Assembly: GCF_029784135.1 (NCBI RefSeq)
Contig: NC_073744.1
Location: 103,413,303-103,477,302 of the forward strand
Source of the DNA: Toxorhynchites rutilus septentrionalis
Lineage: Eukaryota; Arthropoda; Insecta; Diptera; Culicidae
Length of the DNA: 64,000 bases
Direction: 5' to 3'
Every line of letters starts with the position of its first letter. The first letter of the stretch is position 1. The position numbers and the translations under genes are program-made. The notes beneath the pieces were generated by a model, which saw only the letters and a program-made list of their open reading frames with translations, did no database searches and was not told the DNA's origin. This document shows positions 1 through 64,000 of the stretch, piece after piece.

Positions 1-687
1 CGGATGGCGGAAAACAAGATTCATTACGAAAAAACCTAACAAAAACATAGAAATCCGCGGTTTGGACGGCCACACATGAAATAAACTTAACAAATAACTT
101 GTTTTATGAACATTGTTTTTTTATTATATAAATTTTCCCAATTTGGCTCGAGCTCACCGGTTTACGTTGCGGCCGATCGCTGCGTTGGTCGACTTCATGG
201 ACGTTGACAGGAACTGGCGTTGACAGGAACAGATGGCTTCGGCAGGGCAGGACGATGAACACGACGGAAACACCAAACTTATACAACGTGGCTCGGCCTT
301 ATATGTAGATGGCAGGCCACACTAGTTGACCAGAGGGTCGAGGAGGTCTCTGGATTTCCCACGTTCTCAGACTCATCAAAATTGACGGAGTAATTGTCCA
401 CGGTTCCGGAACCACTTTTTCAGGGACTAGCAAATATGGGTTGCTAGCTCACACGCACGGACAATCTCTTCCCTTTTTCGTTTCGGGATCACGTTTCAAA
501 ATTGTCTCCGCTATCACAACTGCGTCCGTACTCCATTTTTGCTTCCTCCACACCTTTCCTTTTCCTTTTTCTTTACTAAACCTTTTCTTTCTAAACCTAG
601 CACTTGCTTTCCGCATATAAATGAATAAATAAACAATTAACTGAATAAACAAAACACGCAATTGTAAATAAACATTGAATGTAGAAA

Positions 688-726
<39 letters not shown>

Positions 727-860
727 AACTAAACAAAACAACTAACTAACAAACTAACTAACTAACAAAAAAATAATCCATTGTGGAACACCAACCTGGG
801 GGTCTGCGATTAACTGTTTATTTGGTTTATTTGGTTTATAAATTGGACTCATACGTCATC
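1..860. other. Unassigned AT-rich flank
   Basis: No gene is recognised here. The minus strand around 290-120 contains a short reading frame followed by an AATAAA-like A-rich run, which could be the end of a transcript or of an LTR, but I cannot assign it. From about 590 the sequence becomes T/A-rich low complexity and grades into a simple repeat. The short minus-strand ORF at 449-736 is explained by that low complexity and is not a credible gene. Confidence 0.4.
685..728. repeat. (AAAT)n microsatellite
   Basis: About eleven uninterrupted AAAT units, followed by a less regular CTAA-rich stretch to about 765. It is seen directly in the sequence. Confidence 0.9.
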
Positions 861-909
861 TTTTACTACTACAATTAATTACAGACACCCAACACTACAT
901 TTCACTTTT

Positions 910-978
910 TGTCATATGAGAAACTGAGAAAGGTCAAACACAAATTGTGGACATCGACTGCTGATTTCTCATATGACA
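910..978. repeat. Short inverted repeat, 14-bp arms
   Basis: The arms TGTCATATGAGAAA (910-923) and TTTCTCATATGACA (965-978) are exact reverse complements separated by 41 bases. They may be the ends of a very small MITE remnant or simply a hairpin. No coding content is present. Confidence 0.6.
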
Positions 979-1140
979 ATACATCACAAACAAATATTTT
1001 ACATTTTTTTGTACAATATCGGTAAAATCCAAATCCACGGCCTTCCCACCAAATTCATTATTGTAACCCAACCATCACCATCAACATTCGAAGCTAGAAC
1101 TTTAAACAAGAAGCTTGAGCATTCTAGTGCATCTAAGTGC

Positions 1141-1210
1141 ACCCGTGGCCGAGTGGTTAGCGTTTCACATTATCATGCCGAGTGCTCGGGTTCGATTCCC
1201 GTTCTGGCCG
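1141..1210 (+). repeat. tRNA-derived SINE head
   Basis: The segment contains a tRNA-type A box (TGGCCGAGTGG, 1146-1156) and B box (GGTTCGATTCC, 1189-1199) spaced as in an RNA polymerase III promoter. The same head occurs at 58053-58335, where a full SINE with target duplication can be defined. Here the body after the head is AT-rich and differs, so this is either a truncated copy or another subfamily. The variable-arm region does not fold convincingly as a functional tRNA, so I do not call a tRNA gene. Confidence 0.65.
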
Positions 1211-1279
1211 TTTTGATAGAATACAAAAATTAATTTTTTCAGGTGAAATAAATGGGAGTGCGGGTGAGATCGTCTTGTC

Positions 1280-1781
1280 GGGTAAAACCGACACCTTTGA
1301 AGAAAAGAAAGAAAACTTGATACTTCAAATACAAATACTTCAAATTATACTTCAAATTATTAAGAGGTTATCTATATTCTATGTGGGCACTTTAAGATCC
1401 CAGCTTAGGTGAACATCCATGTGGAATGTGCCGATGAATGTTGAACGGAGGGATACCATGAGCTCTGCCAGGCTTTTTTGTTGAAATGCCCGATTCAACG
1501 TTGGTTTTGGCTGTTTTATCTGTTCGGCTCAGCCGTTTTGTCTTTCGAATATAAACACGAGGCATCTACAAAAAGTAAGAACTATTTTTTTCTGTCTTTG
1601 AAACAAAAAACCAGGTGTCGGTTTTACCCTGAGTGAAGGTATCGGTGTTACTCCGAATGAATTCGAAATAATAATAACAACACTACCTACCGTCTCACAA
1701 ACTACACTGAACAGGGGACATCGAAAAATTTTCAAAGAATTGCTTCTAACTGAAAAAAATCAGGGAGTGTCGGTTTTACCC
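1280..1781. repeat. Inverted and direct copies of a 15-17-bp motif
   Basis: GGGTAAAACCGACACCT at 1280-1296 is the exact reverse complement of 1613-1629. A third copy of GTGTCGGTTTTACCC lies at 1767-1781. The outer arrangement suggests a decayed MITE, but no target duplication is obvious. Confidence 0.5.
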
Positions 1782-1809
1782 ACAGTTTCGGTTTTCCTTG
1801 ATTTCCCTT

Positions 1810-2119
1810 AGTAGGCTAGAATATTGTGGCGCGGGAAAAACATGATGGGTATAAATGCCTTAAAATAATAATTCCATTTAACGGGGACAGGGAATCGAGG
1901 CGGCTCAAGCCATCGGAAGCGGCGGTGTCTAGCACGCAAACCTATGTTCCACTGATTGCCCGGTTAGTTTGAAACATATGCTACGATTCTTTTGCTGTTG
2001 CATCATGCATTACGTTTGCCCGGCGCAAAATCATAACTCGTATACATACTCGTGCACGGTATCACAGACCGTCTTATACCCATGATGTTTTTCCCGCTCC
2101 CTAATATTTCTAGCCTACT
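1810..2119. mobile_element. MITE with long terminal inverted repeats
   Basis: The two ends are inverted copies: AGTAGGCTAGAATATT at the left and the complementary AATATTTCTAGCCTACT at the right, continuing inward through GCGGGAAAAACATGATGGGTATAA with small mismatches. Total length is about 310 bp and there is no coding capacity. I could not identify a clean target-site duplication, so the superfamily is undetermined. Confidence 0.8.
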
Positions 2120-2469
2120 GCACTCTTAGTTTCGTTGGTTTCCTGTAATGAATAGTCTATAATTTAGGTCTGTAAATTAGTCAAGACAATTCACTTTCAT
2201 GTTGTTGCTGTCCGCACGGCGAAATTTGGAAGAATGACATTTTTTCATTTTTTTCGGGGTTGCCTGAATGACAATCGACAAAGTTACGAACACCGTGTAG
2301 TAAAATGTACTAATTGTTGGTAGTGATGTGTATTCGCGATAACAGTGGTACGGTGTCGACGTCTGGTGGCATCTTTCAATTAGAGGCCAAAATTTGAGTC
2401 CCAAACTCGATAGTGTAATCTTTATCAGATTAGAAGACACGAAGCCTATTTTAAAATGTTAGAATTTGA
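2120..2469. other. Unassigned segment between MITE and BEL element
   Basis: There is no convincing ORF, repeat end or LTR. It may be the decayed 5' leader of the BEL element that follows. Confidence 0.3.
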
Positions 2470-2542
2470 ATGAAAATTCTCACATCATGTTATCCGAACC
2501 TCTTCACCGAACCACCAGACGTTATCTTTTCCACCGCTACAA

Positions 2543-4106
2543 ATGCCTTCAGTACAGCCGTCTCCACTACAGCACCCCATAGTGCCACAGCATTCGATAG
2601 TCCCGTCTTTGGCGCAATCAACTTCAACACAACAACCCTCGATGCACCCGCCTCTGGTGCAGCCATCACTTTCGAAACAGCCAACACTACAGCAAACATC
2701 GTCGATGCCGACTTCAGTGCAGCCATCTTCAACATACCAATCTTTGGTTCCGCCATATTCCATGTTACCGTCATCGGTACAATCTCCAGGAATCCCGTGC
2801 TTCACGCATCAGCCTCCGGTGCAGCCGTCTTCAGTACAGTCAGCAACAGTTCAATCTTCTTCAATACAACCTGCAACACAGTCATCATTGATACACCTAC
2901 CTATGATGCAGCAAGTTCCAGCGGAGCCTGTTCCGATCCTGCCTTCAGGACAGCCTACTTTCATGCATCAGATTCCGGGGCATCAGCATCAATTCCAGCC
3001 GCGTCAGGGGAATCCTCCAATACAATAACAGCCGCCACCGTTTGTACCACAGTCAGCGGTTAGTCAGATTCACATTGCAGCTGAATCCTCAGCAGCAGCT
3101 GAATCCTCAGCAGCAGCTGAATGAACAAATGCATTCATTAATTAATAACGAGGAGCAGCTGCGTCGACTTCACACGCGCTCTCGTAACGATAATTGTAAC
3201 CCTAATAATCAATATTCAAATTCAAATCGACGAGACCACTTCCCCTCGGCACCCGACCAGTTTCGTCCAGCTGGTTATCCAACTCAACAGCAACTAGCGG
3301 CACGGCAGTCCCTGGCTCGTGATCTACCAACTTTCTCCGGCAACCCTGCTGGTTGGCCGATATTCATTTCCAATTATGAATATACTACTCGAGCATGCGA
3401 CTACAACGATGGTGAAAACATGGTTTGACTTCAACGAAGTTTGAAGGGGCAAGCATTGGAAATTGTTCGGAATCGTCTCGTATTACCATCCGCGGTGCCG
3501 AATGTCATCGAAGCTCTCCAACTGCGGTATGGTCGTCCGGGACTTCTCATCAACGCTCTTCTGCATAAAGTTCGTTCGATTCCCTCTCCTCGCTCTGACA
3601 GGTTGCAAGGGTTGATTGAGTACGGATTGGCGGTGCAGGAACTGTGTGACCACATCGAAGCTGCGGATCAGCGCGATTATCTGGCGAATCCAACGTTGCT
3701 TCAAGAGCTTGTCAACAAATTACCATCGTATCAGAAGATGATGTGGGCAGCCTACAAACGAGGACTTAGTGTCATAAATTTAAAGACGTTTGCGGAATAC
3801 ATGACAGGTGTGGTGCAAGATGCAACGAGTGTGGTGAACTATGAGCCAGAGCACAAAAAGAGTGGTAATAGATCCAGAGAATATGTGAACTCCCATGTGA
3901 CAGATGTCGCACTACCATTGACAAAAACAACGAAGCCTGGTGACTGTATCAACTGTAACAAATCGGGACATAAGATGCGAGAGTGTGATGCTTTCAAATC
4001 GCTCAGTGTAAACGAACGATGCGGATTCGATCATTGGGTGTTTGCCATATCTGTCTCTTTGCGCATGGAAAGCGATCTTGCCGTAGCGACAGCCGTTGCA
4101 ACGTGA
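2543..4106 (+). pseudogene. gag: BEL/Pao Gag (DUF1759-type) with zinc knuckle
   Basis: Positions 2543-3028 read as a Pro/Gln/Ser-rich low-complexity N-terminus. 3042-3428 continues with Gln-rich repeats and ends in the typical BEL Gag core (LPTFSGNPAGWPIFISNYE). A stop or frame change near 3428 precedes 3441-4106, which carries the rest of the Gag core and a Cys motif CINCNKSGHKMREC (C-x2-C-x4-H-x4-C). In the living family, Gag assembles the cytoplasmic particle and binds RNA. This copy cannot make one protein because at least two frame changes are visible. An overlapping ORF in another frame over 2470-3063 is a shadow of the repetitive coding sequence. Confidence 0.8.
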
Positions 4107-4682
4107 GTGGTTGCCAGTACCGTCACTACTCGCTACTACATGGAAGGACGCCAGTGCAGTTGATTCCTCGGGTCGCTGAGAACCATACGCATCGCTTTGT
4201 CGATTCCGGTGTCCTCTTCAGAATCGTTCCCATCACGCTCTACGGTGCCACAGGACGGATAAACACATTCGCGTTCTTGGACGAAGGCACGTCGCTGACG
4301 CTCATCGAAGGTGAATTAGTGACTCAATTAGGAATAAGTGGAAGTTCGCAACCGCTCTGCCAACGATGGACTGGGAACACATCTCGCATGGAGAATAACT
4401 CTTAAGTGGTTACAGTTGTAATATCAGATGTAGGTCAGCTGCGGCAGTTCATGCTGGCCAACACGAGAACCGTCGAAAATCTCAACTTACCAAGTCAGAG
4501 TTTCAACTATGGCACAGCTGCTGAACGATATCCATATCTGAGGCAAATTCAAATACAGAGTTATCAAGGAGCAGTTCCGAAAATTCTCATCGGTCTCGAT
4601 AATTGCCTTTGAAAATACGTGAGGGAGATGGACCATCTGCAATAAAAACAAGACTGGGATGGTGCGTGTACGGAAAAAAAAT
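4019..4682 (+). pseudogene. BEL/Pao protease region
   Basis: The reading begins with a second Cys/His cluster (CHICLFAHGKRSC, then C and H residues to about 4140). It continues into the aspartic-protease-like segment of BEL elements (FAFLDEGTSLTLIEGELV, where DEGTS replaces the usual D-S/T-G triad). A stop near 4404 precedes 4406-4612, which ends in PKILIGLDNCL. After that stop the sequence still reads, in another frame, like the KIREGDGPSAI..TRLGWCVYG segment of the family. It then stops abruptly at the A-run where copy A is inserted. The protease is certainly inactive here. Confidence 0.75.
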
Positions 4683-4856
4683 ACGGGTGGGTAATGTCGG
4701 GGACATAACCGGAGTGACGTAGGACTATACAAAGGGGACAGCTTTTGTTAAAGATATATTTTAAATATGTTGTTTTATTTTCTTCTCCTACGTGAACCTG
4801 AAAATCTACCTGAAAAATGGATCAGTTTACTGTTTACTCTTTATGAATATGTTGAT

Positions 4857-4872
4857 GGTTCTGAAAAGAACC
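4857..4872 (-). terminator. Histone mRNA 3' stem-loop (H2A unit 1, copy A)
   Basis: On the minus strand this reads GGTTCTTTTCAGAACC, a six-base-pair stem around the TTTC loop with the shape of the replication-dependent histone stem-loop (consensus GGCYCUUUUCAGRGCC). The third and fourth bases have changed but pairing is kept. It lies downstream of H2A unit 1 on the same strand. Confidence 0.7.
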
Positions 4873-5111
4873 TTTGGTGTTGTGTTTTTGTTATCACTCG
4901 ATATTCCCATCTTGTTCGGTTAAACCTTCCTGTTTAGCTATTGCGTATGCCACTCGCCACAGCTTTCACAGTTGGAAAATTTCTTCCCATCCAGCTTGTG
5001 ACATGTTGTTCAGCAAATTACATTGAATGCGACATGCCGGAGAAACACTTTGCCACTCACTGAAACTAATTGTTGCCTTGATGAGCGCCGAACCGAAGCT
5101 GCTCTGTTCTT

Positions 5112-5334
5112 GATGCGGGTTTTCTGATTGTCGTGAGCAGCTTTGCAAGCCAACTCGAGCACTTCGACGGCCGAAACTCTATAATCGCTGTTAGGTATAC
5201 TGGTGCTCCGGCACCAATCCGTTCGGCCTAGTTACCCTTGCGGAGCAATCAGTGAATGCGATCAACAGGGAACTGGAGACCTGTGCCTTTCTCTTAACTG
5301 GAGGACAAGTTTTGTTACGTCCACGATGCCGATG
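5112..5334 (-). pseudogene. Histone H2A-like unit 1 (copy A)
   Basis: The minus-strand translation contains IGAGAPVYLTAIIEF, then after a one-base shift AVEVLELACKAAHDNQKTRI. These are the alpha-2 and alpha-3 region of histone H2A (GAGAPVYLAAVMEY / [20 protein letters not shown] in canonical H2A). The N-terminal tail is recognisable but rearranged in this copy, and the start codon is lost (ATC where ATG is expected). A histone cap-site motif TCATTCA lies upstream on the same strand. The stem-loop at 4857-4872 follows. The unit is a pseudogene by frameshift and stops, but identity over the fold region is far beyond chance. Confidence 0.8.
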
Positions 5335-5551
5335 CCGTACAACCACACGGGTTTACGGTTTGAATGAAAATAAGATATTTTTTTGGGGTCCGCGTGTTTT
5401 ATACTCTAGCGGTACACACTCACAGGATAGAGACAAATCGGCAGACTCAGCCAAAGAAGCGAGTCCAACGAGACGAACGAATGAGCGTTAAAAGGGAGCG
5501 ATGGCAAAAAAATACATTCATTACGATTTGTTCGCTCGTTGGATTCACAAG

Positions 5552-5567
5552 GGTCCTTTTCAGGATC
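5552..5567 (+). terminator. Histone-type 3' stem-loop on the plus strand (copy A)
   Basis: GGTCCTTTTCAGGATC on the plus strand has a six-pair stem (one G-T wobble) and the TTTC loop. It marks the end of a transcription unit opposite to the H2A units. The interval from the shared promoter region (about 5370) is only about 180 bp, too short for a complete core histone gene. The coding part has therefore been mostly lost. Confidence 0.6.
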
Positions 5568-5883
5568 ACAAAATTATCTTCAATCTAAAGAGCTTAATGT
5601 TTTGTTATCACTCAATATCCCCATCTTGTTCGGCTGAACCTTCCTGTTTAGCGATTTGTTGCCACTCGCCACAGCTTTCACAGTTGGAAAATTTCTTCCC
5701 ATCCAGCTTTGTGACATGTTGTACAGTAAATTACATTCAATGCGACGTGCCGAAGCGCCACTCAGTGTCGCATTGGAGGCGATTTTAACTTGTAATTGAA
5801 CATTTGCATTAACAATGGAACAGTGATAATGTTTAAGAAAACATTGAACTGTATTTCCTAAACTCTGTTTTGGAAGGTTTAAT

Positions 5884-5899
5884 GGCCCTGAAAAGGGCC
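5884..5899 (-). terminator. Canonical histone mRNA 3' stem-loop (H2A unit 2, copy A)
   Basis: The minus strand reads GGCCCTTTTCAGGGCC, an exact match to the consensus GGCYCUUUUCAGRGCC of replication-dependent histone mRNAs, followed by A as usual. In living genes this structure binds SLBP and directs U7-dependent cleavage instead of polyadenylation. It lies downstream of H2A unit 2 on the same strand. Confidence 0.85.
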
Positions 5900-6085
5900 T
5901 CGTTTAATGGAATGGTTCCAATTTAGAAAACTTAGTACTCGTGGTTTTGAAAAAGACCATTTCGATGAGTTTGTATAAAGAACAAACTTTTTTCTTCTGC
6001 TACCTGATGCCGTTTTGCGATTGCGTTTGCCACTCGCCACTCGCCTGTTGTCTTGATGTCCACCGAACCGAATGTGTTCTGTTCC

Positions 6086-6262
6086 GAATGCGGGTTTTCT
6101 TATCGTCACGAGCAGCTTTGTTAACTCGATCACTTCGGCGGCCGAAACTATATAACGCCGGCTAGGTGGACTGGTGCACTGGTACTAACGCGCTCGGCCT
6201 AGCTACCCTTGCGGGGTAGGTGCCTTTCCCTTCACTTTTCCCCCTTTACCATGTCCAGACAT
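6086..6262 (-). pseudogene. Histone H2A-like unit 2 (copy A)
   Basis: From the ATG at 6262 the minus strand reads [14 protein letters not shown], the H2A N-terminal tail. A deletion then shifts the frame. Further on, [15 protein letters not shown] and KAARDDKKTRI are recognisable in other frames. Upstream lie a TCATTCA cap-site-like motif and a TTAAAAAT-like element in the better copies. This copy has lost about 20 codons compared with unit 2 of copy C. Confidence 0.75.
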
Positions 6263-6771
6263 GGCTGCTTGGGTTGGTTTGTTGATGTGTTGTGATGCGA
6301 ACCGATGTGGTGTACGGTTTGAACGAGAATGATCGTTACGGCAGCGGAGCGGGGATCTTTATGCTGACTGGCTGGCTCGAGAATTACTCATGTGTGAGAC
6401 TGCGACCAATGTTTCGTTCATTTTTTTCTTTTTCCTTTCCAATCGTGCTTCATTCTATTTCGCTGCTGCCGCTGGTTGCCCGTTTTGGTCGGTACGATTT
6501 GAGGAGCACAAAATGGACCAATCAAAAATGAGCACAATGCAATGCTTGATATTTCACAATTATTCAATTATTTATCTCAAGAAAAATAAAATGTTATTCG
6601 TTATGATAGATGCGTAGATATATTTTCTATCAATTGATGCAAAAACGTTCGCGATCTATTGAGAAATGCTCGAGTTATAAGCGTTCCAAATCTTGCATTT
6701 TTTCCTACTTGTTCAGTGCCTAGATTTCCATTTCACCCCCTATATCTTCCGGTTAGACGTAGTCCTACGTC

Positions 6772-8203
6772 AATAGAGCAACTAACGGAAGGTTACAGCT
6801 TCCACGTCTGTAAGTGTTACAGCAGCAGTGAAATACAGGAAACTTTGAAGCAGTCTTTCGCTGTAGAAGTTACAGGAACTACGATTCATGACGCTCTCAG
6901 TCAGAAGAGGAACGAGTACAACACTTGCTAGAGCAGACAACGAAACGGATGAATGACCATTTTGAAACAGGCCTACTGTGGAAAAAAGACGACATCCATC
7001 TTCCCGATAGCTATCCCATGGCTGTGCGTAGGTAGCAATGCCTCGAGCGTAAACTTGACAAGGATCCTGCTCTGCACTAGAATTTCCATCGACAAATCCA
7101 ACAATACCAAGGTAAAGGTTATGCTCACCGTGTGGGGCCGGAGGAATTCCAGAAAGCGAATCCAGCGAGGACGTGGTTTCTACCCTTGGGTGTTGTGACC
7201 AATGCCAACAAGCCCGGGAAAGTGAGGGTTGTTTGGGATGCTTCAGCAACAACAATATGCTGCTAAAAGGTCCGGACCAGCTCACAGCATTCTCTATCGA
7301 TTTCGGCAGTTCTGGGTGGCAGTCAATGCGGATTTACAGGAGATGTTCCACCAAATCTTCATACGAGCGGCAGACAAGTATGCGCTCTGCTTTTTGTACC
7401 GAAAATATAAAACACAGCCATTGGAGGTGTTCGTCATGGATGTGGTGACTTTCGGAGCAACTTGTTCTCCTGCGTCGGCACAATTCGTCAAAAACCTGAA
7501 CGCTAAAGAACATGCAGAACAGTTCCCTCGGGCTGTGGATGGTATTATTCGAAGTCACTACGTCGATGACTACTTGGATAGCTTCGGTAGTGTCGAGGAA
7601 GCGAAGCAGGTAGCGGAAGATGTGCGACGTGTGCACCATGATGGAGGTTTCAATCTATGCAACTGGAACTCAAACTGTGATGAAATTCCGCGACATCTGG
7701 GAGAAACTAAAGCAGTTGACAGGAAGAACTTATATATTGGAGTTGGTGAAGCAACGGAACGAGTTCTAGGATTGCTCTGGAAGCCAACTATGGATGAGCT
7801 CTGCTTCTCTACACGAATGAGCGACGAGGTATGAGCTCTAATCGAAAGGGGTAACGTGCCAACCAAACGACAGGTACTTCGCTGCGTGATGACGCTGTTT
7901 GATCCGCTCGGACTGCTTGCACCGTTTCTCATACACGGCAAGGTTCTGATTCAGGATTTGTGGCGCGCCGGAACCGATTGGGATGAAGCTATTGGAGACG
8001 TCTCCCACGATCGTTGGAGAAAATGGTTGGAAATGATTGAGTTCGTGTCTACCATAAGAATCCCGAGATGCTACTTACCTCGAGCAAACGAACAAACCTA
8101 CAAACGGTGACAACTGCACGTCTTCGTAGATGCGAGTCCAACGGCGTACTCCTATGCCGTTTACCTTCGTGTCAAGGATGAAGAAAACGCAATTGAAATT
8201 GCG
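6772..8203 (+). pseudogene. pol: BEL/Pao reverse transcriptase and RNase H start
   Basis: Continues the BEL element on the right of copy A. The order of recognisable segments is: EGYSFHVCKCYSSSEIQETL near 6780, the region before the RT in several frames, then 7250-7834 with the RT palm. Residues FGATCSPASAQFVKN and the catalytic YVDDYLDS (two Asp) are visible, followed by LLWKPTMDELCF. From 7856 comes FDPLGLLAPFLIHGKVLIQDLWR, the conserved BEL connection segment, and near 8120 HVFVDASPTAYSYAVYLRV, the first RNase H strand. Stops at 6930, 7834 and 8108 show it is dead. The rest is replaced by a LINE end at about 8203. Confidence 0.8.
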
Positions 8204-8656
8204 AGTAAATCAAATACATTGGCTAATCGGAAGGAAGTCGAAATTAAAACTAGAGTTCAAACTACTTCTATACAAATCCATGCTAAAGCCTATTTGGCAT
8301 TATGGCTGTCAACTTTGGCAAACAGCTTCAGCAAGTAATATCGAAATCATCGAAAGAGTACAAAATAAATTGCTAAGACAAATTACTGGCGCCCCTTGAT
8401 ACATCCGCAATAGTGTCATACATCGAGACTTAGGGATGGCGACGGTTAAAGAAGAACTTCATAAAACGAGGAGGAAATATGCGGAAAAGTTGAAACGTGG
8501 TCAAACGTTAGTGTTGTGCTTCAGCACACATGTGAAATTTTAACTGTAAGAATTGATAACAAACGTAATACTTTATTATGTTAGAACTAAATGTATAACC
8601 AAATATTGTTATTTCCACATCATGGAAGATTCAATAAATATATGTATGAAAAAAAA
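8203..8656 (+). mobile_element. 5'-truncated Jockey-type LINE 3' end
   Basis: The plus strand reads the C-terminus of a Jockey-family reverse transcriptase protein (LKLEFKLLLYKSMLKPIWHYG..LW, then NIEIIERVQNKLLRQITGAP). One Trp codon has become a stop at about 8397. The conserved tail RNSVIHRDLGMATVKEEL follows, then a 3' UTR with AATAAA and a short A-run. Only the last ~450 bp were inserted, typical of aborted reverse transcription. It replaces the BEL RNase H continuation. No clear target duplication was found. Confidence 0.75.
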
Positions 8657-8713
8657 GTTATTTAATTACTTGAAACACGTATTCCTTACTCTTATTTAAC
8701 CATTTGTCTATAC

Positions 8714-9063
8714 AGTTATCATTTATACACCATAGGTGGTGTAAAAAAAAAAACTTTTATTTACCGAACATTTAATTATAAAGTCAACTTAGATACTAAC
8801 TCTAGTTCCCTGTCGCTAATAACTATCAATTTCTAAGTCAGCATAATTCAATCTTGGTTGGTTCCCGTTCATGATGTGTCGTGTTGCATCTGGTTCTCCG
8901 GATACTGCTGACGATGTCTTCTATGGCGATAGCGCTGGAAATTGTTTTGGCATCGTACGGTTCGTTGGAAATGTTTACATGATGACTGCGTGGCTCGATG
9001 ATTATCTGACCTTGATGTGTAGTGTGGATTGTTGTGCTGCTGGGCTGGTTTCCGTACATAACT
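8714..9063 (-). repeat. Errantivirus 3' LTR
   Basis: Nearly identical to 56600-56950. It starts (minus strand) AGTTATGTACGG, next to the polypurine tract at 9064-9075 (AAGACGGGGGA on the minus strand), and ends TGATAACT at 8714. Small T-run length differences and a few substitutions distinguish the two LTRs. Confidence 0.9.
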
Positions 9064-9100
9064 TCCCCCGTCTTAGATTGAACCGTCCCGGTTCAACATG

Positions 9101-9206
9101 TTATGACAAGGTTTCGGCTCCCGTTAACATGTTTGGGTTGATGGTTATTACCGAACGAATTGATCTCGTTTCTTTGATTATGAACCAAATTATTATTGAT
9201 ACAATT
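9101..9206 (-). pseudogene. env: Errantivirus Env C-terminal tail (exon fragment beyond the LINE)
   Basis: The minus strand carries the last part of the Env transmembrane segment (hydrophobic IIIWFII) and a short cytoplasmic tail ending in a stop at 9101-9103, about 40 bp before the polypurine tract. The bulk of Env lies beyond the MosquI-type insertion, from 15332 upward. The duplicated TTATTGATACAATT marks where the LINE entered the membrane-anchor codons. Confidence 0.75.
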
Positions 9207-9554
9207 TTTTTTTTTTTTTAATTCGTTTATTTTTACAGGCTCAGTTACTTAAGTTTAAAGGAGCCGAATTCTTAAATATAATTTTAAAACTATATATATA
9301 AACAATTTTCTTACATCTATGGTTAGTAAGGTGGAAAACCGATTACTCGCGGTGTACTCGAGTTTAGGAGGGTGACATATTTTTAGGAGAAGGATGGGAT
9401 GTAAGGAAATTGTAACAATGTTGATGAACACTCAATTTATAAATCTATTCGTATATCTATAGTGTATTTACATTTCAACTTATTCTACTATTTATAGCAA
9501 GGGGACGAATTACCCGCAAAGGAAGGAAAGGAGGGTATAAGGATGTAGGGGCAA

Positions 9555-12500
9555 TCACACACGAAGATCTATAGCTTTAAGGAAAACATATATATGGGAC
9601 ATGTAATCAAGGTCTAACCGAGCCAACACATCTCTCACCGGCACATTGGGCTGTCTTCCTCGGGCCCGAAGGGAGTTTTTTAAATTCGATCTGGCGACCA
9701 GATACACCTCGCACGACCAAACAATGTGCTCGATGTCGTGATAACCTTGGCCACAAACGCAGATATTGCTGCTGGCAAGATTGAAACGGAAGAGTAGTGC
9801 ATCTAACGAACAGTGATTGGACATGAGTCGGGAGAAGGTGCGAATAAAGTCCCGACTCAAGTCCAGACTTTTGAACCACGGTTTGAGGCTAACCTTAACG
9901 ATAATCGATTGAAACCACAGGCCCAATTCATCTTCATTCCACTTGCGTTGCCAGTTAGCGATGGTATTTTTGCGGACTAAAGAATAAAATTCATTGAAGG
10001 CGATTTGACGCTGATAAATATCGCCTTCAATTGCACCTTCCTTTGCTAATGAGTCAGCCCTCTCATTACCCGGAATGGAGCAATGTGAAGGGACCCAGAT
10101 AAAGGTAATGACATAACAGCGTCTGGATAAAGCACTTAAAATTTCTCGTATTCTCTCAAGGAAGTACGGCGAGTGCTTTTCCGGCCTCACTGAACGGATA
10201 GCTTCGACAGAGCTAAGACTATCCGTTACAATGTAATAGTGTTCAACAGGTCGTGAGGCGACGCTGTCCAGCGCCCAATGAATTGCTGCCAATTCAGCAA
10301 TATACACTGAGCAAGGATTCTGAAGACTATGTGAGGTGCTAAAAAATTCGTTGAACACTCCAAATCCTGTGGACTCGTTTATAGTGGACCCATCAGTAAA
10401 GTACATATTATCACAATTGATACCCCCAAACTTTTCATCAAAGATCGTTGGAGCGATCCTCGATCGTTGGTAATCTGAATATCCATGGATATCTTGCTTC
10501 ATGGACAGATCAAAATGCACAGAGTAATTGATGTAGTCAGGGAAACAAACACGGTTGGGAATATACGAAGAAGGATCAACCTGCATGGAGATGAATTCAT
10601 GATATGAACTCATGAATCCGGAGTGAAAATTTAGCTCGATCAGCTGCTCAAAATTTCCGATCACCAATGGGTTCATGACCTTACACCGGATGAAGAACCG
10701 AAGAGATAATAAATTGAAGCGATCTTTTAGTGGGAGTAGGCCTGCCAAAACCTCGAGACTCATGGTATGCGTTGAGGGCATACATCCCAACGCGATACGG
10801 AGACAAAGATACTGAATTCGCTCGAGTTTAATGAGGTGTGTTTTGGCATCTGATTGAAAACAGAAACTGCCATACTCCATCACTGAGAGAATAGTTGTTC
10901 GATACAACATTATAAGATCTTCTGGGTGGGCTCCCCACCAGGTGCCGGTAATTGTACGGAGAAAGTTTATTCTTTGTTGGCATTTTTTACTCAGATACCT
11001 AACATGGGCCCCCCAAGTACATTTGGAGTCGAACCAGACCCCAAGATACTTGAATGACATAGCATGAGTGATCGGTTTACCCAAAAGTTGAAGCTTTGGT
11101 TTTGCTGGTCTATGCTTCCTAGAAAAAACCACCATCTCTGTTTTCTCCGAGGAGAATTCGATCCCTAGCCCAATGGCCCAGGTTGAAAAATTGTTCAAAG
11201 TATCTTGTAAGGGTCCTTGCAGTTCGGATTCGTTTGATCCTACGACAGACACCACTCCATCATCTGCAAGTTGTCTTAGGCTGCAATTTTGTGTAAGGCA
11301 ATTGTCGATGTCGCTTACATAGAAGTTGTACAAAAGGGGGCTTAAACATGAGCCCTGGGGGAGGCCCATGTAAGAGACCCGACTTACTGCCGAATCTCCG
11401 TGAGAAAAGTTCAAATGTTTCTCACAAAGCAAGTTATATAACATATTATTCAATAGAGGCGGCAGACCCCGAGAGTGTAATTTGTCTGACAAAACCTCTA
11501 TTGAAACAGAATCGAAGGCCCCCTTTATGTCCAAGAATACTGAAGCCATTTATTTTTTTTCGGCGTAAGCCATTTGAATTTCTGAAGAAAGCAACACAAG
11601 ACAATCATTCGTCCCCTTGCCCCTGCGGAACCCATATTGTGTATCTGAGAGTAGGCCATTCGTTTCAACCCATCGATCAAGGCGAAACAAGATCAACAAT
11701 TTCCAACAATTTCCGTATACAAGACAGCATTGCTATTGGGCGGTACGAATTGAAGTCGGACGCGGGTTTTCCGGGTTTTTGAACAGCTATAACTCGTACT
11801 TGTCTCCAATCATCTGGAACAATATTATTCTCCAGAAACCGATTGAATAAATTCAACAAGCGATGTTTCGCCACATCAGGGAGGTTTTTCAGCAAGTTGA
11901 ACTTAATTCTATCCGATCCCGGAGCAGAATTGTTACATGAAAGGAGAGCAAGAGAGAATTCTACCATCGAAAACTCGGAATCAAGATCGCACCTACCTTG
12001 TGGTATATCTCGAACAATTTTTTGCACAGGAGCGGAATCAGGACAAACCTTCCGTGCAAAATTAAAAATCCATCGATGTGAATATTCTTCGCTTTCATTC
12101 GTTGAAGAGCGATTTCTCATGTTTCGAGCCACTTTCCATAATTTTTTCATTGACGTTTCTCGTGACAAACCTCCCACGAAATTTCGCCAATAAGCACGTT
12201 TTTTCCCTTTGATTAAGTTTTTAAATTGATCTTCAAGGGCTAAATACGTTTGAAAATTTTCAGGGGTTCCACGTTTCCGAAAAGCTTTAAATGCATTCGA
12301 TTTTTCTACATAAAGCTTGGAACATTGGCTATCCCACCATAGATTGGGAGGCCTTCGGGAAATGGTGGAACCTGGGATGGGTTTCGTTTGAGCGCGAACC
12401 GCGCTGTCATAGATCAAACGAGAAAGGAAGTTATACTCCTCCAATGGAGGTAAACCATCTCTAGAATTGATGGCTAGAGCAATCGCGTCCGCATATTTTT

Positions 12501-13239
12501 TCCAGTCAATGTGTCTTGTGAGGTCATATGCCATGTTTATAGATTCAGAAGAATTCGACCCAATGGTGATGGAAATTTTGATTGGCAAGTGATCACTACC
12601 GTTGGGGTTCTGGATTACATTCCACTTGCAATCTAACGATAGTGAATTCGAGCAAAGCGAGAGGTCAAGAGCACTTGGGTTAGCAGGAGGTTTAGGTACA
12701 CGTGTTGTTTCCCCAGTGTTCAAAACGGTCATATTGAAGCTGTTACAAAGGTCATATATCAACAATGAACGATTGTCGTCGTACTGTTCCCCCCAGGCAG
12801 TTCCGTGAGAGTTGAAGTCTCCCAAGATCAATCGTGGCTCAGGAAGGAGTGAGCACATATCATCAAGTTGTTTGCGGCTAACCGCAGCTCTCGGAGGCCA
12901 ATACAAGCTGACAATACAGAGGTCTTAGCCTCTGATGTTTGCATGACAAGCAACAGCTTCGATCCCTCCAATAGGTGGAAGGTCAATTCTAAAAAATGAG
13001 TGGCACTTATTGATCCCCAACGGCACCCCTCCGTATCTATCATCACGGTCCAAGCGTATAATATTAAAATCGTGGAAAGAGATATCATCTCGCGAAGAAA
13101 GCCAAGTTTCGGACAGAGCAAAAACATCACAATTGTAGTTATGAATTAAAATTTTGAATGTATCCAATTTAGGGATAAGACTACGACAATTCCACTGTAA
13201 AACAGTGATATCTCCGACCTCTCTATTTGAATTAGACAT
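9555..13239 (-). pseudogene. I-clade LINE ORF2: endonuclease, reverse transcriptase, RNase H
   Basis: Three minus-strand segments join in order. 13239-12925 starts with an APE-like endonuclease motif (LQWNCRSLIPK; later ALSETWL). 12906-11677 continues the endonuclease (LILGDFNSHGTAW; GSDHLPI) and the thumb-side linker to YRPIAMLSC. 11549-9555 has the RT palm (FLDIKGAFDSV; GLPQGSCLSPLLYNFYVSD; the catalytic Asp pair region reads LADDGVV instead of YADD) and RNase H (YFTDGSTINES; YIAELAAIHWAL; TDSLSSVEAI; IPGNERADSLAKEGA). A Cys motif CVCGQGYHDIEHIVWSC follows. Frame breaks lie near 12915 and 11560-11680. All RNase H catalytic residues appear present. Confidence 0.85.
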
Positions 13240-14817
13240 TAAGAGAGATAATCATTGCAAGGAGGGGCCATGTTTGCATCAATTGTTGCAAAATTGTCTT
13301 TAATACTGGAAGCATTGAGATGACAAGGGTTCTGATGGAGTCGGGAACATTAAAACACTTGAAGATTTGGTCCAAAAGGTCAGACAACTTTATAAATCCC
13401 GATTGGGAAGTTGAACTGGACGGAATAACAGGGACAGTTGGGGTTTTTGATGTCCCCTCGAGTGCTGGGCCATTCGAAGGTGAATTATTCCCACGGAAAC
13501 CAGGAGGAACCTGATTTTGCTTGTCCGCTGCACTCGATTTTTTAGGCATGCTAACAGGGGGTATCACCGGAGGGGCTTGTCCTTGAACTTTGGGAGTGGT
13601 CACATTTTTTCGCCGGGGATTCCCTTGGAAAATGAACGGTGTGCCCCCGTTAGCTGTGTCCGCTTCTATTTCGTCAACGGTCAACGTGGCGAAGACATTT
13701 TGTGTGTTGATTGGTTGTTGTTGTTGGGCCAGTGGAGAAGCGCCCATTAAAATATCCGCAAAAGTGCGTTTCGAGCGTTCCTTCAAAGAGCGCTTCTGTT
13801 TCTCCCAGCGACTCTTGTAATTTTCACAAACTGAGAGCTCGTGTGGGGATCCCCCGCAATATGGACATTTATGCTCAGTCGCACTGCAGAATTTCCCCTC
13901 ATGTTGCTCTCCGCAAGTGGCACAGCGCTCCTTGTTGGCACAATAATCCGAAGTGTGACCAACTGACTTGCATTTGTTGCAAGTCATGGGCTTTGGCACG
14001 AAGAATCACACAGGTAGTCTCAATTTGTCCACCATAACGTAGTCAGGGAGGGCGGCACCAGCAAAGGTGACTCGAAACGAGTCGGACGGCGTAAATTTAG
14101 TTTGGTCCCCATCATGGGAAAGTTTCCCGAGTTGGCGACAGTCCAAGATTTTCACTTCCATTGAGGGGAGCTTCTTGAACTTGCCTTTTCCTTCTGCTTT
14201 TATTTGTTCGCTCGTCAGACCCGTTTCAGTTATCACCCCCTCAATTTCTACGTTATGGGAGGGTATAAATGTTCGATATTCGAGAGTGAAATGTTGATCA
14301 GCAACAATCTCGTTTGCGTGTTTCCGTTCATTCACGACAACTCGCAATTTGTTCGGTCTAACCCTATTTCAGATACAGAAGTGTATCTGGCCAGATCTTT
14401 CATGATCTGAATCACGTTAAGGTTTTTTCCTTTCGGTTTTGGCCGGAGGAAAACAACCCAAGGGCCAGTTCCAGGTGCATCTTCTGGATAAACTCTGACA
14501 CGTGGAGCGGAGACAACAGAGGGGGAAGACGAGGACGAGGACGAGGACGAGGATAAGGACGAGGACGAGGATTGGGTTGGATCGGAAGCATCAGAAGGGG
14601 GAAGCGAAATCGATGATGGGAGAGGGGGAGTGGAAGTAAGAGTGGATTGAGAAGGGAGGCTTGCAATTTTCTTAGAGGGGGGCTTGGTAGGATGAGCGGA
14701 TTCGTCCCCAGAAGAATTATCTTCCTTATGAGGGACTCGTTTATGTTTTTTCCCAGATCTTGTATGAGATTCATTATCGGAGATCTCCATCTCTGGAGAT
14801 CCTCCACTATTCTCCAT
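13232..14817 (-). pseudogene. I-clade LINE ORF1 (Gag-like, CCHC fingers)
   Basis: 14817-14332 gives an acidic, Ser-rich N-terminus with a polyserine stretch. 14347-14006 continues into a globular segment (RMVVNERKH..KKLPSMEVKILDCRQLG). 13999-13232 has three closely spaced zinc-knuckle-like motifs (CNKCKSVGHTSDYC, CATCGEQHEGKFC, CPYCGGSPHELSVC). In this family ORF1 binds the LINE RNA. Frame changes near 14340 and 14003 split it. The last codons overlap the start of ORF2 by 8 bases, as is common in I elements. Confidence 0.8.
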
Positions 14818-15331
14818 TTTACAAAAATTTCTGTCTTATTTCTAAATTATTATTGATAACAATAATCTTAAAAAAAAAGCAAAAAAAAAATAAATTATGA
14901 TAATAATATCAAACAATGAACAAATGAATAGAATAATAATATTAATAATAAATATGTGTACCTTAATATATAAGTTGTTCCAATAATACGCTCTACTGCC
15001 CTAATCAGGGAGAGACAGAGGCTACGCGCTACGGAGACAACACAATAGCGCAAGAATAGCTTACGCAGCCACGTGATGATGAATCCCGTTTGCGACAGTC
15101 ACGCGATGGCGATCCCGTTATGCCGAATCAGTTCAACAGCCGCAATCCGGCTCGCTGCAAGAGCGCTGCTTCCTTTGTTCCTTCGTTCCACTTCACAAAA
15201 GGTCAGGTCGAAAGCGGACAGCAATGACCTTCACTCGTACACGATTCACTCGTACCAATAGCACAATAGCAAAAGTGGCAACGCACAATACCGACGCTGA
15301 ACTTTACTCGTCAAGAGTTGGATAGCGAATG
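14818..15331 (-). promoter_or_regulatory. Probable 5' UTR of the I-clade LINE
   Basis: This is non-coding sequence between the LINE's 5' end (defined by the target duplication) and ORF1. It begins (minus strand) CATTCGCTATCCAACTC and is GC-richer at 15000-15330. I elements carry an internal promoter here, but I see no TATA box and assign it by position only. Confidence 0.5.
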
Positions 15332-17048
15332 TTATTGATACAATTACTGACAACATTATAATTGTTCCAAATGTGATAGTCCGACTTTTCTGCGTCATTA
15401 TTTCAATATGTTCCAATCTGTGGCGGTTTTGAATATGCAATTGTTCAAAGGGTGTCATCTCTTTCTTCATTTCGTTGATGTGAACTGAGTACAGGGGTAG
15501 AACTGCCGGTTTGATTTCTGTATTGTAGTTTTGAGTTTTGTGCTGCACTCCGTTTAACTAAATTGAGCAGTTCTCGAACGTTATGAGAAATGTGCCTGTT
15601 AGATTTCTCGGGCCAAAACCACAATCGTTTAATAGTGTTACTGGTTTTCTTGCGTTTTTAATCATTACTCCAAGATTTTCGATTGTCTTGATTTCTGCTG
15701 TTTTTGATGATTCGATAAAGGTGCAATTACTTGTATTTCCTCTTAATATTGTATGTATGCAATTGTCAGTGGAAACATTGAACAAATTTTGGATTTTTTT
15801 TTTATCCAAAATATATATTTTTATTAAGGCTCATATGGCGTCAGCCTAACGGGGCCGGGATTTCAATATTTCGACAATGTTTGCTTACAACTATGTTAGT
15901 AATATGTAACCGATTACTCGCGGTTGGCTCGAGGTTAGTATTACAAGTGTTCTCATAATTTTGGATGTCACAGATGAAATTTTCTTCGATATTTGAACAT
16001 GGGTATGTTACTAAATATGATTCGTTGTTGCTTATAACAGCATTTGTTGCGTTTATTGCAATAATTTTGTTTCTTACGGGTATTGTTTCTAATTTGAGTA
16101 GTTCATAATCGCCTTGTCTTAATTTTGGTATTTTAACGAGAATTGTTATGTTTAACCCGCTATGGAAAGCTATCGGTTTTAAAAACTCGTAAGTTTGATC
16201 ATAGCTTTGAATTTTAATGCCTTGTGATTCTAGGATTTGGGTTGCGAAATCCAATTCTGATGGTTGCAGGAGTAGCTTGGGAATTATTCCGACTTTCATG
16301 AGTTGTATAGATTCGAAGAGGTCTTCCAGCTGATGCCTAACTGCGTCGATGTTGAATATAATACTATGTATGTGTAATGTATGCTCGTATTTAATGGAGC
16401 TTTCTGAGTTCAACCTAGCTTGTTTGATAATACCATTGATTGCTATAGATTGTTTAAATGCATGTATCGTCAAATTGTTTATTCTTTCTTCAAATAATTT
16501 GTTTATTGCTATTTGTTCGTTATTTTCTGTTATAAGTGCATTATTTGAACTTTGTATTGTCTGAATTTGATTTTCAATTTTTAATAAATCTTCGTTGTCT
16601 AGGTTTCCAGTTATCATTTTGATGGCTGATCCTAAAAAGTTTAGTGACCTTTTCGTCCTTTTCCTAGGTATTAAGTTTTCAATTACAAAATTTGCTTGAT
16701 TATGTTTTTGTTTGATGATTTTAACAATTTCACAAAATTTTGGATTTTCTTCTAATTTAGCTATTATTGGTTCGTATTGTTTTAATACAATTTTGAATGA
16801 ATTCAAATTAAATCTATGTAATAATGTGTGGAAACCTTCTTTTATGAAAACTTTCCCTGTCTTTGCGGCAAAAACGCCAGGATTTTGATTTAGGTCCATG
16901 ATTTCCATGTGGGATGAGTGGATAGGATTGGATAGGAACAGGAATAAGAGGATAAATGTGATCATCCTTCTGTTGTCCTGTGAAGTAAAAATCATAGTTA
17001 GTTTCCAGAGTATGATGTGAGGGCTCAAACGGATATTCGTCTATGATC
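15332..17048 (-). pseudogene. env: Errantivirus Env (fusion-type envelope), main exon
   Basis: The exon starts after a 3' splice site (polypyrimidine plus GCAG at 17049-17053). The first long frame runs 17028-15841 with a hydrophobic signal peptide (ITFILLFLFLS) and a furin-type cleavage site RKRTKR followed by SLNFLGSAIK, the layout of the errantiviral envelope related to baculovirus F proteins. Heptad-like helices follow. A 61-bp LINE stub (15797-15857) interrupts the frame. 15809-15558 continues with Cys-rich ectodomain. 15548-15332 leads into the membrane anchor, which is cut by the MosquI-type LINE. In living relatives Env is made from a spliced RNA and mediates membrane fusion. This copy is interrupted at least three times. 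Confidence 0.85.
15797..15857 (-). mobile_element. 61-bp LINE 3' stub in env
   Basis: A T-run followed by GTTAGGCTGACGCCATATGAG on the minus strand (3' end of a LINE with AATAAA and A tail), flanked by the duplication GGATTT (15791-15796 and 15858-15863). It is an extreme 5' truncation. Removing it restores continuity of the surrounding Env reading, which supports the call. Confidence 0.75.
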
Positions 17049-18137
17049 CTGCAAAGTAGAAAAATGTGTAACCGGTAGTTCCAAAATAGAGCGTGTGACT
17101 CTGTCACACTTTTTTATAGGACACTTAGAGGACGACCAAAATCTAACTCTCCGCACGATGTTCAGTTTCCCGCACCTTCTAGTCTCTCACTTCATCACTC
17201 ACTCTCGGTGTATGACAGTTGCCGTTCACCCAAGAAGGTCTTCCATGGATCGGGTAGGGATGAAGGCACTCGCGAGTAGGATCCAACACATAAATACCGA
17301 AAAGCTCGGGTTTTCTAGATTAATAAGGTTGATTGTCGACCTCTTGCTCGGCGTGTTAGCAGGAGTCAACGGAGTTCTATCCTGACTACACTAGAGAGCA
17401 GTTAGTGCGCGCCGTGATTAAATTGGGTAAGTGGCCGAAAGGGCCAAGAGAAGTAAAAAGTGATTTTTACTAACGTCATGCCTGGTTTCTTCCGTAGGTT
17501 GACGGTGAGGAAAAGAACCACTTTTGGCCGAATGAAAACTGTGTGTTAGTAGGTTTGATATTCGCTTTAAAACTATCTCAAAGTGTGCAACGTACAGTCA
17601 CACTTTATGTGAGAAAAAGGTAAATCTTTGAATATATTCATATACATATGTAGGATTGTGAAAAAGCGGGAAGATGCGGTCCGTTGCGGTTTCGGGGCAC
17701 CACAATGTGGCGATTGTGACTAATCATGGCGGTTAGGTCCAACAAAGGGCCTTTTTCTTTGTATTACATACAGTTATTCGCCAGGATCAAAAACGCCATT
17801 GTGTTCCTCGGCGCGATCAGGATTGAATAACCAACAATAGAACTGGTGTTGTAGAAAGTCCCCGTGGCTAAGCAATCTGGAAATATACTATACCACATCC
17901 ATCCAAGGGAAACAGTCGCACCTCCACTCTCAGCAGTCGAGAGAGGTGCGTGTTGTCTGTCGGTGCTCTGCAGATTGAGGAGAGGTTTATTGCACGGTTG
18001 GAAGGAAACTGCATGAACCAGAAACAGAATTGAAATCATCGTACCACTCGCACCGCAGATATCACGTCATCGCCACCCACCCTGATCCGTCGCCGTGAGC
18101 CACATAAACCTTATAAACTTCATAACACCGCAAGTAG

Positions 18138-20793
18138 GCATAACACTATTTATCAACCTGGTATTCCGTGCTCTGAGTATGTAGCAGTCGAGATAACGTT
18201 GGGCAACGAGAAAATTTTTCTCTCTGCATTCTATAATCCACCAGAAGTAGATTGTGCTGACACAATTGATAAGTTGTTGTGTAACTATGGAACAAAATTC
18301 GAAAACGTACTCTTAGTAGGTGATTTCAACACGAATCTTCTTGACCACAATTCAACCAAGACATCTAGATTCAAATCCATCCTGTCTATCCACAAGATGT
18401 TGAGTTTAGGTTGCGAACCAACATTTTTCCATAAAAATGGCGCCTCCCAATTGGATCTTATGTTGGCTAACTGTTATTCCCGTTTGCTTCGCTTCAATCA
18501 AATCGACGTGCCTGTTTTCTCAAATCACGACTTAATTTTCGCATCACTTGATTTTGAAATATTACCAACTCCAAGACAAGTTGAATATCGAGACTATTAT
18601 TCAATGGATGTAGATGGTATTTTTCAAGTCTTTCAATCTTTTGATTGGTTAAGTTTTTATCGATCAAATGATCCTAATGTATTGCTTAAGTTTTTCAACT
18701 CAAATATAAAATACTTGCACGATAATTTTGTACCTATTCGAACACTCATACCGGATCAAGCTAAAAACCCTTGGTTTAATGATCGCATCTGTAGATCCAT
18801 CATTGATCGTGATCTGGCTTACAAAAAATGGAAAAATAGCAAAAATCCTAATGATCATAAAGTATTTAAAACACTTCGGAACAAAGTGACTCTGCTTATT
18901 CGTCAGGCGAAGGAAACGTTTTATGGTAGCCGGATTGACACCAATGTTCCTTCTAAACAATTATGGAAGAGATTGAAAATCTTAGGGCTAGGTGAATCTA
19001 AGAAATCACCTCCTGTGTCATTTGATTCAAATGAAATAAATGAAGTTTTCGTTAGCAATTTTTCTGAAAGATCAAGTTTTGTTCAAAATGACAACAATCA
19101 AGCTTTTATTGCACGAAATTCATTTTATTTCAATTTAATAAGCGAAATTGATGTCGTAATTGAACTATTCCACATGAAATCTAATGCAACAGGTCTTGAT
19201 TCTCTTCCAATCAAATTTCTGAAGGCAATCAATCCACTTGTGATTAAACCCATAACCCACTTATTCAACTGCATCATAACAACAAGCATTTTTCCCGAGG
19301 GTTGGAAGAAGTCGAAAATAATTCCGATCAAAAAGAAAGCTAATTTGGACAGTATTCAGAACCTACGTCCAATAAGTATACTTTGTGCGTTATCTAAGGT
19401 ATTCGAACGGATTGTCAAAAACCAAATCTGCACTTATATAAATCAAAATAATCTGTTAAGTTCAATTCAATCCGGATATCGTCCTAAACACAGTACAAAA
19501 ACTGCTATGCTGAAGGTATTTGATGACATTGGGATGGTCTTGGATAAGGGACGACCAGTTGTTCTATTACTTCTGGATTTTTCTAAAGCCTTCGATACAA
19601 TTTCCCACGAAATGCTCTGCAAAAAATTGGCTCAAAACTTCAATTTTTCTAACCATTCAACCACACTTATTCAATCATATTTAACAGATCGAACCCAGAC
19701 AGTTTTATGTAATGGAGATTTTTCTAGATTCCTTCCTATATGCTCTGGAGTACCTCAGGGCTCAATTCTAGGACCAATATTGTTCTCCTTATATATTAAC
19801 GATCTTCCTCAAGTGTTGAAATTTTGCAAAATTCACATCTTTGCGGACGATGTGCAAATTTACTATGATTGTCAGGATAATTCGGCAACAATGGTTTCAA
19901 AGAAAATCAACAATGATTTAGCCAGAATATATGCATGGTCGAACATGAATAAGCTTGTGTTGAATTTTAATAAAACCAATGCTTTATTCATAAACAACTC
20001 TCAAAACAACATCATACTAAAACCGACGTTGCAGTTTAACAACTCAACAATAGAATTTGTTGAAGATGGTGTCAGCCTTGGCATCACTATTCAATCCAAC
20101 TTTAGTTTTGATAAATATATATTCAAACAATGTGGGAAAGTGTATGCTGGTCTTCGTACATTGTATGCTACTACATCTTTCCTCAGTGCGGATATGAAAC
20201 TCAAGCTTTTCAAAAGTCTTGTATTACCTCATTTCATCGCTTGTGATTTCCTGCTTTCCGAATCATCAATGTACGCTCAATCGAGATTACAAATAGCATT
20301 GAATGCATGTGTACGATATGTATTCAACTTGAATAGATTTTCCAGGGTTTCTCATTTACAGTATCGTCTGCTTAATTGCCCATTTATAAAGTTTGCGCCT
20401 ATGAGATGTTGCTTATTCTTATTTGATCTTGCGAGAACAAGCCATCCTGGCTATTTACACGAAAAATTAAATATTTTGAGAACCGCGCGCGCAAGGAAAT
20501 ATGTTATCCCTCGACACTCCACTTCCAAATACGGCAATTCATTCTTCGTGAGAGGTGTTTCACATTGGAACTCATTACCCAATAATCTTACTCTAATGAA
20601 TTCGAAATTTGCATTTAAGAAGAAATGTTTAGAGCACTTTAACCGTTAAATTAGTAGAATTAGTCAAATTGAAATCATAAAAGTTATATTAGTGACGCAC
20701 TGTTCTGTATACAAATCATTGTAGCATTTAAATGAGACCGAAGTCTCAAGTTACATAATACAAATTAAATAAATAAATAAAATAAAAAAAAAA
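18138..20793 (+). mobile_element. 5'-truncated CR1/Jockey-superfamily LINE
   Basis: Inserted into the 5' LTR of element 1 with target duplication AAGTAG (18132-18137 and 20793-20798; the A run makes the edge ambiguous by one base). The 3' LTR shows the unoccupied site at 31444-31452. It ends with AAATAAATAAATAAAATAAA and an A tail. ORF1 and the first part of the endonuclease are missing, so it is a truncated but otherwise very well preserved copy. Confidence 0.85.
18199..20649 (+). CDS. LINE ORF2: endonuclease (partial) and reverse transcriptase
   Basis: An 816-codon frame without stops, starting inside the endonuclease. Motifs in order: VGDFNTNLLDH (endonuclease Asp/Asn, residue ~48), NHDLIFASLDF (His near residue 112), LRPISILCALSKVFE (~400), LLLLDFSKAFDTI (RT motif A, ~455), GVPQGSILGPILFSLYINDLP (~515) and the catalytic IFADDVQIYYD (~545). 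There is no C-terminal RNase H, as in the CR1 and Jockey groups. The stop is followed by about 140 bp of 3' UTR. The ATG at 18199 is only the first in-frame Met of a truncated reading frame. The RT region is intact, so the copy is young, but without 5' sequences it cannot be transcribed from its own promoter. Confidence 0.85.
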   Translation: MGNEKIFLSAFYNPPEVDCADTIDKLLCNYGTKFENVLLVGDFNTNLLDHNSTKTSRFKSILSIHKMLSLGCEPTFFHKNGASQLDLMLANCYSRLLRFNQIDVPVFSNHDLIFASLDFEILPTPRQVEYRDYYSMDVDGIFQVFQSFDWLSFYRSNDPNVLLKFFNSNIKYLHDNFVPIRTLIPDQAKNPWFNDRICRSIIDRDLAYKKWKNSKNPNDHKVFKTLRNKVTLLIRQAKETFYGSRIDTNVPSKQLWKRLKILGLGESKKSPPVSFDSNEINEVFVSNFSERSSFVQNDNNQAFIARNSFYFNLISEIDVVIELFHMKSNATGLDSLPIKFLKAINPLVIKPITHLFNCIITTSIFPEGWKKSKIIPIKKKANLDSIQNLRPISILCALSKVFERIVKNQICTYINQNNLLSSIQSGYRPKHSTKTAMLKVFDDIGMVLDKGRPVVLLLLDFSKAFDTISHEMLCKKLAQNFNFSNHSTTLIQSYLTDRTQTVLCNGDFSRFLPICSGVPQGSILGPILFSLYINDLPQVLKFCKIHIFADDVQIYYDCQDNSATMVSKKINNDLARIYAWSNMNKLVLNFNKTNALFINNSQNNIILKPTLQFNNSTIEFVEDGVSLGITIQSNFSFDKYIFKQCGKVYAGLRTLYATTSFLSADMKLKLFKSLVLPHFIACDFLLSESSMYAQSRLQIALNACVRYVFNLNRFSRVSHLQYRLLNCPFIKFAPMRCCLFLFDLARTSHPGYLHEKLNILRTARARKYVIPRHSTSKYGNSFFVRGVSHWNSLPNNLTLMNSKFAFKKKCLEHFNR

Positions 20794-21233
20794 AGTAGAA
20801 GCATGTGACGTCACATTTAGAATTAAAATAAGTATACAGAAGAACCTTCTATAGGATAGTTAATTTATTCCAAAAGATTATTATATTGTTGTTTGTTGTT
20901 CCAAGTAAAGATGTTAAGAATGAGAATAGTTTGAAACCGTTCATGGTGTTGAAAAATCACTACATTTCACTATTTGTTGCGTTTTTCGGACACGAAAGGT
21001 GTCTCCCTCACTGTGCGGTTCGGCATAGAACAGTTGACCCTGTGGCCTTTGAGCATTAGAAACCTTAATCCGCTCGCAGTTTCAACCTCCTTGTACGGTT
21101 CAGGATTGTTGCCAGATCCTATGTGAATTACATCTGACAGAATAATATGGATAAGTGTGAGTGATGTACCTTTGTTCTTATTTACGACCCTGTAGATCCT
21201 AGTTTCCACTGAGCAGTAGGCGAAGGCGCCAAT

Positions 21234-21244
21234 TGGCGCCCAAC
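21234..21244 (+). other. Element 1 primer-binding site
   Basis: TGGCGCCCAAC lies directly after the 5' LTR, the tRNA-Lys-type primer site found in many Ty3/gypsy elements and retroviruses. Element 2 has the same motif on the other strand at 47326-47336. Confidence 0.75.
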
Positions 21245-21428
21245 ATAAAAATAATTATACAGATAATTTGGAACAATTGGTTACGGATCTCTCCACACCC
21301 GACTGAGGGAGGAAAAAACAGGAATAACTGTTTTGAAATTCTGCGTTCTCCAAACGGCAAGTGGTTTTGGATATAGTGTATAAATTTTCCAAGTGTAGTT
21401 TCAATTGAAACACCCCCCGTGTAACAGT

Positions 21429-23046
21429 ATTAGCGTAAGAACACACTGGACGGCTTCCCCGCGCGGATTTTGCAATGACAGACCGCCGCGGGGCCTCGAT
21501 AATGGAATGTGAATGAGATAAAACCAGCCTGAGGGCATCCGTATACTAGCACATAGGATTTGACAGCGTCAAACATGTCCGGGTCGCAAATGCAATTTGC
21601 GACCACTGTCACTCGCGAGAACTGCCAAACTCTCAAGCTGGTGTAAAACAAGGCACTTAACATACTACCAGGTGGGTCAAAACGTGAAGTGGTTTTCTGC
21701 AGCCATTTAAAAAATACACAAAAGTAAATTAAGACGATTGAGCACAATTTGTGGAATATACTGATACTTTATGAAATACTCATTGCTATATTCATTACGT
21801 TTTACGCTGCAAGCGTTTCATTTATTGTCTTTGCGTTGAAGGCACCATAATGATTTGCGCCATTTGGAAAACGAAATTAAGGACGAAATTAACACACTTC
21901 TAGAACAAAAAATAATGAATGAAAATTTACTTTTCTGTATTCAATATGTATTCTATGTAATAGAGTAATACGTTTCCTCGAAAATTGTGAAATAATATGA
22001 AACTGAAATTGTGTTTGATGCTGATTTTATATTATAATGGTGAGTTTTTGTGATTATTGTGTTGTAAAATATTTGGAAATATACAACCAAATTCCGGCAA
22101 ACGCTTCATTTTTTCCGCACGCAAAACGCAAATTTTCGAATAAAGCATGAGCAGCAGCTAAATACAACTGAAATTATTGAAATAATGCAGAATTCATTCA
22201 AACCCTTTTATTTCACTTAAATTCTTTCAATTTCTTAAGTTGGTTTACATTATAATATAATACTACATTTCAAGTGATCAACCTAGGGTTCTACGTTTTA
22301 TATTATCATTCAGACCCTTGTGATCATCATGATCATTACATTTCACATAAATTTTTTTTTCAAAAAACAATTCTTTTTTTAGTTAGCGAATGGGCGCACC
22401 TTGTTCCATAGATTTGCCTTGAGTTCGCCGAGTAATTTGATAGGTTTGGCAATGACAGCTAAATTTGTAGCACATCTTGACTCGCGGATCATATCCCCTT
22501 GCCCGGGGCTTGGATAAAACACACAAGGCGGAGCGGGTACGGCCGGTTCTAAAGTCACTGTTGTAAGGTTCCTCATTCTCTGCGGTGGCTCGATGGAGAT
22601 GATGCGCCGCAACGGTTTTGTGATAGTATTAGTGTTTATGCGGTGCACATGAAGCAAGGTAATAGTTAATGTACTATCGGTGAGCCAATACGTGAAAATC
22701 ACTCTGCGGTCATGTAGCTGCGGATTCTCGAATACTACCCAAATTATCGAGAAATGCAATATTTCAGACGTGTGCGATCAACTTCTTTCTCCCTCTCGCT
22801 CAGGTAAACATCCCTCTTCCGTTTTCCACCATTCTGTCTTTATATACCTCCCCTCTAATCCGCTTACTGTCCAAACAGTTGTACCTTGTACCATAGACTC
22901 GTCTTGCATCCGTCTATAAAAATATGATAATGGCCGCTAGTGAAGCCGTCGAAAGCCGCTGAATGTGTTTTTCATCGAGCTCCTGCTGCGACTTGTCATT
23001 GCGAGAATCGCGCGGGAGAGCCGTCTAGTGTGTTTCCACGCTTAAA
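21429..23046. mobile_element. 1.6-kb MITE-like element in the leader of element 1
   Basis: The left end (TTAGCGTAAGAACACACT, then GGACGGCTTCCCCGCGCGG) is the inverse of the right end (reading inward TTAAGCGTGGAAACACACT, then AGACGGCTCTCCCGCGCG), so these are terminal inverted repeats of more than 60 bp with mismatches. The interior is AT-rich (21750-22380) with no transposase. A segment around 22500-22660 also occurs at 57340-57420. The superfamily and target duplication are undetermined. Confidence 0.6.
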
Positions 23047-23747
23047 GTCATTGATTGATTTTTCGTTTCCGGTTGTGCTTAGCACAAACAGCACTAAATA
23101 CTCGTGGATATTGGAGCTTTCTGTGTGTAACGAGTGAGCCCTAGAATCAAATCGGCTGTTTTGAAAACCGTCCTGGAGTCTGGTTAATTGAGATCACGAC
23201 TGAGAAGGGTGAGTACAGCTGGATATAAGAGTGAGTCTGGAAAGGGCACAAATGTTGATCTAGTCGTGATTCGAACGCACGTTACATCCAGAAGGCTCTA
23301 GTTCCCGAAAGATTTCCCAGCAATGGATTCGGAAATCAATATAAAATATCGGACCCTTTTGGTTCACCACCTTGAGAAGGACGAAATTGAATTCGAACTC
23401 GAAACTAGAGCAGTGCAATTCGAGAAGGAGGAAAGTGTATCGGTGCTTAGGAGACGTTTGCGTGAGAAATTGAAGCGAGAGAAAGGCGATCCGGAAGAAA
23501 TTGATTTCACAAAGTGTGAAACACGTACAGTGGCTAATGAAATCGAATTGATAGATGGAAAGATAAAAAAGACGGGTGGGTAATGTCGGGGACATAACCG
23601 GAGTGACGTAGGACTATACAAATGGGACAGCTTTTGTTAAATATATATTTTAAATATATTGTTTTATTTTCTTCTCCTACGTGAATACCTACCTATGTAC
23701 CTTAAAAATGGATTAGTTTACTGTTTACTCTTCATGAATATGTTGAT

Positions 23748-23763
23748 GGTTCTGAAAAGAACC
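23748..23763 (-). terminator. Histone mRNA 3' stem-loop (H2A unit 1, copy B)
   Basis: Minus strand GGTTCTTTTCAGAACC, identical to the one at 4857-4872 in copy A. The stem is fully paired although two bases differ from the animal consensus. Confidence 0.7.
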
Positions 23764-24002
23764 TTTGGTGTTGTGTTTTTGTTATCACTCGATATTCCCA
23801 TCTTGTTCGGTTAAATCTTCCTGTTTAGCTATTGCGTTTGCCACTCGCCACAGCTTTCACAGTTGGAAAATTTCTTCCCATCCAGCTTGTGACATGTTGT
23901 TCAGCAAATTACATTTGATGCGACGTGCCGGAGAAACACTTTGCCACTCACTGAAACTAATTGTTGCCTTGATGAGCGCCGAACCGAAGCTGCTCTGTTC
24001 TT

Positions 24003-24231
24003 GATGCGGGTTTTCTGATTGTCGTGAGCAGCTTTGCAAGCCAACTCGAGTACTCCGACGGCCGAAACTCTATAATCGCTGTTAGGTATACTGGTGCTCC
24101 GGCACCAATCCGTTCGGCCTAGTTACCCTTGCGGAGCAATCAATGAATGCGACCAACAGGGAACTGGAGACTTGCACGGTTCGAGTGAGACTTTGCCTTT
24201 CCCTTAACTTGTCCTCCTTTGTTACGTCCAC
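24003..24231 (-). pseudogene. Histone H2A-like unit 1 (copy B)
   Basis: Read on the minus strand from 24231, one frame gives, with two stops, [35 protein letters not shown], then AERIGAGAPVYLTAIIEF. After a single-base shift EVLELACKAAHDNQKTRI... is lightly altered to VGVLELACKAAHDNQKTR. These follow canonical H2A from the tail to the alpha-3 helix without gaps. The two nonsense changes sit at the Arg of RIHRLL and the Tyr of GNYAER. The start codon is gone and the C-terminal third is not recognisable, apart from an ALIKATI motif near 23960 that may be chance. The region upstream has a TCATTCA cap-site-like motif. Confidence 0.85.
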
Positions 24232-24239
24232 GATGCTGA

Positions 24240-24340
24240 TGCCGTACAACCACACGGGTTTACGGTTTGAAGGAAAATAAGATATTGTTTGGGGTCCGCG
24301 TGTTTTATACTCTAGCGGTACACACTCACAGGATAGAGAA
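24240..24340. promoter_or_regulatory. Putative divergent histone-type promoter (copy B)
   Basis: Between H2A unit 1 (minus) and the plus-strand unit. On the minus strand a cap-site-like sequence lies close to the H2A start. On the plus strand TTTTATACTCTAG could act as a TATA element ahead of the unit that ends at the 24470 stem-loop. Head-to-head promoters are usual for core histone pairs in insects. The assignment is inferred from arrangement. Confidence 0.4.
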
Positions 24341-24469
24341 AAATCGGCGGACTCAGCCAGAGGGGCGAGTCCAACGAGACGAACGAATGAGCGTTAAAAG
24401 GGAGCGATGGCAAAAAAATACATTCATTACGATTTGTTCGCTCGTTGGATTCACATGCAGGCTAAAAAG

Positions 24470-24485
24470 GGTCCTTTTCAGGATC
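24470..24485 (+). terminator. Histone-type 3' stem-loop, plus-strand unit (copy B)
   Basis: GGTCCTTTTCAGGATC on the plus strand, conserved at the same relative place in copies A (5552) and C (54686). About 75 bp upstream the plus strand reads GACGAACGAATGAGCGTTAA, which resembles the 3' end of an H3 reading frame (arginine-rich end, GAGCG, TAA). That similarity is short and weak. Confidence 0.6.
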
Positions 24486-25060
24486 TCAAAATTATCTTCA
24501 ATCTAAAGAGTTTATTGTTTTGTTATCACTCGACATCCCCATCTTGTTCGGCTAAACCTTGCTGTTTAGCGATTGCATTTGCCACTCGCCACAGCTTTCA
24601 CAGTTGGAAAATTTCTTCCCATCCAGCTTGTGACATATTTTACAGTAAATTACATTCAATGGCACGTCGCATTACCACCACTCAGTATCGGATTGGAGGT
24701 AATTTTAACCTGTAATTGAACATTTGCGATGACAGTGGTACAGTGTCGACCTTCAATGTGGGGTCATAATTTGGACCCCGAACTCTATGTTTACAAAAAT
24801 GTCCAACTAAATATGTCGCATTACTGGTCCGTCCAATTAGCTAAATGTCGAGATAAGTGTAAATTACTGTACTTTCAATCTAGAAGCAATTTAAGAATTG
24901 GTGAAAATCAATAAGCTCAGAACAACTGCCAAATTCACATACTCATCATATCCTGGCAAACAAATTATGAAAAAATCAATTTGTGTTTTATTATTATTTT
25001 GGATATTGTTTTAGAAAGCATTGAACTGTATTTCCTAAACTCTTTTTTGGAAGGTTTAAT

Positions 25061-25076
25061 GGCACTGAAAAGCGCC
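25061..25076 (-). terminator. Histone mRNA 3' stem-loop (H2A unit 2, copy B)
   Basis: Minus strand GGCGCTTTTCAGTGCC: the consensus stem-loop with one substitution and one G-T wobble pair. Confidence 0.75.
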
Positions 25077-25139
25077 TTGTTTTATGGAATGGTTCCAATT
25101 TAGAAAACTTAGTACTCGTGGTTTTGAAAACGCCTGGTT

Positions 25140-25453
25140 TTCGAACGCCCTCGATGCCGCCTTGTTCTGGATTTGCCACCAAAGCAGTTTGTATAAAGAA
25201 CAAACTTTTTTCTTCTGCTACCTGATGCCGTTTTACGATTGCGTTTGCCACTCGCCACTTATCGTCGCGAGCAGCTTTACCAGCTAACTCGATCACTTCG
25301 GCGGCCGAAACTATATAACGCCGGCTAGGTGAACTGGTGCACTGGTACTAACGAGCTCGGCCTAGGTACCCTTGCGGGGAACTCCAGATCAACACGGTTC
25401 GAGCGAGATTTTGCCTTTCCCTTCACTTTTCCTCCTTCACCATGTCCAGACAT
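25140..25453 (-). pseudogene. Histone H2A-like unit 2 (copy B)
   Basis: From the ATG at 25453 the minus strand reads [20 protein letters not shown], then VDLEFP, matching the H2A tail and start of alpha-1. A deletion of about ten codons and frame change follow. Then [15 protein letters not shown] and AAEVIELAGKAARDDK are recognisable. Beyond that the frame RHQVAEEKSLFF...NPEQGGIEGV may be the worn C-terminal part (canonical RHLQLAIRNDEEL...AQGGVLPNI), a weak alignment. The stem-loop at 25061 closes the unit. Confidence 0.75.
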
Positions 25454-27436
25454 GGCTGCTTGGGTTGGTTTGTTGATGTGTTGTGATGCGAACCGATGTG
25501 GTGTACGGTTTGAATGAGAATGATCGTTACGGCAGCGGAGCGGGGATTTTTAAGCTGACTGGCTGGCTCGAGAATTACGCATGTGTGAGACTGCGACCAA
25601 TGTTTCGTTCATTTTTTTCTTTTTCCTTTCCAATCGTGGTTCATTCTATTTCGCTGCTGCTCTGGTTGCCCGTTTTGGTCGGTTCGATTTGAGGAGCACA
25701 AAATGGACCAATAAAAAATGGGCACATAGTGCATTTTGACAATGCTTGATATTTCACAATTATTCAATTATTTATCTCAAGAAAAATGAAATGTTATTCG
25801 TTATGATAGATGCGTAGATATATTTCCTATCAATTGATGCAAAAACCTTTGCGATCTATTGAGAAATGCTCGAGTTATAAGCGTTCCAAATCTTGCATTT
25901 TTTCCTACTTGTTCAGTGCCTAGATTTCCATTTCACCCCCTATATCTTCCGGTTAGACGTAGTCCTACGTCAAAAGAAATTAGTGATTATTTGGAGAAGA
26001 AGAAGGAGTTCGAGGGAGTTCGGGAGGCACTAGGGACAAGGTTAGTACACTATTTTGTTCGCAGTTCTGCAGTTCTGATACGTCGATTATATAGCTCATA
26101 CTTTACGATGTTTTCTCCGATAGAATCGATCCGTAAGGAAGTCATGCTCCAGATTACGAACTCGCTTACACAGTTGCAATTAGGACAACCAGGTCCGTCG
26201 ATTGTGCCGCGAGTGTCTCAAGAGACCCAGACGGACGATACAGAAGCGAATTCCGGAGGGAATCAGGAGTCCAGGCAATCCAAGGTCCAAAGTAGTCAAC
26301 CGCGACGACAACTCCGTTCTAGTTTAAATCATTCACATCCTTCCATCTTACTAAACGGTCCTCAAAGTTCTGTGGTGCCGTCTGGATCGGATATTCTTCG
26401 GCAACCTAAAGAGTACCTGCTGAATAGAGTGGATCTGGTGAGTAAACCGAAGAATGATAAGATGATAGATACCAATCTTGGGGATGATTCATCGACGTCA
26501 TCGGAGGGTACACCACGGAAGCCAAACCCAAAATCTCGAGTGTCCCATTCAAGGCGATCTAAACCAGTGTCTGACTGGAACATGGGCCGATATGATGGGA
26601 GAGAAGGAGGCCACGGTTTGATGCGTTTTATTAAGGAGGTGGAATTTTATGCAAAATCGGAAGGTGTTTCTGAGAAAGAGTTGTTTCGTTCAGCGATCCA
26701 TCTATACTCTGGTCTGGCCAAAATATGGCTCATGCAGGGGGTCGAAACTGAAAAAGGAATTTTTGAGCCCGGATCACGATCACGTCAGTGAAGGCCGAGC
26801 TGTAGAGAGGAAACAAAGATCAAAGGAGAATTTTCAAGATTTCTTCTTTGACATTCAGCAAATTTTCAATTCATTAACAAAGCCGATTTCAGAGAAGAAG
26901 AAGTTCGAGATTGTGTTTCGTAACTTGAGGGCAGATTATAAAGGGCATGTAGTGGCTGCGCAAATAGACAATCTGGCCGATCTCAAACCATTTTGTCGCA
27001 AACTTGATGCCACTTTCTGGTTCAAATATGAAACTCGTCAAGAAATACAAACTTCTCGGAATCGAGCTCAGGTTTCGGAATTGAAGTTGGATTCAAAATT
27101 GAAGTTCGTTAAAGAGGGAGATCAGTCAAAGTCCCTATCCAAACAGAAAGGGATAGAAAAACCGGAGGTAGGAAAAAAGAATAGAAAGACATCGCGAGAG
27201 AAACAGTCCGATGAGGATGCATCTCCCAGTGAAAAAGCTGAATCGGATATTCCGAAGATTTTGGTGGATCAATACATTCCGCCCAAGCCGGGTAGGTGTT
27301 ACAACTGCCGACTTGTAGGGCATCACCATTCAGAATGTGAACGCCCAAAGCATAAGTATTGCTACAAATGTGGTTTCCACAACGTGGAGACCAAATCATG
27401 TCCCTTCTGTGAAAAAAACGCCTAGGTAACTGTCTG

Positions 27437-30183
27437 GTGGGGCAGACGGCGAGCCGTGGTGAAAGAAATCCCCAGGATAATCCGGAAAATATTTTGTTTC
27501 CACTAGGTATACGTAAAGTTCAAAACGATGAGTATTTACACTATGCAACTGTAGAAATCAGTGAGCATTTTCTGAAGATGAATGATGATGATCGACCATT
27601 TGTTAAAGTAGAGGTTCTGAACGTTCCACTGATCGGGTTACTCGATAGTGGGGCCAGCCGCAGTGTCTTAGGCCAGGATTCTAATCTTCTTATAATATGC
27701 AGACTAAAGTTACAACCTGTCCACATTGATATGAAAACCGCAAGTGGACAAAAGTTGAATGTATTGGGCAGTGTAGAACTGCCAGTAACTTTCAATGGAG
27801 TCACCAAGATTCTCTCAGAACTGGTTATCCCAGCGGTTAAACGAAAACTGATCTTGGGATCAGATTTTTGGCAGTCGTTTGGAATAGTGCCCACGATGGT
27901 GGATCGCGATTACAAATTTTCATTAGAAGAGGTTCATAATCATACCGTGCAGGCCTGTTTAACCGATAAGCAGACGCGAAAGTTAGAGGAGGTGAAACAG
28001 TTATTCAAACCCGCAGTAGAAGGTCGTCTAGAAACTACTTCGATGATCAGCCATCGGATCGAACTGTCAGAGGAAGCAAAGAAGCTTTCACCGATACGAA
28101 TCAACCCTTTTCCAACTTCGCCAGCTAGACAAGAGAAAATCAACCAAGAATTAGATAGTTTGTTGAAATGTGGTATTATCGAACGGTCGTACAGTGACTG
28201 GTCGCTTCACCTCGTCCCTGTGGACAAACCAGATGGTTCCGTCAGGTTGTGTCTGGACGCCAGAAAACTCAATGAGCGCACAGTTCGAGACTCTTACCCT
28301 CTCCCCCATGCAGATAGAATACTGAGTCGTTTAGGTCCGAGTTCGTATATCTCAACGATAGACTTATCGAAAGCATTTCTGCAGGTTCCGTTGCATCCAC
28401 GTTCTCGGAAGTACTCGGCGTTCTCTGTGTTGGGGAGAGGGCTGTTTCAGTTCACTCGAATGCCTTTTGGCTTGGTCAACAGTCCGGCAACCCTGTCGCG
28501 GCTGATGGACCGGGTCTTAGGCGGGAGTGAACTGGAACCAAACGTGTTTGTATACCTCGATGACATCATCGTGGTAAGCAACACGTTTGAAGAGCATCTT
28601 AACAGACTCACAGAGCTGGCATCGAGACTCCGAACAGCGAACTTATCGATAAATTTGGAAAAGTCTCAGTTTTGCGTATCGGAAGTTCCATATTTGGGGT
28701 ACATTCTGAGTAAAACGGGTCTTCGCCCGAATTCAGATCGCGTTGAAGCCATCGTTAATTATGAACGACCGAAATCTCTTCGAGCAGTGCGGAGGTTCCT
28801 GGGCATGTGCAACTACCCTACGGCGGTTTATAGCTACCTTTAGTGATGTTGTGCGGCCCCTAACCGATCTACTTAAAGATAAACCTAAAGGTGTCAAGTG
28901 GAACGATTCCGCTGAAGCCGCGTTTGTCAAGATCAAGGAGTTGTTAATCAGTGCTCCCATCTTAACAAATCCGGACTTTTCCAAACCATTTTCTGGTCAT
29001 TGCGATGCTAGTGACTCAGCTATCGCAGGCGTGTTAACACAAACATATGATAACGTCGATAAGCCGGTAGCCTATTTTTCGAAAAAGCTAGGTGCCACTC
29101 AGCAACGGTACGCCGCTACGGAGAAGGAGGCGTTAGCCGTACTGAAGTCGCTGGAAAAATTCCGCTGCTATATCGAAGGTTCACCCTTTACGGTCATTAC
29201 CGATGCATCAGCTTTGACGTATATCCTCCGTAGCAGTTGGAAAACGTCTTCCAGATTATGTAGATGGTGCCTTGAGCTCCAGAAGCATGACATGAAAATT
29301 CAACACCGGAAAGGCGTTGATAATATCGTGCCTGACGCCCTGTCCAGGGCGGTAGAAGAGGTCAGTACAACGTCCGCGAAATCGGATTGGTACAATTATA
29401 TGGTGCAAAATGTGGTAGAAAAACCAGAAAATTTCAAGGACTTCCGGGTGGAGAACGGCGTTTTGAAAAAGTTCGTCTCCAGTCCCGAAAATATTGATTA
29501 CCGTTTCGAGTGGAAGCTGTGTGTTCCGGTGGTCTTGAGAGACAAGATTCTGTTCGAAGAGCATGATGAAGCACTTCACATGGGCTACGAGAAAACTCTA
29601 GCGAAGATTCGTAGGAGATACTACTGGCCTCATATGGCCAAAGAGATCAAGGCGTATATACAGAGATGTGCATAACCAAAAGTTATGGGATGCCCGGATA
29701 TCAGAAGTAGAATACGTGTTGAATACCACACCTCATAGTTCGACTGGTTTTTCTCCATATAAGATCATCTTCGGGCATGAAGTCGTAGGCAGAGGAGATG
29801 AGCATAGAATCGATAGGGAAGAGGAGTTACTTTCAGAAGAAAAACGGCTAGAAAACAAATCTAAGCTTGATCAATCCATTCGCGATATAGTTGTGAAAAA
29901 CTTATAAAAACAATACGAGAAAAATTCACACTATTACAATCTCCGTCGTAGGAAAGTCGCCCCGGTGTACCAAGTAGGCCAGCGAGTTCTCAAGAGGAGT
30001 TTCAAGAAATCCTCCGCCGTGGACAAGTTCAATGCCAAGCTTGCACCTTGCTATATCCCGTGTACAGTTAAGGCCAGGGTTGGTACGAGTTCATATGAGT
30101 TAATTGACGACTCTGGAAAATCTATCGGAACTTTCTCATCCGCGGACTTGAAACCATTGCCAGAAACCAATCGAACCGATTGA
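27437..30183 (+). pseudogene. pol: Element 1 Pol: protease, RT, RNase H, integrase remnants
   Basis: 27437-28843 holds the protease (LLDSGASRSVLGQ, ~residue 71) and RT (LDARKLNERTVRD; TIDLSKAFLQVPL; GLFQFTRMPFGLVNSPATL; catalytic FVYLDDIIVV). A frameshift at about 28820 moves to 28743-29675 with the RNase H (HCDASDSAIAGVLTQ; ATEKEALAVLKSLEKFR; ITDASALTYIL; PDALSRAVEE) and the start of the integrase zinc domain (GYEKTLAKIRRRYYWP). The CC half of that finger and the whole catalytic DDE core are deleted at about 29670. Reading resumes at HNQKLWDARISEVEYVLN and, after a stop at 29905, the C-terminal domain (29910-30183). Element 2 retains the missing core. Confidence 0.85.
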
Positions 30184-30401
30184 TTATCAGACAGTTACGC
30201 CATTTTTGTCAACAAAAAATTGACGTAAACACTAAGAGTTGGAGAATTGATAAACATCGATCTATTTGCTCTTCCCGAAAGAGAAGAGGTACTTAGATAG
30301 AATGATAACAGAATCGCAAGAGTTCTTATTGGAAGCGCAGGTAAAAAGTTCTTTTTGGTGCTTTATTGAAGGAAAAAAATGACACAAATTTCATTTTTCA
30401 G

Positions 30402-30417
30402 TCGGTTGGAGGGGTAT
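30402..30417 (+). other. Element 1 polypurine tract
   Basis: TTGGAGGGGTATTA lies immediately before the 3' LTR start, in the position where plus-strand DNA synthesis is primed. The first LTR bases are TATAACC here versus TGTAACC in the 5' copy. Confidence 0.65.
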
Positions 30418-31892
30418 TATAACCGGTAGTTCCAAAATAGAGCGTGTGACTCTGTCACACTTTTTTATAGGACACTTGAAGGACGACCAAAATCTAACTC
30501 TCCGCACGATGTTCAGTTTCCCGCACCTTCTAGTCTCTCACTTCATCACTCACTCTCGGCGTATGACAGTTGCCGTTCACCCGAGAAGGTCTTCCATGGA
30601 TCGGGTAGGGATGAAGGCACTCGCGAGTAGGATCCAACACATAAATACCGAAAAGCTCGGGTTTTCTAGATTAATAAGGTTGATTGTTGAGTTCTATCCT
30701 GACTACACTAGAGAGCAGTTAGTGCGCGCCGTGATTAAATTGGGTGGCCGAAAGGGCCAAGAGAAGTAAAAAGTGATTTTTACTAACGTCATGCCTGGTT
30801 TCTTCCGTAGGTTGACGGTGAGGAAAAGAACCACTTTTGGACGAATGAAAACTGTGTGTTAGTAGGTTTGATATTCGCTTTAAAACTATCTCAAAGTGTG
30901 CAACGTACAGTCACACTTTATGTGAGAAAAAGGTAAATCTTTGAATATATTCATATACATATGTAGGATTGTGAAAAAGCGGGAAGATGCGGTCCGTTGC
31001 GGTTTCGGGGCACCACAATGTGGCGATTGTGACTAATCATGGCGGTTAGGTCCAACAAAGGGCCTTTTTCTTTGTATTACATACAGTTATTCGCCAGGAT
31101 CAAAGACGCCATTGTGTTCCTCGGCGCGATCAGGATTGAATAACCAACAATAGAACTGGTGTTGTAGAAAGTCCCCGTGGCTAAGCAATCTGGAAATATA
31201 CTATACCACATCCATCCAAGGGAAACAGTCGCACATCCACTCTCAGCAGTCGAGAGAGGTGCGTGTTGTCTGTCGGTGCTCTGCAGATTGAGGAGAGGTT
31301 TATTGCACGGTTGGAAGGAAACTGCATGAACCAGAAACAGAATTGAAATCATCGTACCACTCGCACCGCAGATATCACGTCATCGCCACCCACCCTGATC
31401 CGTCGCCGTGAGCCACATAAACATTATAAACTTCATAAAACCGCAAGTAGAAGCATGTGACGTCACATTTAGATTTAAAATAAGTATACAGAAGAACCTT
31501 ATATAGGATAGTTAATTTATTCCAAAAGATTATTATATTGTTGTTTGTTGTTCCAAGTAAAGATGTTAAGAATGAGAATAGTTTGAAGCCGTTCATGGTG
31601 TTGAAAAATCACTACATTTCACTATTTGTTGCGTTTTTCGGACACGAAAGGTGTCTTCATGCCTCCCTCACTGTGCGGTTCGGCATAGAACAGTTGACCC
31701 TGTGGCCTTTGAGCATTAGAAACCTTAATCCGCTCGCAGTTTCAACCTCCTTGTTCGGTTCAGGATTGTTGCCAGATCCTATGTGAATTACATCTGACAG
31801 AATAATATGGATAAGTGTGAGTGTTGTACCTTTGTTCTTATTTACGACCCTGTAGATCCTAGTTTCCACTGAGCAGTAGGCGAAGGGTTATA
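30418..31892 (+). repeat. Element 1 3' LTR
   Basis: An uninterrupted copy of 1475 bp. It provides the empty site for the LINE in the 5' LTR. A palindromic GTGACGTCAC, a CRE-like sequence, occurs at about 31457-31466 and in the 5' LTR at 20805-20814. Confidence 0.85.
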
Positions 31893-32511
31893 AATGTCAT
31901 TAATAAAGTGTTTCATAAACTTTAGATTATTCGTTTCCTTTTTAATTTACTTTTGTGAATTTTTCGGTTATTTTCATCAATTATGTTAGTTTCCCTGTTT
32001 TCTCTTACTTTGTTTTCTTTATATCTTTCTTGATGTTTGAGATTATTTCTTTTTCTTTCATATACAGTTTCATTATCTCGAAAAGTTTCATAATCTACTC
32101 GGGATTGGTTTAATTTTTCTATTTCTTTACGTTTCCGTTCCATAATTCTTTCTTTGAATTCTTTATACATTTTTTCTTTCATTCTAACTCTTTCGTCTAG
32201 GTCTTCAGGGATCGTCGTATCTTGCCTAAATCCGTAAAATAATTCTCTTGGGGTGATATTTGTTTGGGTATGAATGGAATCATTGTAAATTGCAACTGCT
32301 AGGTTAATTTTGCTCGATTCAGGAAGATCTTTGGTAGAGTCTTTGTTCGAAAGAATATTATGTAGTTCTCTTAGTGTTCGATGAACAATTTCTATAGTTC
32401 CGTTTGATGAGGATTGACCAACGCTGGTGTAGTGATATTGTATTTGATTTTCTTCTAGAAAGCTTTTCACAGTGGTAGAAGTAAATGCGGCTTCCTGGGC
32501 CATTATGAGTA

Positions 32512-33807
32512 AAGGGTGTGTCACATCAAATTGCATCACGGAAAAAACGCTGTAGAAATTCGCCCAGTAGACCGATCCTTTTGAAAATTTTAGACAGTAA
32601 AATAAAAACTGTTAAACAACTTTTGGTATTTTCTTTTTATTCATACTTCGAGCCCAAGCCCGTATGCTCGCACCTTCCTCTTTACCCCGTCCATAAGGTT
32701 CTGTACAACGTCAGGTTGTAGTTTTTTTGAACAGAAATCCATTTTCTCTTGAAGTCCGCCTCCGATTTGACAACTTTTGGGTTCTTCCGGAGGGCCTGCT
32801 TCATAATCGCCCAATATTTCTCTATTGGGCGATGCTCCGGCGCGTTGGGCGGGTTCTTTTCCTTTGGCACGAAGGTGACCCCGTTGGCTTCGTACCACTC
32901 CAACGCGTCCTTTAAATAGTGGCAAGAAGCGAGATCCGGCCAGAAGATGGTCGGGCCCTCGTGCTGCTTCAATAGTGGTAGTAAGCGCTTCTGTAGGCAC
33001 TCCTTAAGGTAAACCTGCCCGTTTACCGTGCCGGTCATCACGAAGGGGGCGCTCCGCTTTCCGCAAGAGCAGATCGCTTGCCACACCATGTACTTTTTGG
33101 CAAACTTGGATAGTTTCTGCTTGCGAATCTCCTCCGGAACGCTGAACTTGTCCTCTGCGGAGAAGAACAACAAGCCCGGCAGTTGACGAAAGTCCGCTTT
33201 GATGAAGGTTTCGTTGTCCATTACCAGGCAATGCGGCTTCGTCAGCATTTCGGTGTACAGCTTCCGGGGTCGCGTTTTCCCCACCATGTTTTGCCTTTCG
33301 TCGCGGTTAGGAGCCTTCTGAACCTTGTATGTACGCAGGCCCGCTCGCTGCTTGGTCCACTGGACGAATGAACTTGACAAATTCAGCTTATTGGCGACAT
33401 TCCGGACCGAACTTCTCGGATCACGTCTAAACTGCTTAACTACGCGCTTGTGTCATTTTCACTGACGGAGCATCCATTTTTGCCGTTCTTCACCTTCCGG
33501 TCGATGGTTAGGTTCTCGAAGTATCGTTTTAGTACTCTGCTGTCCGTGGATTGGTCGATTCCCAGCATCTTACCGATGTCCCGATGTGACCACTCCGGAT
33601 TCTCGAAATGAGTGCACAGGATTAATTCACGACGCTCTTTTTCGTTCGACGATATTTTTCCAAATTTACGAAAAATTGACAGTGAAGCATGGCCAACGTG
33701 ATCTATACACTCATATCTGATTATAAGCGAAAGCTGAAGATATAATTCCTAAAAATTAAATTTCTACAGCGTTTTTTCCGTGATGCAATTTGATGTGACA
33801 CACCCTT
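32512..33807 (-). mobile_element. ITmD37E-type Tc1/mariner transposon
   Basis: Flanked by TA on both sides (32510-32511 and 33808-33809) with terminal inverted repeats starting AAGGGTGTGTCACATC and extending more than 40 bp almost without mismatch. Length is 1296 bp, typical of Tc1/mariner. It carries a single transposase gene on the minus strand. It sits inside the integrase of the errantivirus. Confidence 0.9.
32682..33690 (-). pseudogene. ITmD37E transposase, one frameshift
   Basis: 33690-33440 gives the N-terminal helix-turn-helix region (SNEKERRELILCTHFENPEW, then HRDIGKMLGIDQST) in one frame. A frame break near 33450 leads to the main frame ending at 32682. The catalytic triad is visible: first Asp in CLVMDNETFIK, second Asp in FWPDLASCHY, and Glu in HRPIEKYW. 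The spacing of second Asp to Glu is 37 residues, the DD37E signature of the ITmD37E family described from mosquitoes. Catalytic residues are intact, so only the N-terminal frameshift (and absence of a clear ATG) marks it as inactive. Confidence 0.85.
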
Positions 33808-34904
33808 TAGTGCTGGTTTACTAAGAGTTGATAGGAAATGAGATAAAGCTCTGAGAATGTGTACAGTATTACGCGTACGAATTGGTATAGCGAATGCAAG
33901 TCTGGAGAATTTATCACAAAAAGTGAGATAATTCTTTTTTTTTTATTATGAAAATATCCATGTGATTTTGTAATGGTTTCGATGGCGTTTCAGTAAGTTT
34001 ATATTTCTGTTTGTATGGATGTCTTTCGTATTTAGATTTTTGACATAATTTACAAACGTTAATAAATTTTGTAACTTTAGATTTTATTTTTGAGAAAAAA
34101 TATTTTCTTTGAATGTGTTTGCAAGATTCGATAATACCTCTGTGATTATAGTTATGTTGTGTTAGAATAATTTGGTCTTGTTCCTCTTCGTCTGGTACAT
34201 CAATTAAGAGTTTTTCGGTCCAAAGTATTTTTAATGATTTGGCTCGAGAGAAGTAGTTTTTGTAAATGATTTGCAATGATTTAAGAATTTCAGTGTGACA
34301 GTAAAGTCCATTCACACAGTTAGATGATGCATAGTCTTTTAAAATATTTATAAGAAAAGCAGGACTGAAAATTTGTGTTTTGATGGTTATTCGATGATAG
34401 TTTGGAAAAATTGTTAAACTTTCTCGACTATTTTCAATTGATTTTTCGAGGATGATTTGATTTCTAAATTCATTGAGAGGTTTTTCTGTGCTTTTAATGA
34501 AGCCACTATCATCAGAGTCTGCTGAATGTTGAGTCATACTTTCATCTGTTGTATTTGAATTTATTTCATTGTTCACTGATTCCTCTGGTTTAATTCTGGA
34601 AAGGGAATCAGCATTGTTATTTAGAGTACCTTTTGACGTGGGACTACGTCTAACCGGAATATATGGAGGGTAAAATGAAAACCTAAACACAGAACATGCA
34701 GGAAAAAATGAAAGATTTCGAATGCTTATAGCTCGAACATTTCGTACTGGATAGGAGAGATGTTTGCATCACTTGATAGGGAATATTTCTACGCATCTAT
34801 CGCAACTAACAAAATGTTGTTTTTCATTAGATAAACAATTGAATAACTGTAAAATATTAGGCGTTATCTAAACGCCCTAACTGCATCGTTTTGATTGGCC
34901 CGAT

Positions 34905-35475
34905 TTACGGTTTCCCTAACACAGCCTTGGGGAAATCGGCATTGTAAATACATGAAAGTAGGGGGACTTTTGTTCTCATCGAAAAATGTTCCCTAACACA
35001 GACTTTAAAACCAAGCAGCGAAATCGGCATTGCAAACACACGAAAGAGCCTAGAGGCGAGTAAACTGAAAAGTTTAAACCCTCTTAAAGCCAAAAAGAAG
35101 AAAAAGAACACACGAAAGTAGGGGGAGCTTTTGTTCCCACCGAAATGTGTTCCCTAATAGAGATTTCTAAACCAAGGTGCCTGGAGAAATCGGTATTTCA
35201 AATTCATGCAAGTCGGGGGTATTTTTGTTCCGACTGGAATGTGTTTCCCTAACACATACTTCAAATCCATGAAGCGTGGGGAAATCGGCATTGCGAATTC
35301 ATACAAATCGGGGGTATTTTTGTTCCGATTGAAATGTGTTTCCCTAACACAGACTTCAAAACCGAGGTTTCTGGGGAAATCGACTCTGCAAATAAATGCA
35401 AACTGTGAGTACTTTTGTCCTCGCTTGCCTTTGTGCAGAGTGAAATATGTCTGTCCTAACATGATCTTCTAAACT
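34905..35475. repeat. About 110-bp tandem repeats inside element F
   Basis: At least five imperfect units carry TTCCCTAACACAGACTT, then AAATCGGCATTGCAAA, then GGGGG..TTTTGTTC. The same unit occurs about three times in element D at 48490-48780. Short ORFs over these repeats are by-products. Confidence 0.75.
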
Positions 35476-35548
35476 TAGGAACCTGGGAAAATCGTGCAGC
35501 CACTAGAAGCGAATGAACTTCCCAGTTTCAAGCAAATTCGAGATTCGA

Positions 35549-35576
35549 GAAGTATGTACACTTTTGTACATACTTC
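35549..35576. repeat. Perfect 11-bp hairpin
   Basis: GAAGTATGTAC and its exact complement are separated by six bases, in non-coding sequence near the lost right end of element F. Its function is unknown. Confidence 0.6.
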
Positions 35577-35613
35577 AGAGGGAAATGTAAAATAAAATAA
35601 TCGTTTGATAATT

Positions 35614-35663
35614 TTTTTTTGTCTTTATTGGAAATATTTTCAGCCTTAGGCTGGTTCATCCAA
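35614..35663 (-). mobile_element. 50-bp LINE 3' stub
   Basis: The T-run and the minus-strand sequence GATGAACCAGCCTAAGGCTG form a LINE 3' end. It is flanked by a 12-bp duplication CGTTTGATAATT (35602-35613 and 35664-35675). The same 3' end occurs at 37056-37109. Confidence 0.8.
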
Positions 35664-35675
35664 CGTTTGATAATT

Positions 35676-35904
35676 CTTCCGTACATATATTTTGTTCTAG
35701 TCATCATACCAAACGTAAAAGGTTCGTCATTAAATTTACTTGTAACGAAGAACAATCAATCACAATAAATGAATTGACTTTACACGGCATTTGTTCATTT
35801 TTTTCACTCACAGAGCAAATATATTGAACTCAATTGAATTTGGAAACTGTTTCATTCAATCAAGAATTTAATCAATACAAACGAATGATTGCTAAGCTAA
35901 GGTA
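35676..35904. other. Unassigned AT-rich segment
   Basis: It lies between the stub and the truncated LTR of element 2. No ORF or repeat was recognised. Confidence 0.3.
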
Positions 35905-36820
35905 GTGTGAATTTGTCTCACGATGTGGTCGTCTGTGACACGTCTGTCACCACAGTCAACCTTGATCGTAGATTGGGGTTAGGACGTTCGTTCCAGCTTG
36001 GAACAGCTCACCCGAGTACGTTGGTGGCTCGCTGCACTTTCTGCCTAGAAAGTGTCTGTCGATGTCCAGCCTATTTGAGATAATACATAAAAAAAGGCCC
36101 ACTGTGCGGACCTGCACAGTTGAGGTTAGAATAAACTCAAATCACGACCATCACCACGCTTTCACCACTTGCTCATTACAACATATTTTTACCTTTTTTG
36201 TAGTTTTTTTCTGTTTCAGGTTCTTTATCGTCGTTACAGGTAAGTTTTCTTAATTTTGTCTTCTTTTTCAGGTTCGACTTCCTTTCATAAATTGTTTAAC
36301 TATTATATGCATTTTTTTCAGGAACTATTTTCACAAACCTTTTCTCTAATTTCACAGTTTACTCACATCTATCGGAACACAAAAAAAAATACTATCCTTT
36401 TCCATATCTACAATGAAAAATTCTTTAACACACTTATTTCACAAAAAAGCAAAATTAAATACAATTTACTACACACGACGCGCACTTCTAAATCCGCGCG
36501 TAGTTCTAGGCAGAAAGAATGGCCATCGCCTTTAGCCGAGTCCCTATGCCTATTGTTGGAGTGGAGTGGAAAAAACCCAACTCCGACAATGGGTTTGTAC
36601 CTCCACTGTCCGACTGGAAACCCTGCCCATTGAGCGGTGTGTAGAACACCTCAAAGGTCAGATTGCTCAAACCGACGCAGCCGTTTGCCATCGATGAGCA
36701 GGGGAGTGACACGTTGCAGTATTTACGTTCTGCACTGTTTGAAGTGTAGTGTGTTGTGTTGTGATGTGGGGGTGTAATAATGTGTCGAAGACACAGATGG
36801 GACGGAACCTACCGGTTACA
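35905..36820 (-). repeat. Element 2 3' LTR, truncated
   Basis: Aligns almost base for base with 47935-50248 apart from element D. It starts after a polypurine tract (minus strand GGGGAGGTAA at 36821-36830). The last ~590 bp expected from the 5' LTR are missing. Confidence 0.8.
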
Positions 36821-37055
36821 TTACCTCCCCATCCGTCTTTCAAAAGGAACTAAGTTCCTTTTGAAACTAAGAAGAAAAACAATTCCTACTCAAACATCAC
36901 TTACCCGGGGATAAGAGAGTTGAGGGAGTGTAAAAGGCTATATTTGGTGTCCTGATATTCTCTCACTCTCGCGAGAGAAAACAGGACACAACGAAAACGA
37001 ATGAATAATGGGGGCGATGCCATACCCTTGGTGAACAATACCAAATTTCACAATT

Positions 37056-37109
37056 TTTTTTTTTTTTCTTTATTAAAGAGATTTTCAGCCAAAGGCTGGT
37101 TCATCTCTA
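37056..37109 (-). mobile_element. 54-bp LINE 3' stub
   Basis: A T-run and GATGAACCAGCCTTTGGCTG on the minus strand, flanked by the 13-bp duplication AAATTTCACAATT (37043-37055 and 37110-37122). It is nearly the same 3' end as at 35614-35663. Confidence 0.85.
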
Positions 37110-37502
37110 AAATTTCACAATTAGTTTGTTTACTAAATCAGTTCACTTCGTTAAATTCGAAGGATAGATATATTTGGAGAAACGTTTTAATTTTCCAGCA
37201 TAATTCCAGACGAAGAGCGCTCATTCGATCGGATTCCCTCAGAGATCGGTTTATTTCATTATGTAATGTTTGGAATACGAATATGGGGATTTATTCTGTA
37301 GAGCAAGACTGTTTCTATTCATGCAGTGAATCGAGGGCAGGTAAGTAACATTCATTAATGTATTACTAAATTTTGTTTCTTTTTCAGACGCACCTTTCAA
37401 CTTCTGCAGCAGCTGAATGAGCTACTAATACTTTGACGGGTAAGTTTCAAATTTCATTTATTCACAAATTACATATTTTCTTTAACTTTTCTCTCTTTTT
37501 TT

Positions 37503-39900
37503 TTAGGAAGCGGGTTTCAAGTCAGCAGAGGAGAATATACCAATGGACTTTCCTGTTTCATCTGCCAATTCGTAGGAACTTGTGCCAACTCGGGCGAGAA
37601 TTATGCAGGGAAGATAACAAGGTCCCAGTTTGGCGTTATATTTTTCGATTGCTGAGGACTGACGGAAGTTTCGTTTTAATACTTTTTGACCCGGATAATA
37701 TACTGGAGCATACGTTCTAGATCGTAGGTTGTAATATTTTGTGTTCTTATCGTGTTGTTTTTTCAAATTCTTGTAGACTAAACCGCGAATAAAGGAATCA
37801 AGTTTAAGTTTGTTTTGAAGTCGTTGTCCCTCAGAAAGCGTTTCGGCATCCAAATCCATTTTGTGTTCGTCACCGGAACTAACGATTTCATGACCAAAAA
37901 GAATGCGATATGGTGTGAAACTTGTTGCGGAGTGTGGAGTGTTATTTAGAGTGTATTCTAACTCTGATCTACGTGTATCCCAAAGGGTTTGATCTGAGCG
38001 AACATAAGTTCGAATGCACGCATTTATCGTTCTGTTTAGCCTCTCCACCGGGTTAGATTGGCTATGGTGGCGAGAGTTGGCCCAATGGGTAATTTGATAT
38101 TTTTCGAGCAACTTTTTAAATTCATTCGACAGAAATGTGGACGCATTGTCCGTAATAATGCATTCCGGTGTCGAATAGCGTCGAAACCAATTTTCTTCAA
38201 CAAGTTTACAAACGAGTGAAGTGGAAATTTTTCGAACTGGAAACAACAAGCAGAATTTCGAAAACAAATCCATAATAACTAGCAAGTGGCAGTTACCTTG
38301 CTTAGATCGAGGCAGAGATTGTATGAAATCTAGAGCAATGATCTGAAATGGTTTTGATGTGATTCGTTGTTGTCCCATTGGAGGTAATTGGGAGCGATTG
38401 CTGGGTTTACTTTGTTGGCAAATTGTACATTTCTGAATGTAATTCCTAACTTCTTTTGCCATTTGCGGCCAATAATACCTTTTCCTGACCAACGCCAGGG
38501 TTTTCTCATATCCCTGATGGAGTGCATCGTCATGTTCTTGCACTAAGATGTTTTCTTTGAGGGAAGTAGGAACACAAGTCTTCCACTCAAAACGGTAATC
38601 AAGGTTATTTTCGAAGTTGTTTACATATTTTCTTAATTTTCCATTTTCGATTCTGAAGTCTTTGTATTTTTCAGGTTGTTTCTGTACATTTTTCATCATG
38701 ATTTGGTACCAATCAGATTCGTCGGAGGAAACAGAGAGCACTTCCACAGCCCGAGATAGAGCATCAGGCACAACGTTGTCTACGCCTCGTCTGTGCTTGA
38801 TCTCCATATCGTGCCGTTGTAACTCGATGCTCCAGCGACACAATCTTGACGATGTACGCCAACTACTACGTAATATGTAGGAAAGTGCGGATGCATCTGT
38901 ATAGACCGTGAACTTATAGCCTTCCACGTAGCATCGAAATTTTTCGATGGATTTGAGAACAGCTAGTGCCTCTTTCTCGGTGGCCGCGTACCTTTGTTGC
39001 GTGGTACCTAGCTTTTGTGAAAAATATGCTATGGGTTCATCTATTCCGTCATAGCTCTGGGTCAACACCCCCGCAATAGCCGTATTGCTAGCATCACAGT
39101 GTATGCTGAAGCCTTTGCTAAAGTCAGGATTTGTGAGGATTGGAGCACTAATCAATAACTCCTTCACTTTAACGAATGAATTTTCCGCTAGGTCGTTCCA
39201 ACGTACTGCCTTGGGTTTGCCCTTGAGAAGATCTGTAAGAGACTGTACAACTTCACTGAAGCTTGAAATAAATCTTCGGTAATAGTTGCACATCCCTAAA
39301 AATCTTCTCAAGGCTCTCAAGGTAGATGGTCTCTCGAAGTTAACTATCGCTTCAATCCGTTCAGGATTGGGACGCAAACCAGATTTTCCGATAATATATC
39401 CCAAATAAGGCACTTCAGTCACACAGAACCGCGACTTTTCGAGATTTATGGAAAGGTTTGCTGCCCGTAATCTCAGTGCAACTTCTCGTAGTCTATCCAG
39501 ATGCTCCTCGAACGTGTTGCTTGTGACAATAATATCGTCCAGATATACAAACACGTTCGGTTCCAGTTCACTACCACCCAATACTCTGTCCATCAGTCGC
39601 GACAACGTGGCTGGACTGTTGACGAGACTAGGATGCCCAGTGAACTGGAACAACCCTCGCCCCAAGTTCCTCATTAATTGGAGCTTGCTTCTTAGGCGAC
39701 ATCGGAAAGGGGTTTATTCGAACAGGGGTCAATTTTCTAGCTTCTTCTGTCAACTCTATACGGTGTTGTATCATGTTGGTAGTGTCCAACTGTCCCTCTA
39801 ATTAGTTTAGTTTATTAGATTAGACTAATTCCTCTACGATCATTTTGAACAAGTGTTTGACGTCTTCTAACGCTTGAATTTGGTTTTCATCTAATGTTGG
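37503..39900 (-). pseudogene. pol: Element 2 Pol: RT, RNase H and complete integrase
   Basis: 39900-39690 holds the segment before the RT (ELTEEARKLTPVRINPFP) with one stop. About 100 codons are then deleted. From 39674 a 723-codon frame is open: RT palm with FVYLDDIIVTS, RNase H (HCDASNTAIAGVLTQ; ATEKEALAVLKSIEKFR; YTDASALSYIL; PDALSRAVE), integrase zinc finger (H..H in HDDALHQGYEKTL region, CTICQQSKPSNRSQLP), and the catalytic core: ALDFIQSLP (Asp), IITDNASTFLSNEF (Asp), HSQSNPVERLNRTI (Glu). It ends with the C-terminal domain and a stop at 37503. The integrase appears intact, unlike in element 1. The whole Pol is dead because of the RT deletion and the LINE insertion. Confidence 0.85.
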
Positions 39901-39904
39901 GAAC

Positions 39905-42900
39905 CTGGGAACCCTGCCGTATAGTCAACTCGCTTGTTTTATCGTGCTCTCTTATTTTTCGTTGTTTTTCATCAAAAACCCGCCTACAATTCATCAATCC
40001 GCACCCGATCATCCGCTTCAGCCGCCAGAAAAGCCTACAATAGTTTGTCGCAACCAATCTGCCAGGTAGGATAAGTGAATTTAACAAATTCCGAGCTGGC
40101 TTGAGAGTGGTCCGAGATAAATAAGCCACCGCCATTTGCCCGTCACCGCCACTATTACACCTCCCGCCTCGCCGCTCTCCACCTGTGCGCTGTTTGCCAC
40201 TCTATTGCTGTGCATAAACACCGAGATTTTCCATCAAGCTCATTTCATCCGCTGTCGATTGCATAAACATTAGTTTTTGTGTATGTATGCTGCAAACCGG
40301 AGCCAATAAACAAAAGTTGGTTCCGCTGGTCTTCTCATTCTGCGCCGAAATCCGAACATCCACCCGTCATACAACAATCCCTTCATATTGCTGCCCAGCT
40401 TCATCACACAATTTGGCCATCGATTTCACAATCAAAAAGTAAACAAATTGTCAACCTGTGTATGTGTAAACAGGGAACACTGGGAAACGGAACAAAACGC
40501 GCTCTAGTTGTGATTCTGAGAAGTAAGCGAAGCGGAAAAAGCACATTGGTCCCTGCAGCAGTGCTTCCAGTTCTGTTTCTGCTGTTTGTTCTTCAATAAT
40601 AGTACTGCGATCTCAACGTTGGTTGATCTAACATAATGGAAATTTGTCACAGTTGCGCGTTAGCCATGACCAACCAAGAGGTTGTCTGCAAAGGTTTCTG
40701 TGAAGCGAATTTCCATTTTAATTGTGCAAAAATATCGGAGGCGCTTTACAAGGAAGTTGATAATTAGCCCGGATTATTCTGGATGTGCAAAGGATGTCGT
40801 GACGTCATGGCGAACGCTCGTTCTAGAAACGCCATGGTATCGATCAATGCTGCTGCTAAGGAGGTAAAAGACGTGTACCAGAAACTTGTTGATGATCTGA
40901 AGACGGATATCAAGAAGAGTTTGATTGCAGAACTCAAGCAAGAGATCCAAGGTGGCTTCAATAAGCTGACCCCTGCTGTCTCGTCGCCTTTACCTCGTCA
41001 TTTCAACTTTAATTTTGGTAATCGATCAACGCCGAAAAGAGGTCGTGATGAGGACATATTGCCGTCACAAGAACAACCAACGAAAATCTTCCACGGTACC
41101 AGTCAGTCCGTAAACAATACGCTTTTGAGATCAGGATCGAGAGCTGATGACAAATTTTGGGTGTATCTCTCCAAAATATCTCCAGATGTCAAGGAAGCAG
41201 ATGTCCAACAACTAGTTAAGGAGCGCTTATCGACGGATGATGTTATTGCTAAGCCGCTAGTTCCAAAGGGTCGGCCATTGTCACCTTTGACCTTCGTCTC
41301 TTTCAAGATAGGCGTCAGTCAAGATCTGAAGGCCAAAGCTATGGACCCTTCTACGTGGCCCAGAGAAATCGAGTTCAGGGAATTCCTAGAGTATGGTACA
41401 AATGTACAACATTTTTGGAAGCCCCCGCAAGTCATCGACACGGGAACATCAGCAACGAACCAATCACAGCAACTCCCCATCCAGGGAGGGAGTCAGTAAA
41501 CCACATCCCCCAACCAAGTTCTTCAACGCCTGATCTTGAACAACGTTGTCATCCAATACCTTCATCTAACGCAAATAATACACAGCTGACTGTCTACTAT
41601 CAGAATGTTCGCGGATTAAGGACTAAGACCAATGACATGCTTCTATCACTTCTCGCCTGTGACTTTGATGCAGTGGTACTTACAGAAACGTGGCTTCATT
41701 CTGGAATATCAAGTGCTGAATTATCAAGTAACTACGTATTGTATCGCTGTGATCGTAATTCACTCAGCAGTCACTTGTCCCGTGGCGGTGGTGTCTTGAT
41801 TGCAGTGAAATTTGAGCTTAACTGTAGTTCGGTGCATCTAGTAGACTGTGAGAGTTTGGAGCAAACAGCCGTGCGCATCATTCTACCCCGGTTCTCATTG
41901 TTCATCTGTAGCATCTACATCCGCCCGAACAGTCATGTGGATACCTACGCCCGTCACGTTGAATCCATCCATCAAATTCAACAAATTGCCAACCCTGATG
42001 ATGTGATCGTAATCCTCGGTGACTATAATCTCCCGAATCTAGTGTGGACCTTCGACGATGATTTCAATTCATTTTTACCTCTTAACGCATCTACGGAGCA
42101 GGAACTAGCATTAGTAGAACCAACACTGTCGTCTGGGTTATATCAAATTAACGACCTACTGAACGCCAACGGTAAGCTTCTTGACTTGACATTTGTTAAC
42201 AACCCTGACCGTGTAAGTCTTGTCGACTACTCATCGGCGCTCCTCAAAGTGGACGATCACCATAAGCCGCTGGCTTTAATTGTTAACTTTTGTTCCCGAA
42301 TGGAAGATGACTCTTCTTCTCGCTCTGAGCTTGATTTTTCTCGCTGTGACTATCATACTGTAAATAACAAAATTGCTTCTCTGGATTGGAACCGCATACT
42401 TGACCATACATCAGTTGACAATGCCGTATCCACATTCTATGAACAATTGAACGAAATTATTAGAGAAACAGTTCCGTTGAAGGCCCAGCGTTCTAGGAAT
42501 TTTAATCAACCCTGGTGGACTCCACAGCTTCGAAATCTCCGCAATAGGCTGCGAAAAGCGAGAAAACGATTTCTTCACGACAAAACTCCAATACGCAGAA
42601 GAGAACTACACGAGGCCGAAGAAAAATACAAGAACTTGCAGCTTGAAAGCTTCCACAAGTACATAAATGCTCTTCAAAGCACATTCAAACAAAATCCAAC
42701 TTCTTTCTGGAGTTTCGTACGGAACCGGAAGAACTTGACGCGGATACCGGACAAAATCGTTTATCAATCCAGCAACTCCGACTCACCACTTTCTTCTGCC
42801 AATCTCTTTGCCGAATTTTTCCAAAACATGTATGAAAGCAATTCATCTCAACCAACCCGCCAGTATATTGACAGTCTGCCATCTTACAATCTCCGTTTCC

Positions 42901-44420
42901 CAGTACTTGTGTTTGATGAAGATGTGGTGCATAAAGCACTCAGTTCAGTAGATGCAACAAAAGGACCCGGTCCGGATCTTATTCCCCCGGTCTTCATCAA
43001 GAACTGTGCAGCGATGCTCGCCAGACCAGTTTCTATGGTTTACAACCAATCTCTGCGCGAGGGTATTTTTCCCGAGACTTGGAAGCTTGCATCGATAACT
43101 CCAGTCCACAAGAAAGGCAGCTTTCACGATGTCGAAAACTATCGCCCGATATTGATTTTAAACTGCCTAGCAAAAGTGCTCGAGAGTCTAGTTCATGGTG
43201 CACTATGTCCGATTGTACAGCCTGTGATTTCAGAGTCCCAACACGGCTTCGTTAAAAAACGCGCAACCACCACGAACCTTATGGCATACACTCACATGCT
43301 AATCAACAAAATCGAGAAGCGGCAACAAGTTGATGCTGTTTACGTCGATTTCTCCAAAGCTTTTGACAAAGTACCCCACGACCTTGCTATTCTGAAAATG
43401 GATCGACTTGGTTTACCATCCTGGATCATAAACCTGCTAACCTCATCATCCCGCAAAGCTTTTGTCAAGGTCCACGGTACTAGATCCAACGAATTTACGA
43501 TTCCATCTGGTGTGCCACAAGGAAGCATTCTTGGTCCTCTGATTTTTGTATTATTCGTTAACGATCTGTGCGAAAGGTTATGTTCGGAGAAAATTTTATA
43601 TGCGGATGATTTGAAAATTTACCGAGTAATACATTCAAATTTAGACTGCTGCATACTGCAAGCTGACATTGAGCGATTAACGGTTTGGTGCCAGGAAAAT
43701 GGAATGCATGTAAACGCTGAAAAATGCAAGGCCATCACATTTACGCGCTCTCGCTCCCCTATTGTACACGGATACATGTTGAATCTCTCGCCACTGCAGA
43801 GAGTCAATAGAATCAAAGATCTGGGAGTTCTTCTTGACAGTAAGCTGCGTTTCCATGAGCACGTCTCGGTCACAATTTCAAGAGCAAATGCGATGGTTGG
43901 ATTTTTGAGACGCAACACAGCTCATTTCGATGACGTCTACGCTCTGAAGTCGTTGTGTACTGTGCTTTTGTTCGCAGCGTCTTGGAATACGCAGTACAAG
44001 TATGGGCCCCATATCACGCTGTACATATCCAGCGCATCGAACGTGTTCAGAAACGCTTCGTAAGGTATGCTCTACGTGGCCTGCCCTGGAATGATCCAAC
44101 CAACCTACCACCCTATGAACAGCGCTGTGCACTTATTGGAATGCAAACCCTGGAAAGCCGACGATTGATGCTACAGAGAATTTTTATTTTCGATGTATTG
44201 ACAGACAAAATTGACTGCAGCTATCTACTTCGAAACGTTAGCCTACACGCACCATCCCGACAGCTACGCCACCATCGAGTCCTGGCGATGCCTAATCACC
44301 GTACCATATATGGGCAAAATAATCCACTAGACGCTTGCTGCCGCGTCTTTAACGAGGTATCTGTACTGTTCGATTTTAATATTAGTAGGTTAATCTATAA
44401 GAATAGAATTAAGTCCCTAT
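39905..44420 (+). mobile_element. Near full-length LINE (Jockey/CR1 superfamily) in element 2
   Basis: Inserted on the plus strand between the protease and RT of element 2. The interrupted minus-strand reading ends with CTDCL on one side and resumes with PTLDENQIQALEDVKHLF on the other, as in element 1. About 730 bp of 5' UTR precede ORF1. ORF2 ends right at the 3' edge (CCCTATAA) with no poly(A) tail. The target duplication is at most a few bases, so the edges are approximate. Confidence 0.75.
40636..41499 (+). pseudogene. LINE ORF1 with PHD-like finger
   Basis: Begins MEICHSCALAMTNQEVVCKG at 40636, then FCEANFHFNCAKIS and, after a stop at 40766, FWMCKGCRDVM. The Cys/His spacing (C-x2-C, C, C-x4-H-x2-C, C-x2-C) is that of a PHD finger, known from ORF1 of several CR1/Jockey-group LINEs. 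A predicted coiled-coil region follows (AAKEVKDVYQKLVDDLKTDI). The C-terminal half (FWVYLSKISPDVKEADVQQLV) resembles an RNA-recognition-like fold, which is inferred only from its pattern. One stop codon breaks the frame. Confidence 0.7.
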
Positions 44421-44422
44421 AA
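41355..44422 (+). pseudogene. LINE ORF2: endonuclease and reverse transcriptase
   Basis: Overlaps ORF1 in another frame. The APE-type endonuclease shows YYQNVRGLRTKTND (residue ~78), LTETWLHSG (~108), VILGDYNLPNLVW (~222) and DDHHKPLALIV (~300). RT motifs are ENYRPILILNCLAKVLE (~600), VYVDFSKAFDKVPH (~660), GVPQGSILGPLIFVLFVNDL (~720) and catalytic ILYADDLKIYR (~752). The frame ends early at 44063 because of a frameshift at about 43970. 43955-44422 supplies the true C-terminus (LEYAVQVWAPYHAVHIQRIE, then RVQKRFVRYAL). There is no RNase H. Apart from that one frameshift ORF2 is complete. Confidence 0.85.
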
Positions 44423-45021
44423 GCAGTCTGTACAACCATTAGGTCGAAGACGTTTGACATTAAATAAATAAGTTATGCCGTTGGCAGGGCATTCAATTTC
44501 CTCTACCGCGGCAGGAGCCATGGTTGGGACAATTCCAAACGCACTCCAAAAATCGGTTCCTAAAATCAATTTTCGTTTCAGCGAGGGAATCACAAGCGCT
44601 GTAATGATTTTTGTGCTTTCATTAAAGGTTACTGGTAAATTCACGTAACCTGTTACGTTTAATTTTTGTCCACTCGCCGTTGACACATCAACATCTGTCG
44701 GGTGAATCCGTAATTTACTTTTCGTGATAATTTCATTGCACCATCTCCTAGAATGGTTCGATTTGCTCCACTATCCAACAATCCGGTTAACGGAATGTTC
44801 TGAATTGTGACTTTTACAAACGGTCTAGTATCTTCTGGCTGGTTGAAAAAAATTTGATTGATTTCGAAATTCGAGGTATGGATATATTCATTAGAATTTA
44901 CTTTCCTATATCCCATTAAATTAAAATTGGGACAATGTTGGTTTTGAGAATTTTTACCTTTGTTTTGACCTGCCTGCCTCCCCAGACGGTCTACTGAAAG
45001 TTTTTTGTACAATATGGACAA
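44417..45021 (-). pseudogene. Element 2 protease region
   Basis: The minus strand carries the retropepsin motif GLLDSGANRTILG near 44770 (45021-44659 frame). After a frame change (44686-44417) comes the rest of the domain with VNLPVTFNESTKIITALVIP and KRKLILGTDFWSAFGIVPTM, as in element 1. It stops at CTDCL where the LINE is inserted. Confidence 0.8.
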
Positions 45022-46802
45022 TTATGTATGTCCACATTGGGAAAACCGCATTTCTTGCAAAATTGATGTGGTGGACCTTCGCACTCTTCAAAGTGGTGTC
45101 CGGGTAACCGACAATTAAAACATCTCCCATTGTTAGGAGGACTATAATTTGCCAACAACGCATTTTGTCCCTTGGAAATGATGGAATAATTTTTAATATA
45201 TTTTGTTTTCTTTTTTATTGTAGGTTCATTGGTTTTCTTATTGGTTTCCTCATCGTGAGTAGAATTCTTCTGCGATCTATAAAAATTCCGGGTTTTCACA
45301 ACATTGTTACCCTTTGGTTTTGCTCCTGTGTTGATTTCATCTACGTGCGAACGATTTCGCGTCGTTTGTGCCTCGTTATTCTGGCTATATCTGTACCAGT
45401 ATGTAGAATCTAACTTTCGACCAAATCGTTTTAAATCCGCCAGATTATCGATATTAGCTGCGATAGCATGGCTTTTATATTCTGATCGCATATTTTTTCT
45501 AAATACAATTTCGAACTTTTTACCTTCCGAAATCGTTCTGGTTAGTGAACCAAATATGTTCTGCATTTTAAAAAAATTATCTTGGAATTTTTCTTTCATT
45601 CCCTGTTTCCTAGATATAGCGCGTAATTCTCCTACATGATCGTGGTCTGGGGTTAAGAATTATTTTTTCATCTCCTAAATTAATTCTTTCCAGTTTCCGA
45701 AATCTTCGTTCTCTATCCCGCTCATGAACCATGCTTTGGCTGGGTCGCCAAATAAATGAATAGCTGAATTGAACAGCTCTCTTTTAGTAACACCTTCTGA
45801 TTTCGCTATGAACTCTACTTCTTTGATAAATTTGATTAAATTCTAACCATTATCTTTGCCGTCGTAGCGAAGTTTCCAATCTGATATTGGTTTACTCCGA
45901 CTACGGTACGAATGTTTTCGTGATCTAGATCTACGCCGATGATGCATTCTCGAATCAGAGGAATCAGACGACGAATTCAAGTCCGAATCCAGCCGATCCC
46001 TACGAGGCAATATTTCATTTTTACTTAACGGAAATCTACGGACAAATTTATCTTCATTTTCTATTGGTTTAGGTTTCTGAGTTCTCGGAAACCCGTAATG
46101 AACCGGAAAACCGTTTGGAAATATGCTCTGCTGGTTATTGTGAAAGTTATAACATCCAGTCGACTTCAATTTTCTACGCGATTCTTGTAGATTTTCGTTC
46201 TGACCACTACATTCTGGAATTTCTTCGTCTTTTTCTTGATTGGGATCATTGTTTGGACTCACTTGCGCACTGGGCGAAACTAGTTGACCTTGGGACATTG
46301 CCAAATTTGACAAAGATTTGGAAATTTGATTTATAATCTCTGTTTGAATTTGTGAAATTGGTGAGAATGGTGAGAAATACGTATTTAGAAGACCTCTTAT
46401 TGAATTAATTAGAAGATCTAAGTCATCTAGATCTTCATTTTCATCTGCATATTCCTGTAGCCTACGACTTCTCATGAAATAATGAGTTAAACTCGTTTTC
46501 AAAGTATCGCGAATTCCTTCGAAACGAGTCTTGTTTTCCAGATAGTCTCGAATTTGTTTAATATTTTCATCTATTATTTGGATTTCACTATCCACGTCCA
46601 ACTGAGCACGTGCGAAATCAATATCTACATTATTCTTTTCTCGTTCTTCTCTTAAGCGATCTCTCAACCGTCTCTGAATGGCTGACCGACTCTCTGTATT
46701 CTCGAATTGGACCGCTCGAATGACCATTTCGTATTCAATCTCCTGTCTTTCCAGGTGGTGTACTAATAATGTTTTATATTGCATCTGTATTTCAGTGTCC
46801 AT
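44991..46802 (-). pseudogene. gag: Element 2 Gag
   Basis: 46802-45843 begins MDTEIQMQYKTLLVHHLERQ and parallels the element 1 gag over its length, including DYLENKTRFEGI (the stretch where copy B interrupts element 1) and an Arg/Ser-rich segment. Small frame breaks around 45840 and 45660 precede 45599-44991, which holds the capsid end (MKEKFQDNFFKMQNIFGSLT) and two knuckles (CFNCRLPGHHFEEC; CKKCGFPNVDIHNCPYC). It is useful as the unbroken comparison for the copy B insertion site. Confidence 0.8.
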
Positions 46803-47339
46803 TGTAGAACTCTGTCTCTCTTAATACTGACTGATTGATAATGAATCACTGCCAGATCAACGTCTGTTCCCTTATACAGACTCCCTCTGCTATCCAGCTG
46901 TACTGACCCTTCTTAGTGCTGCTTCGTAGAAACCAGACTCCAGGATGGTTTTAAAAACGGCACTGTGATTCTAGGGATTTAAATCAGTCAGATTGAGAAA
47001 GATGGAAGATTCGTACAATATCACAACACTTTTACCCAAAATACCACTTTACGAGAATTAATAAATAAGTGAACAATTTGTTAAATGGATACATGTATAC
47101 CTAAATAATAAATATTGTTCCTATAAATAACCATGCAAATAACATATAACACTAAATGTGTGAACGAAAATAAAGTATATATTGAGAAATTATCTATGAA
47201 AACGTTTGGAGAACGATAAAGAAGAAAATTAATAATACGAAGTATTTTATTCCTCCCTCTATGGGGGGATAGTGTAACCGTTCAGTTCCTAACTTGTCCG
47301 TGTTAGTGTGTATGTGTGTGTTTTTGTTGGGCGCCAATT
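46803..47339 (-). other. Element 2 leader and primer-binding site
   Basis: The PBS TGGCGCCCAAC lies on the minus strand at 47326-47336, directly after the LTR end. The rest of the leader is AT-rich. Oddly, the plus strand at 47263-47290 reads like a polypurine tract followed by an LTR start (GGGGGGATAG then TGTAACCGTTCAGTTCC) in the opposite orientation. Confidence 0.6.
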
Positions 47340-50248
47340 TGTAACTTCCTGTCCGTTAATCGTGAGTGACTATGAGTGTCTAGCTCAAAGAGCACGATGA
47401 GAAAACCACAGGGTCGTTCTCTCAGCACTCACCGGCAGCATCAAGCTGTCAATCGGGAGCTCGGGTTTAATTTCCTAAAAGTGTTATACACACGCAACAA
47501 GGGACAGAACCCTCAGCCGTTTTCCAACTTCCTCAAAGGCTGACGATGGCACACGCTTCCTACCAAACTAGAGCGGGCGAGGCCTGACAACTCCTTTTGA
47601 GTTCGGGAAAACGACAAACCAATTACAAAGAGAAATATGTGTACAAAAGAACATTCATGTAGGTTAAACGTTTTACTATTTACTATACGTGTATTACACT
47701 TGTAGTGATGTTCAATTATAATTTGAATTGTAGGTAGTTTTTATAAATCAAACTAATTACTATACATGTACTTTTCTGTGTATTTGAGTTGACTATTGTA
47801 TTTGTGTCGACTATTGTATTTGTGACGTCACAATTCAAACTTTGTATACTTGCGCATTTATAAATTTTGAGCAATGTGGTTCGGCCCGTGATCTGATGTT
47901 TTCCTCTCTTATTCCGTGTCCTTCGTGTGAATTTGTCTCACGATGTGGTCGTCTGTGACACGTCTGTCACCACATCAACCTTGATCGTAGATTGGGGTTA
48001 GGACGTTCGTTCCAGCTTGGAACAGCTCACCCGAGTACGTTGGTGGCTCGCTGCACTTTCTGCCTAGAAAGTGTCTGTCGATGCCCAGCCTATTTGAGAT
48101 AATACATATAAAAACCCACTGTGCGGACCTGCACAGTTGAGGTCAGAATAAACTCAAATCACAACCATCACCACGCTTTCACCACTTGTTCATTACAACA
48201 TATTTTTACCTTTTGACGTAGGATTACGTCTTTCGGGAACATATTGGGGTACAAATTGAAAATCCAAAATCGAGCACATCGTGAAAATTGTCCAATTTCA
48301 AACGCTTATTACTCAGTCATTTCATGATGGATTGATGAATTTTTTGCGTCAATCGATTTCGGCACTCCATAACAATTATTTATATTGATGAAAATAATGT
48401 ATGTCATGAAACTAACTATCGAACAATTGAAAAATCTCAACCCCTTTCCTATCGGAAATACTCTCTTTTGATTGGTCGAAATTGACGACACATGCGTCGG
48501 TTCCCTAACAGAGACATTAAAACCAAGCAACCTGGAGGAAATCGGCATTGAAAATACATAAAAGAAGGGGGAGCTTCTGCTCCCACCGAAATATGTTCCC
48601 TAACAGAGACATCTAAACCAAGGTGCCTGGGGGAAAACAACATTGCAAATACATGAAAGTAGGGGGAGCTTTTGTTCCCACCGAAAAGTGTTCCCTAACA
48701 GAGATATTAAAACCAAGGTACCCGGGTGAACTCGGCATGGCAAATATATGCAAGTCGGGGACATTTTTATATTGCATGTAAGATGAGTGATACGAGGTGT
48801 GTTCCCGCCCGAGAACGGGTCGTTCGTTTTAAGCTGTCTGTTTTGTTGTGTTCATTTTCACCCAAGGGAAGTTTATACTGCGAGAAAAATTAAAGTCTAT
48901 ATTAAAGTAACAAGTTTTTACTGATGAGAAAAATTGATAATTGTGTACGGTATTGGTCTTATACATCTTATACAGTGTGGATTCGATTATATACGAAAAA
49001 AAAGTTTTTTTATTCGTTTTTTATGCATATATTTTTGGTTTATTGAAAATAAAAGAAGAATTTAATCCCCCTAAAGCCAGAAAACACCTTTTTCACATGA
49101 ATATTTTTTCCCCAGAATCTCTCAGGAGATGATAGATGATCATATTTGATGAAAAGATCCTTCTACGTGTATGTTCGAATTTCAACAATGACTGAGCTAT
49201 AGAACATTTTGTTTTGTTTCGGACTCTGTTGCCTTAAACTGGCTCTACACTGAAAAGTACTAGACGTAAGCCAATTCTGTCGCCTTCATTTGAAAGATGA
49301 GAAAATTTAGTACAGAATATAGTAGTGGAACATCTGAATTAGTGAGATTCAGTAACATTTTGGAAGTGAAAATTGAAAAGTTAGTAATTTTCATCATATC
49401 TCGTTCCACTTCGGCATCTGATACACACCATCCAGAACTGTTTACCATCCTTCTATCATCATCACTCGGTAAACACTTGTGGAGTGAACAAACAATACCG
49501 AACAAGCAAACAAAACGGAGTTTACCTATGTAATTTTTCCAACATATCCAAAATTAACAGATAGCCTAACGGAATCCTACGTCAACTATGCGGTCGTGTC
49601 TCGGACACAACCCTCCTGTGCCTTTTTTGTAGTTTTTTTCTGTTTCAGGTTCTTTATCGTCGTTACAGGTAAGTTTTCTTAATTTTGTCTTCTTTTTCAG
49701 GTTCGACTTCCTATCATAAATTGTTCAACTATTATATGCATTTTTTTTCAGGAACTATTTTCACAAACCTTTTCTCTAATTTCACAGTTTACTCACATCT
49801 ATCGGAACACAAAAAAATACTATCCTTTTCTATATCTACAATGAAAAATTCTTTAACACACTTATTTCACAAAAAAGCAAAATTAAATACAATTTACTAC
49901 ACACGACGCGCACTTCTAAACCCGCGCGTAGTTCTAGGCAGAAAGAATGGCCATCGCCTTTAGCCGAGTCCCTATGCCTATTGTTGGAGTGGAGTGGAAA
50001 AAACCCAACTCCGACAATGGGTTTGTACCTCCACTGTCCGACTGGGAACCCTGCCCATTGAGCGGTGTGTAGAACACCTCAAAGGTCAGATTGCTCAAAC
50101 CGACGCAGCCGTTTGCCATCGATGAGCAGGGGAGTGACACGTTGCAGTATTTACGTTCTGCACTGTTTGAAGTGTAGTGTGTTGTGTTGTGATGTGGGGG
50201 TGTAATAATGTGTCGAAGACACAGATGGGACGGAACCTACCGGTTACA
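47340..50248 (-). repeat. Element 2 5' LTR, interrupted by element D
   Basis: It starts TGTAACCGG at 50248 and ends GTTACA at 47340 (minus strand), about 1.5 kb without element D, the same size as the LTR of element 1. Part 47935-50248 aligns with the truncated 3' LTR. Confidence 0.8.
48215..49620 (+). mobile_element. Element D: relative of the histone-carrying family, precise boundaries
   Basis: The 3' LTR of element 2 at 36180-36200 gives the empty site, so the insertion is exactly defined: 1406 bp flanked by CCTTTT (48209-48214 and 49621-49626). The left end GACGTAGGATTACGTC is a palindrome like those of copies A-C, E and F. The right end TCCTACGTCA...GTGTCTCGGACAC...ACCCTCCTGTG matches their other end in layout (TCCTACGTCA, hairpin, ACCCACCCGT). 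The interior has about three ~110-bp repeat units (48490-48780) and AT-rich filler. No ORF of interest is present. Confidence 0.85.
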
Positions 50249-52990
50249 AATTCAAGTTTCCATCTCAGTAGCTTGCGATTCAAGTCATTTTTTTGTCTTA
50301 GCCATAAAAGAGGTTTATGGTCTGTACGGATTTCAAATTTGGTACCATAGATGTATGGCCTAAAATGTTTGGTTGCAAAAATTATGGCTAATAATTCTTT
50401 TTCGGTGGCTGAATATCTGCATTCTGTGTCGTTCAGGGTTCTAGATGCGTATGCAATTGGATGTTCTTTTCCATCATCTGAGCGTTGTGATAAGACGGCA
50501 CCTAACGCAAAATCGCTTGCGTCTGTTTCAAGGATGAATTGTTTTTCGAAGTTTGGATATTTGAGGATGGGATCTGTTACTAACAGTTGTTTGCAATCTT
50601 TGAAACAATTTATAAATTCTTCGTCATGGACCAATGAGGTACATATCGAGGTGGAGCAGTAGGCAAAGTATATCTGTATTGGCAAGCAACATATCGTGTC
50701 GTAATTATTTGCATTCAATATAGAATGTATATGGAAGAATCAAAACAATGTTCAAAGTACTCACGGTTGCGTGATGATTTGAGCCTAAATGCTCATGAAA
50801 TCATTCAACTGCATGCTTTTTAACAGATAACAACTGTATTGTGGCTTATTTCGATGATTTATGTGATAAAAAGGTCCAGAGAGCAGTCGTATGCTTAGTT
50901 CACGAAAGCAGTAACATTTCAGGGGAAATTTGGATTAATTGGCGATTACCGACACTGAGAGCCTTCGGAACATCAACTTCGTAACATTAAAATAATGAAA
51001 CTTCGTTTGTTTCTATGAACGTGTGGGAGTGAAAGTGGCACATGGAAATATCACTTTTATCTGTCTTTTTCGACGTGATTTTACGAATACTTATTGCACG
51101 CTATCACATGATCACATAATTCAGCAGAAACTCTAAAAAAATGTACGTCTTGATTGATAAATTACTTCCTGAAAATAGCATTTTCACATGGATGCGGTGG
51201 GCAATCAAAGATAAACACAACGACTGACGTCACCATTGGAGAAATAGTTATGGCAGCGCATGCTATGTCGTTCGAAACTCTACCATCTTCATTACCTTTT
51301 TTCCAGGACATTGGTCATGGACAATCTTTGCATCTTTCTCAAGGCATTTTGTCAATGGCTTCGTGAGTTTGGCAAAATCTTTGATGAATTTCCGATAATA
51401 TCCCAATAGTCCTAGGAATCCTTTTATCTGTGAAGTAGCCTTGGGTATCGGCCAATTTAAAATCTTTTCTATTTTATTGGGATTAGGTTTTATACCATCT
51501 TGAGTGACGATATGGCCTAAAAATTCACATTGCTTCTGATGAAATTCACATTTATCCAACTGGATTTTTAAGTTTGCATTAATAAGTCTTTGAAGCACTT
51601 TGTCTAGGTTTTCAAGATGTTGTTGTAATGAATTACCAAAAATGATTATATCGTCTAGGTAAACTAAACAACATTTACCTATCAGATCGCTCAATATGCT
51701 ATTCATCGCTCTTTGGAAGGTAGAAGGAGCGTTTTTCAAACCAAAGGGCATGCGGATAAATTCGAAATGGCCTTTGTCTGTTTTGAAAGCTGTTTTTGCT
51801 CTGTCTTTAGGTTCTACTTCTATCTGATGATAGCCGGATTTCAAATCTAAGGTTGTAAAATAAATACTGCGACCTAACCTGTCCAATATTTCTTCAATGT
51901 TTGGTATAGGAAATTTGTCATCAATGGTTTTTTCATTCAATTTGCGATAGTCAATTACAATGCGCCATTTTTGTTTTCCATCAGATTTTTTTGGTACAAT
52001 CCAGATTGGTGAAGTCCATGGTGATATGGAATTTTGAATTATTCCATCTAACAGCATTTCGTTAATTTGTTTTTAAACTTCTGCTTTATGAATATGAGGG
52101 TTCCTGTATGTTTTATTGTGGATGGGGATATCATCAACTGTTTTGATTGCGTGCTTTATCGCTGTTGTGCAAGAAAGCTTATGATTTTCATTGTGAATGA
52201 TGCTACTATTTCGTTTCAAAATTTTAAACAATGATGATTTTTCTCCAGGGTTGAGGTGTTCTGTTCGGATTAATTTATCTAAGTCTAAATTTAATGGATG
52301 GGATTCTAATATTGTGTTATTTATTTCCATGGCTTTGGCAATTGGAAGAACCTTTGCTGGTTTGGTCCAAGTGAAGGTAACTGATTCGCCAAAATTTCTT
52401 GCTTGAACGTTAATGAATTCATTCCTTGCATGATATAATCCTGATGGTATTACAGCGTTTTTAATGCGTATGTCTGAAGGGAGAAACACGTCGCCGTTTT
52501 GCTGTGAAACAGGGAGTTTAATAGTTTGTACTGAATGTGCATTAAGAGTGATTTGAGGTGGGCCTAATGTTCTTATTTGCATGGGAATTGTTTTTTGTGG
52601 AAGAATTAATTTATGATTATTAACGTCAATTATAGCTTTAAGATCTGACAATGATTCGTATCCAATGATGCCATCAAAAAACGTATGAAAATTAAGAAGA
52701 TAAAAAGTAAAGTTTTGTTCAATCCCAAACAGAGTTGTGGTGAATTTTTTATCAGAGATATGTTTTCCTGCACTATTTTTGATGCTTATTGGTTTGCATG
52801 ATTCTTGTCTTATATCCGGAATAAGACGTGGTGAGATGAAGTTTTTATTAGAACCGCTGTCTACGAGAATTTTTGCTTTTTTACCGAGAATATTTATGAT
52901 TATGTAAGGAAGTCCATTTATAGCATTTAACTCGGAAAGAGAGTACCTGGGGAAATTTGAAAATTTGTCTCCGATTCATTTTCGTATTCA
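50249..52990 (-). pseudogene. pol: Errantivirus Pol: protease, RT and RNase H
   Basis: From about 52975 (no ATG; probably reached by frameshift from gag) the minus strand shows the protease (ILVDSGSNKNFI, ~52870), then RT: a stop at 52070-52072 just before [69 protein letters not shown] and the catalytic [13 protein letters not shown]. After a 682-bp MITE (50632-51313) the RNase H continues (LETDASDFALGAVLSQR; ATEKELLAIIFATKHFRPY; RTDHKPLLWLRQK) and ends at 50249 where element 2 starts. The remaining RNase H codons resume at 34634 with about eight codons missing. Confidence 0.85.
50632..51313. mobile_element. 682-bp MITE with 9-bp target duplication
   Basis: Flanked by GTCATGGAC at 50623-50631 and 51314-51322. 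Both ends begin CAATG when read inward, and little further symmetry is seen. Removing it plus one duplication restores an open errantivirus pol frame (KDAKIVHD joined to EEFINCFKD). The 9-bp duplication suggests a Mutator-like mover. No transposase is present. Confidence 0.8.
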
Positions 52991-53005
52991 TATTCATGTT
53001 CGTCC

Positions 53006-54019
53006 TCAGAATGATCTCAGAATGAATGAATGATGAAATGGTTTTTCAGATTCATCTTCTGCATCGTGATTGTATATTCTGTTCTGTTTTGATCTCAATG
53101 ATGGATCAATTTCCATAGGTTCTACCTTTTGTCTGTCAGAAGGTGGTTTCTGTCGTGATACAAATTGTGTCGGTCTGTTGTCAATTGATTTGTTGAATGG
53201 TTTTTCAAAATGCTTTTTATTAGATTGAGGATGTTGCTCGAAAGCTGAATTTGTTTGAGTTTTAGTTTTCTCGGCATTTTGGAATCGAGTCAAGAAAGCG
53301 TATGCTGCTTCTAAATCACTAGGTTGGGCTGTTTGCGCATAACCGAAGTAAGGTTTGCTAAGTCCGTTTATAAATGCAGCTAGGCATTCCTGTTCTAGAA
53401 AATGATTGATTGCCTCCCAGTGGTTGGAGTAGATTTCATTTTGCTTCGCTAGAGATTTCATGTTAATCATGATTTCTCTTGTACGTTTATAGTATATGTG
53501 AAGAGAGTCAGTCATTTTTAGAGACCAAAGTTGCGTTTGATAGGTGGCAATATTATTGCGATCACCGTATACACTTTGTAAAATTTCTGCTACTTCTTCG
53601 AATGTTGATGGGTTACCATTTACACATATTGTGTCTCGGGCTCTTCCATCTATTTTATTAATCACCGCTTGTTCATAGACAGAACATAATTCTGCTGTTA
53701 CGTGTGATCTAAATAAATTTAGAGTTTTTCTTGCAGTTGTCAACCAAGACGCTAACTGCTTTTTGTTTCCATCAAACGATGGGATCGTTCTAATTGGATC
53801 GGGAATCCTATAGAAATCAGAGCGCCGGTCCTCCACAGCGGGGGCCTGCTGCTGCTGTTGTAAAATTTGTTGCTGTCGCTGCAGCGTATTATTTTCTTGC
53901 TGGAGAGCGCTTAGTCTCTGTTCCAGACTTTGTACTGTTGCATAAATGCTTTGGAGATTTGCTGGCTCCATATTAAATTTTAATGCTTTTACTTTTGGCA
54001 ATGGATTGAATTTTGGCAT
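53006..54019 (-). pseudogene. gag: Errantivirus Gag
   Basis: A 337-codon open frame starting at the ATG 54019. The N-terminus has a Gln-rich coiled coil (LEQRLSALQQENNTLQRQQQ, residues ~32-52). The capsid-like region (PIRTIPSFDGNKKQLASWL, ~75; LQSVYGDRNNIATYQTQL, ~150) matches errantiviral Gag, which lacks classical zinc knuckles. The C-terminal tail is polar with a basic patch. Length is slightly below the family norm (about 400). No internal stop is seen, so this is the best-preserved frame of the provirus, though its promoter is separated by copy C. It is listed as a pseudogene because the provirus is inactive. Confidence 0.8.
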
Positions 54020-54226
54020 ATAGCACTAGGTTTTAAAAAGAAAAAAGAAAAAGACGGGTGGGTAATGTCGGGGACATAACCGGAGTGACGTAGGACTGCG
54101 TTTGCCACTCGCCACAGCTTTCACAGTTGGAAAATTTCTTCCCATCCAGCTTGTGACATGTTGTTCAGTAAATTACATTCAATGGCACGTCGCATTATCA
54201 CCACTCAGTGTCGGTTCTGTATGCGG

Positions 54227-54449
54227 TTTTTCTTATCGTCGCGAGCAGCTTTACCAGCCAACTCGAACACTTCGGCGGCCGAAACTATATAACGCCGGCT
54301 AGGAAGACTGGTGCACTGGTACTAACGCGCTCGGCCTAGCTACCCTTGCGGAGCAATTGGCGGATACACCTACGAAGAACTGCACACCTGCACGGTTCGA
54401 GTGGGTCTTTGCCTTTCCCTTAACTTGTCCTCCTTTGTTACGTCCACGA
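54227..54449 (-). pseudogene. Histone H2A-like unit 1 (copy C)
   Basis: The minus strand shows the tail remnant around 54440-54400. Then, in the H2A frame, IRQLLRKGS, a stop, AERVSTSAPVFLAGVI and, after a shift, EVFELAGKAARDDK. The central segment that is deleted in unit 2 of copies A, B and E is present here. The start codon is lost. Confidence 0.75.
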
Positions 54450-54685
54450 TGCCGATGCCGTACAACCACACGGGTTTACGGTTTGAAAGAAAATGAGAAA
54501 TTTTTTGGGGTCCGCGTGTTATATACTCTAGCGGTACATACTCACAGGATAGAGACAAATCGGCAGACTCAGCCAAAGGGGCGAGTCCAACGAGACGAAC
54601 GAATGAGCGTTAAAAGGCAGCGATGGCAAAAAAATACATTCATTACGATTTGTTCGCTCGTTGGATTCACATGAAGGCTAAAAAG

Positions 54686-54701
54686 GGTCCTTTTCAGGAT
54701 C
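54686..54701 (+). terminator. Histone-type 3' stem-loop, plus-strand unit (copy C)
   Basis: GGTCCTTTTCAGGATC, identical to copies A and B. Confidence 0.6.
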
Positions 54702-55292
54702 ACAAAATTATCTTTAATCTAAAGAGTTTAATGTTTTGTTATCACTCGATATCCCCATCTTGTTCGGCTAAACCTTCCTGTTTAGCGATTGCGTTTACCG
54801 CTCGCCACAGCTTTCACAGTTGGAAAATTTCTTCCCATCCAGCTTGTGACATGTTGTACAGTAAATCACATTTATCACCACCACTCAGTGTCGGATTGGA
54901 GGCAATTTTAACCTGTAATTGAACATTTGCGATGATAGTGGTACAGTTTCGACTTTCAATGTGGGGTCATAATTTGGAACCTGCACTCTATGTTTACAAA
55001 AATGTCCAACTAAATATGTCGCATTACATGACCGTCCAATTAGCTAAATGTCGAACGAACTAATTGTAAATTACTGTACTTTCAATCTGGAAACAATGTA
55101 AGAATTGGTGAAAATTGAATAATCGGGAAAGTCCCCTCTATAATAAGCTCAAAACAACTGCCAAATTCTCATACTCATCATATCCTGGAAAACAAATTAT
55201 GAAAAAATCAATTTGTGTTTTATTATAATTTTGGATATTGTTTTAGAAAGCATTGAACTGTATTTCGTAAACTCTTTTTTGACAGGTTTAAT

Positions 55293-55308
55293 GGCCCTGA
55301 TAAGCGCC
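55293..55308 (-). terminator. Decayed histone 3' stem-loop (H2A unit 2, copy C)
   Basis: Minus strand GGCGCTTATCAGGGCC: same place as 5884 (A) and 25061 (B), with a loop base changed from T to A and one wobble pair. Confidence 0.6.
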
Positions 55309-55510
55309 GTGTTTCATGGGATGGTTCCAATTTAGAAAACTTAGTACTCGTGGTATTGAAAAAAAAAACCATTTCGAACGCCCTCGATGCCGCCTTGTTC
55401 TGGATTTGCAGTTTGTATAAAGAACAAACTTTTTTCTTCTGCTACCTGCTGCCGTTTTGTGATTGCGTTTGAGTCTGCCTGTTGTTGTCTTGATGTCCAC
55501 CGAACCAAAG

Positions 55511-55722
55511 AGCGAGCAGTTTTGCCAGCCAACTCGCTCACTTCAGCAGCCGAAACTCTATAACGGCTGCTAGGTGGACTGGTGCACTGGTAATAACGCG
55601 CTCGGCCTCGCTACCCTTGCGGAGCAATTGGCAAATACACCTACGGGAAACTGCAGTTTAACACGCTTCGAGCGGGATTTTGCCTTTCCCTTCACTTTTC
55701 CTCCTTTGCCATGTCCAGACAT
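55511..55722 (-). pseudogene. Histone H2A-like unit 2 (copy C), best-preserved
   Basis: From the ATG at 55722 the minus strand reads [20 protein letters not shown], then VKLQFPVG, which is 28 residues differing from canonical H2A at about four positions. A short deletion changes frame. The next frame reads [20 protein letters not shown] then AAVIEF with no stop. After a second shift comes AAEVSELAGKTAR. These cover the tail, alpha-1 edge, alpha-2 and start of alpha-3 of the histone fold. The C-terminal part is not readable. The stem-loop at 55293 closes the unit. Confidence 0.85.
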
Positions 55723-56215
55723 GGCTGCTTGTGTTAGTTTGTTGATGTGATGTGATGCGAAACGATGTGGTGTACGGTTTGGATGAGAATGATCGTCTGG
55801 CTCGCTCGAGAATTACGCATGTGTGAGACTGCGACCAATGTTTCGTTCATTTTTTTCTTTTTCCTTTCCAATCGTGCTTCATTCTATTTCGCTGCTGCTC
55901 TGGTTGTCCGTTTTGGTCGGTACGATTTGAGGAGCACAAAATGGACCAATCAAAAATGGGCACATAGTGCATTTTGACAATGCTTGATATTTCACAATTA
56001 TTCAATTATTTATCTCAAGAAAAATGAAATGTTATTCGTAATGATAGATACGTAGATATATTTCCTATCAATTGATGCAAAAACCTTTGCGATCTTTTGA
56101 GAAATGCTCGAGTTATAAGCGTTCCAAATCTTGCATTTTTTCCTACTTGTTCAGTGCCTAGATTTCCATTTCACCCCCTATATCTTCCGGTTAGACGTAG
56201 TCCTACGTCAAAACG

Positions 56216-56221
56216 ACTCAC
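56216..56221 (-). promoter_or_regulatory. Putative env 5' splice site in the errantivirus leader
   Basis: The minus strand reads CGCAG/GTGAGT (exon edge at 56222), a consensus donor between the PBS and gag. It pairs logically with the acceptor TTTTTCTACTTTGCAG at 17050-17065. Errantiviral env RNAs are spliced in this way. Confidence 0.55.
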
Positions 56222-56589
56222 CTGCGATAGGTTCTGGACCCACTCCTTCGAATTGAAATTCACTAAATCACTTTGAAATGTCTTATTGAAGCACCGCAAA
56301 TCCTCCACGTGTTGGGAGATGGTTTTTCACCGAGTAGCTTCACACCGCGAATAGAAAATCACGTAGTGGACTTTCCACAGCACACTAAATGTTCATTAAA
56401 ACAGTTCCGAATTTCCACGCACTGAAAACGTTTTTGCGATGTAGCGCCGCGTCTTTCAATTTGTCACGTATCGGACACAAACACTGCACTAGCGAAAGTA
56501 AAATTGTTTCCACGTTTCGATTCTAAGTTCCGATTTAATTTAGCACTTAGCGCAAATTCACTTCAACGCGATTTGGGAAGTGGCCCGTA

Positions 56590-56600
56590 CGACTGCGCCA
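56590..56600 (-). other. Errantivirus primer-binding site
   Basis: TGGCGCAGTCG on the minus strand, next to the inner end of the 5' LTR. This is the tRNA-Ser-type site used by the 17.6/297 group. Confidence 0.75.
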
Positions 56601-56950
56601 CTTATGATTTATACACCATAGGTGGTGTAAAAAAAACAAACTTTTATTTACCGAACATTTAATTATAAAGTCAACTTAGATACTAACTCTAGTTCCCTGT
56701 CGCTAATAACTATCAATTTCTAAGTCAGCATAATTCAATCTTGGTTGGTTCCCGTTCATGATGTGTCGTGTTGCATCTGGTTCTCCGGATTCTGCTGACG
56801 ATGTCTTCTATGGCGATAGCGCTGGAAATTGTTTTGGCATCGTACGGTTCGTTGGAAATGTTTACATGATGACTGCGTGGCTCGATGATTATTTGACCTT
56901 GATGTGTAGTGTGGATTGTTGTGCTGCTGGGCTGGTTTCCGTACATAACT
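56600..56950 (-). repeat. Errantivirus 5' LTR
   Basis: 351 bp, nearly identical to 8714-9063. The inner end reads ATAAGT where the 3' LTR has ATAACT. AATAAA occurs near the inner end (56645-56655, minus strand). Confidence 0.9.
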
Positions 56951-56954
56951 ATAC

Positions 56955-57219
56955 ATTTCTGACATTTTTACTGAATCTTTTCATTTTAATATTGTCTTCA
57001 AAAACAATTTTCGTATGAGATTTTTTCACCACCTGCAAAAACAATGTTTTTCATCTAAACATAATAGAATACCTGTCGATACTTGGAAAGAAGTAATAAA
57101 GACCAAGTTTAATTGCAAGGACACATATTAAGAGATTCACGAATAAATGAGACTCGTATGTACTAACATATGTACATAAGGTATTTTGGTGTCCCGCAGT
57201 AGACCAGGAGGTCACCTGG
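56955..57219. other. Flank of the errantivirus; nothing recognised
   Basis: AT-rich sequence without ORF or repeat ends. The matching flank at 8657-8713 is too short to classify the original locus. Confidence 0.3.
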
Positions 57220-57530
57220 TCACTTTAGCGTAAGAACACATTTGGCGGTTCTCCCGCGCGGATTTTGTAATGACAGTCCACCTCGGAGGCTCGTTAAAGG
57301 TATGTGAATGAGATAAAACACATAAAGCGAGGCGGCTGTTTACGGTTCCAAATTTGCTGCGATGGTTCGATGGAGATGATGAGCTGCAACGGTTTTGTGA
57401 GAGTATTAGGGGAAGAACACACTAGACGGCTCTTCCGCACGGATTTTGATATGATGCGCGGCAGCTTGTGGTAAAAACATTCAGTGCCTTTCGACGGCTT
57501 CACTAGCTGCCATTGTTATATTATTACTAG
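57220..57530. mobile_element. MITE fragments related to 21429-23046
   Basis: Contains two same-strand copies of the end motif (AGCGTAAGAACACA at 57229; GAAGAACACACTAGACGGCT at 57411) and the interior segment ATGGTTCGATGGAGATGATG shared with 22590-22660. It looks like one end nested or joined beside another. Confidence 0.6.
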
Positions 57531-57534
57531 TAAA

Positions 57535-59085
57535 CCTGGCAAAGTTCGTCCCGCCCAAAATTTGTTTTTTTTGTTATCAGTACCTTCAAACATTCACGTT
57601 TTCTTACTAAGCGCAAGTTCATGACATGGTTTCGTTTGATTGGTTAGTTGTCGAGTTATGCAGAAATGTTTTCATTTGTATGGGAGCCTAACACCAACTC
57701 CCCCCCCCCCTTACAGAGGGGGGTGGAGTATCCAAATACCGTGAAAACATTTATTGCGCCCTGAAACCTACATATACCTAATTTGTTTTGGTTCGCTTGA
57801 TTAATTCTCGAGTAACGCAGAAATTTGTGTTTCATTTGTATGACAGCTCCCTCTTAGAGAGGGGGTGAAATGTCTAACCACCGTGAAAACATTTATTGCA
57901 CCCTAAAACCTCCATATACCTAGTTTGGTTTCGTTTTCTTGATTAATTCTCGAGTAATGCAGAAATTTGTGTTTCATTTGTATGGTAGCCCCCATAAGAG
58001 AGGGGGGAGGAGTATCTAACCACCATAGAATCATTTATTGCACCCTAAAACCTCTGTGCTTAGTGCTACCGTGGCCGAGTGGTTAGCGTCAAACCTAACA
58101 TGCCGGGGGTTCGGGTTCGATTCCCGTTCTGGTCGGGGAAGTTTTTCTTCAAAGAAATTTCCTCTGACTTGCACTGTGGTCACGCGTATTCTAGAGCTTG
58201 CCACTCAGAATGCATTCAAGGCGTGTTATTTGGCATAAAAATCTCAACTAAGTACTAATGAAAATGACGCAAGTAATACTACGTCGAGACGGCGGAGTTC
58301 CTCTTGGAACGTTAGTGCCATATAAGAAGAAGAAGACCCTAAAACCACCACATGCAAAATTTTGTTTCATTTACTTGATTAATTCTCGAGTAATACAAAA
58401 ATTTGTGTTACATTTGCACGGCAGCTAAGAGAAGGGGAGGAGTATCTAACCACCGTAAAAACATTTATTGCACCTTAAAACCTTCACATGCCAAATTTGG
58501 TTTCGATTACTTGATTATTTCTCGAATAATGCAGAAATTTGTGTTTCATTATATGACAGCCCCACCTTAGAGAGGGGTGGGTGTCTAACCACCATAGAAA
58601 CATTTATTGCACCCTAAAACCTCCATATGCCTAATTTGGTTTCATTTGCTTGATTAATTCTCGAAAAATGCAGAAATTTGCGTTTAGAGAGGGGGAAGAG
58701 TATCTAACCATCATAGAATCATTTATTGCACTCTAAAACCGCCACATGCCAAATTTCGTTCCATTTGCTTGATTAATTCTCGGATAATGTAGAAATTTGT
58801 GTTTCGTTTGTATGACGGAGAGGGGGGTGGAGTGTCTAACCACCATAGAAACATTTATTGCACCTTAAAACCTCCATATGCCTAATTTGGTTTCATTGGC
58901 TTGATTAATGCTCGAGTAATGCAGAAATTTGCGATTCATTTGTATGGCAGCCCACTCTTAGAGAGGGAGAAGAGTATCTAACCACCATAGAATCATTTAT
59001 TGCACTCTAAAACCGCCACATGCCAAATTTCGTTCCATTTGCTTGATTAATTCTCGGATAATGCAAAAATTTGTGTCTCATTTGT
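57535..59085. repeat. Tandem array, about 135-bp unit, ~9 copies
   Basis: Units share CTTGATTAATTCTCGAGTAA, then TGCAGAAATTTGTGTTTCAT, a GA/GGGG run, TCTAACCACCATAGAA and TTATTGCACCCTAAAACC. Anchors lie near 57640, 57795, 57935, 58375, 58510, 58648, 58770, 58900 and 59040. The last four form two copies of a dimer (TTGGTTTCATT type alternating with TTCGTTCCATT type), indicating a higher-order repeat of about 260 bp. A SINE interrupts the array. Confidence 0.85.
58053..58335 (+). mobile_element. tRNA-derived SINE
   Basis: 283 bp flanked by an 11-bp duplication ACCCTAAAACC (58042-58052 and 58336-58346). The head has a tRNA-like A box (TGGCCGAGTGG) and B box (GGTTCGATTCC). The tail ends in an AGA/AAG repeat (AAGAAGAAGAAG). 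It is inserted in the 135-bp array. Confidence 0.85.
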
Positions 59086-59556
59086 ATAGACGAAAAGAAA
59101 CGATAGTGGAAAGTAGAGAAGTGAGTGTGAAGAGTAAGGGAAGCGTAAGAGTAAATAGTAAAGAGATGTAGAATACCATTAATGGAAGTACATGAATTGA
59201 AGGTTTTGTGGTTGCGCTTATTTTTGGATAAGGTTCCACAACCGATCATCTTGTCTCAGACAGAACAGAGAGTTGGTAAATACGAACGTTACAGACAGTT
59301 GATGATAGCGCATCCGCGCAACAGTGGCATCAGCAGACGTCATAACGGTACATTAGAGTTCTGAACCACGCTGTGATGATGTTTGTATTTCTACGCGCTT
59401 GAAAGCGAGATTCGGTCATCATTATTTTCATCAATTTCTATTTTAATCCATTTTAACCAATAAATGTCGTCAGTAAATAGTAAAATCAGATTTTTCATTT
59501 TCAGTTTGACACGCGGTACAATGTACAAGTAAAGTATGTCTGTCATGGTACGATGG
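59086..59556. other. Unassigned segment
   Basis: A purine-rich plus strand to about 59170 is followed by a 60-codon frame (59182-59364; LKVLWLRLFLDKVPQPIILS) that I do not recognise. It could be the worn end of a retroelement ORF. Nothing else is identified. Confidence 0.3.
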
Positions 59557-60379
59557 CGAGATGGAAAATGAAAGGTGGGAAGATTTTTTAAATCTGTGAC
59601 GTCACAGACTTTTCTTATAATAGCCCACTACATAGGAAAAGTGTTGTTATTAGAAGTAAAAATAAGCAAATGAAATGAACGATCTATTTTTTTTCCATAA
59701 ATCAATGCTAGCGTTCAAAATTATTTCAGTTTCTAACAGAAACTGAAATTTCAATATTTTTGAAGTGTTCTAAACTTAATTTCAATCCAATTTTACTTCT
59801 CGTTACGTCGACCAAAAACGTCAACGAACAAATTCAGAGTTACACAATCTTTTGTTCCTTTGACGGATAAACATTTGACAGAGCATGGAAAAAAGGTTGT
59901 AAGTTATTTCATGTAAAATGAACTTGAAAAATAAATTTAATTGACTCCGTATAACTTAGATTGAGACAAAAAGTTTTCCGCTTGCGTCTTAGTTTTAGAC
60001 GACTGAAGTTTTCAGCACCCTAATTGTGAAAAAATAATTACAATTGCTGAAAAAAGTCAAACTTCCATGAAGTTACTCTTTAATCCATACATAGTAGACA
60101 TTAGAATACTATTTCTGAAATCAAAGAAAAAATTAAACATTTTAGTTCGTGATATGTTCTGATTTTTTCCATAATGCGAAAAATATGAATTGGAAATTTG
60201 TAATTAGCTTTTGTATATCCTCTTTCAACGTTATTCGATGACACATTCAATTTTGTACCATTTGAGTAACTGACTGGTATGCCTGGTATGTGAACTTCCT
60301 ATCTTCCTGGCTACTAACACAATCAAAATTTAACACAACCAAAACCCGTGAATCTTCCCACCTTCTATTCTTCATCTCG
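59557..60379. mobile_element. Mutator-like MITE, copy 1
   Basis: Ends CGAGATGGAAAATGAAAGG and the inverse CTTCATCTCG, with 9-bp target duplication GTACGATGG (59548-59556 and 60380-60388). The interior is AT-rich with a palindromic TGTGACGTCACA near each left end. No transposase is present. Confidence 0.85.
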
Positions 60380-60403
60380 GTACGATGGTACCTGTACAAC
60401 GCT

Positions 60404-60808
60404 ACACTGAGAGAAATAATTAGTAAATATAACGAATTTTTTGGTAAATACTACCAATCTATAGTCATTTTCGACCGTACTAATAAACACATATGTCAAG
60501 CAGAACAATGATTCGGAAGCCCAATATCGGCTACATTTTCTCGCCGAAAATGCACGTATCAGAATTATATCCTTATTATACCTCCGTATTGCCTTATAGG
60601 AACAATGAAAATGGTTAATACGCGCTTTTCTAACCAATTTTCAGATATGACAATATCCAAGCTTACTAATGTTATCGAGTAAAATATACTAATCTCTGGT
60701 AGGGATGCGGGTTTGTTGACAATATGTACAAAAAATTTGTACATTCTACTAATTTTGCATTACCAAATGTATTTAGTAGTTTTCGACCGAGGATTTTTCT
60801 AAGGGTAG
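60404..60808. mobile_element. Possible MITE of another family
   Basis: Ends TACACTGAGAGAAAT and the inverse of TACCCTTAGAAAAAT form imperfect terminal inverted repeats. The interior is AT-rich. The target duplication is not clear. Confidence 0.45.
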
Positions 60809-60817
60809 TACAGCTGC

Positions 60818-61672
60818 GAGATGGAAAATGAAAGGTGGGAAGATTTTTAAATCTGTGACGTCACAGATTTTGTTTATGTGTGTTATTTTTCTTATTATAG
60901 TCCACTACACTACAAGTGTTGTTATTAAAAGAAAAAATAAGCAGATGAAATGAACGAACTAGTTTTTTTTTTCTTAAATTAATGCTAGCGTTCAAAATCA
61001 TAAGGGTCCAACTTACATTTTAGCAGAAACTGAAATTTCAGTATTTTTGAGATGTTGTAAACTTAATTTCAATTCAACTTTACTTCTCGTTACGTCGACC
61101 AAAAACGTAAATGAACAAAGTCAGAGTCACAGAATCTTTTGTTCCTTTGACGGATAAATATTTAGCAGTGCATGGAAAGAAGGGTTGCATGTTTTATTCA
61201 TGTAAAATGTATTTCAAAATGAAATTTAATTGACTTCGTTTGACCTAGATTGAGACGAAAAGTTTTCTGCTTGCATCTTAGTTTAAGACGAATGAAGTTT
61301 TCAGCACCCTAATTGTGAAAAAAGTAATTACAATTACTGACAAGAGATAAACTTCCATGAAGTTGCTCTAAAATCCGAACATAGTAGACATTAGAATACT
61401 ACTTCTGATATAAGAAGAAATCAAAGAAAAAATTAAACATTTTAGTTCGTGATATGTTTCTGCATAATGCGAAAAATGTGTTTTGGAAACATGTAATTAG
61501 TTTCTATTTATCGTCTTTCAAAGTTATTCGTTGACACATTCAATTTTGTACCATTTGAGTAACTGACTGGTATGCCTGGTATGTGAACTTCCTATCTTCC
61601 TGGCTACTAATACAATCAAAATTTAACACAACCAAAACCCGTGAATCTTCCCACCTTCTATTCTTCATCTCG
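60818..61672. mobile_element. Mutator-like MITE, copy 2
   Basis: The same family as 59557-60379, with 9-bp duplication GTACAGCTG (60809-60817 and 61673-61681). Confidence 0.85.
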
Positions 61673-61684
61673 GTACAGCTGTAT

Positions 61685-62535
61685 CGAGATGGAAAATGGA
61701 AGGTGGGAAGATTTTTTAAATCTGTGACGTCACAGATTTTGTTTATGTATGTTACTTTTCTTATAATAGTCCAATCCATAGGAAAAGTGTTGTTATTAAA
61801 AGTAACAATAAGCAAATGAAATGAACGAACTAGTTTTTTCCTAAATCAATGCTAGCGTTCAAAATTATAAGGGCCCGACATTTTAACAGAAACTAAAATT
61901 TCTGTATTTTTGAAGTGTTCCAGACTTAATTTTAATTCAATTTTACTTCTCGTTACGTCGACCAAAAACGTAAACGAACAAAGTCAGAGTCACACAATCT
62001 TTTGTTCCTTTGACGGATAAACATTTGACAGTGCATGGTAAATAAGGTTGCAAGTTTATTTCATGTAAAATGAATTTGAAAAATAAATTTAATTGACTCC
62101 GTATGACTTAGATTGAGACGAAAAGTTTTCTGCTTGAGCCTTAGTTTTAGACGACTGAAGTTTTCAGCAACCTAATTGTGAAAAAAGTATTTCCAATTGC
62201 TGACAAAAGTCAAACTTCCATGAAGTTGCTCTAGAATCCAAACATAGTAGACATTAGAATACTATTTCTGAAATCAAAGAAAAAAGTAAACATTTTAGTT
62301 CGTGATATGTTCTGTTTTTTTTGTTCAGAATTCGAAAAATATGATTTGGAAATCTGTAACTAGCTTCTGTACATCCTTTTTCAACGTTATTCGTTGACAT
62401 ATTCAATTTTATACCATTTGAGTAACTGACTGGTATGCCTGGTATGTGAACTTCCTATCTTCCTGGCTACTAACTCAATCAAAGTTCAACACAACCAAAA
62501 CCCGTGAATCTTCCCACCTTCTATTCTTCATCTCG
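61685..62535. mobile_element. Mutator-like MITE, copy 3
   Basis: 9-bp duplication CAGCTGTAT (61676-61684 and 62536-62544). The left duplication overlaps the right duplication of copy 2, so copy 3 inserted into the edge of the copy 2 site (or the reverse). Confidence 0.85.
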
Positions 62536-62544
62536 CAGCTGTAT

Positions 62545-63350
62545 GTCTGTCCATGATATTATGTTCTGTGTCGAATATTTTTGATCAGTACACGTTGGTC
62601 AAATTTTATCTGTGAAAAATAGTCAAATAATTGACTTCGGTCGAACAGTTTGTGATAAAGACGATCGATGGAACATTGAAAACAACAGGCCACCGAACCG
62701 GCGTTGCCAGAGAGGTGCTGCTTCCTCACTGTTCCTGAAGCTTTATGTACAATTTACTTGATTCACGAAAAGGCGAAAAGAAAAAAGAGAAAACACGACT
62801 TCAGTAAATAAAACCGGCTTCGATATAACGCTTTATTGGAGAGACGAACAATGCATGTCCGACTCCTTTTAGCAATCGACGAGAAATGACGAGTTTATAT
62901 TGGTGAGGAAGTTTTTGCGAATAGGTTACGCAATTTATGATTTATGATCATGACAGGTCAGTAAGTGTTTTCAAATTATCTATAGTAATAATTTTCATTC
63001 AAATTTTAACTGTTTAAAACTGTCTTCGGCCACGCTAATTTTATAAAGTGCAAAATTGTATCACAAATACAAATGAATTATTTCGACGTTAGTTTTGGGT
63101 TGAAGAAATGTTGTCACATTTGCAAAAGTCGACCTCGAAGGGATTGCAGAATGGAAATGGAGATCAGATTCCGAAATATAACCAAGATTCAAATCTGATC
63201 GGGTTCTGGAATATTGATGATTATCTCATATTAATCTGGAGTTTCCATGAATTTCTATAACGTTATCAAATGTTTCTATTTTGAAAAGAGTTTTTGCCAA
63301 CTAAAGTATGTTGCGTCCGTGACGTTTTCCGGATGATTTTTAAAAATTTT
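62545..63350. other. Unassigned segment left of copy E
   Basis: No gene, LTR or repeat end was recognised. It ends in a T-run where copy E begins. Confidence 0.3.
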
Positions 63351-63769
63351 GACGTAGGACTACGTCTAACCGGAAGATATAGGGGGTGAAATGAAAATCT
63401 AGGCACTGAACAAGTACGAAAAAAATGCAAGATTTGGAACGCTTATAACTCGAGCATTTCTCAATAGATCGCAAAGATTTTTGCATCAATTGATAGGAAA
63501 TATATCTACGCATCTATCATAACGAATAACATTTCATTTTTCTTGAGATAAATAATTGAATAATTGTGAAATATCAAGCATTGTCAAAATGCACTATGTG
63601 CCCATTTTTGATTGGTCCATTTTGTGCTCCTCAAATCGTACCGACCAAATCGGGCAACCAGAGCAGCAGCGAAATAGAATGAAGCGCGATTGGAAAGGAA
63701 AAAGAAAAAAATGAACGAAACATTGGTCGCAGTCTCACACATGCGTAATTCTCGAGCCAGCCAGTCAGC

Positions 63770-63869
63770 TTAAAAATCCCCGCTCCGCTGCCGTAACGAT
63801 CATTCTCATTCAAACCGTACACCACATCGGTTCGCATCACAACACATCAACAAACCAACCCAAGCAGCC
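63770..63869 (+). promoter_or_regulatory. Histone-type core promoter and 5' UTR (copy E)
   Basis: TTAAAAAT (63770-63777) could serve as a TATA element. TCATTCA (63806-63812) matches the PyCATTCPu cap-site motif of animal histone genes about 30 bases downstream. A CA-rich 58-base leader reaches the ATG at 63870. A GATTGG box (inverse CCAAT) lies at about 63610. The same elements occur in copies A, B and C. Confidence 0.55.
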
Positions 63870-63998
63870 ATGTCTGGACATGGTAAAGGAGGAAAAGTGA
63901 AGGGAAAGGCAAAATCCCGCTTGAATCGTGTTGATCTGGAGTTCCTCGCAAGGGTAGCTAGGCCGAGCGCGTTAGTACCAGTGTACCAGTCCACCTAG
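63870..63998 (+). pseudogene. Histone H2A-like unit 2, N-terminal part (copy E)
   Basis: The ATG frame reads [20 protein letters not shown], then [19 protein letters not shown] and a stop at 63996. The first 25 residues match the H2A tail. The rest is a frameshifted reading, since the H2A frame continues as ERVSTSVPVHLA one base over. The unit continues past the window edge, where its stem-loop is predicted. Confidence 0.8.
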
Positions 63999-64000
63999 CC

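Follow-up and report, generated by a model that had tools for sequence, protein, structure and literature searches.

Why do pieces resembling a core histone gene recur across the window (the whole stretch of Toxorhynchites rutilus septentrionalis DNA analysed here, 64,000 nucleotides in length), and what carried them there? The original prediction was of a mobile element that had captured histone H2A DNA and spread it in four copies with common ends, and the ends were indeed recovered in all four, at coordinates that had been correct to within ~1 base. Following these copies led to their autonomous relatives, and to a histone-type 3'-end signal behind the transposase genes of three Helentron families.

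Copies in the window and their ends

The four copies, delimited by comparison of their ends and named here according to the class assigned below, are as follows.

4683 to 6771, minus strand: copy A, predicted H2A-carrying HINE
23571 to 25971, minus strand: copy B, predicted H2A-carrying HINE (5' end at 25971, 3' end at 23571)
54054 to 56209, minus strand: copy C, predicted H2A-carrying HINE
63351 to 64000, plus strand: copy E, 5' part, running past the end of the window (locus L013)

Sequence flanking the ends of A, B, C and E was different in every copy, and at locus L013 another copy lies head to tail after E, outside the window. Ten more genome copies, picked from 20 near-full-length ones, had the same type of junction. 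All 13 right ends lay in A-runs (T-runs in element orientation), as did 11 of 13 left ends located by exact anchor, with the remaining two being variant ends; a reading of the left end as an LTR was dropped after many junctions had been lined up. The element terminates in GTC, and a 13 bp pair of subterminal repeats (subTIRs), TGACGTAGGACTA and TAGTCCTACGTCA, is present both in the copies and in the autonomous partner. The 5' subTIR adjoins the T-run, while the 3' subTIR is set back from the 3' end by 33 bp, a palindrome lying in between, as is seen in copy B.

25956 to 25971, minus strand: 5' subterminal repeat, palindromic, GACGTAGGACTACGTC, adjoining the T-run
23604 to 23616, minus strand: 3' subterminal repeat TAGTCCTACGTCA, 13 bp, an inverted copy of the 5' repeat
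23583 to 23595, minus strand: palindrome ATGTC-CCC-GACAT near the 3' end

H2A units in the copies

Two H2A-like units had been claimed in each complete copy, and tBLASTn of H2A against the copies confirmed both, with similarity far above chance (best E 7e-26), although every unit is broken.

24003 to 24229, minus strand: copy B, H2A pseudogene unit 1, residues 3-78, with stops and a frameshift (last piece E 0.004)
25225 to 25453, minus strand: copy B, H2A pseudogene unit 2, with residues 1-82 spread over three frames
5112 to 5281, minus strand: copy A, H2A unit 1, starting at residue 22
6151 to 6262, minus strand: copy A, H2A unit 2, with an extra weak piece to 6087 (E 0.21)
54166 to 54445, minus strand: copy C, H2A unit 1 (tblastn)
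55512 to 55722, minus strand: copy C, H2A unit 2 (tblastn)
63870 to 64000, plus strand: copy E, H2A unit, cut by the window end

Within the 64-kb window the strongest match was in B unit 1 (24229-24053; E 7e-26, 76% identity, 2 stops), and the chained pieces of the other units gave E values of 1e-17, 8e-16, 4e-15, 2e-13, 3e-09 and 1e-06. At the nucleotide level, unit 1 of A, B and C had 70-74% identity to the H2A genes of the histone cluster over 155-228 bp. All H2A units in the window are frameshifted or stopped, and tblastn in the window gave no match in any unit to H2A residues past about 78-96. The longest ATG-started frames in element orientation were 45, 42 and 50 aa in A, B and C, respectively, those of B and C starting with the H2A tail.

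The copies as derivatives of a Helentron family

Two complete Helentrons of the H2A family, 14.8-14.9 kb in length and with four H2A units each, were found in the genome. They have the 5' end, the four H2A units, the ORF and the 3' end all in common, and are identical to each other at 99.6% over 8,710 bp and 99.9% over 6,195 bp. Their ORF of 1674 aa encodes a Rep-helicase-endonuclease (PF14214, PIF1 and PF03372; motifs HAHIL and YVVEYVNK), and upstream of it lies a decayed tandem H2A array with a unit of ~1.3 kb; a further open frame of 152 aa in both copies had no match in Pfam. Copies A, B, C and E are without the transposase gene and retain the ends and H2A units. Copy B had 96.3% identity to the autonomous Helentron over 217 bp at the 3' end and 91% over the 5' part, but only about 87-90% over most of the H2A array, so that B derives from a related member and not from these two. 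In the main text of Thomas et al. 2014 (PMC4067079), derivative-partner identity in Culex is >95%, the 3' subTIR distance in mite elements is 38-60, and the Helitron insertion site is between A and T.

Several features that define Helentrons and HINEs were found here, namely insertion into T-runs that leaves two or more T on either side (13/13 right and 11/13 left ends), a subTIR of at least 11 bp in common with the partner, the subTIR layout with a 3' palindrome, and a partner encoding Rep, helicase and a C-terminal endonuclease. Canonical Helitrons have a 3' CTRR and no endonuclease, and that class was ruled out by the T-run target, the GTC ends and the endonuclease. On these sequence features A, B, C and E are almost certainly non-autonomous Helentrons (HINEs), which would be deletion derivatives of a Helentron family with autonomous members in the same genome and would have moved by rolling-circle transposition. 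The idea of a mobile element capturing and spreading histone DNA stood, and the ends are common and non-histone; the type of element had gone unrecognised.

Five other copies, distributed over all three chromosomes, have a rounded identity of 100% to B along about 2,410 bp, which indicates recent movement. Exact 27-base left (element 3') ends numbered 6,464 in the genome, with none for the reversed control. The paralogous empty site of one autonomous copy read T7 against T6-element-T8 with no other duplication, and hence no target-site duplication at the single site compared. From the ends, flanks, near-identity and empty site we infer that the copies have moved. A 23-base end pattern had no match in viral contigs, and the transposase protein had no relative there.

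A histone-type 3'-end signal follows the transposase gene

Histone mRNA stem-loops follow the consensus GGYYYT-HHTH-ARRRCC, with a 6-bp stem, and Rfam searches located the following in copies A and B.

4833 to 4877, minus strand: copy A, histone 3' stem-loop (RF00032, 41.0 bits)
23724 to 23768, minus strand: copy B, histone 3' stem-loop (RF00032, 39.8 bits), downstream element GAAGAGT (23727-23733)
5859 to 5904, minus strand: copy A, second internal stem-loop, GGCCCT type (29.5 bits, below the gathering score)
25036 to 25081, minus strand: copy B, second internal stem-loop, decayed (26.0 bits)

In copy A the terminal stem-loop is followed 14 nt past the stem by AAAGAGT (4836-4842), within the 3' end common to the autonomous Helentron, where the stem-loop scored 40.5 bits; the internal GGCCCT-type stem-loop of A resembles those of host H2B/H3/H4. 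In copy C the terminal stem-loop region beside the 3' subTIR is deleted, and C had no Rfam matches. A terminal stem-loop in A and B inherited from the captured H2A gene itself was dropped as an explanation, because the 217-bp 3' end, with its stem-loop, follows the autonomous transposase gene too.

The stretches behind transposase genes were compared. Eighteen were fetched, of which L062, L066, L067 and L068 held no endonuclease match; the places of the first and last of these four were covered again by L073 and L071, respectively, and with L054, L055 and L058 added there were 17 tails, representing every place for which the endonuclease search, with 150 of 508 candidates scored, gave at least 47% identity. 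L071 ends before the element does, and for L074 the match to the 3' stretch of L054 was at the DNA level only. The stem-loop was present in all 16 tails reaching the 3' end and was perfect, with AAAGAGT at 14 nt, in 14 of them. In the three Helentron families examined, stem-loop and AAAGAGT exactly 14 nt on lie between the transposase stop and the element end, at 220, 288 and 472 nt past the stop codon. Because copies are close within families (96.5-99.8% identity among relatives of L063), the 16 tails are not independent of one another, and the evidence comes from three families of a single species. The families have 49-58% identity in the endonuclease part, and L054 and L055 have 67% over nearly the whole protein. 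Past their stop codons, L054 and L055 match collinearly only in the signal stretch (33 nt; E 0.76 on its own) and in the subterminal repeat. The L054 stem-loop scored 22.9 bits against a gathering score of 34, and the same short search gave a higher score to an implausible family (26.4 bits). The endonuclease frame is broken in L063, L064, L072 and L073, with no intact member of that family among the copies examined.

Host H3 genes also have AAAGAGT at a 14-nt spacing, while the spacing is 16 nt in H2A and 17 nt in H4, and the H2B element has departed. Neither AATAAA nor ATTAAA occurs between the stop codon and the element end of L054 and L063. Two AATAAA lie in the 3' stretch of the L055 family, which leaves room for poly(A) ends in that family. 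A search with RF00066 gave no U7 match and no control match either, and was thus uninformative.

Among dinucleotide shuffles of each 3' stretch, 0/20,000 had both parts of the signal, and the stem-loop alone occurred in 0, 2 and 2. The strict motif (stem-loop consensus with AAAGAGT at 14 nt), which was fixed after the first families had been seen, occurred in 27 rows in the 362,424 bases examined: 14 were Helentron tails, four were HINEs, nine were H3-type rows from 7 distinct places in histone clusters, and none lay elsewhere. With host genes included, the covariation score together with cells changed on both sides was reached by 0/500 shuffles, and with the nine Helentron rows by 6/500, although only two variable pairs lie behind it. 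Pair and pair-type counts were not above shuffles, either with host genes (174/500 and 500/500) or in the Helentron rows (358/500 and 500/500).

A second family with H3 cargo and the possible role of the stem-loop

The genome holds a second Helentron family, with H3 as its cargo. Twenty H3 loci were selected among 150 listed matches as dispersed partial hits, and H3 was present in all 20. Nineteen have at least 239 bases of flanking DNA, mostly downstream, in common with at least four others, and L033 has none. There were 15 3'-end matches of H3 loci, three of them short (15, 25 and 41 nt). The histone link was thus correctly read as H2A for the copies in the window, but this was too narrow, given a second family with H3 and a 3'-end signal in three families.

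The captured H3 pieces brought their own stem-loop, and one could suppose that the stem-loop behind the transposase is likewise a mere relic of captured histone genes, with no role for the transposon; the capture of both H2A and H3 pieces and the internal GGCCCT-type stem-loop in A are in keeping with this. However, stem-loops of captured genes decay: the H3-type stem-loop is broken in 8 of the 14 H3 loci with a 3'-end match, and the full consensus occurs on the sense strand in 0 of 20. The post-transposase stem-loop, by contrast, is perfect in 14/16 tails, at exact spacing and in three families, it persists between L054 and L055 in a stretch that is otherwise unalignable, and its stem differs from the host H2A stem. 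We therefore consider a relic unlikely, if still worth weighing.

A position near the 3' end would also suit a DNA hairpin required in cis for rolling-circle transposition, yet the separate terminal palindrome is the expected hairpin, and a hairpin would not need the unpaired AAAGAGT and flanking ACC, both of which are conserved. Furthermore, the dispersed H3 loci lack the full consensus on the sense strand throughout (three of their 3'-end matches being short), and the stem-loop is absent from copy C, though it was possibly lost after landing. Such a requirement in cis is improbable.

The arrangement of the signal suggests instead that the transposase mRNA is probably processed in histone fashion, like replication-dependent histone mRNA. 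Helentron transposase pre-mRNA would be cut at the signal by the histone machinery (stem-loop-binding protein and U7), and histone-type cutting would tie transposase supply to S phase. Overall, H2A-carrying HINEs combined with a histone-type 3' end of the transposase mRNA are very likely the best explanation of what we observed.

As for how the H2A DNA was gained, the coding part is uninformative on a reverse-transcribed mRNA copy, because histone genes are intronless. TATAAAA stands upstream of the start in B unit 1, and promoter-side DNA may have come along, which speaks against an mRNA origin; this argument is a weak one because matches to the host H2A gene stop at the start codon, with none upstream in the nucleotide comparison. 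We regard the mRNA route as doubtful. That dispersed histone arrays, with no mobile element, gave rise to the repeats, the alternative named in the original prediction, has next to no chance of being correct: tandem ~1.3 kb H2A units do exist, but the common non-histone ends contradict it, as do the T-run junctions, the near-identical copies on three chromosomes and the autonomous relative with the same ends.

Relation to known elements and significance

The original prediction knew of no such element in mosquitoes, but there is a precedent: the main text of Thomas et al. 2014 (PMC4067079) describes Helentron-Cq-32A of Culex quinquefasciatus, present in eight copies and carrying pseudogenised pieces of two histone genes (smart00428, which the paper labels 'H4 superfamily', and H15). 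Like that element as described there, the present ones are endonuclease-encoding rolling-circle mosquito elements with subTIRs, a 3' stem loop and a T-run target; unlike it, they carry H2A in tandem in one family and H3 in a second, their exact 3' ends number in the thousands, and the transposase gene is followed by a histone 3'-end signal. The model of the Culex fragment, smart00428, we take to be an H3 model, and for this reason the H3 cargo is perhaps not new. With the H2A cargo, capture of histone DNA by Helentrons is seen in a second mosquito genus after Culex, and H2A joins the captured genes. In the main text of PMC4067079, SLBP, histone mRNA, polyadenylation and S phase have no occurrences, and in the open-access literature we found no report of a histone-type 3'-end signal in Helentrons.

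The copies resemble DINE-1 and HINE elements in being non-coding, with subTIRs, a palindrome near the 3' end, a T-run target, many copies and an unchanged target site, but histone gene units replace the described microsatellite or central repeats. As in replication-dependent histone genes, and host H3 in particular, a consensus stem-loop is followed by AAAGAGT at 14 nt; unlike in those genes, the signal lies 220, 288 or 472 nt past a transposase stop rather than close behind a histone stop, and its use is putative.

To our knowledge, non-polyadenylated stem-loop mRNAs are nearly private to replication-dependent histones, and little is known about when in the cell cycle transposons are active. 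Mosquito Helentrons may well express their transposase as a histone-type mRNA, with transposition coupled to host replication, and nearness to the processing machinery may explain the repeated pickup of histone DNA, with H2A and H3 in the present genome and histone fragments in Culex. If true, poly(A)-selected RNA-seq would be expected to miss such transcripts, and these elements would offer a natural system in which replication-coupled expression of a transposase could be tested.

H2A-carrying copies in the window

The original prediction placed four copies of one H2A-carrying element in the window, and their coordinates proved correct to ~1 base, with common ends and with sequence outside these ends differing from copy to copy:

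Copy A, 4683–6771, minus strand, complete; both ends common to A, B and C
Copy B, 23571–25971, minus strand, complete; both ends common to A, B and C
Copy C, 54054–56209, minus strand, complete; both ends common to A, B and C
Copy E, from 63351, running beyond the window; same ends

A further copy adjoins E head to tail, an arrangement that rolling-circle movement can give. The predicted H2A likeness was borne out by tblastn, in which the best unit reached an E-value of 7e-26 and the remaining units gave weaker, chained matches, and by the DNA of unit 1 in A, B and C, which is 70–74% identical to the histone-cluster H2A genes of contig C113. As to whether any window copy keeps an open H2A frame, none does: all units are broken, and the longest ATG-started frames of A, B and C in element orientation are 42–50 aa.

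On the minus strand the order is T-run, palindrome GACGTAGGACTACGTC, sense H2A units, TAGTCCTACGTCA, palindrome ATGTC-CCC-GACAT, ...CCCGTC and T-run, and this order matches the layout given for Helentrons and their non-autonomous derivatives (HINEs) in Thomas et al. 2014 (PMC4067079). Thirteen junction pairs (10 of the near-full-length genome copies plus A, B and C) showed insertion into A-runs, which are T-runs in element orientation. A genome comparison with B as query, in which 40 of 4,052 candidates were scored, showed such copies on all three chromosomes: at least 20, counting B itself, align almost end to end at ≥98%, and five besides B reach 100% (rounded). Exact matches to the 27-base left end number 6,464 in the genome, against 0 for its reversed control.

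Other repeats were also observed. A HINE 5' end of a related yet separate type, ~80% identical to the first 250–280 bp of B, lies at window 34630–34906 and at L003:3052–3355, the latter ~1.2 kb past an intact H3 gene. Window 48210–48377 holds a further end, whose palindrome resembles GACGTAATCCTACGTC; it is 95.8% identical to L056:7245–7412, a stretch ~1 kb downstream of the ORF of a canonical Helitron. Perfect inverted repeats of 51 bp, separated by 1,198 bp, give window 32510–33809 the look of a short DNA transposon whose ends are intact, 57712–59087 holds eight copies (61–100%) of a ~130–140 bp repeat unit, and the near-perfect inverted repeat at 61644–61713, which has a weak microRNA family score (37.2 bits, the gathering score being 230), is probably a repeat hairpin.

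Autonomous Helentrons and the H3-carrying family

A genome search with Helitron_like_N, in which 150 of 1,313 candidates were scored, pointed to L055. Its 1674-aa ORF combines Rep, PIF1 helicase and endonuclease domains, and the 3' end that comes after this ORF matches that of B at 96.3% identity over 217 bp. Adding the neighbouring stretches completed two elements, 14,874 and 14,801 bp long, at two sites; they are 99.6–99.9% identical. Since both have the 5' end, four H2A-like units ~1.3 kb apart, the ORF and the 3' end, the H2A array belongs to the autonomous element; the window copies (A, B, C, E) are deletion derivatives of this family. The units of B are ~87–90% identical to most of the array and its 5' part 91%, so neither of these two copies was itself the source of B. 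A HINE is interrupted by one autonomous copy, and its uninterrupted paralogue provides the empty site (T7 versus T6 + T8). Upstream of the transposase gene, both autonomous copies also contain an open frame of 152 aa (L060:967–1422, minus strand), for which a Pfam search gave no match.

From genome search matches, 20 dispersed H3-like loci were selected and fetched. H3 is encoded in all 20, mostly decayed; 19 have ≥239 bases of their flanks in common with at least four other loci, and 11 have a 3' end like that of a second Helentron, L054 (82–95% over 55–83 bp). L054 and its upstream neighbour show the same 5' palindrome, with a sense H3 pseudogene and a second, weaker antisense one upstream of the ORF.

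A histone 3'-end signal behind the transposase gene

The H2A cargo is a further case of already known histone capture, and what seems to be new is a conserved histone 3'-end signal. Rfam histone stem-loop matches were obtained in A, B and autonomous L055, and a motif scan detected the stem-loop in L054 and in a third family (L063/L064), whose endonuclease part is 49–57% identical to those of the L054 and L055 families. It lies between the transposase stop and the 3' end, 472, 288 and 220 nt from the stop codon in the three families, and in each AAAGAGT follows exactly 14 nt past the stem. This motif was defined after the first families were seen; stem-loop and AAAGAGT together occurred in 0/20,000 dinucleotide shuffles of each stretch.

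Further Helentron tails came from an endonuclease genome search (150 of 508 candidates scored), following all places with ≥47% identity. Sixteen of 17 reached the 3' subterminal repeat (L071 lacks the 3' end), and all 16 have the stem-loop (two of the L055, seven of the L054 and seven of the L063 family). It is perfect with AAAGAGT at 14 nt in 14; L065 has one broken stem pair and L070 has AACGAGT. Stems show paired changes (GGUUCU/AGAACC, GGUUCU/AGGACC, GGCUCU/AGAGCC), the third pair being U-A in six and C-G in three of nine Helentron rows. The covariation score exceeded 500/500 shuffles with host genes and 494/500 without; counts of pairs and of pair types showed no excess over the 500 shuffles either way. 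Past the stop codon, L054 and L055 have collinear matches only at the signal stretch (E 0.76 alone) and the subterminal repeat.

The strict motif gave 27 rows in the 362,424 bases examined (some overlap), namely nine H3-type rows in histone clusters (seven distinct places, that in L001 1.3 kb past an H3 gene), 14 Helentron tails and four HINEs, and none elsewhere in these bases. The full-consensus stem-loop is absent from L056, one canonical Helitron without endonuclease. Host H2B, H3 and H4 genes have such a stem-loop and host H2A a variant; the 14-nt spacing of host H3 genes is that of the Helentron signal, whereas H2A (16 nt) and H4 (17 nt) differ, and the H2B element has departed. The host H2A stem-loops (L009, L010) read CGTCCT-TTTC-AGGACG and differ by paired changes from the GG...CC closing pairs of H2B, H3 and H4.

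SLBP, histone mRNA, polyadenylation and S phase do not occur in the main text of Thomas et al. 2014 (PMC4067079), and a literature search, covering mainly open-access papers, found none that describes this kind of signal in such elements, which is not proof of absence.

Likely role of the signal

Of the H3-HINE loci, 14 have a 3'-end match, and in 8 of these the stem-loop of the captured gene is broken; on the sense strand, a full-consensus stem-loop is missing from all 20 H3 loci. Unlike these, the stem-loop behind the transposase gene is retained, so it seems not to be required in cis for movement, which points to a role in expression. Between stop and element end there is no AATAAA or ATTAAA in L054 and L063, and there are two such signals in L055. 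From these sequences of one species we infer that the histone machinery may end the transposase mRNA, and a histone-type mRNA end would couple the transposase to S phase.
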